Shown here in pieces: positions 1 to 33,836 of a stretch of DNA of 33,836 bases; the first letter of the stretch is position 1, and every line of letters starts with the position of its first letter. The DNA lies in assembly GCA_025350905.1 (NCBI GenBank), contig JANXWY010000114.1, forward strand, positions 1 to 33,836, given 5' to 3'. The position numbers and the translations under genes are program-made. Source of the DNA: Verrucomicrobiota bacterium. GTDB lineage: Bacteria; Verrucomicrobiota; Verrucomicrobiia; Limisphaerales; JADLHS01. The notes beneath the pieces are model-generated. The model did no database searches, was not told the DNA's origin, and worked only from the letters and a program-made list of their open reading frames with translations.

Positions 1-211
1 GCGTCGCCGGAAATTCATGTGCGTTGCGAGGACAACCAGGTCGAGATTCGGCCCATCGCCGGCACCCGTCGGCGCGCTCCTTCGGATCGGCGAGGAGTTC
101 CTTTTCGAGGGCGGCGTCTTCATCCGGCGTTTTGCCGCGCCGACGGGTGCCGGCGATGGGCCGAATCTCGACCTGGTTGTCCTCGCAACGCACATGAATT
201 TCCGGCGACGC
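1..211. repeat. Perfect 76-bp inverted repeat (foldback) at the left edge
   Basis: Bases 1-76 are the exact reverse complement of 136-211, separated by a 59-bp spacer (77-135). The right arm encodes conserved TrpE sequence (EIHVRCEDNQVEIRPIAG), so it is the original. The left arm replaces conserved TrpE sequence with nonsense. The switch point lies in a short shared CGCGCCGA. This pattern is typical of a foldback chimera or a misassembled contig end; a true genomic palindrome is less likely. Confidence 0.9.
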
Positions 212-1165
212 CCCGACGAGTGAAAAGCCAGCCAGTTCGAGCAGGAACATGTAGGGCGAGGGATTCACCGAGCGCGCGGCACGATACACATCCACCGGCG
301 AGGCCTGGGTCGCCACGCTGAAGCGCTGGGAGCCGACGACCTGGATGATGTCACCGCTGGTGATGTATTGCTTCGACGCCATGACGTTGGCGAGAAACTT
401 TTCCTTCGCGACGTTGGACGTGAACGGAATGGACGGCACTTCGGCCGGCACACTTACGGGATGATGCTCGCTGGGCTGTTCGAGCAGGGCGAGCAGGCGC
501 TCGATTTCGCTGACGGCGTTTTCGTAGGCATCGGCCGGGCTGGCGGCTTCGTCGAGCGCGGCGTTGACGAGGATGGTGATGGTTTGCGCGACGCGATCGA
601 ACACGAGCAATTGGTCCGCCACGAAAAAATAGAGCGTGGGCGTTCCCAATTCGTCGTGGGCCGGGCGGGGCACGACCGGCTCGACGTCGTGAATGAATTC
701 GTAGCCGATGAAACCCACCGCGCCGCCGGTGAAGCGCGGGAGGCCGGGCAGCATGACGGGGCGATATTTCTTCATCACGCGCTCGACGACTTCGAGGCCG
801 TCGCGAACGGCCGGGCCGCCCCTCACCCCGTCCCTCTCCCCATCGGATGGGGAAAGGGTGTCCGAAGGACGGGTGAGGGGTTTGCCTGCGACTGTAAAAC
901 TCTCCACGACTTTTCCGCCTTCAACGACTTCCACGCGGTTGCCCGTCTGTTTGATGACCGCGCGCGGATTGCAACCGACAAACGAGTAGCGCCCGAGGTG
1001 CTCGCCACCTTCGACGGATTCGAACAGAAACGATTCGCCCTGCCCGCGGATTTTGCGATACGCCGAGAGCGGTGTCTCGATGTCGGCCAGAATGCGAGCG
1101 GTGACGGGAATGAGATTTCCCTGGGTCGCCAGTTTCAAAAATTCGTCCAGTAATGGCGTAATCAT
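1..1165 (-). CDS. trpE: Anthranilate synthase component I (partial, runs off the left edge)
   Basis: TrpE converts chorismate to anthranilate with the TrpG glutaminase, the first step of tryptophan synthesis. About 363 residues are readable from the ATG at 1165. They include the N-terminal MITPLLDEFLKLA, then LPRFTGGAVGFIGYE, then the chorismate-binding core with GSQRF, NPSPYMF, GASPEIH and PIAGTRRRGKTPDED, ending at DPKERA. The usual continuation (EHxMLVDLGRND) is missing. From about base 77 leftwards the sequence is an inverted copy of 136-211, so the last roughly 25 codons are not genuine trpE. A full-length enzyme is about 500 residues. The start is supported by TAGGA, which overlaps the stop codon of the upstream M20 gene seven bases away, suggesting translational coupling. 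Residues about 96-116 come from an in-frame palindromic insertion (819-880). PabB was considered, but the N-terminal pattern fits TrpE better. Confidence 0.9.
   Translation of the reverse strand, partial: MITPLLDEFLKLATQGNLIPVTARILADIETPLSAYRKIRGQGESFLFESVEGGEHLGRYSFVGCNPRAVIKQTGNRVEVVEGGKVVESFTVAGKPLTRPSDTLSPSDGERDGVRGGPAVRDGLEVVERVMKKYRPVMLPGLPRFTGGAVGFIGYEFIHDVEPVVPRPAHDELGTPTLYFFVADQLLVFDRVAQTITILVNAALDEAASPADAYENAVSEIERLLALLEQPSEHHPVSVPAEVPSIPFTSNVAKEKFLANVMASKQYITSGDIIQVVGSQRFSVATQASPVDVYRAARSVNPSPYMFLLELAGFSLVGASPEIHVRCEDNQVEIRPIAGTRRRGKTPDEDAALEKELLADPKERADGCRRWAESRPGCPRNAHEFPAT
819..880. repeat. Palindromic REP-like element inserted in frame in trpE
   Basis: The left arm CCCCTCACCCCGTCC (819-833) and right arm GGACGGGTGAGGGG (867-880) are complementary apart from one extra C. 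A second inner hairpin pairs CCCCAT with ATGGGG. Read in the trpE frame, the element has no stop and adds roughly 21 residues (PLTRPSDTLSPSDGERDGVR). They fall between the N-terminal region and the PGLPRFTGGAVG segment, where relatives normally have only a short linker. The type of repeat is inferred from shape; its copy number elsewhere in the genome cannot be seen here. Confidence 0.75.
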
Positions 1166-1172
1166 GCCGGTC

Positions 1173-2495
1173 CTACTTTTTCATCAATTCCAAGACGGCC
1201 GCGATCATTGCGGTGATTCCAGTCTTTATCGTTGGTTCGGGGTCGGGGGCCCAGAAGGGGGAGTGAAGGGACGGCAGGGGTTTGCCGCTGCGTTGGGCTT
1301 CCGCAAAAACTTCCTGCTTCGCACCGCCGATCCAGAACAGACAGATCGGAATTTTGTCAGCGGTGCGACCATACTCGCTGAAATCCTCTCCGCCCATGAC
1401 GGGTTTGACGGACACCACTTTATCGGCAGGAAACCAGTCCCGAAATGATTTGCCCACTCGCTCGGTCAGTTCGGGTGCATTGAATGTGGCGGGGGTTGCA
1501 TCGTCGCTCAGTTTCACTTCGGGTAGACGATCTTCCGGCACGCCTGCCGCGAGCGCCTGACCACGGGCGATGCGTTTGATGGCGGCGAGGAGTTGCCCGC
1601 GCACTTCCTCGGTGTATGAACGCACGGTGAGTTGAAGCTTCACTTCGGCGGGAATGATGTTGTGCTTCGTTCCGCCATGAATGGAACCCACCGTGATGAC
1701 CGCCGGCTGCCCGGGGGTGATTTCCCGGCTCACAATGGTTTGCAGGGCCACGACGATTTGCGCGGCCAGCACTATTGGGTCTTTCGTCGTTTCCGGCGCC
1801 GACCCGTGTCCACCCACGCCGCGCACGGCGATGTCCACGGAATCGACGTTTGCGAGCGCCGCTCCCGGAGTAGTGCCGACGGTGCCAGCGGGCAAATCCG
1901 ATTTGTCGTGCAGGGCGAGGCAAAATTCCGGCTTCGGGAAGCGGGTGAACAAGCCGTCGCTCAACATCGCGCGCGCGCCGCCGCCCCATTCTTCCGCCGG
2001 TTGACCAATCAATACCAACGTGCCGCACCAATGGGCCTTCATCGCGGCCAGCACCCGAGCCACTCCGACGAGCGAGGCCATGTGAATATCATGTCCGCAG
2101 GCGTGCATAACAGAGACTTCCGCGCCGGAGTCGTCCTTGGTCGTGACTTGGCTGGCGTAGGGCAGGCCGGTTTGTTCTTTCACGGGCAGCGCATCGAGAT
2201 CGCAGCGCACGAGCACCGTCGGGCCCAGCCCGTTTTTCAAAACCGCCACAACACCGAACTGGCCGACGCCCGTGGTCACTGCGTAACCGGCGCTCTTGAG
2301 TTCCGCACCAAGGCGAGCCGACGTTTGCGCTTCATGAAATGAAAGTTCGGGATTGGCGTGCAGATGTTGGTAGAGTTCAAAGAGGCTCGGATACTCCGCG
2401 TTGACTTTTGCCGTCACGGATTCGCGAAGGGTGGCATCCGCGAGCGCAATCGTCGCTACCAGCAGGCCGTGGATTAAAAGCAAAGTCTTTTTCAT
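1173..2495 (-). CDS. Secreted M20D-family amidohydrolase/carboxypeptidase
   Basis: This 440-residue protein belongs to the zinc M20D peptidases (hippurate hydrolase, N-acyl-amino-acid and IAA-conjugate hydrolases). These remove acyl or aryl groups from amino acids or cleave peptides. Residues 1-19 form a signal peptide (KKTLLLIHGLLVATIALA), so the enzyme is probably periplasmic. Visible family motifs are VRCDLDALPV, MHACGHDIHMA (metal ligands), GQPAEEWGGGA (catalytic and bridging glutamates), the dimerisation-domain segment GGHGSAPE, GGEDFSEY, and the terminal LHSPFWAPD histidine. The catalytic set looks complete. An AGGA ribosome binding site precedes the ATG. It lies between a trpE 5' remnant and intact trpE, with only 7 bp to trpE, so the two are probably cotranscribed. 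The substrate cannot be told from sequence. Confidence 0.9.
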   Translation of the reverse strand: MKKTLLLIHGLLVATIALADATLRESVTAKVNAEYPSLFELYQHLHANPELSFHEAQTSARLGAELKSAGYAVTTGVGQFGVVAVLKNGLGPTVLVRCDLDALPVKEQTGLPYASQVTTKDDSGAEVSVMHACGHDIHMASLVGVARVLAAMKAHWCGTLVLIGQPAEEWGGGARAMLSDGLFTRFPKPEFCLALHDKSDLPAGTVGTTPGAALANVDSVDIAVRGVGGHGSAPETTKDPIVLAAQIVVALQTIVSREITPGQPAVITVGSIHGGTKHNIIPAEVKLQLTVRSYTEEVRGQLLAAIKRIARGQALAAGVPEDRLPEVKLSDDATPATFNAPELTERVGKSFRDWFPADKVVSVKPVMGGEDFSEYGRTADKIPICLFWIGGAKQEVFAEAQRSGKPLPSLHSPFWAPDPEPTIKTGITAMIAAVLELMKK

Positions 2496-2518
2496 GTGTT
2501 GGTCCTAGCGATCCGGCT

Positions 2519-2623
2519 TCACGGTTTATTCGCTTCGAAGTCGGCAAGAATGCGGTACGTGATGGGAATCAGGCTGCCCTGTCCCGCCAGTTTCAGAAAT
2601 GCTTCCAGTGTCGGTGCGTGCAT
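2519..2623 (-). pseudogene. trpE 5'-end remnant (34 codons)
   Basis: The ATG at 2623 opens a 34-codon frame, MHAPTLEAFLKLAGQGSL followed by IPITYRILADFEANKP and a TGA. It aligns without gaps to the N-terminus of trpE in this window (MITPLLDEFLKLATQGNL, then IPVTARILADIETPL). Most third positions differ, so the copy is old. Homology stops exactly at the TGA. It lies 20 bp after the upstream membrane-protein gene and 23 bp before the M20 gene. It is either a truncated duplicate left when the M20 gene entered this operon, or a retained small ORF that keeps ribosomes moving into the M20 gene. It is too short to hold any anthranilate synthase activity. Confidence 0.75.
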
Positions 2624-2642
2624 AGTTGATGCGCCGCCCACG

Positions 2643-3164
2643 TTAACGGAAAGTTCGCCGGGTCCGCCAGACGGAAAGCAGGGTGTAGACGACCACGGCC
2701 ACCGCATAGCCCACAATGCCGATCCCAATCGCCTGCGGGACCGCTTGCCCGGCGAAATAAATCAACGCCGCGCCGACAATCGCCGGGAGCAGGGTGTTGC
2801 CGGCCAGGCAGAAGAGGTACAGTGGCAGTCGCGTCGCCTGCACGCGGGCCACATACCAGTCGCGGTAGGCGTCCTCGCCGAGCGAACGCATGAGCCAGGC
2901 GGATTGGAAATTGCGTGCGGCCACCAGCAGGCTCGTCGTGGTGATGATGATAGCCGGAATCGGCAGCAGCGCAAAGCCAAGGCACAACCCGAGGTTCACG
3001 ATCAAGCCCCATTTCCAGCCGAGCCACTTGGCGATGGGATTTCCTTCCAGTGTCAAATGCGGAGTCGCGACCCAGGTGCTCAGGAAATCCATGCCGCGAG
3101 CGAACAGCAGCAGACCGAGCAGGAAGAAATACTCGCGGCTGGCCAAGGGCAGGGTGTCGTCCAT
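2643..3164 (-). CDS. Small polytopic membrane protein, DUF5658-like
   Basis: This 173-residue protein has about four hydrophobic segments: around residues 12-30, 52-85 (probably two spans), 113-135 and 140-160. The N-terminal pattern, FARGMDFLSTW followed by EGNPIAKWLG, resembles the D-x-x-ST...E-x-NP signature of DUF5658-type proteins. That is recognition by eye, not a search result. No enzymatic motif is visible. It sits between hisI (61 bp upstream) and the trpE remnant (20 bp downstream) on the same strand, so it is probably in the same transcript. That position alone does not make it part of histidine or tryptophan synthesis. Confidence 0.75.
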   Translation of the reverse strand: MDDTLPLASREYFFLLGLLLFARGMDFLSTWVATPHLTLEGNPIAKWLGWKWGLIVNLGLCLGFALLPIPAIIITTTSLLVAARNFQSAWLMRSLGEDAYRDWYVARVQATRLPLYLFCLAGNTLLPAIVGAALIYFAGQAVPQAIGIGIVGYAVAVVVYTLLSVWRTRRTFR

Positions 3165-3225
3165 GAAAGTTGGGTGGCGGCGGCGCGGCGGGGCGTCCGG
3201 TCGGTGCTGCGTGCCAGCTCGACCG

Positions 3226-3615
3226 CTATTTCTTCCCGTAAATTTGTTCCGGTGTTTCCAGCTGCGGCTCCGTGATTTTGAAGCTGCCGTCCGGCCCCAC
3301 GATGGAGCGGAAAAAACACGATTGATATCCCTTGTGACAAGCGGCGCCGACCTGCTCGACCTGGATCAGCAAGGTGTCGCCGTCGCAGTCGAAGGCAACG
3401 CTTTTCACGGTCTGCGTGTGGCCGCTGCTTTCGCCCTTCATCCAGAATTTCTGCCGCGAGCGGCTCCAGAAATGCGTTTTGCCTGTGGCGAGAGTGGATT
3501 CAAGGGAGGCGCGATTCATCCACGCCATCATCAGCACGCGCCCCGTGCTCTGTTCCTGCACGATGGCGGGAATCAGCCCGTTGGCGTCAAATTTCAATTG
3601 CTCATAAAAGCTCAT
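3226..3615 (-). CDS. hisI: Phosphoribosyl-AMP cyclohydrolase
   Basis: HisI opens the purine ring of phosphoribosyl-AMP, the third step of histidine synthesis, in the cytosol. The 129-residue product has the single-domain bacterial length, without the C-terminal HisE pyrophosphatase fusion. Visible motifs are MMAWMNRASLE, FWSRSRQKFWMKGESSGHTQ (substrate and metal loop), DCDGDTLL (Mg-binding aspartates), and GAACHKGYQSCFF with the zinc cysteines. All key residues appear intact. It is the first gene of the minus-strand run toward trpE. hisE and the other his genes are not in the window. Confidence 0.95.
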   Translation of the reverse strand: MSFYEQLKFDANGLIPAIVQEQSTGRVLMMAWMNRASLESTLATGKTHFWSRSRQKFWMKGESSGHTQTVKSVAFDCDGDTLLIQVEQVGAACHKGYQSCFFRSIVGPDGSFKITEPQLETPEQIYGKK

Positions 3616-3938
3616 GGCACGGTGATTTTAGCTCGGGCGGCAGGATTTGCGATGGAAAAGAAGGCGCGGACCAAGGTGACGCAACCACTGAGACGCGGAG
3701 GGCGGCAAATTTCCCCCGTCCCATGAACCGCCCGCCCGTAGCGCAGGTTGGCAACCTGCTGTTTCGCCGACTGGTAGTCGGCTCGGCAGTCGTACCATCA
3801 GGTCGGCGCGGATTCCCAATCCGCGACACAGCAGACTGCCAGTCTGCGCTACGGTTCCGGGGAGCCAATCACGGCTTGTCGCGGGCTGTGGAATCTCTCC
3901 CCCTGGACTGGAGCAACCGGTCAAAGGTCGGGCGCGGG
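3616..3938. other. Intergenic region holding a palindromic repeat
   Basis: No convincing gene lies between the start of hisI and the end of the transporter gene. Its core (3736-3854) is a palindromic element. The flanks (3616-3735 and 3855-3938) show no clear promoter or terminator. Confidence 0.6.
3736..3854. repeat. Palindromic intergenic repeat with terminal inverted repeats
   Basis: The element begins CCGTAGCGCAGGTTGGCA and ends in TGCCAGTCTGCGCTACGG. Reverse-complemented, the right end reads CCGTAGCGCAGACTGGCA, matching the left at 16 of 18 positions. Inside are further short palindromes (GGTTGGCAACC, GACTGGTAGTC, GCGGATTCCCAATCCGC). No ORF or transposase is present, so it is a REP/MITE-like non-coding repeat of about 119 bp. 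Similar GTAGCGCAGGTTGGCAACCT-type repeats are, from memory, common in Pedosphaera-like genomes. Confidence 0.75.
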
Positions 3939-5180
3939 TTAGTTCATCATCAACAGGATCACCAAGCCGGCCATCGTCGTCAGGATGGTGACCGGAATGC
4001 CGAACTTGGCGTAATCCCAAAAGCCCACTTCCGCATAACCGCGCGCCGACTCGACCACGATGACGTTGGCCACCGAGCCGAGAAGGGTGAGATTGCCGGC
4101 GAAGGTGGTCGCGAGCGCCATGACTTTCCACATCAATTCGGGTTGCGCAAAGTTGCCAATCCATTTCCCCGCCACGAGCACGAAGGGCACGTTGGAAAAG
4201 AGATTCGAGCCGAGCGCGGAAAACCAGGCCAGATTCCAAGCCTGGCTACCGGTCGAGGTTCCGAACACGCCGCTGACCGTTCCGTAAACCTGATCGGGCA
4301 GTCCCGTACCGTTCAGCCCTGCCACCACAACAAACAGCGCGGCGAAAAATACCAACAGATGCCAGTCCACCAGCTTGAGGACCTCATGCGTGTCGCGCCG
4401 CGCGAGGACCATGAGCAAGGCGCCGCCCGCCAGCGCGGTCCACGGCAGATTCAAACCGGCCATGAAGCCGACGAACACCAGCGACAGCACCGCCAAAGTC
4501 AGGCTCAACAAGCGACGATCCAACTTGCGCGCCGGGACCTCGGGGCGACGAATGACAACCGGGCGCAATACCTTCCGAAAGCCAATCGCGAGCACTGCAT
4601 ATTGGATTGCGAGTCCCACCAGCGCGACCGGCACCAGGGAAAACGAGAACCGGAGAAAGGAAATGTGCGAGAGCTGCCCGATGATCATGTTCTGTGGATT
4701 GCCCACGAGCGTGGCCACGCTGCCGACATTCGCACTCATCGCCAGCGCCAGCAGATACGGCGCGAGTGGCAATTGGCCGCGCACCATCACGGCCACGACG
4801 AGCGGCGTCAGCATCAGGCAGACGGTGTCATTCACCAGCAACGCCGACAAGCCGCCGGAAATCGCGATCAGGTAAAAGAGCAACGACTGTGGGGTTTTGG
4901 CGACGCGCAAGACCCAGTCCGCCGCCCAATCGAAGAAGCCGGCGAGCAACAGATACGCGGCGATGAGCATCATGCCGAGTAACAGCACCAGGGTGTCGTA
5001 GTCCACGGCGCGATACGCGCGCTCCGGCGTCAGCACGCCAAACGCGACCATCAGTACCGCGCCCAGTAACGCAGCGGCGGGCCGGTTCAACGGCAACACC
5101 TTCAACCGCCGGCCGCTGATCAGCAGGTAAGTGAAACAAAACACGGCGAGGGCGAGGACTTCTTTGGTGGCGGCGCTCAC
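3939..5180 (-). CDS. ArsB/NhaD/SLC13-type anion or Na+/H+ transporter
   Basis: This 413-residue integral membrane protein has about eleven hydrophobic segments and the two-fold repeat layout of the ion-transporter superfamily (ArsB, NhaD, CitMHS, DASS). Characteristic loops are [45 protein letters not shown] and [17 protein letters not shown]. These are the paired N-D/N-x-P re-entrant motifs that carry substrate and sodium. Members move arsenite, dicarboxylates, sulfate or sodium, and the sequence alone does not decide which. It stands alone, with repeats on its left and 230 bp of non-coding DNA on its right. No ars regulatory gene is nearby, which argues weakly against an arsenic role. Confidence 0.88.
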
Positions 5181-5411
5181 CGGGAGAGTTTAGGGTTCGT
5201 CAAAATAATCTTGGCGGGCAATTCAAAGTTTAATTCATGCATTCGCGATTACGCTTCGGGCGCAACCCGGTGAACACTGCAATCCGGCGGTTGTTCCGGC
5301 TGGTTTGAGCTTACCGGAAGCGCAAGCTCTCGGACGTTTGCGGGTGGATGGTTCCCACAAAGCCGGTGCGGATTCGTGACCACGGCTTGGTGGTCCCGCC
5401 AGCGGGGAAAC

Positions 5412-8687
<3,276 letters not shown>

Positions 8688-8815
8688 CTGTGAATCCAAC
8701 CCGTGAATGGGTTCATCATCTCGCCATGGAACCGGGGGGTGGGTCAATCAGAAACAAAATATTTTTGCACTGGGCAACCAAAAGCACCTAAGTTGCGCCC
8801 GGCCGGTGTTGACTG

Positions 8816-9802
8816 ATGAATCCCAAACTTGATCTGGCGAAGCCGATCGATATGCATGTGCATGTGGTGGGCAACGGGACCGGCGGCACCGGCTGCTGGT
8901 TGCGGGTGACCGGTTGGCATCGTGCGCTGGCGGCATTGATGCTCCGGCACATCGGCCTGCCACCGACCGCCATGGCCGGGGATTTGGACCGGCTTTACGT
9001 GGAACGACTGCTCACGTTGGTGCGAAGTTCGTCGCTTGGAGCCGTTGTGATCCTGGCGCAGGATGAGGTGCGCGACGAGCAGGGGCAGGTGATGGCGGGC
9101 GCGGGTTCATTTTATGTTCCCAACGATTACGTGCTGGGACTGGCCCGTACCTACCCGGAGTTTTTGCCGGCAGTTTCGATTCATCCCGCTCGCCGTGACG
9201 CACGGGAGGAATTGGACCGGTGTGTCGCGGCGGGGGCGGTGATGATGAAATGCCTGCCCAATTGCCAGAACATCCCCTGCAACGACCGGCGGTTCACCAA
9301 ATTCTGGGAGCGCATGGCGGAGCTGAAGCTGCCGTTGCTCGCGCATACCGGTGGCGAACACACGCTGCCGGTGGTGCGGCCCGAATTCGCCGACCCGCGC
9401 GGACTGACCTTGCCGCTGGAATGTGGTGTGACTGTCATCGCGGCCCACTGCGGCACCAAGAGCGGTTTGTTCGACCCGGAATATTTTCACACCTTCGTCG
9501 CGATGACCCGGCGCTTCCCAAATCTTTATGGCGATACGAGTGCGTTCAATGTGCCGCTTCGTGGGCGGCATGTAGCCGCCTGCCTGGAGGAGCCTCTGGC
9601 TTCGCGGATGGTCCAGGGCAGCGATTTTCCCGTGCCCGTGAACGGCCACTTCGCCTGGGCGCGCGGAACCATTTCGTGGCCGGACTTTCGCCGCTGTCAG
9701 AGCAACCCCAACATTCTCGAACGAGATCACCAGCTCAAACGGGCGATGGGCTTTCCGCTGGCGAGCTTCACCCGCATCGGAGGGCTCTTGCGCCGCGGCT
9801 AA
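8816..9802 (+). CDS. Amidohydrolase-superfamily TIM-barrel metal hydrolase
   Basis: This 328-residue protein of the amidohydrolase_2/TatD-like group hydrolyses or decarboxylates an unknown small molecule. Metal-site residues can be placed on the barrel: IDMHVHVVG (D12, H14, H16), MMKCLPN (K145), LLAHTGGEH (H177), VIAAHCGTKSG (H211) and QGSDFPVP (D270). The C-terminal part, NPNILERDHQLKRAMGFP, resembles the end of other prokaryotic amidohydrolase_2 proteins. There is no signal peptide, so it is cytosolic. It is divergent from the SNF2 gene, with about 130 bp between the chosen starts. It is followed 20 bp later by a strong inverted repeat (9823-9859) that could end its transcript. Confidence 0.85.
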   Translation: MNPKLDLAKPIDMHVHVVGNGTGGTGCWLRVTGWHRALAALMLRHIGLPPTAMAGDLDRLYVERLLTLVRSSSLGAVVILAQDEVRDEQGQVMAGAGSFYVPNDYVLGLARTYPEFLPAVSIHPARRDAREELDRCVAAGAVMMKCLPNCQNIPCNDRRFTKFWERMAELKLPLLAHTGGEHTLPVVRPEFADPRGLTLPLECGVTVIAAHCGTKSGLFDPEYFHTFVAMTRRFPNLYGDTSAFNVPLRGRHVAACLEEPLASRMVQGSDFPVPVNGHFAWARGTISWPDFRRCQSNPNILERDHQLKRAMGFPLASFTRIGGLLRRG

Positions 9803-9811
9803 TCCGATGGG

Positions 9812-9987
9812 TACAAAAAAAACCGGGCCAAACAGTCAGGGGGTGACCGAGAGGCCCGGGGAATTTTCGAATTGGTACTCAGTAGGTTTCCGGAGATATC
9901 CAGCACGGGCTTGTACCTAGTCACCGCACCGGAAATTGTATTGCTTCAAAGATCAACCGCGACCTACCAAAATTAATCGTGCTAACT
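9812..9987 (-). ncRNA. Candidate structured small RNA, about 176 nt
   Basis: No ORF lies here, yet the minus strand has a promoter-like TTGACA-N17-TTAACT upstream and a strong hairpin plus U-tract at the end. Between them are long-range complementary segments in nested order. AATTTT pairs with AAAATT, GTAGGT with ACCTAC, and TTTCCGG with CCGGAAA; the 3' partners of the last two are contiguous (CCGGAAACCTAC). Together they enclose an apical region of about 35 nt. The size is like 6S RNA, but no family signature is recognised. A cis-regulatory role is unlikely because no minus-strand gene follows before the amidohydrolase. Confidence 0.5.
9815..9859 (-). terminator. Rho-independent terminator (possibly bidirectional)
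   Basis: On the minus strand, CCGGGCC (from 9859) pairs with GGCCCGG (to 9823), with an inner GTCA/TGAC pairing in the loop. Eight T residues follow (9822-9815). This is a textbook intrinsic terminator for minus-strand transcription. On the plus strand the same hairpin follows the amidohydrolase stop by 20 bp but is followed only by GGAATTTT, so termination there would be weaker. Confidence 0.75.
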
Positions 9988-9993
9988 GGGGAC

Positions 9994-10022
9994 AGTTAAT
10001 CACCGTCCTGCATCAGTGTCAA
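9994..10022 (-). promoter_or_regulatory. Sigma-70-like promoter for the small RNA
   Basis: On the minus strand a perfect -35 TTGACA (10022-10017) is followed after 17 bp by TTAACT (9999-9994). The -10 match is only partial. The expected start is near 9987, and the next strong signal downstream is the terminator at 9815. Confidence 0.45.
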
Positions 10023-10396
10023 ATATTCCGTGTTTTTATTAGCACAACTTTCTTGCGGCATTAACAGCTCCAAATGTTGCCCATGGGCGGTCGGAGCGGC
10101 TTCCGCTCGGTTGACTTGCGCGCTCGACCGTGGCGGAAGTGGTCGTCACGAGGACGCAGGCAATCAAGGCTGTGAATCTGCCGGCGCCGCGCGGGAGTTT
10201 CCCTCTGGGAAAATGACCTGAGAATAAATGAAATTCCGGGCGCGCTTGCGGGAGGAGTCGCCGGCGATGTTCGTCCCCCGTTGCGGGTCAAATTTGGCCG
10301 GGCGCGCGGAAAAAATCTTGAACCGATTCGCGGTGTAAAGTAATGCCTTGCCATCCGGGCAGAGGCGGTGGGAACTTTCCGTCGGCGCCCTTGATT
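10023..10396. other. Intergenic stretch without recognised gene
   Basis: About 370 bp between the small-RNA promoter and the deoC-like start. Open frames here are short and show no protein-like composition. Short inverted repeats (for example GGAGCGGCTTCCGCTC near 10092) are present, but no convincing terminator or promoter was found. Confidence 0.5.
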
Positions 10397-11059
10397 ATGA
10401 AAGCCCTTTCACCCACCGAAATCGCCGCCCGCCTGGACGCGGCGTTTTGGAAACCCGCCGCACCCGCAACCGAATTCGCCGCTTTCTGCGCCCGGGCGCG
10501 CGAAAGAAAATACCGCGCCGTCTGTGTGAACGGTGCGCGCGTGGCCCTGGCGGCCGCCGGCTTGGAGGACAGCCCGGTGCAGGTTGTGGCGCTGGTCGGC
10601 TTCCCCCTCGGCACGAGCGACGGCGACGTGAAGCGCTACGAAGCGGAAGTGGCGGTGGACTTCGGCGCGCAGGAGATCGAACTAATCCTGAACCTCGGCG
10701 ACCTTAAGCAGGGAAATAACAAAGCCCTGCTACGCGAATTGTGGGATGTCATCGAAGCGGTCGACGAGCGGCCCGTATGCGCGGTGCTGGAGACGCAGGC
10801 ATTAACCCGGGCTGAAATCGCGAACGCGTGCGCGATACTGCTCGATTCCGGTGTGCATTCCGTTTCGACCGGCACGGATTTCTGGCCCGATAGCCGGATT
10901 TCCACCGACGACGTGAAGGCCCTACGCGAGGCGCTCGGTCCCAAGTTCATTGTGAAAGCCGCCGGCAATCTGCGCGACGCCGAAGCGGTATTGGCGTTGC
11001 TGGAGGCCGGGGCCACGCGCCTCGGCAGCACCAGTCCAGCCGCGCTCGGCACTCGGTAA
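10397..11059 (+). CDS. DeoC-family aldolase homologue lacking the Schiff-base lysine
   Basis: This 220-residue TIM-barrel protein aligns along its length with deoxyribose-phosphate aldolase. Landmarks are YRAVCVNGARV (the Cys-x-N strand), VVALVGFPLGTSD, EIELILNLGDLKQGN, HSVSTGTDF and FIVKAAGNLRDAEA. In true DERA the reactive lysine sits in F-I/V-K-T-S-T-G; here the segment reads VHSVSTG, with Ser155 in that place. The catalytic aspartate of the EVD motif is Glu95. The second active-site lysine (Lys187, KAAG) is kept. It is therefore unlikely to work as a normal DERA. It may be a related aldolase with altered chemistry or a non-catalytic relative. The start is the ATG just before KALSPTEIA; an in-frame upstream ATG at 10343 adds a glycine-rich non-conserved leader. 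Confidence 0.82.
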   Translation: MKALSPTEIAARLDAAFWKPAAPATEFAAFCARARERKYRAVCVNGARVALAAAGLEDSPVQVVALVGFPLGTSDGDVKRYEAEVAVDFGAQEIELILNLGDLKQGNNKALLRELWDVIEAVDERPVCAVLETQALTRAEIANACAILLDSGVHSVSTGTDFWPDSRISTDDVKALREALGPKFIVKAAGNLRDAEAVLALLEAGATRLGSTSPAALGTR

Positions 11060-11095
11060 GGGTTGGATTTCCATTTGTCCAGCGCGCTTTTTGCG

Positions 11096-11125
11096 TTGAC
11101 CGGGCGGGGTGAAGCCGGTTAGGGT
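11096..11125 (+). promoter_or_regulatory. Probable promoter for the PpiD-like gene
   Basis: TTGACC (11096-11101) lies 18 bp before TAGGGT (11120-11125), 40 bp upstream of the ATG. It falls in the gap between the deoC-like gene and the chaperone gene, so the latter can be transcribed on its own. Confidence 0.45.
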
Positions 11126-11164
11126 GCGCGCCCTGGATTTAGCCAAAGTTTAGCCAAAAAAAAT

Positions 11165-12841
11165 ATGATTGGGACGATTCGTAAACACTCAAAATGGATG
11201 TGGTGGGTCATCATTGTGGCGATCATCATCACGTTCGTCTATTGGGGCTCGGCCATCAACGGCCCCCGCGGCGGATCGCGCGGCGGGCGGGGCAATTTTG
11301 GGGTGATCAATGGCGAGACCATCAGCCAGGGCAATTTTGCGGATGCACAGCGCGAGGTGATGCTCGCCTATTTCTTTAGGACCGGCGAATGGCCGGATGG
11401 CAGCCGCAAGAACGCAAACTTCGATCTGGAACGGGAGATTTATTACCACCTGCTGCTGCTCCAAAAACTGAAGGAACTGGGCATCGAGGTCAGCGACGAA
11501 GCGGTGGCCCGAACCGCCGCCGAACGAATGCGGGTGCTCAACCGTGGCAACCCGGTGCCGCTGGATGCCTTGGTGAAGAACGTTCTCGGTCCAAAGAATC
11601 TGACGGAGAAAGATTTTCAAAGGTATATCCGTCACGATCTCGGCATCCAGCAATTGATCGCGGTCACCAGCCTGGGTGGCAACCTGGTGACGCCCCAGGA
11701 AGTGCGGGCGTTCTATGAGCGCGAGCATCAGGAGCTGTCCGTGCAGGCGGCATTTTTTCCGGCGACCAACTATCTTGCCGGCATCGCCGAGACCCCCCAG
11801 GCGCTCACCAATTTCTATGAGTTGCAATCGGCTCAATACCGTTTGCCGGAGCGCGTACAGGTAAACTACGTCAAGTTCGCCGCGTCGAATTTCCTGACCG
11901 AGGCGGCGACGCAATTGGCGCAAGTCACCAATCTGGAAGCCCTGATCGAAGCCGAATACCAGGCGCGGGGCACCAATTATTACCAGGAAGCCAAAACGCC
12001 GGCGGAGGCGAAGGAAAAGATCCGGGCGCTGGCGCTCAACGAGGCCGCGCTCAGCGCCGCGCGCAAGCAGGCACTCGCGTTCGCCAGCGAATTATTCAAC
12101 CGCACACCCGTCGCGCCGGAGACGCTGCCGGTTTTCGCCAAGGAAAAAGGGTTGACCGCCCTGGTCAGCCCGCCATTTGATCGGGAGGTGCCGCCGGTAG
12201 GCCTCGACGTGCGCGCGGATTTTCTGCGCGCGGCCTTCGCATTTGCGGCGGACGAACCTTACAGCCAGCCGTTGGTGGGCAGCGACGGTGTCTATGTGAT
12301 CTCTTTGAACAAGACGTTGCCCAGCGAAATTCCCACGTTTGAAAGCATCCGCGACCGCGTCACACAGGATTATCGTTTTCGCGAGGCGATCCTGAAAGCG
12401 CGCCAGGCGGGCTTGGGTATGTACACGGTGGCAACCAACGCCCTCGCCGCCGGCAAGAACTTCGCTGCCGTATGCACTGAGGCGAACGTCCGGCCCGTCC
12501 TGCCGCCGCCGTTTTCCATTAGCAGCCGCACCATTGTTGGGATTGAGGGCCGCGCGAACCTGTCCCAGTTCAAGCAAGCCGCGTTCAGCACCCCGCCCGG
12601 CCAGGTCAGCAACTTCACGCCGACCAGCGACGGCGGCTTCCTCGTTTTCGTGCAAGCGAAGCTGCCGCTGGACGAAGTGCGGATGAATGCGGACCTGCCC
12701 GAATTTACCCGCACCGTGCGGCAGGCGCGAAAAGGTGAGGCGTTTAATGAATGGTTCCGCCGCGAGGAGGAGAAGGGTTTCCGCCAAGTGCCGTACTTCC
12801 ACCAGCAGCAAGCGCAAATGTCCGGCGCGCCGAAGAAGTGA
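11165..12841 (+). CDS. PpiD/SurA-like membrane-anchored periplasmic folding factor
   Basis: The protein has 558 residues. A short basic N-terminus (MIGTIRKHSKW) precedes one transmembrane helix (about residues 12-29, MWWVIIVAIIITFVYWGS), giving an inside-to-periplasm anchor as in PpiD. A SurA_N-type chaperone region follows (about 45-200: FGVINGETISQGNF, then LEREIYYHLLLLQKLKELGI). A middle section reads YRLPERVQVNYVKF. A degenerate parvulin-like rotamase segment lies at about 310-400 (AFAFAADEPYSQPLVGSDGV). Chaperoning of outer-membrane or secreted proteins fits the window, which encodes two giant exported proteins just downstream. Isomerase activity is uncertain because parvulin consensus residues are poorly kept. 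Confidence 0.82.
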   Translation: MIGTIRKHSKWMWWVIIVAIIITFVYWGSAINGPRGGSRGGRGNFGVINGETISQGNFADAQREVMLAYFFRTGEWPDGSRKNANFDLEREIYYHLLLLQKLKELGIEVSDEAVARTAAERMRVLNRGNPVPLDALVKNVLGPKNLTEKDFQRYIRHDLGIQQLIAVTSLGGNLVTPQEVRAFYEREHQELSVQAAFFPATNYLAGIAETPQALTNFYELQSAQYRLPERVQVNYVKFAASNFLTEAATQLAQVTNLEALIEAEYQARGTNYYQEAKTPAEAKEKIRALALNEAALSAARKQALAFASELFNRTPVAPETLPVFAKEKGLTALVSPPFDREVPPVGLDVRADFLRAAFAFAADEPYSQPLVGSDGVYVISLNKTLPSEIPTFESIRDRVTQDYRFREAILKARQAGLGMYTVATNALAAGKNFAAVCTEANVRPVLPPPFSISSRTIVGIEGRANLSQFKQAAFSTPPGQVSNFTPTSDGGFLVFVQAKLPLDEVRMNADLPEFTRTVRQARKGEAFNEWFRREEEKGFRQVPYFHQQQAQMSGAPKK

Positions 12842-12990
12842 CCGCACCGTTGCTTACTCTTTTTCGGGGCCGTCTACTCCCGGACCGCTTCGGCGGCTTA
12901 TGCGTGAGCGAAAAATGAAATGGCCGAACTGCGGGCTGATGCGGAGATGGAGGCGCGGCTGGACAACCGATCGGAATTAGCCACCGTGCC

Positions 12991-13845
12991 GTGAGCACCA
13001 CCCTCAAACTTTCCGCACCCGCCACGCGCGAGTTTTGGGAAATCCCCATCCTCTTTGAAGACGCCCACCTGCTCGCGCTCGACAAACCGTCCGGCCTGCT
13101 CTCCTCGCCCGACCGCGCGGACCCCGGGCGGAACAGTTTAACGCGCCTGTTGCACGAAGCCATCGCCGCCGGAAAAGCTTGGGCCACCGAGCGCGGCTTG
13201 ACGTATCTCACCCCGGCCCACCGGCTCGATGCCGAGACCAGCGGCATCCTCCTCCTCGCCAAATCCAAACTCGTGTTACTGGCGCTCGCGAACCAATTCG
13301 GCACCGATCAGCCTCAGGCAAAATATGTCGCGTTGGCCCGGGGCGTGCCGCGCGCGGAACAATTTGAGGTGGACGCCAAAATCGCGCCGCATCCGCTCAC
13401 GCCCGGACTGATGCGCGTGGATTCGCGATCGGGCAAGCAAGCGAAGACACGGGTCAGTGTAGTGGAAACATTTCGCGATTATGTGTGGCTCGCCTGCCGG
13501 CCCGTCACGAACCGCGTGCATCAGATCCGCGTTCATCTGCGGCACACGGGCCTGCCCCTCGTGGGGGATACGCTTTACGACGGGAAGCCCCTGCTCCTCT
13601 CCCGCCTCAAGCGCGACTATCGGTTGAAGCCCGGCCGCACGGAGCGCCCGCTGCTGGCGCGGGTGGCCCTGCACGCCGCGGAACTCACCCTCGTCCATCC
13701 CATCACCGGTGCCACCGTGACCTTCACCGCGCCCTTGCCGAAAGATTTGCGGGTGGCTTTGAAGTATCTGCGGGAGCATGGGGGAACGACCTTCGGCCGC
13801 CACGCAACGAGCGACGATGACCAATTGTCCTCGGCGCCCAATTGA
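12991..13845 (+). CDS. RluA-family pseudouridine synthase
   Basis: This 284-residue enzyme converts uridine to pseudouridine in rRNA or tRNA. The catalytic motif is HRLDAETSGILLLAKS, whose Asp is the nucleophile (families often have K/R where this has A). Other landmarks are ILFEDAHLLALDKPSGLLSSP, AKYVALARGVP, and the C-terminal NRVHQIRVHLRHTGLPLVGDTLY with the conserved R-x-H-Q-I-R-x-H-L. There is no S4 RNA-binding domain, so it resembles TruC/RluA-type short forms. The start is a GTG at 12991. The substrate site cannot be told from sequence. The gap to the chaperone gene is about 150 bp. Confidence 0.9.
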   Translation: MSTTLKLSAPATREFWEIPILFEDAHLLALDKPSGLLSSPDRADPGRNSLTRLLHEAIAAGKAWATERGLTYLTPAHRLDAETSGILLLAKSKLVLLALANQFGTDQPQAKYVALARGVPRAEQFEVDAKIAPHPLTPGLMRVDSRSGKQAKTRVSVVETFRDYVWLACRPVTNRVHQIRVHLRHTGLPLVGDTLYDGKPLLLSRLKRDYRLKPGRTERPLLARVALHAAELTLVHPITGATVTFTAPLPKDLRVALKYLREHGGTTFGRHATSDDDQLSSAPN

Positions 13846-14396
13846 TCGCCTGCCGAGCGACGATTGCACACACCGAACTCGTAGCACGGTTACTCCCTCT
13901 CGATCCGGCCGCAGTTTTCTCCAGTCTCCGGTCACGAATTGCCGGCTGCCTAGTTGGCGGGTTTTGCTCTCTTGTCGCGCTCCGAAATAACACGAGCAGC
14001 GCCATCGAGTACCCGCGAATCTAGTTTTCCACGAACCGCTGGCAAAAGCTGTCAATGCCAACGCGCCGCGGAAGTTGTTACCGGGTTGGAGCTGTAGTGG
14101 GGCCGGAGGATTGGCAAGATTCAGGCGGGGTAGTCCAGCCCAAACCGATCGTTTGAGGCTCCGGGAACTTCTTGGTGAAGGGCAACCCTTTCGTACAGTG
14201 GGGGCAAGGCCAAGTACCCACTTGCCTGATCAGGCGATAATTCCGTCGCCGAATTCTGATTTTTTTAACCACACCAAGAATTTTTTCTGTTTCAAACCGG
14301 CAGAAATGAACGGGACATTCGACGAGGGAATTGACTTTCCCAAATCATTCAGCATGCTGGCCGTAACCTAATTAACTTGGAATTAAACGTTTTCTT
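13846..14396. other. Intergenic region before the Rhs gene
   Basis: About 550 bp with no supported gene. A weak stem, GGCGA/TCGCC near 14235-14252, precedes a T-rich run (GATTTTTTTAA near 14260). It could be an inefficient plus-strand terminator for the upstream genes. The last 120 bp are AT-richer than their surroundings, as expected for a promoter region, but no clear -35/-10 pair was found. Confidence 0.5.
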
Positions 14397-17300
14397 ATGA
14401 AGGAAGAAGTTGGTCAGCCTCCCCCGCCCGCCATGGCTTACAAATTTGCGGTGTATACACTCATTGGCTACGGCTGCCTGGCCGGAGGTTCCGCAGACCC
14501 GCTCGCCGCCGGCTTGGAAGCGCGGACCACAGCCATGCCGGTGAATCGAACGATCCCGCAAGTCGCACCGCCGAAATCGGTCTTGGAGTTCTCGACCAAT
14601 CCTACGGCCCAGGAATTCTTCCGCGCGCGGGTTTTCGAGGAGCCGCTGGTCCCAGTTGGCGGCGTGCCGGATAAGGACGAGAACATCGCCCTGGCTGCCG
14701 CCTTGATCGGCTATTCGCAACGCACCAGCCCGGATGACTTCTCCAGTCTGACTGGCTTCTTGGAAGCCCATCCAACTTCTGCGTGGAACGCGGCGCTGCT
14801 CACTGACCTCGGTCTCGAATACTACAATACCGCCTATTACTCCCGCGCCTTGGCGGCCTGGAGCGGGGCTTGGTTGCTGGCCAAAGACGCTACCGACGTC
14901 AATGGCAAGGCTATTGCCGACCGGGCGGTGGGTGAACTAATTGCCATGCATGCGCGCCTAGGGCACATGGCTGAGGTGGCGAGCCTGCTGAACTCCATCG
15001 AGGTACGGCCCCTCTCGGGCCCAGCCACCGAACGGGTTGCCAACGCGCGCGGCGGCCTCGCGGACATGCAGGAGCGTCCGGAGATCTCCTTTCGCTGCGG
15101 CCCGCTCGCACTGCTCAGGATTGTTCTTGCATCCAAGCCCGAGAAGGCGTTCGAGGTGACCCCGATCATCCATGGCTCGGCCTCCACGCAGCGCGGTTTC
15201 TCATTGAGCCAGGTGGCTGAACTCTCGCAGAAGATCGGGCTGAACTATCAGATGGCTCGCCGTTCGCCGGGCGCGGCGTATATCGTGCCATCGGTGGTGC
15301 ATTGGAAAGTGGGCCATTACGCGGCATTAATCCGACAAGAGGGAGACCGCTATCTGCTTCAGGACCCCACCTTCCGGAACGATGTCTGGGCCACCCAGGC
15401 GGCATTGGACGAGGAGACAAGCGGTTATTTTGTGGTGCGATCGGGCAAGTTGCCGGCGGGTTGGAGCCCGGTTGAAACCGCGGAAGGCGGCACGATCTGG
15501 GGTAAAGGCAACGTGGGCGGACCCGATTCCGGTGGAGGCGGGGCGGCTACTCCACCTTCCCCTTGCAAGGGAATGGCGGTTTCCAGCGCGGATTTATTGT
15601 TTGTCAGCCTCACGCTCTCTGACAGCCCGGTCGGCTATTCGCCGCCGGTGGGGCCGCCCGTGCAGTTCACCGTGCGCTACAACCAGCGTGACGCGACGCA
15701 ACCGGCCCTCTTCACCTATTCCAACTTTGGACCGAAATGGACGTTCGATTGGCTTGCCTACATCACCGACAACCCGTTGAGCCCAAATGCGGATGTCCTG
15801 TATTACCGTGTGGGCGGTTTCGCTCGCGTTTTCACCGGGTTCAACCCGGTTACCCGGACCTTTGCGCTTCAAATGTATGACCGAACTCGATTGACGCGCA
15901 TTTCCGCCAACAGTTACGAAATGGTTTCGGGAGACGGTTCCAAGCTGGTGTTCAACCAGCCGGATAGTTCCACCGGCACGTCGCGCAGGGTGTTCCTGAC
16001 TCAGATCGTTGACCCCGCCGGCAACGCTGTGACTCTCACCTACGATGGCTTGCTCAGATTGGTGAGCGTCACCGACGCCATAGGCCAGGTCACCACGCTT
16101 TCGTACTCGAACCCGACCGACACTTACAAGATCACCAGAGTGACCGACCCGTTCGGGCGGTTTGCGATCTTCGACTACGATGCCACCAACCGGCTCAATA
16201 AAATCACCGATGTCATCGGACTTACCTCGCAATTCACTTATGACTCAGGCAGTGATTTCATCAACGCACTCACGACGACTTACGGCACCACCAGCTTTAC
16301 GAAAGCCGAGATCGGCACCACCCGTTCATTGGAGACGCTTTACCCGGATGGCAATCGGGAGCGGGTGGAATTCAACCAAACCACGAACACCGGCATCGCC
16401 ATGGTAGAGGCGCTGGCGAGCGTGCCGACCGGCCTGGCCACGCACGATGACTATCTGATCTATCGCAACACTTTTTTTTGGAGCCGCACCGGCTGCGCCA
16501 CGGGTTACGGGGATTACACCAAGGCGCGGATTTACCATTGGCTGCACACCGCCGATTACACATCGGCAGCGGCCAACCTTGAAAGCACCAGGGCCCCGTT
16601 GGAGGGGCGCGTCTGGTACAACTACCAGGGCCAAAACGATACCATCGCGGTCGGTGTGAATAATCTTCCCACCCGCATCGGTCGGGTATTGGATGACGGC
16701 TCAACTCAGCTTCGCACCTATGCCTACGATGGATTTGGTCATGTGACAAATAGTGTTGATCCGGTCGGCAGGACGTTCAGCTACCTGTACTCGACCAATG
16801 GCATTGACCTGCTGGAAGTCCGACAGACCCGGGCCGGAAATAATGAGTTGCTCACGAAGATGACCTACAACAACCAGCACCTTCCTCTTACCCGGACCGA
16901 TGCTGCCGGTCAGACCACCACGTTCACTTACAATGCGCGGGGCCAACTGCTCACCACCACCAATCCCAAAGGCGAGACGACCGCGAACACTTACGACCCC
17001 AACGGGTATCTGATCTCCGTGGACGGACCCTTGCCGGGAACAAACGATCGCGTAACCGCCACCTACGATGCCTACGGCCGCGTTCAAACCAAGACGGACG
17101 TGAGCGGCTACACGCTCACGTTCAATCACGATGCGCTGGATCATCTCCTCAAGATCACTCACCCGGATTCCACCTTTGAACAGTTCACCTATGATCGGCT
17201 TGATCCGGTTGTGATCCGGGACCGGGCGGGACGTCAAACGTTGCTGGAATACAACAATGTGCAGCAAATGACGAAGCGGACGGATCCCCTGGGTCGGGTC

Positions 17301-19223
17301 ACGCGGTTTCAATGGTGCACCTGCGGGGATCTCAGCAGCCTGACGGATCCATTGGGCCGCACGACCTTTTGGAACAAGGACGTCCAGGGGCGCGTCACGA
17401 GCAAGCAGTACGGCGATGGATCGCAGATCCAGTATTTTTACGAGAACACCACCAGCCGGGTTCGGGAAGTCATCGACGAAAAGCAGCAGGTCAGCCTGTT
17501 CGTATTCAATCGTGATGATGCACTAAAATCCACCGCCTACGCCAAAGCTGCCGTCTCAACCCCGGGGGTCAGTTACACCTACGATTCGGATTACCAAAGA
17601 GTTTCCTCGATGACCGATGGGACGGGAACTACCCTTTACACCTATAACCCGGTCACTGCCTCGCCGACTTTGGGGGCGGGTCAACTTGCCAGCGTTGACG
17701 GTCCGCTGCCCAATGACACGATCACCTACGGCTATGATGAATTGGGACGGCGCATCAGCACCGCCATCAACGGCGTCGCTTCCACGGTGACCTTTGATGC
17801 GGCCGGTCGTATCACCACCGCAGCCAACGCGCTGGGAAGTTTTGGCTACGACTATGATGGCGCCTCTTCCCGGATGGTTTCCGAAACATTTCCTAACGGC
17901 CAGACTGCTGCGCGAAGCTACGGCGGCAACCTGGCCGACAAAGAACTTCAGCGGATCACGTATACCGTGGGTGCGACGCCCGTTTCGGAATTCCTGTATG
18001 GCCGTGACATTGCCGCTGCGCGGATCACGAGTTGGTCTCAGCAAGCGGGAGCGCAGCCCCCCTCGACCTACAACCTGGGGTACGATGCCGCTGATCAAAT
18101 TGTCTCAGCGGCCGTCACCAATTCGGGGGCGCTTATCAATTCTTTCGCTTATAACTACGACCCGGCCGGGAACCGTTTGGGAGAACTGGCAGCCGGCGCT
18201 ACGAACAGCGCAACGTACAACGCGCTGAACGAACTCACGACAAGCACCGCGTCTGCAGTATTGCATACCAACGAATGGGACGCCGCCAATCGGATCGTCG
18301 CCGTAACCGCCGGGAACAATCGCACCGAGTTCATTTATGACGGCATCGGCCGGGTGTCGAGTCTTCGCATGCTCACCAACGGATCGGAAGCCTCACTCCG
18401 CCGGTTCCTGTGGTGCGACAATGACCTTTGCGAGGAACGCGATTCCTTGGGCGCCGTCACCAAGCGCTTCTTCCCGCAGGGCGTCAGGCTGGAAACCGGG
18501 CCGAACGCCGGGAATTACTTTTACACCCGTGATCACCTTGGCTCGATCCGCGAGGTGACCGATAGCGGTGGCAATGTGCGTGCCCGGTATGCGTACGATC
18601 CTTTCGGGCGCAGGACCAGGTTGGCGGGGGACTTGGAGGCCGATTTCGGCTTCACCGGCTTGTTCTGGGTGAATGAGGCTTCGCTTTGTCTCGCCCGCTT
18701 CAGAGCCTACGATCCGGAATTGGCGCGCTGGCTGTCGCGTGATCCATTGCGCAAGGCGGAACAAAGGGAAGGTCCCAATCTATATGCCTATGTGGTTAAC
18801 AATCCTATCAACAAAACAGACCCTCTCGGTCTTGCTCCATGTTGCGAGTTCGAGCGTCAAGCGCTTGAATTCTTACGAAGGGAATGCTCGCGGGTTGGGC
18901 ATCTGATGGAGAAAAGGTGTGAATTAGCGAAATCCTACACCCCTGAAATCGCCGAGAAAGAATGCGATCGCGCATTCGACGGGGCAAACGACTACTGTGA
19001 TATTGTCAAGGCCCAGACTTCGAAGGCAGCCCAAAAGTATTTCGATTGCCTGATCGCACCCGAGTGCGAATCGACTCCCTGCAATTCTGCTTCGCCGTCA
19101 CGTGCCAGTTCGCCGCCGCCGAAAGAGAGTGGTTACGGTCCTATGGGCGAGTTCTCCGCCGTGGGTTCATCGGCCTACTCCAGTGGCAACGTCATCCACA
19201 TGACGGTTACGCATGGTCCCTGA
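14397..19223 (+). CDS. Giant Rhs/YD-repeat protein with N-terminal C39-like peptidase domain
   Basis: This 1608-residue protein is probably exported. A hydrophobic segment (about residues 14-33, YKFAVYTLIGYGCLAGG) looks like a signal peptide, and the true start could be the ATG at 14433. Residues about 95-220 are helical and TPR-like (LGLEYYNTAYYSRALAAW). Residues 230-345 resemble a C39 cysteine peptidase: FRCGPLAL (C234), VGHYAAL (H307) and LLQDPTF (D323) form a plausible triad. A Gly/Pro linker (about 369-392) leads to the Rhs shell with many YD repeats (for example YDAYGRVQTKTD, FDYDATNRLNKITD). The core ends with YDPFGRRTR, RFRAYDPELARWLSRDPL and NLYAYVVNNPINKTDPLGL. After DPLGL comes a 129-residue tail with nine cysteines and no recognised toxin motif. 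No immunity-like gene follows; the next gene is a giant surface protein. Confidence 0.9.
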   Translation: MKEEVGQPPPPAMAYKFAVYTLIGYGCLAGGSADPLAAGLEARTTAMPVNRTIPQVAPPKSVLEFSTNPTAQEFFRARVFEEPLVPVGGVPDKDENIALAAALIGYSQRTSPDDFSSLTGFLEAHPTSAWNAALLTDLGLEYYNTAYYSRALAAWSGAWLLAKDATDVNGKAIADRAVGELIAMHARLGHMAEVASLLNSIEVRPLSGPATERVANARGGLADMQERPEISFRCGPLALLRIVLASKPEKAFEVTPIIHGSASTQRGFSLSQVAELSQKIGLNYQMARRSPGAAYIVPSVVHWKVGHYAALIRQEGDRYLLQDPTFRNDVWATQAALDEETSGYFVVRSGKLPAGWSPVETAEGGTIWGKGNVGGPDSGGGGAATPPSPCKGMAVSSADLLFVSLTLSDSPVGYSPPVGPPVQFTVRYNQRDATQPALFTYSNFGPKWTFDWLAYITDNPLSPNADVLYYRVGGFARVFTGFNPVTRTFALQMYDRTRLTRISANSYEMVSGDGSKLVFNQPDSSTGTSRRVFLTQIVDPAGNAVTLTYDGLLRLVSVTDAIGQVTTLSYSNPTDTYKITRVTDPFGRFAIFDYDATNRLNKITDVIGLTSQFTYDSGSDFINALTTTYGTTSFTKAEIGTTRSLETLYPDGNRERVEFNQTTNTGIAMVEALASVPTGLATHDDYLIYRNTFFWSRTGCATGYGDYTKARIYHWLHTADYTSAAANLESTRAPLEGRVWYNYQGQNDTIAVGVNNLPTRIGRVLDDGSTQLRTYAYDGFGHVTNSVDPVGRTFSYLYSTNGIDLLEVRQTRAGNNELLTKMTYNNQHLPLTRTDAAGQTTTFTYNARGQLLTTTNPKGETTANTYDPNGYLISVDGPLPGTNDRVTATYDAYGRVQTKTDVSGYTLTFNHDALDHLLKITHPDSTFEQFTYDRLDPVVIRDRAGRQTLLEYNNVQQMTKRTDPLGRVTRFQWCTCGDLSSLTDPLGRTTFWNKDVQGRVTSKQYGDGSQIQYFYENTTSRVREVIDEKQQVSLFVFNRDDALKSTAYAKAAVSTPGVSYTYDSDYQRVSSMTDGTGTTLYTYNPVTASPTLGAGQLASVDGPLPNDTITYGYDELGRRISTAINGVASTVTFDAAGRITTAANALGSFGYDYDGASSRMVSETFPNGQTAARSYGGNLADKELQRITYTVGATPVSEFLYGRDIAAARITSWSQQAGAQPPSTYNLGYDAADQIVSAAVTNSGALINSFAYNYDPAGNRLGELAAGATNSATYNALNELTTSTASAVLHTNEWDAANRIVAVTAGNNRTEFIYDGIGRVSSLRMLTNGSEASLRRFLWCDNDLCEERDSLGAVTKRFFPQGVRLETGPNAGNYFYTRDHLGSIREVTDSGGNVRARYAYDPFGRRTRLAGDLEADFGFTGLFWVNEASLCLARFRAYDPELARWLSRDPLRKAEQREGPNLYAYVVNNPINKTDPLGLAPCCEFERQALEFLRRECSRVGHLMEKRCELAKSYTPEIAEKECDRAFDGANDYCDIVKAQTSKAAQKYFDCLIAPECESTPCNSASPSRASSPPPKESGYGPMGEFSAVGSSAYSSGNVIHMTVTHGP

Positions 19224-19295
19224 TTCTGTCCGGCTAAGAACACAGCGTGCTGGATTAGAGTATGTGCGAAACATTTTGGAAGAATTGAACAACCG

Positions 19296-22200
19296 ATGAG
19301 CTTATTTGCAATCCTATCCGCAAGGCGCCAGACCGGTGTGAGTCGCCGGACAACGACAGCGGTGACAACGGTCTTGGTCGCGCTGGTTGGGTTTGCCCGT
19401 GCCACAGCGTCACAGTTCGCCTTTGATCCCAACGGCAATCTCCTGGCTCAAACGGCAGAAAACGCCGCCCTCCCCATGATCATCAGCCAGCCACAGCTCC
19501 AATTGGCCATGCCAGGCGCCCTGACGTCTTTTTTCGTCGTGGCGGCGGATACGCGCGGCCTCGCTTACCAATGGGAGTTCAACGGCACGAACATCTTGGG
19601 CGCGACCGGCGATGCCTTGCTCCTGACCAATGTTGGAGCTACCAATGAAGGCCTGTATTCGGTCGTCCTGAACAACAGTTCGGGCAGCGTGACCAGCGCA
19701 CCGGCGGCGCTAATGATTGACAGCGATGGCGACGGCCTGCCCGATTCCTGGGAAATTGCCCACTTCGGTAATCTGAACCAGACCACCACCGGCGATTTTG
19801 ATCATGATGGCGTTTCCAACCTGCAAGAGTTTTTGGACGGCACTGATCCGGCCAACACGGCATCGGCTCTGTTCCGGCTCACCATCCTGAAAGATGGAGG
19901 ATCCGTTCAGACGGTTCCGTCCCAAGACACCTACACCAACGGCCAAATCGTGACGCTCACCGCGACCCCCCTCACGCCAGAGACTTTCCATTTGTGGACG
20001 GGAGACCTTCTCGCGCAAAGCAATTCCATTACCCTGGTCATGACCTCGAACAAAACGGTGTTCGCCCACTTCACCTCCGTGGATTTCCTCTGGACCAATG
20101 CTGCGGGCGGCGACTGGAACGTGGCTTCAAATTGGCAACTCAATTTCGTCCCGGGCCCGGATGACAATGTCATCATTACCACGGCCGTCACCATTACCGT
20201 GAATAGCAACGCCGAGTGTAAGAACCTCACCTTTGGGGCCGCCGGAGTTGCGCCGACTCTCACCGGGACCGCCACGTTGGCCGCCCACGGAAACTGTGCC
20301 TGGACAGCGGGCACGATGAGCGGAAGCGGGCGGACGGTCATCGCTGCGGGCGGTTCATTGATCATGGCTAATCCTGCTGCGGTTTATTTGGATGCGCGGA
20401 CGTTGGAGAATGGCGGGACGATACTCTGGACGGGGGCAGGGAATTGTTATCCGAGCTCCGGGGCGGTGATCACCAACCGCCCGGGAGCCTTGTTTGACGT
20501 CCGAGGCTTAGGTTCACTCATCGGGTCGCCGGGCACGCCAACACGAATTGACAACGCGGGCCTATTTCGCAAATCGGTAAGCGCGGCAACGATGGCAATT
20601 GGGGCTGCGTTCACCTACGCCCTGCCGTTTAACAACTACGGCACGGTGGACATCCAGAGCGGGGACGTGGCCTTTAGCGGTGGCTTAAACAACGGCGATA
20701 TTCTCGTGGCGAATAATGCGACCTTGAATCTGGCGGTCTTCGTGTTCGGCACGTTCACTTCGCGCTCGAACTCGAGCATTACAGGTGCGGGAAATCTCAC
20801 TTGCAGCAGTGGGTTCAGCGACCTGGGCGGCTTGGTCAATGTCAGCGGACCAATGACGCTCACCGGGAACAATCCCACTGTGAACTTTGGTGGGGCGGTG
20901 TTCTGTACCAATAACACGCTGAGCATTGACAACGGCACGGTGAACTTCAACGGCACGGGCACGATCGCTCCCGCCGTCGTGAACCTGACCGGCGGCACGT
21001 TGGGCGGCAGCATGGTGGTCACGGTCGAAAATGCCATGAGCTGGACCGCCGGCGGTATGGCTGGAACCGGGCAGACGATAATTCCCCCCGGTGTCACCCT
21101 GACCATCTCTAATTCGAGTTCGGTTTCGCTGGCCAGCCGGACCTTGGAAAACGGCGGGACGGTACTCTGGACGGGGGCGGGGAATTTTTACCCGAGCGCC
21201 GGGGCCGTGATTACTAACCGCGCGGGCGCGCTGTTCGACGTGCAGGGCTCGGCTTCTTTTATTACCTCGGGGGGCACGCCAACACGAATTGACAACGTGG
21301 GCTTATTTCGCAAATCGGTAAGCGCTGCAACGACAGTGTTTGGTGGTGCGTTCTCCTCCGCCATGCCGTTTAACAATTACGGCACCGTGGACATCCAGAC
21401 CGGCGGTCTGGCCTTCAACAGTGGCTTAAACAACGGCGACATTCTCGTGGCGAATAGTACGACCTTGAATCTGGCGGTCTTCGTTTTCGGCACCTTCACT
21501 TCGAGCGTGGGTTCGCGTATCACGGGTCCGGGAAATCTCACTTGCAGCGGTGGATTCAGCGACTTGGGCGGCTTGGTCAATCTCAGCGGACCGATGACGG
21601 TCACGGGGAACAATCCTACCGTGAACTTCAGTGGGACCGTATTCTGCACCAACAACACGTTGAGCATCGACACCGGCACAGCAAACTTCAACGGCACGGG
21701 CACGGTCTCGCCCGCAGTGGTGAACCTGACTGGTGGCACGTTGGGCGGCAGCATGGTAGTGACGGTGGGGCATACCATGAGCTGGACCGCCGGCGGCATG
21801 AACGGCACCGCACAAACGATCATCCTTCCCAATGCTTCGTTGACCATTAACAACGCGACCCCGGTTTCGCTAGTCGGCCGGACGTTGGAAAACGGCGGGA
21901 CGACAGTCTGGAGCGGCGCGGGTGAATTTTACCCGAGCGCCGGGGCCGTGATTACCAACCGCGCTGGCGCGCTGTTCGACGTGCAGGGCGCGGCTGCCTT
22001 TCGGGGTTCACCCGGCGCGGTCCCACGGATTGATAACGCGGGCACCTTCCGCAAATCGGTGAGCGCGGGAACAACCGTCGTCGGCCCGATTTACCCGGTC
22101 TCGTTTAACAATTATGGCACATTGGACATCCAGAGCGGCGTTCTGCTGGCGAACAGCGGTTATTTCTGCTCCTCGAACAGCTTTTTGAATTGCGCCCTGT

Positions 22201-23336
22201 GGGGCACAACCGCGGGAGCCACCTACGGTCAGCTTCAGGTTCCCGGCACGGTGAACCTGAACGGAACGCTCAGCGTCAACTTGACGAATTATTACGTTCC
22301 CGCCACCAACGACACCTTCGCGGTTGTGAGCGCGGGCACGCTCAACGGCGCGTTCGCCGGTTTTGTCTATCCGTCGAACCAGGTCACCCTGTCTTTAAGC
22401 AATGCCATCACCGCCGAGGTTGTCCGGGTTTTGGGGGTCACCACCTCCCAGGCAGTCCCGCTGCCGCCTCCCCCTGGCATCATCAGTTGGTGGCGGGCGG
22501 AGAATAACGCGCTGGACGCCGTCGGCACGAACCACGGGGCGCTGACGAATGGAGCAACGTTCTCGCCTGGCGAGGTTGGGCAGGGTTTTCTTTTGGACGG
22601 AACGGCCGGTTACGTCGTTATTCCGGATTCGCCCAGCCTGCGGCCTTCTTCGGTGACGGTGGAGGCCTGGGTAAAAATCTTTTCGACGACCGGCACCCAG
22701 CTGGTTTTCGCCAAGCCCATCGGTCCGGCCACCCTGGATTCCTTCGGGTTGGCGCTGGCCAACGGCGCGCCCCTGGCCGCGATTTCCGACGCGAACGGAT
22801 TTGGGACCTTTGTTTCCACCGCCACGCCACTTCCGCTGGGACAGTGGAACCACCTGGCGTATTCCTTTGATGGAAACACCCGGCAGGAATCGCTCTACGT
22901 CAACGGAGCCATGGTGGCTTCCGCCAACGCCGGCAAATCCATGGCCTTCGACACGCATCCCTTGCTGTTGGGCGCCGATATTGAAAACGGGGTCCCTGGC
23001 CTTTTTCTCAATGGCCAGATCGACGAGGCTTCCATTTACAATCGGGCCTTGGCAGCAAGCGAGATTGCGGCCATCTACAATGTAGGTTCCGCCGGCAAAC
23101 AGCTCTTATCCGTTAGCCTGCCCGTCCTGTTAACGCCGCAGCTTTTCGGGACCGACGTCCGGCTGGTCTGGACAGCCATCTCGAACACCTCGTATCGGTT
23201 GGAGTTCAATCCCGACTTGAGCGCTTCCAACTGGATTGTGCTTCCGGGCGATGTGATCGGACTCAGCAACACCGCCAGCAAACTCGACACCCTGACTTCG
23301 AGCAACCGTTTCTATCGCGTCCGCGTGGTCCCGTAA
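19296..23336 (+). CDS. Giant secreted Ig/TSP3/InlB/LamG surface protein with long tandem repeats
   Basis: The protein has 1346 residues. The order seen is: signal peptide (about 1-38, RRTTTAVTTVLVALVGFARATA); a YD-like stub (FAFDPNGNLLAQ); an Ig-like domain (about 60-145); a calcium-binding TSP3-type stretch (DSDGDGLPDSWE, then DFDHDGVSNLQEF); an InlB/Flg_new-type beta repeat (about 195-263). Next is a beta-solenoid-like region (about 270-1050) with three homologous blocks of 247 residues, each with RTLENGGT, YPS(S/A)GAVITNR and RKSVSA. A LamG/concanavalin domain follows (about 1062-1270, GIISWWRAENNALD). It ends with a short domain finishing SSNRFYRVRVVP. It is an adhesin or glycan-binding extracellular protein. 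It starts 72 bp after the Rhs gene on the same strand, so coexpression is likely. Confidence 0.9.
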   Translation: MSLFAILSARRQTGVSRRTTTAVTTVLVALVGFARATASQFAFDPNGNLLAQTAENAALPMIISQPQLQLAMPGALTSFFVVAADTRGLAYQWEFNGTNILGATGDALLLTNVGATNEGLYSVVLNNSSGSVTSAPAALMIDSDGDGLPDSWEIAHFGNLNQTTTGDFDHDGVSNLQEFLDGTDPANTASALFRLTILKDGGSVQTVPSQDTYTNGQIVTLTATPLTPETFHLWTGDLLAQSNSITLVMTSNKTVFAHFTSVDFLWTNAAGGDWNVASNWQLNFVPGPDDNVIITTAVTITVNSNAECKNLTFGAAGVAPTLTGTATLAAHGNCAWTAGTMSGSGRTVIAAGGSLIMANPAAVYLDARTLENGGTILWTGAGNCYPSSGAVITNRPGALFDVRGLGSLIGSPGTPTRIDNAGLFRKSVSAATMAIGAAFTYALPFNNYGTVDIQSGDVAFSGGLNNGDILVANNATLNLAVFVFGTFTSRSNSSITGAGNLTCSSGFSDLGGLVNVSGPMTLTGNNPTVNFGGAVFCTNNTLSIDNGTVNFNGTGTIAPAVVNLTGGTLGGSMVVTVENAMSWTAGGMAGTGQTIIPPGVTLTISNSSSVSLASRTLENGGTVLWTGAGNFYPSAGAVITNRAGALFDVQGSASFITSGGTPTRIDNVGLFRKSVSAATTVFGGAFSSAMPFNNYGTVDIQTGGLAFNSGLNNGDILVANSTTLNLAVFVFGTFTSSVGSRITGPGNLTCSGGFSDLGGLVNLSGPMTVTGNNPTVNFSGTVFCTNNTLSIDTGTANFNGTGTVSPAVVNLTGGTLGGSMVVTVGHTMSWTAGGMNGTAQTIILPNASLTINNATPVSLVGRTLENGGTTVWSGAGEFYPSAGAVITNRAGALFDVQGAAAFRGSPGAVPRIDNAGTFRKSVSAGTTVVGPIYPVSFNNYGTLDIQSGVLLANSGYFCSSNSFLNCALWGTTAGATYGQLQVPGTVNLNGTLSVNLTNYYVPATNDTFAVVSAGTLNGAFAGFVYPSNQVTLSLSNAITAEVVRVLGVTTSQAVPLPPPPGIISWWRAENNALDAVGTNHGALTNGATFSPGEVGQGFLLDGTAGYVVIPDSPSLRPSSVTVEAWVKIFSTTGTQLVFAKPIGPATLDSFGLALANGAPLAAISDANGFGTFVSTATPLPLGQWNHLAYSFDGNTRQESLYVNGAMVASANAGKSMAFDTHPLLLGADIENGVPGLFLNGQIDEASIYNRALAASEIAAIYNVGSAGKQLLSVSLPVLLTPQLFGTDVRLVWTAISNTSYRLEFNPDLSASNWIVLPGDVIGLSNTASKLDTLTSSNRFYRVRVVP
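20224..22170 (+). repeat. 741-bp tandem repeat inside the surface-protein gene
   Basis: Equivalent CGG codons of the RTLENGGT motif lie at 20397, 21138 and 21879, exactly 741 bp (247 codons) apart each time. Copies 1 and 2 share long near-identical stretches, such as GGCACGCCAACACGAATTGA and CGCAAATCGGTAAGCGC. Copy 3 is partial and more diverged at its end. The repeat is in frame and gap-free between copies. Confidence 0.88.
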
Positions 23337-23523
23337 CCGGCGGCTGTGCAAAGCAGATTCGAATTCGAATGCGACCGTCTCGCGCGGAAGTCATCATCGC
23401 TGAACATTTATTCGACAGCGTCCCCCCAAGCTCCTAATCTCACCCCGTCACCTTCCGAGCCGGCGTGTTGGCCGCTCATTTGGGGTCGCGTGATTGAACT
23501 AACCAGATCGAGAAAAGAATTGT

Positions 23524-23811
23524 ATGCCCTACATCATGATTCGTCACAAGGTCGCCAACTACGCCCAATGGAAACGCGGGGTCAAAGCTTTCGCCCCGTT
23601 TCGCCAGGCGTCCGGCGAGAAATGTTTTTACGTCTGCCGCGGCAGCCAGGATCCGAACGAGCTGCTGGTATGGTGCGAGTGGGACACCACGGCGCGGATG
23701 AAGAAATTCGCCAAGTCGCGGGAATTGCGCCAGGCGATGAAGGGCGCGGGTGTCATCGGCAAACCGGAGGTTTCGTTTTACGGCAAGATGGAATCCCTGA
23801 ACGCAACCTGA
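23524..23811 (+). CDS. ABM/cyclase-like ferredoxin-fold small protein
   Basis: This 95-residue cytosolic protein has the pattern of dimeric alpha-beta barrel proteins related to antibiotic-biosynthesis monooxygenases. It begins MPYIMIRHKVANYAQWKRGV, then PNELLVWCEWDTTARMKKFA, then LRQAMKGAGVIGKPEVSFYG. These folds include cyclases, monooxygenases and many uncharacterised stress proteins. No cofactor motif is expected or seen. The chosen ATG gives the conserved family start. It is 187 bp after the surface-protein gene and about 70 bp before a membrane-protein gene on the same strand. The function is unknown. Confidence 0.78.
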   Translation: MPYIMIRHKVANYAQWKRGVKAFAPFRQASGEKCFYVCRGSQDPNELLVWCEWDTTARMKKFAKSRELRQAMKGAGVIGKPEVSFYGKMESLNAT

Positions 23812-23882
23812 ACCTCGGGGCGTCCCGTTCGTTGTCCCTTCGGCAACGTGATGCCCGGCTTGTCATTCGCCGGCAAGTTTGT

Positions 23883-24563
23883 ATGCTTCGGAAGGTGAGA
23901 GAGAAGTTTAACCAGCTGCTGCCCTTTTTGCTGATCGTGGTGTTCGCGCTTTCGCGCATTCCGGGCATGTTGCCGCAGAATTTCAGCGCAGCTTACGCCC
24001 TCGCGTTCTGTGCCGGCGTGTATCTCTCCGGCGGTCGGGCGTGGTGGCTGCCCTTGCTGACGCTGCTGGTCACTGACATCGGACTTAATCTTTATTACTG
24101 GCTGGCCTTGGGCTGGAACGTGTGGGAACTGCCCGTGCTGAAATATCAGCTGTTCAACTATGCCGCGTTCCTCGTCATCATTTGGCTGGGCCGGCGTTTC
24201 AAACCGCAGACGTCGTTCCTGGCCCTGCTCGGCGGCGGCGTGCTGGGGGCGCTGTTATTTTATCTGATTACGAATACGGCTTCCTGGTTTTTCAATCCGT
24301 TTGGCAACCCGGAATATACCAAGACCTTCGTCGGTTGGCTCACCGCCTTGACCAAGGGCACGGGCGGCTGGCCGCAAACCTGGGAATTTTTCCGCAACAC
24401 GCTCCTCAGCGGCGGCCTGTTCACCGGACTGTTCGTCGCCGCGGTGAAGCTCACCAGCGCTGAATCGCCGCAGGAAAAAACCGCCGGGGTGCGCGAACCC
24501 GAAGTGGGCGTGAGCGATCCGGAGGCCGAGGGCAAACCCGAAGCGGAGGAGGCGAAAGCATGA
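23883..24563 (+). CDS. DUF6580-like integral membrane protein with acidic tail
   Basis: This 226-residue protein has five to six hydrophobic helices. The pattern LPFLLIVVFALSRIPGMLPQNF, then AYALAFCAGVYLSGG, then LPLLTLLVTDIGLNLYYW matches, by eye, DUF6580 proteins. These resemble substrate-binding (S) components of ECF-type transporters. The last 35 residues are hydrophilic and acidic (EKTAGVREPEVGVSDPEAEG), an unusual tail for the family. The start ATG at 23883 is chosen because it just precedes the first helix with a basic N-terminus (LRKVREKF). The transported substrate is unknown, and no ECF ATPase genes are nearby. Confidence 0.72.
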   Translation: MLRKVREKFNQLLPFLLIVVFALSRIPGMLPQNFSAAYALAFCAGVYLSGGRAWWLPLLTLLVTDIGLNLYYWLALGWNVWELPVLKYQLFNYAAFLVIIWLGRRFKPQTSFLALLGGGVLGALLFYLITNTASWFFNPFGNPEYTKTFVGWLTALTKGTGGWPQTWEFFRNTLLSGGLFTGLFVAAVKLTSAESPQEKTAGVREPEVGVSDPEAEGKPEAEEAKA

Positions 24564-24652
24564 TCCGACCGCCTTCCGTTTGGCCCATGCGGTAACCTTC
24601 CAGAAGTCCTTCGATCCAGTTCGCCGCTGACTGATTCCTGAGTGCTATCCCC

Positions 24653-25114
24653 ATGAAAATTGGCCTTATTTCCGATACGCACGGCTTTCTCGATCCGCGC
24701 CTGCCGCGGATCTTTCGCGGCGTGGACCACATTCTCCATGCGGGCGACATCGGGCCCGACCATCTCATCGCGCAACTCGAGTCCATCGCGCCGGTCACCA
24801 CCGTGCTGGGTAACACCGATAGTTCGACGCTCTACCGGCTGACCGAAACGATCGTCCTCGGGGGGCGCAAATTTCTCGTCCACCACATCGTTTCGCCTCA
24901 CGCATTGACGAATGAACTCCAGGAGCGACTTGCCCGGGAGCGGCCCGCCATCGTCCTCTTTGGTCACACGCACCAGCAATTCAACCACGTGGTCAATGGG
25001 ATTTGGTTTTTGAATCCCGGTTATGCGGGCAAGCCCAAGTCCGGTGCGGCGCGCAGTGTGGCCTTGCTGGAGGGAGATGCGAAGGAAATCCAGGTGGAAT
25101 TTATCGAGCTGTGA
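24653..25114 (+). CDS. YfcE/MJ0936-type calcineurin-like phosphodiesterase
   Basis: This 153-residue cytosolic metallophosphoesterase cleaves phosphodiesters using two metal ions. All family motifs are present in order: ISDTHG (residues about 6-11), HAGDIG (41-46), GNTD (60s; Asn plus Asp, where relatives often have GNCD), FLVHH (the first His), and FGHTHQQFN (metal ligands). The length is normal for the small prokaryotic subgroup. It lies 89 bp after the DUF6580-like gene on the same strand and converges with the universal stress protein gene. The physiological substrate is unknown. Confidence 0.92.
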   Translation: MKIGLISDTHGFLDPRLPRIFRGVDHILHAGDIGPDHLIAQLESIAPVTTVLGNTDSSTLYRLTETIVLGGRKFLVHHIVSPHALTNELQERLARERPAIVLFGHTHQQFNHVVNGIWFLNPGYAGKPKSGAARSVALLEGDAKEIQVEFIEL

Positions 25115-25140
25115 TGCCGCGCGGCAGCGCTCGCTCCGGC

Positions 25141-25569
25141 TCACGGTTTCTCCGCCTTGACCACCAGAATCGGAATGGCGGTTCGGTGGCGCACTTCGTT
25201 GATGGTGCTGCCGTAAATGATGTCACCAATGAGCCGGTGACCGTGGCTGGTCATGGCGATGAGATCACAGCGCTCGGCCGCGGCGGTCTTCAGAATTTCC
25301 GTGGCCGGATCCCCCAGCGCCAGATGGGCGGAGACGGACAATCCTTTCAGCCGCAGTTCGTCCACGGTTTTTTCCAGATAGGCGCGGTCCGCCTTCATCT
25401 CGTCGGATTCGGCCAGTTTAAGCTTTGAAAAATTCCGCGCCACCCAACCATCTGCCACATGCACCAGGAGTAATCGCGAACCCAGCCGGGTGGCCAGTTC
25501 CGTGACGTGCGGCAGCAGGCTCTCGTCCGCGCGCGTGTTTTCGAGGGCGACCAGGATTTTGCGATACAT
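25141..25569 (-). CDS. Universal stress protein (UspA family)
   Basis: This 142-residue alpha/beta nucleotide-binding-like protein is of normal family length. It opens with YRKILVALENTRADESLL, where the usual D is E at the ATP-binding strand. It has LLLVHVADG and ends with the ATP-loop region AMTSHGHRLIGDIIYGSTINEVRHRTAIPILVVKA. The canonical G-x2-G-x9-G-S is only partly kept (GHRLIGDIIYGS), so ATP binding is uncertain. It is the last gene of the mntH transcript (23 bp after the small membrane protein). A role in stress response is inferred from family membership only. Confidence 0.9.
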   Translation of the reverse strand: MYRKILVALENTRADESLLPHVTELATRLGSRLLLVHVADGWVARNFSKLKLAESDEMKADRAYLEKTVDELRLKGLSVSAHLALGDPATEILKTAAAERCDLIAMTSHGHRLIGDIIYGSTINEVRHRTAIPILVVKAEKP

Positions 25570-25592
25570 GAGACGGGTGGTTTGTCGCGTGA

Positions 25593-25853
25593 TTAGTCGC
25601 GGCCCGCGGCCAGATCATTCCAGCCACCCCAGGCGCGCGTCCACGTCTGGGTTTGCCAGCGGTAGAAAAAGTGCAACGCCGTTCCCGCCGCCGCCAGACC
25701 GGCCAGTGTCCACCAGAACTCGCGCCGGTCGTGAAAGAAAACGGCACCGACGCAGATGCCAGTCCATTTGACAATGCGAAACCAGACCGGCTGGGCGCGG
25801 CGGGAGAAGGCGACGCGGAATTCGCGGCGGAGGGCGAGGTTAACAGTATTCAT
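25593..25853 (-). CDS. Small membrane protein, unknown
   Basis: This 86-residue protein has a basic N-terminal section (NLALRREFRVAFSRRAQPVW) and two hydrophobic segments: about residues 27-42 (IVKWTGICVGAVFF) and 47-64 (WWTLAGLAAAGTALHFFY). An aromatic, tryptophan-rich end follows. No family is recognised. It sits 18 bp after mntH and 23 bp before the universal stress protein gene on the same strand. The tight spacing supports a real gene and a shared operon. Confidence 0.65.
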   Translation of the reverse strand: MNTVNLALRREFRVAFSRRAQPVWFRIVKWTGICVGAVFFHDRREFWWTLAGLAAAGTALHFFYRWQTQTWTRAWGGWNDLAAGRD

Positions 25854-25871
25854 AGGGTTTGCCGTTAGCGA

Positions 25872-27245
25872 TCAACCGAGCCATTCAACGACTTTGTCGA
25901 ATAAGTACTTCACGTTTAGTGCAACAATAATGGCCGCGGTGAGCCACGCGAGCCCTTTCATCCAGAGCGGGATCACGAACTCGCCCATTTTCAGCCGGCT
26001 GCTGGTGAACAGGATGAGCGGGATGACGGCGAAGGACAGTTGCAGGCTCAGGATGACCTGGCTAAAGATGAGCAATTTGGCGGTGCCGCTCTCGCCGTAC
26101 ATCAGCGTGACGATCACCGCCGGGATGATGGCGATGAGCCGTGTGATCAGCCGTCGCAGCCAGGGCCGCAGGCGGAGGTTGAGAAAACCCTCCATCACGA
26201 TCTGCCCCGCGAGCGTGCCAGTGAGGGTGGAGTTCTGACCCGAAGCCAGCAAAGCCAGCGCAAAGATCGTGCTCGCCGCCGTCACGCCGAGGGTGGGGCT
26301 GAGCAAATGGAAAGCATCCTGAATTTCGGCCACTTCATGCTGCCCGCGCGTGTGAAACGTGGCGGCGGAAACGATGAGGATGGCCGCGTTGATGAACAGC
26401 GCAAACATCAGCGCCACCGTCGAGTCAATGGTGGCGAACTTGATGGCCTCGCGTTTGCCGGCGGAGCTTTGTTCGTACTTGCGGGTCTGCACGATGGAAG
26501 AGTGCAGGTAAAGATTGTGGGGCATCACCGTCGCGCCGAGGATGCCGATGGCGACATACAGCATTTGCGGGTTCTGGAGGATCTCGAGTTTAGGCACAAA
26601 CCCGCCGAGCACCGCGCGCAGCTCCGGCCGCGAGGCAATAATTTCAAAGAGAAAACAGCCGCCGATGACGAGAATGAGCGTGATGACCAGCGCCTCGATG
26701 TAGCGAAAGCCCTTGTTCTGGAGATACAACACCACCAGCACGTCCAGCGCGGTGATACAAACGCCCCAGACCAGGGGAATGCGGAACAACAAATTCAGCG
26801 CGATGGCCGAGCCGATTACCTCGGCGAGATCGCAGGCGCAGATGGCGATTTCGCACAACAGCCACAGCATGACGGTCGTGGGTTTGGAGTAATGATCACG
26901 ACAGGCTTGGGCGAGGTCCCGTCCGGTGACGATGCCCAATCGCGCGCAGAGCGCTTGCAGCAGGATCGCCATCAGGTTCGAGAGCAGGATGACCGAGAGC
27001 AAGGTATAGCCAAAAGCCGAGCCCCCGGCGAGGTCGGTCGCCCAGTTGCCTGGATCCATGTAGCCGACGGCCACCAGGTAACCGGGTCCGGAGAAAGCCA
27101 GCAGCTTGCGCCAAAAGCCGAAAGACTTCGGCACCTGGATGCTCGCGTGGACCTCTGGCAAGCTGGGGATGGCTTTTTCCTGCCGCCACGCGCGGGGCGA
27201 CTGCGAGGTCTGGGCGGGGTCAGGAGGCTTCATGAGGGGAATCAC
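25872..27245 (-). CDS. mntH: Nramp-family Mn2+/H+ symporter
   Basis: This 457-residue inner-membrane importer of manganese (and other divalent metals) has about eleven transmembrane helices. Diagnostic metal-site motifs are [10 protein letters not shown] in the first helix (Asp and Asn ligands) and [17 protein letters not shown] in helix 6 (the A/M-P-H motif). The segment [22 protein letters not shown] matches the conserved family transport signature. The N-terminal roughly 45 residues are soluble and variable. An ATG four codons in (MKPPDPAQ) is an equally good start. A DtxR/MntR-like palindrome lies about 90 bp upstream. It heads an operon with a small membrane protein and a universal stress protein, suggesting metal or oxidative-stress linkage (inference). 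Confidence 0.93.
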
Positions 27246-27334
27246 CGGCTACCGCGCGGAGCCGGCGGTTCGAAGTCACTTCGTCTTCGTTCACGGCTAG
27301 GAAAGTAGCGCACTTCAAGTTTGAAGCAAGAATA

Positions 27335-27356
27335 AAAGTTAGTCAGGACTAACTTT
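27335..27356. promoter_or_regulatory. DtxR/MntR-like operator palindrome
   Basis: Two perfect 10-bp arms, AAAGTTAGTC and GACTAACTTT, are separated by AG. They lie between the divergent mntH (start 27245) and uppP (start 27416). The half-site resembles the TTAG/CTAA pattern of DtxR-family metal repressors. The neighbouring gene is a manganese importer, making this a credible manganese-responsive site. No regulator gene is in the window. Confidence 0.6.
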
Positions 27357-27415
27357 CGGTCAGGAACGGGATTTTGTCGCTTGCCAACCTCCGCCGATTT
27401 CGTGTCTCGTTGGGC

Positions 27416-28207
27416 ATGCCGGATTGGATTGCCGTTGTCATATTGGGAATCATCGAAGGGATCACGGAGTTTTTGCCGGTCTCCTCCACGGGCCATTTGC
27501 TCCTCGCCGAACATGGCCTGCGGCTGAAGCAAAGCGATCTTTTCAACGTCGTCATCCAATGTGGTGCGGTGATCGCCGTGCTGCCGCTCTTCCCGGAACG
27601 CCTGCGCCAGTTTGCGTTTGCGTGGCGCGTGCCGGCCACGCAAGCCTACGCGTTAAAAATTCTCGCCGCCTTCGGGTTGACGGGCATCGGTGGATTGATT
27701 CTGGAAAAAAAGCATTTCAAACTGCCGGAGCAGTTGCTGCCGGTGGCGCTGGCGCTATTGATCGGCGGGGTGTTGTTCGTGGCCGTGGAACGTTGGCTGC
27801 GGGGTAAACCGCTGGCAAATGAGGTGACTTGGGCCATTGCCTTCGCGGTTGGCGCCGGTCAGCTGCTTGCGGCGATTTTTCCCGGGGCCTCGCGTTCGGG
27901 CACGACCATCCTGATCTCGCTGCTGCTCGGCCTAAGCCGACCGGCGGCGACGGAATTTTCCTTCCTGGTGGGCATCCCCACGATGCTTGCGGCGAGCGGG
28001 CTGAAGATTTTCAAAGCCCTCCACCATGGCGCCAACGCGTCCCCGGAAAACTGGGGGCTGCTCCTGCTCGGCGCCCTGGTCGCTGCCGTCGTCTCCTTTA
28101 TCGCAGTGAAATGGCTCTTGCGCTATGTCCAGACGCACACGTTCGTCGCATTCGGCTGGTACCGGATCACTGCGGGCGCGGTGATTCTTCTGCTCCTCTG
28201 GCGCTGA
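27416..28207 (+). CDS. uppP: Undecaprenyl-diphosphatase
   Basis: This 263-residue inner-membrane enzyme recycles undecaprenyl diphosphate to the lipid carrier used for peptidoglycan and polysaccharide export; BacA homologues confer bacitracin resistance. Diagnostic motifs are GIIEGITEFLPVSSTGHLLL near the N-terminus (catalytic Glu and Ser region) and PGASRSGTTI in the second half (catalytic Arg/Ser). About seven to eight transmembrane helices are seen. The start is the ATG at 27416, which gives the family N-terminus PDWIAVVILG. A TTG at 27374 would add 14 residues outside the conserved region. The gene ends eight bases before the stop of the convergent LysM gene. Confidence 0.95.
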   Translation: MPDWIAVVILGIIEGITEFLPVSSTGHLLLAEHGLRLKQSDLFNVVIQCGAVIAVLPLFPERLRQFAFAWRVPATQAYALKILAAFGLTGIGGLILEKKHFKLPEQLLPVALALLIGGVLFVAVERWLRGKPLANEVTWAIAFAVGAGQLLAAIFPGASRSGTTILISLLLGLSRPAATEFSFLVGIPTMLAASGLKIFKALHHGANASPENWGLLLLGALVAAVVSFIAVKWLLRYVQTHTFVAFGWYRITAGAVILLLLWR

Positions 28208-28214
28208 GCGTGGC

Positions 28215-28817
28215 TTATTTTTCGGGCAGCGGAACCAAAACTTTCTGCCCCACCTTGAGCTTGTCGTCCTTGATTCCGGGATTCGCCTTGCGAATCTGCT
28301 CGGTGGTCACCTTGACCCCCTTTTCCTTGCTGTACGCAGCGGCGATGGTGGACAAGGTGTCGCCCGCCGCGATGGTGTGCTCGATGGCTTTGTCCGGCAG
28401 GTTGCCGGGATTGGGGGTTTCCGCCGCCACCGGGGGCGGGGCTTTTGGCCCTTTCGGTGGTTTGTTGGCGGCCCCGCCCGCGGTGGCTTTGCCCAGTTTC
28501 TCGATTTCTTTCAGGATGAGTTCGCGGTCCGCCTTGCGTTTGGTATCGAGCTCCTGAAGCTTCTTCGCCAGTTCCTGCACATCGGCCTGGCTCGCGTAGG
28601 TCGTCGTTGGCTGGTTCTGCTGATGTTCCCGCAGTGCCTGAATCTCCCTGGCCAGCGCTTCGATTTGCTTTTTTTGGTTGGCCTTGTCTTCCAGCAAATC
28701 ATCCACGTGCCCCCGCAATTGTTTGATGCGCTCGTCCATGGCGGCGACATCCTGCGCCCGCAGGGGAAGGGTCGCGGTGGCCGCAAAAATGGTCAGAAAA
28801 ATAATAATCCGTTTCAT
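28215..28817 (-). CDS. Secreted coiled-coil LysM protein
   Basis: The 200-residue protein has a signal peptide (residues about 1-21, IIIFLTIFAATATLPLRA). A charged heptad-rich coiled coil follows (about 25-112, MDERIKQLRGHVDDLLED and later ILKEIEKLGK), then a Pro/Ala/Lys-rich linker. It ends in one LysM domain (about 145-198, EHTIAAGDTLSTIAAAYS, then IRKANPGIKDDKLKVGQKVLVP). LysM binds peptidoglycan N-acetylglucosamine, so the protein probably attaches to the cell wall in the periplasm. No hydrolase domain is present. It converges with uppP. Confidence 0.9.
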   Translation of the reverse strand: MKRIIIFLTIFAATATLPLRAQDVAAMDERIKQLRGHVDDLLEDKANQKKQIEALAREIQALREHQQNQPTTTYASQADVQELAKKLQELDTKRKADRELILKEIEKLGKATAGGAANKPPKGPKAPPPVAAETPNPGNLPDKAIEHTIAAGDTLSTIAAAYSKEKGVKVTTEQIRKANPGIKDDKLKVGQKVLVPLPEK

Positions 28818-28929
28818 GCCCCGACAATAGAAAGCCCGCCGCGCCCGCGCAAGCCAAGGAATGAACGGGAGCGCGACCGGAAGGAGCGGGCAAGTTTCAG
28901 GCCTTACTCTGACTCTTCATAGTGATCTC

Positions 28930-28952
28930 AATCTTAATCTTAATCTTAATCT
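28930..28952. repeat. (AATCTT)n hexanucleotide tract
   Basis: Three full copies of AATCTT and a partial fourth lie in the 216-bp gap between the LysM gene and galK. It is a simple repeat with no coding signal. It is upstream of the LysM gene on that gene's strand, where length change could alter spacing of regulatory sites. Confidence 0.8.
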
Positions 28953-29033
28953 CCCCACCCCGCTTCGGGCGCCGAGCATAGCAAAACAGGCGAAGATTAG
29001 AATGAAGCCCGAACCGAAACTGACCCGCCCCGG

Positions 29034-30242
29034 TCACCGGGCGCCATCCACAATCTGGCAGAGGTCGGGTTGCAACTTCCGGCCCGTCTGCTTCTCGTAG
29101 CCGGTGGCCATGTGCGTCATGAACACTTCCGCTTCATGATGGACCACGAGATTAAGGGTCGCTCCGCCAAAGCCGCCGCCGGTGAGCCGGGCGCCCAGGC
29201 AGGCGGGATGTTGTCGAGCCAGCTCGACGAGTTGGTCCAGTTCCGCGGTGCTGTTCTTGAGGAAATCTCGCGAGCTTTCGTGGCTTTGAAACAGATACTG
29301 CCCAAACTGCGCCAGATCATCCGCTCGTAACGCCCGCTCCGCCGCCACCACGCGCGCAATCTCGGTTACGACGTGGTGGGCGCAGGCGAACTCGCGATCC
29401 GTCAGGGCAGTCCGCGCCGCCTGCAACTGTTTCAGTTCCACCGTGCGCAGGAATTTCGCCCCGAGTTTGCGCGCGGCGGATTCGCAATGGTCCCGCAACT
29501 CCTTGTATTCGCCGCCGATCAGCGCATGGTTTACACCGCTCGGACAGACCACCAGCACCACGCCTGGCAAAGGGGCGTAATCCACCGTCAAGGCCTGGCA
29601 ATCCAGACTCGTCACGTTCCACGCCCGGCCGCATAACGACGACACTTGATCCAGGATGCCGCACGGCACGCCGACGAATTCGTTTTCCGCCGCGCGACAC
29701 AGCCGGGCATAGTGCATGCGCTCCACCGGCGTTACCGGCGGCAATTCCCCGCGTGGATTTGCTTGGGGCGGCTGGGCCGTGCCGGTTTCCGTGAGGGTGA
29801 AGGGATGCAGCCGGCGAATCGCGAGCGCCGTCGCCACTTCCAAAGCGGCGGAACTGCTCAGGCCTGCCCCCAGCGGCAGCGTGCTGTGGATCGCGGCGTT
29901 GAACCCGCCGAACAGCACGCCGCGCCGACGCAGTTGCGCCAGCACCCCTTTCACATAATCCGCCCAACGGGCCGCCGGGTTGGATTTGAGGTCGCTGACG
30001 GAAAACTTTTCCGGCGCCGGAAACGCGGAGGAAATCAACTCCACCCGGCCATCCGGGCGCGGTGAAGAGGCGATGAAAATATATCTGTCCACGGCCACGG
30101 ACATCACGAGGCCGTGGTTGTAATCCGTGTGATTGCCGAGCACTTCGAGCCGACCGGGTGCCGCGACGACGTGCGTGGGCGTATGGCCAAAATGCTTTTT
30201 GAACAGGGCCGACGTAGCTTCCGGGGTACAGTTGTTTTTCAA
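29034..30242 (-). CDS. galK: Galactokinase-family (GHMP) sugar kinase
   Basis: This 402-residue cytosolic kinase phosphorylates galactose or a related sugar at C1 (Leloir pathway). Motifs are APGRLEVLGNHTDYNHG (galactokinase signature), LPLGAGLSSSAALEV (GHMP ATP loop), GVPCGILDQVSSLCG (catalytic Asp) and ARLTGGGFGGATLNLV (motif 3). The signature normally reads GEHTDYN; here residue 37 is Asn in place of the sugar-contacting Glu. The insert around residues 150-172 (TETGTAQPPQANPRGELP) is longer than usual. It lies about 100 bp downstream of the pterin dehydratase gene on the same strand. No galT, galE or galM is present, so the exact sugar is uncertain. Confidence 0.88.
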   Translation of the reverse strand: MKNNCTPEATSALFKKHFGHTPTHVVAAPGRLEVLGNHTDYNHGLVMSVAVDRYIFIASSPRPDGRVELISSAFPAPEKFSVSDLKSNPAARWADYVKGVLAQLRRRGVLFGGFNAAIHSTLPLGAGLSSSAALEVATALAIRRLHPFTLTETGTAQPPQANPRGELPPVTPVERMHYARLCRAAENEFVGVPCGILDQVSSLCGRAWNVTSLDCQALTVDYAPLPGVVLVVCPSGVNHALIGGEYKELRDHCESAARKLGAKFLRTVELKQLQAARTALTDREFACAHHVVTEIARVVAAERALRADDLAQFGQYLFQSHESSRDFLKNSTAELDQLVELARQHPACLGARLTGGGFGGATLNLVVHHEAEVFMTHMATGYEKQTGRKLQPDLCQIVDGAR

Positions 30243-30342
30243 ATCGCGGAATTCAACTTTTCGTCATCGGCGCTCCGTAGCCCAAAAGCAAGTCACAGGG
30301 TCGATCCAACCGAACACTGAACACTGAATATTTTCCCTCGCC

Positions 30343-30621
30343 TCACGCCAGCCGATCCAACTGCCGCGCCAGCTTAAAATCCTTCTCCGTGAGTCCGCCC
30401 TCGCTGTGCGTTGTGAGCGTGAGCGTGACCTGGTTCCAGCGAATATCAATGTCGGGATGATGCCCGGCCTGCTCCGCGCGCCGGGCCACCGTGTTGACGA
30501 ACTGAATCGCGGCGGGGAAATCCTTGAAACCAAAGGGGCGGGTAATGCTGGCGCCCATTTTCTTCCATTTCGGCACGGTAGCGAGGGCGGACTTAATTTG
30601 GACGGCATTGAGTTTTGGCAT
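30343..30621 (-). CDS. phhB: 4a-hydroxytetrahydrobiopterin dehydratase (PCD/DCoH)
   Basis: This 92-residue enzyme dehydrates 4a-hydroxy-tetrahydropterin, recycling the cofactor of aromatic amino-acid hydroxylases or of molybdopterin-type pterins. The family core is complete: W-K (PKWKKMGASITRPFGF), FVNTVARRAEQAGHHPDIDI with the catalytic His pair, and VTLTLTTHSEGGLTEKDF. The length is typical. No phenylalanine hydroxylase gene is in the window. It starts 15 bp after the GYF_2-TM2 gene, so it is likely the end of that transcript. A link with the membrane genes is only positional. Confidence 0.92.
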   Translation of the reverse strand: MPKLNAVQIKSALATVPKWKKMGASITRPFGFKDFPAAIQFVNTVARRAEQAGHHPDIDIRWNQVTLTLTTHSEGGLTEKDFKLARQLDRLA

Positions 30622-30636
30622 GAGCGGTCGGGGGAC

Positions 30637-31119
30637 CTAAAACCATTCCTTACGGCCATCCACGTAAATCCGAACAAATTCCTCATCCGACTTGGTCAGG
30701 TAAATAATGCCTTCGATCAGGGCAATGACATGCATCACGACCCCGCCCATCCCGCAAGTCAGCAAGGTGACGAGCAGCATGACGATCCCCGTGCCGGTGT
30801 AACCGAGGATGAATTTGTGGACGCCCAGCGAGCCGAGCAAAATGCCACAGACGCCAGCCGCGATCTTGTTGGAAGCGCGATTCGCCAGATGTTGCGCCGG
30901 CGGCGGGGTCAGAGGCGGGGGCGCCGATGTCCTCGGCGGCTGGGTGGCGGCAAGGTCGCTGCCAAACTCCGGCCACGCGTGCAACGGTTTCCAGTCGGTG
31001 GCGCCTTCGGGTTGGGCGAGCGTTTGCCCATTCACTCGGTTTTCCGCAATCCAACGTTTGATCTGGTCGGCGCCCACCGGGCCGTAGCACTGACCATCCG
31101 TGCCGATGATTTTATACAT
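30637..31119 (-). CDS. GYF_2 domain plus TM2 domain membrane protein
   Basis: The 160-residue protein starts with a GYF_2 domain (residues 1-55, MYKIIGTDGQCYGPVGADQI, then LAQPEGATDWKPL). A Pro-rich linker (about 58-78, PPRTSAPPPLTPPPA) leads to a TM2 domain with two helices (about 82-140, AAGVCGILLGSLGVHKFILG, then GIVMLLVTLLTCGMGG). The conserved TM2 pattern G-x-G-x-H-K/R-F-Y/I-L-G is present. GYF domains are known to bind proline-rich peptides; GYF_2 in bacteria is uncharacterised. An AGGTGA ribosome binding site precedes the ATG. It is the third of three GYF_2 genes in the cluster. Confidence 0.88.
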   Translation of the reverse strand: MYKIIGTDGQCYGPVGADQIKRWIAENRVNGQTLAQPEGATDWKPLHAWPEFGSDLAATQPPRTSAPPPLTPPPAQHLANRASNKIAAGVCGILLGSLGVHKFILGYTGTGIVMLLVTLLTCGMGGVVMHVIALIEGIIYLTKSDEEFVRIYVDGRKEWF

Positions 31120-31194
31120 GACTCACCTTATCGATTTACCGTCACTGGCGCATTTTCCGTCGCCGGAGACAAAATGCCAGTCTGAAGTTGACGC

Positions 31195-31578
31195 CTACCT
31201 GATGTGCGGCGGGGGCATGGCCGCAAACGCCGCCGTCGTGTTCCGCCGCGCTTCGCGAACCAGACCGATACTGGTCACGAGCGACCAGCCCCAAGCCGCG
31301 AGGAACAACCCGGCACCGATCTCCGCGAGCCAGGCGATGGGTGTCACCGCAACATCTCCGGTGATCTGACCGTAATACTGACGCAGCAAGGCCACAAACC
31401 ACCCCAGGACAAAACCAAACCCAGCCACCGCCAAAATCAGCTGCCCGACGCCCACCACCAGCCGGCCAGCCATAAGCGTCCCGAGTCCGGGCGTGGCCAG
31501 CAGATTGACGAGCACAGCGTTGCGGGCGGCAGTGGAGCTAAGGGGTTTGCGGTCGCGCCGCCGAGAAGATGGTTTCAT
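31195..31578 (-). CDS. Small membrane protein of the GYF_2 cluster, unknown
   Basis: This 127-residue protein has a basic N-terminus (KPSSRRRDRKPL) and three hydrophobic stretches: about residues 22-36 with 40-65 (LVNLLATPGLGTLMAGR, then AVAGFGFVLGWFVALL) and 80-105 (AWLAEIGAGLFLAAWGWSL). The first part, with its glycine-rich P-G-L-G-T-L-x-A-G-R, recalls TM2-like hairpins, but assignment is uncertain. Its start overlaps the 3' end of the upstream GYF_2 gene by 41 bp in another frame, showing tight coupling. Confidence 0.72.
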   Translation of the reverse strand: MKPSSRRRDRKPLSSTAARNAVLVNLLATPGLGTLMAGRLVVGVGQLILAVAGFGFVLGWFVALLRQYYGQITGDVAVTPIAWLAEIGAGLFLAAWGWSLVTSIGLVREARRNTTAAFAAMPPPHIR

Positions 31579-32500
31579 AGGCGTACATCAAGGCCGCAAT
31601 GCCGATGGGCATGGAGAAAAGCAGGCCGACACAACACAAGAGGGCTCCTCCCAAGTTGATCAAGCCAACGAGTACGATCAGGCCGAAAAGTTGCCACCAA
31701 TGTTTGCGCACCATCTTCCAGCTCGTCTGCATCGCCGGCCAGAAATCCATGCGCTTGTCCAAAATCAATGGCAGGACGAAAATCCAGTTCACGGTCAGAA
31801 AGATAACTGGCAGCAAACTGACCAACCCGACACCGACAGCGATGACCACCGCGACCAGATTGGGTTGTTGGTGGTGGGTAAGCGACGGCAAAAGCGTTAC
31901 TAACGCCACGATGACCACGGGTATAAAGCACAGAGCGGCAAGAATGGTGCTAATGATATAACCCAGGATGAGTTGTATGTATGACCGACGAAAACCTTCA
32001 AACAGATCCCCGCTGGTGGCCGGTTGGCCACGTACCGCTAGCATTGTGACGTAGAAAAGTCCGCCCCACAACGGTACCGTCACAAAAAGACTCAGCAGCG
32101 AAAAGAGGGGACCAATGAGCGGAATGACTCCGAGCAAAGAAAACGCGATGCCGATACCGAGATAAATCAGCGTTATGCTGACCAGCAGGCCCAGGTTTTT
32201 TTGCACCAAATTCCAGCCCTGGCTGATACACCCGCCGAGGTCCAAATCATAATCGCGTTCCAAAATCTCCGGCGCCACCCCGGTCGCCCCGGCGGCAGCA
32301 AACGGCGGCGGCGGGGCCGGCGACTTGGCCGCGAGGGCTTCGGCGAATTCGGGATAGTCGCCCACCGGCCGCCAATCGGTCTGGCCCTCGGCCTGGACGG
32401 GCGTGGCCGCGCCGGCGCGGCCCTGTTGAATCCATTCGCGCAATTGGTCGCCGCTGACCGGACCGTATTCTTTTTTATCGGCGCCGATGATTTTATACAT
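31538..32500 (-). CDS. GYF_2 domain plus multi-helix membrane protein
   Basis: This 320-residue protein has an N-terminal GYF_2 domain (1-55, MYKIIGADKKEYGPVSGDQL, then VQAEGQTDWRPV). A short Pro/Ala linker (about 60-75) leads to a region of about six transmembrane helices (about 95-310). These resemble the uncharacterised membrane domains found in glycerophosphodiesterase-associated or DUF975-type proteins (CISQGWNLVQKNLGLLVSIT, then MDFWPAMQTSWKMVRKHWWQ). The frame is open further upstream, but the ATG at 32500 gives the exact GYF_2 start shared with its paralogues. No ribosome binding site precedes it. The 27 bases before the ATG are a (CCAAC)5 tract. The downstream gene overlaps its end by 41 bp. 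Confidence 0.85.
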   Translation of the reverse strand: MYKIIGADKKEYGPVSGDQLREWIQQGRAGAATPVQAEGQTDWRPVGDYPEFAEALAAKSPAPPPPFAAAGATGVAPEILERDYDLDLGGCISQGWNLVQKNLGLLVSITLIYLGIGIAFSLLGVIPLIGPLFSLLSLFVTVPLWGGLFYVTMLAVRGQPATSGDLFEGFRRSYIQLILGYIISTILAALCFIPVVIVALVTLLPSLTHHQQPNLVAVVIAVGVGLVSLLPVIFLTVNWIFVLPLILDKRMDFWPAMQTSWKMVRKHWWQLFGLIVLVGLINLGGALLCCVGLLFSMPIGIAALMYAYETIFSAARPQTP

Positions 32501-32527
32501 GGTTGGGTTGGGTTGGGTTGGGTTGGC
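32501..32527. repeat. (GGTTG)5 / (CCAAC)5 pentanucleotide tract abutting a start codon
   Basis: Five copies of GGTTG and two extra G run directly up to the CAT (minus-strand ATG) at 32500. On the coding strand the ribosome binding region is therefore CCAAC repeats, with no purine-rich Shine-Dalgarno sequence. The upstream DUF2752 gene ends 35 bp before the ATG. Confidence 0.92.
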
Positions 32528-32535
32528 TAGAAGGT

Positions 32536-33000
32536 TTACGGGGACATCCAAGCGAAGGCCGGCCCCGGCACATTTCGCAACACCCCGAAGGCAATGACGA
32601 TGGCGCCAATCGCCCAGGCCGTGGCCGGTCGCCGCAACCGGGAGGTGGGGAAAGGTGAATCGCGCCGCCAGCCTTGCTGGCGGATCCAGGTCAAAACCAG
32701 CAAGGTGAGGGCGACGATCAGCAGCGGATTGCAATGCAGCGCGGCGCGGAACTCGCCGTGCGTCAGATGGTGCAGCGCGCGCAATGAACCGCAGCCGGGG
32801 CAATTCAGGCCGGTCAAGGCATGAAACAGGCAAGCGGGATAAAACCGGTGTTCCGTCGGGTTGAAGTAATGGAGGATCCACGCGGCGGCGCCGAGCGCAA
32901 GGACCAAACTCCAACGAAACTGTTCGAGCCGGGGCCATCGCGTGCGAAGCACTGGGGGCACGCGAAGCGCCTCGTGGGTCGATGGGCAGCCGGGTTTCAT
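32536..33000 (-). CDS. DUF2752 membrane protein
   Basis: The 154-residue protein has the DUF2752 core: ACLFHALTGLNCPGCGSLRA, then LHHLTHGEFRAALHCNPLLI. That is, C-P-x-C-G-x2-R, then H-G-x3-A-x2-C/N-P. Hydrophobic segments flank it (about 34-50, 88-105 and 127-145). The invariant cysteines sit on the membrane face and may bind metal or redox partners (inference from conservation). ATGA overlap with the upstream GYF_2 gene (start 33000, stop of the other at 32997) indicates translational coupling. DUF2752 genes are, from general knowledge, often near TM2 genes, as here. Confidence 0.88.
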   Translation of the reverse strand: MKPGCPSTHEALRVPPVLRTRWPRLEQFRWSLVLALGAAAWILHYFNPTEHRFYPACLFHALTGLNCPGCGSLRALHHLTHGEFRAALHCNPLLIVALTLLVLTWIRQQGWRRDSPFPTSRLRRPATAWAIGAIVIAFGVLRNVPGPAFAWMSP

Positions 33001-33599
33001 TGGAAGGCCGCCTTCACTTCCGGCTTCGACAACACGACGAGGGCCCAGATGCCAGCGCCGACATTGACACAACAACAACAAGCGCCGCACGGCAGGAGCA
33101 TCAGGAGGGCGGAGGTCAAAGCCAGCCCATAGGATTTGAGTTTCAGCATGCGGAGCGACCCGAAGAGGCAGACTAGGGCGATCGCCAGACCCGCGGCATT
33201 GGTGGGCAGACCGAAGAGGAGGGAGAGTTGCCGCTGAAGCTCCACATTCTGTTGTGGCAAATTCGGTAGCGCCAGGAGTGGCGTCGGCAAGCAAGACATC
33301 ACAATTCCCAGCAGGCTGGCGAGGATATCGAGGAGGGCAAGGACCAGCAGAAAAATTGCCGGGCCGCGAACCAGTTGGAGCGCGGCCGCGGAGTCGGCGG
33401 CGGGCGTCACCGGGAATATCGCGGGGATTCCGGTGGCGGAGGCGAGTTCCGGCACTTCCCGCAACGGCTTCCAATCCCCGTCGCCCTCGAGTCGCACCCG
33501 CGTGTCGGAGTTCACGCGACCTTCGGTGATCCACTGGCGCAATTGTTCACGGCTGACCGGGCCGTATTCCCGTCCGTCTGCCCCGATGATTTTATACAT
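32997..33599 (-). CDS. GYF_2 domain plus four-helix membrane protein
   Basis: This 200-residue protein has an N-terminal GYF_2 domain (1-55, MYKIIGADGREYGPVSREQL, then VRLEGDGDWKPL) and a short linker. Four hydrophobic helices follow (about 80-104, 128-145 and 150-190). The last two carry a cysteine cluster (LLPCGACCCCVNVGAG), which is unusual and may be lipid-modified or metal-binding. It is the first visible gene of the membrane cluster, preceded by AGGA 10 bp before the ATG. It overlaps the DUF2752 gene by four bases. The region upstream of it holds no gene to the right window edge. Confidence 0.85.
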   Translation of the reverse strand: MYKIIGADGREYGPVSREQLRQWITEGRVNSDTRVRLEGDGDWKPLREVPELASATGIPAIFPVTPAADSAAALQLVRGPAIFLLVLALLDILASLLGIVMSCLPTPLLALPNLPQQNVELQRQLSLLFGLPTNAAGLAIALVCLFGSLRMLKLKSYGLALTSALLMLLPCGACCCCVNVGAGIWALVVLSKPEVKAAFQ

Positions 33600-33836
33600 G
33601 GTCCATTCCTGCTGGCTGAAGGGCTACTGTGCGCGTCCATCGGTATCCCGGTCGGCACCGTTTGGCAAGCGCGGAAAGGCCGGTTCGGCGAACGGGACCA
33701 GGGATGTTTCATCTGCCTAAGGCGAAGCGTTGGCGATGCCGTTCTTACGGCGAGACGCGCCAGACGGGAAGAACGGCGTGCCGAAGGATCGGCGCCGAAG
33801 CCTCCTGCCGGTCCCGAGCGACCGGATCTCCGCTAT
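33600..33836. other. Upstream region with hairpins, right window edge
   Basis: No gene is supported. GCCGTTCTT (33738-33746) and AAGAACGGC (33769-33777) form a perfect 9-bp stem with a 22-base loop. CCGGTC/GACCGG (33808-33825) forms a shorter hairpin. These may be part of a further repeat element cut by the window edge. No T-run follows, so they are not intrinsic terminators. Confidence 0.5.

Follow-up and report, generated by a model that had tools for sequence, protein, structure and literature searches.

The window analysed here, a whole contig of 33,836 nucleotides from a Verrucomicrobiota bacterium of the order Limisphaerales, carries five genes for membrane proteins, designated A to E (Table 1). 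As the contig ends ~240 bp upstream of A, the 5' neighbour of the cluster in this genome is unseen. The layout given in a preliminary description of this DNA, namely five membrane genes on one strand at positions 30637-33599 with overlaps of 4 bp and 41 bp, was confirmed: all five lie on the minus strand, the shorter overlap (ATGA) joining A and B and the longer one C and D. The proline-rich linkers ascribed to two of the members are present in C and E.

Table 1. Genes of the cluster, proposed binding motifs and downstream neighbour, with positions in the window
Feature	Description	Positions	Strand
Gene A	N-terminal GYF_2 (residues 1-53) and helical Cys-rich membrane part (PCGACCCC), four transmembrane helices, 200 aa	32997..33599	-
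Gene B	DUF2752 protein with three transmembrane helices and a CPGCGxxR motif, 154 aa	32536..33000	-
Tag in B	VPPVL in the N-terminal tail, residues 14-18, proposed GYF_2 ligand	32947..32961	-
Gene C	GYF_2 and ~six-helix membrane domain (GPDPase_memb / BPSS1780-like), 320 aa	31538..32500	-
Gene D	Membrane protein without Pfam family, conserved N...PGxGSLMAGR...G..Q, 127 aa	31195..31578	-
Tag in D	MPPPHI at the C-terminus, one residue before the end, proposed GYF_2 ligand	31201..31218	-
Gene E	GYF_2, Pro-rich linker and TM2 domain, 160 aa	30637..31119	-
Linker motif in E	APPPL in the Pro-rich linker	30910-30924	-
PCD	Pterin-4a-carbinolamine dehydratase, syntenic neighbour 15 bp after E, kept outside the system	30343..30621	-

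The Pfam scores bear out the earlier reading of three GYF_2 proteins with different membrane domains accompanied by a DUF2752 protein. GYF_2 (PF14237) scored 54.9, 39.1 and 36.5 bits in A, C and E, respectively (cut-off 25.8), DUF2752 (PF10825) 67.3 bits in B (cut-off 27) and TM2 (PF05154) 42.5 bits in E (cut-off 27.9). The membrane domain of C matched GPDPase_memb at 33.7 bits (cut-off 29.6), covering 74 of 321 profile positions, and the NCBIfam model BPSS1780 at 41.8 bits, under its cut-off of 90. C57, C67, C70, G71, R74 and N91 are invariant in an alignment of 40 DUF2752 sequences, which displays the C..CG..R motif. D returned no match below E 0.78 in the Pfam scan. Its register is similar to that of TM2 proteins, but the profile match to the family of E was weak (probability 2.9%) and no TM2 match was found in 15 members of the D family, so D was not filed as TM2; the profile match to DUF2752 was weaker still. 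CD225/dispanin (PF04505) was detected in none of the five proteins at E <= 1; the domain occurs in relatives of the cluster (e.g., L039:7541-8038). None of the five proteins matched a PADLOC model for anti-phage defence at E <= 0.1, and Rfam found nothing in the window at gathering scores. The PCD neighbour scored 112.4 bits with Pfam, and BLAST detected a homologue in 6 of 19 stretches from relatives that were compared. Seven GYF_2 copies are present in the 6.27-Mb genome, three of which sit here within 2.7 kb.

Co-occurrence in other genomes had been named as a test of the preliminary description, and the gene set proved to be conserved across the Limisphaerales, its arrangement recurring more often than by chance. 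Among 57 genomes of the order, GYF_2 was found in 56, DUF2752 in 50 and D in 44. Of the 50 DUF2752 genes, 43 have a GYF_2 gene on the same strand within 0.65 kb, as do 40 of the 44 D genes. One stretch, L177, was left out of the analysis. While D adjoins GYF_2 in 40 of 44 genomes, DUF2752 shares the stretch in only 27 of the 44. D is nearly confined to the order: in a draw of 213 genomes from the phylum it was found in five, namely the present genome and four with weak matches outside the order. Three of these four were fetched (the fourth was left out) and scanned with local profiles, which were grown on a small set, at E 0.001, from few seeds; one stretch (L178) contained no D, GYF_2 or DUF2752, and the other two (L179 and L180) lacked GYF_2 but had a weak D-like gene. 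Among relatives, members of the cluster are lost and exchanged; L049 and L054 are GYF_2 clusters without B or D, and contribute no tail to the counts below. The GYF_2 subtype of the cluster also occurs in other families of the class as a stand-alone gene, without D or DUF2752 beside it.

The models generated by AlphaFold2 had mean pLDDT values of 89.2 for A (family alignment of 27 sequences) and 87.8 for B. Foldseek matched the model of A to GYF structures determined together with partner peptides (3fma and 7ruq), the E-values of the main GYF matches being 0.09-0.3 and none below 0.001, and found no PDB match better than E 2.1 for the DUF2752 model. The eukaryotic-type GYF profile (PF02213) gave 20.9 bits for A, under its cut-off of 25.7. 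The cluster subtype of GYF_2 keeps Y12-G-P and W23 and aligns with YGPF...W of CD2BP2, a GYF protein in which aromatic pocket residues contact the ligand. At position 28, at least 90% of 63 domains have Arg, an invariance that holds for the chosen subtype because 63 of the 72 listed domains were used in this alignment (A3) and nine were omitted, two of which came from L049 while the rest belong to the other subtype. Arg28 was matched to the eukaryotic GYF Tyr by a one-residue ungapped extension of the CD2BP2 alignment. For the peptide groove anticipated in the preliminary description, the outcome was mixed: prediction of the GYF fold reached good confidence, and both the YGP Tyr and the helix Trp are retained, but two further aromatic positions of the eukaryotic pocket, including the Tyr after Gly, are Val and Arg. 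In the available excerpts on the GYF protein PSIG1, Trp and Tyr of the domain have a ligand role, and binding is abolished when the GYF Tyr is replaced by Ala (PMC5657617).

Candidate ligands were found in the terminal tails of B and D. PP.[IL] occurs in 23 of 50 DUF2752 N-tails in the census of the order (5000 shuffles: mean 2.7, maximum 11; reversed motif, 5/50) and in the tails of 29 of 43 D proteins (5000 shuffles: mean 3.6, maximum 11; reversed motif, 2/43). The strict D count is 43, not 44, as the D of G034 runs in frame into GYF_2-TM2 and was excluded; that of G053 continues into PCD within a single frame, and the tail was truncated at 30 residues. A limit of ~45 residues was set for tails, and for B the choice of start codon is uncertain where frames overlap. 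At least one tag is present in 34 of the 42 genomes having both genes; eight genomes carry none, and the motif is missing from DUF2752 in 25 and from D in 13, indicating that neither tag is obligatory. The tag of D is located in the N-tail in some genomes and in the C-tail in others, where it lies (as PP.[ILV]) 0-13 residues before the end. The last residue of the 58 PP.[ILV] matches in B and D tails is Ile in 28, Leu in 28 and Val in two, and the x residue is mostly P, R, V or K. Since the codons for the two prolines and for Ile/Leu vary over 57 matches, the constraint acts on the protein. In hold-out loci taken after the motif was fixed, the tag was present in 10 of 13 D proteins and 4 of 6 DUF2752 proteins; one of these D proteins (L142) was scored by eye, and another (L149) has a tail and coordinates identical to those of the contig of G020 (L175), which was retrieved later. 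As a side observation, B tags were commoner in genomes without D (6/7 vs 17/42; Fisher p 0.04), a single nominal test on which we do not lean.

The motif was rare in control sequences. Among other membrane ORFs picked by hydropathy in the same loci, PP.[ILV] was found in none of 24 C-tails and in 3 of 34 N-tails; among GYF_2 proteins, it was found in 2 of 93 C-tails. Outside the order, it was found in 2 of 41 DUF2752 tails without GYF_2 neighbours (shuffle mean 1.2) and in none of seven beside GYF_2 of other subtypes, although tails are shorter there (means of 17.7 and 6.7 residues vs 24.7), which lowers the chance of a match. Neither the Tyr preceding GP nor the helix Trp is present in the GYF_2 copies of any of these seven other-subtype loci. 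Three of seven DUF2752 tails of the order without GYF_2 in the stretch still carry PP.[ILV], all three near a contig end.

We propose that the five proteins constitute one inner-membrane assembly joined on the cytosolic side by a domain-tag code, in which the GYF_2 heads of A, C and E would bind the PPx[I/L] tags on the N-tail of B and on a terminal tail of D. Docking of these tails by the heads probably holds the assembly together; both the GYF_2-tail binding and the single complex are what we infer from the data above. The tails are placed in the cytosol on the basis of their positive charge and of the tag of D being at the N-tail or C-tail depending on the genome. The heads may also bind their own or each other's Pro-rich linkers as a competing or inhibitory contact, and the membrane core would consist of DUF2752 and hairpin proteins of the TM2/CD225/DUF4190 type, older than the GYF_2 heads; elsewhere in the phylum, zinc ribbons often take the place of these heads. 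The earlier suggestion that the members bind one another into a complex thus survives in altered form, with the tails of B and D as candidate ligands and the linkers no longer the main ones, and the preliminary interpretation as a whole is partly supported.

Alternatively, the genes could encode co-transcribed membrane proteins with independent functions, the heads being solubility or folding modules and the Pro tails disordered termini of GC-rich genomes. The linkers behind the heads are indeed Pro-rich (PPP in 29/94), clusters lose or swap members and no tag is universal. Nevertheless, we regard this explanation as unlikely, since shuffled tails, the reversed motif and control tails all fall short of the motif rate, Ile/Leu is preferred over Val by 56 to 2, and the tag of D sits at the extreme C-terminus. 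The excess of PP.[ILV] in GYF_2 linkers (35/94 vs a shuffle mean of 11.9) is compatible with heads binding linkers in the same or like proteins, resulting in self-inhibition or homotypic chains, while the tags of B and D serve another receptor; PSIG1, according to the available excerpts, carries its own ligand, and self-inhibition has been proposed (PMC5657617). We consider such an arrangement improbable, because B tags are absent from all seven loci with the other GYF_2 subtype, albeit with short tails, and because D occurs almost exclusively in the order whose clusters contain the present subtype.

The members could also be receptors only in a GltJ-like switch, membrane GYF_2 proteins that recruit a soluble Pro-tagged cytosolic partner such as a polarity or motility regulator. 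The sole PDB sequence match of A at E <= 1, and the nearest solved sequence, is likewise a bacterial GYF domain, that of GltJ (AgmX) of Myxococcus xanthus (PDB 7z3c, E 0.003), a membrane protein of the gliding machine. In the available text of PMC12288465, GltJ is named an effector of MglA. However, the GltJ model (NF033761) gave 13.6 bits, far below its equivalog cut-off of 450. No GTPase, motility or gliding gene was recognised beside the cluster in a scan that covered PCD, galactokinase and a few relatives' neighbours by Pfam and the remaining window by eye, and we hold a switch of this kind to be very improbable.

The proposed docking of B and D tails by GYF_2 heads resembles eukaryotic GYF systems (CD2BP2, Smy2, GIGYF and PSIG1) in the head fold and the YGPx..Q...W segment, and the spacing of the tag PPx[I/L] equals that of PPGF, the ligand of PSIG1, as given in the accessible part of PMC5657617. 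It differs in that x of the tag is mostly P, R, V or K in place of G, Val replaces Phe of GPF and Arg replaces Tyr of GYF, and the heads are carried by membrane proteins encoded in one operon with their proposed ligands. Bd0075 of Bdellovibrio is likewise a bacterial membrane protein; its GYF-like domain is cytoplasmic, and a protein partner is predicted for it (Bd0474; ipTM 0.619, in the authors' grey zone). Unlike the cluster, it has TPR domains outside, and the available text describes no GYF_2/DUF2752 cluster or proline-tag family (PMC12034629). Planctomycete GAP1-N2 conflict systems, according to the available part of PMC7159879, contain a GYF pair fused to a TM-rich region or trypsin, whereas no such GTPase system was recognised here, and PADLOC gave no match.

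Outside the order, 31 of 47 DUF2752 loci, which were hand-picked and for the most part high-scoring loci of different genera, have a same-strand partner (TM2, CD225, DUF4190, GYF_2, 4TM or 6TM) no more than 300 bp away. Monoglobus has DUF2752-TM2 and Streptomyces TM2-DUF2752-TM2, while DUF2752 of Tsukamurella and Rhodococcus lacks such a TM2-type arrangement. Zn_Ribbon_1 was detected in 13 of 33 partners scanned, a figure that illustrates domain make-up and not frequency because these partners were pre-labelled by local profiles. Where DUF2752 accompanies CD225 or TM2 elsewhere, the heads are often zinc ribbons and the proline tag is rare, in contrast to the GYF_2 heads of the present cluster. 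As DUF2752 outside the order often lies beside CD225/TM2-type proteins, many of them headed by zinc ribbons, GYF_2 appears to be a lineage-specific head added to an older module. It is possible, if somewhat doubtful, that the order possesses a GYF-peptide docking code of its own, in which paralogous heads on interchangeable membrane proteins read the tags of DUF2752 and D and plug into an older DUF2752-dispanin module. Because animal CD225 proteins act on membrane fusion, we guess, by analogy, that the assembly might be a scaffold shaping or stabilising the membrane.

Our literature search, which covered few subscription papers, returned none naming DUF2752, none combining at least two of DUF2752, TM2 domain and GYF domain, and none on GltJ together with GYF. 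Among the matches listed, none describes this GYF_2/DUF2752 cluster or its PPx[I/L] tag, and one, in its available part, presents a bacterial GYF protein for which a partner is predicted (PMC12034629). The putative tag on the tails of B and D, as judged from sequence, is the new result of this study. We are aware of no further bacterial operon where domains of this kind evolve together with their linear ligands. DUF2752, TM2, GYF_2 and bacterial CD225 proteins occur widely, and to our knowledge their roles in bacteria seem little studied. The candidate tags turn five genes into a specific and cheap binding test, and Y12, W23 and PPx[I/L] may provide a handle for dismantling the proposed complex.

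The preliminary description was right that the five genes of the cluster run one after another in a single orientation, here on the minus strand, and its domain assignments also stood: Pfam finds GYF_2 in three of the products, DUF2752 in one and TM2 in one, and names no family for the remaining protein, designated D. The window is one entire contig of a 6.27 Mb genome in 489 contigs, which we assign to Limisphaerales because most of its relatives carry the names Limisphaerales, Pedosphaera or Verrucomicrobia. Genes for pterin-4a-carbinolamine dehydratase (PCD) and then galactokinase come after the cluster (Pfam), and a Glycos_transf_3 (TrpD-like) gene is often found upstream of the clusters of relatives (7 of 19 fetched stretches by BLAST, three of the seven checked by Pfam).

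Coordinates of the cluster and of other features observed in the window and in related loci
Feature	Sequence	Position	Remark
Five-gene cluster	window	30637-33599	minus strand
DUF2752 gene	window	32536-33000	family with three invariant cysteines, an Arg and an Asn, probably on the outer face
Large Rhs/YD-repeat-like gene	window	14397-19223	1608 aa; short C-terminal part after the repeats (by eye)
Gene adjoining the Rhs-like gene	window	19296-23336	1346 aa; repeated blocks and a LamG-like end (by eye)
D and GYF_2-TM2 in a single open frame	locus L108, genome G034	2238-3221	
D and PCD-like sequence in a single open frame	locus L173, genome G053	3964-4611	

The five-gene cluster is real and conserved. 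Among 57 genomes of the order Limisphaerales, GYF_2 is present in 56, and DUF2752 and D occur, as a single copy each, in 50 and 44, respectively. The stretches around all of these DUF2752 and D genes were retrieved and annotated with local profiles. Of the 50 DUF2752 genes, 43 have a same-strand GYF_2 gene in their stretch, separated by no more than 437 bp; for D this holds in 40 of 44, with gaps up to 637 bp. Some exceptions are at contig ends; the co-occurrence across genomes that the preliminary description had proposed as a check was thus recovered. DUF2752 shares the stretch with D in 27 of 44 cases, and the domain behind the GYF_2 head varies (TM2, CD225 at locus L039 and DUF4190 at locus L046 by Pfam, four or six transmembrane segments). 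In a draw of 213 genomes from the phylum, D matched this window's own genome and four weak others, and an equal-size draw yielded DUF2752 in 103 of 213; D is nearly restricted to the order.

Outside the order, 31 of 47 DUF2752 loci carry a GYF_2, TM2, CD225, DUF4190, four- or six-segment gene on the same strand within 300 bp, the local profiles giving no such partner at the remaining 16. For 33 such partners, Pfam returned CD225 in 17, Zn_Ribbon_1 in 13, GYF_2 in 6, TM2 in 5 and DUF4190 in 4. In four annotated plasmid records with DUF2752 (of six matches), TM2 adjoins it in Monoglobus and Streptomyces, and no TM2 was found beside it in Tsukamurella and Rhodococcus. On our reading, the DUF2752 module is probably a core in the membrane whose cytosolic head, a zinc ribbon or GYF_2, can be exchanged. 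The cluster is a variant of known things (GYF-type recognition; DUF2752-dispanin gene sets) and no categorically new system.

Alignments of DUF2752 and of D revealed a short proline motif inside tails that are variable elsewhere, near the N-terminus of DUF2752 (VPPVL, VPPRI, VPPRL) and at the C-terminal end of D (VPPRIST, KPPKLT, IPPKIR, KPPVIH). PP.[ILV] occurs in 20 of 43 DUF2752 tails with GYF_2 neighbours in the order (shuffle mean 3.6, none of 2000 shuffles reaching 20), in 3 of 7 for which no GYF_2 was found, and, outside the order, in 2 of 41 tails that have no GYF_2 neighbour. At the seven outside-order loci with DUF2752 beside GYF_2 (L062, L069, L070, L089, L092, L133, L135), the tag was found in no DUF2752 tail (0/7), and the 11 GYF_2 copies all belong to other subtypes (e.g. 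QLGxF), which lack both the helix Trp and the Tyr that precedes GP. For D, the motif is present in 18 of 27 C-tails versus a shuffle mean of 2.2, and in 4 of 27 N-tails versus 1.2. In loci retrieved after the motif had been set, 10 of 13 D proteins and 4 of 6 DUF2752 proteins carry it. The full census of the order with PP.[ILV] gave 23/50 DUF2752 and 30/44 D, or 23/50 and 29/43 with I or L required and tail limits slightly changed. Most of these genomes belong to different families (46 families among 57 genomes), but they share ancestry and the counts are not fully independent. The final residue of 58 PP.[ILV] matches is I in 28, L in 28 and V in 2. The tag is no DNA signal, because its codons vary among matches.

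In some genomes D carries the motif in its N-tail instead (TPPPIEQ, PPPISG, RPPKIL), as expected for a movable linear motif with both tails on one side. Over 42 proteins, the means of K+R versus D+E are 4.0 versus 1.1 in the N-tail and 3.4 versus 1.7 in the C-tail, an excess pointing to a cytosolic location of both. The K/R density of DUF2752 (TM2-TM3 loop 0.18, N-tail 0.105, Cys loop 0.07, C-tail 0.04) fits an N-in protein with its three invariant cysteines outside, the N-tail signal being modest, and the Cys/Arg/Asn set suggests a candidate metal or disulfide site. The L108 frame is possibly a D-GYF_2-TM2 fusion, which would unite ligand partner and head; that of L173 may be a fusion or reflect a missing stop.

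Across 63 GYF_2 domains belonging to the cluster subtype, Y12, G13, P14 and W43 are invariant, and I4, G6, D8, W23, R28 and E51 are kept in at least 90%. AlphaFold2 modelled the head with pLDDT of about 90, and Foldseek matched it to Smy2-peptide, GIGYF1-TNRC6C, GltJ and chloroplast TIC-complex chains, perhaps TIC56 (probability near 1, E 0.09-0.3). Against PDB, the GYF_2 profile hit the GYF domain of GltJ (E 0.0006) and, with a weaker E of 0.012, CD2BP2, a 21-residue segment of which aligns with YGP...W. In this register Y12 and W23 correspond to Tyr17 and Trp28 of CD2BP2, which are ligand contacts, and Phe20 and Tyr33 are replaced by Val and Arg. On the peptide groove raised in the preliminary description the result is mixed: the Tyr and Trp are kept and the other two positions changed, and the pocket appears half retained and half remodelled. 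Such remodelling could mean loss of binding; it is also consistent with a ligand that has departed from PPG. One survey includes TIC56 in the plant GYF genes (PMC13132833), and in PSIG1, Y575A or W570A+Y575A is reported to abolish binding to a PPGF partner (PMC5657617), W570 and Y575 being taken, by spacing, as the Trp and Tyr positions of the pocket.

As to function, animal CD225 proteins are reported to act on SNARE-dependent fusion (PMC11730294), and mycobacterial IFITMs put into human cells to restrict influenza virus, their bacterial role being then unstudied (PMC4488726). By analogy with these reports the cluster might shape or stabilise membranes, a guess that we consider rather unlikely to be right; of the two claims, that of the docking rule is more secure. 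Mutual binding of the members, as originally proposed, is plausible, and the idea now has a specific, quantitatively enriched candidate ligand on the two partners without GYF_2.
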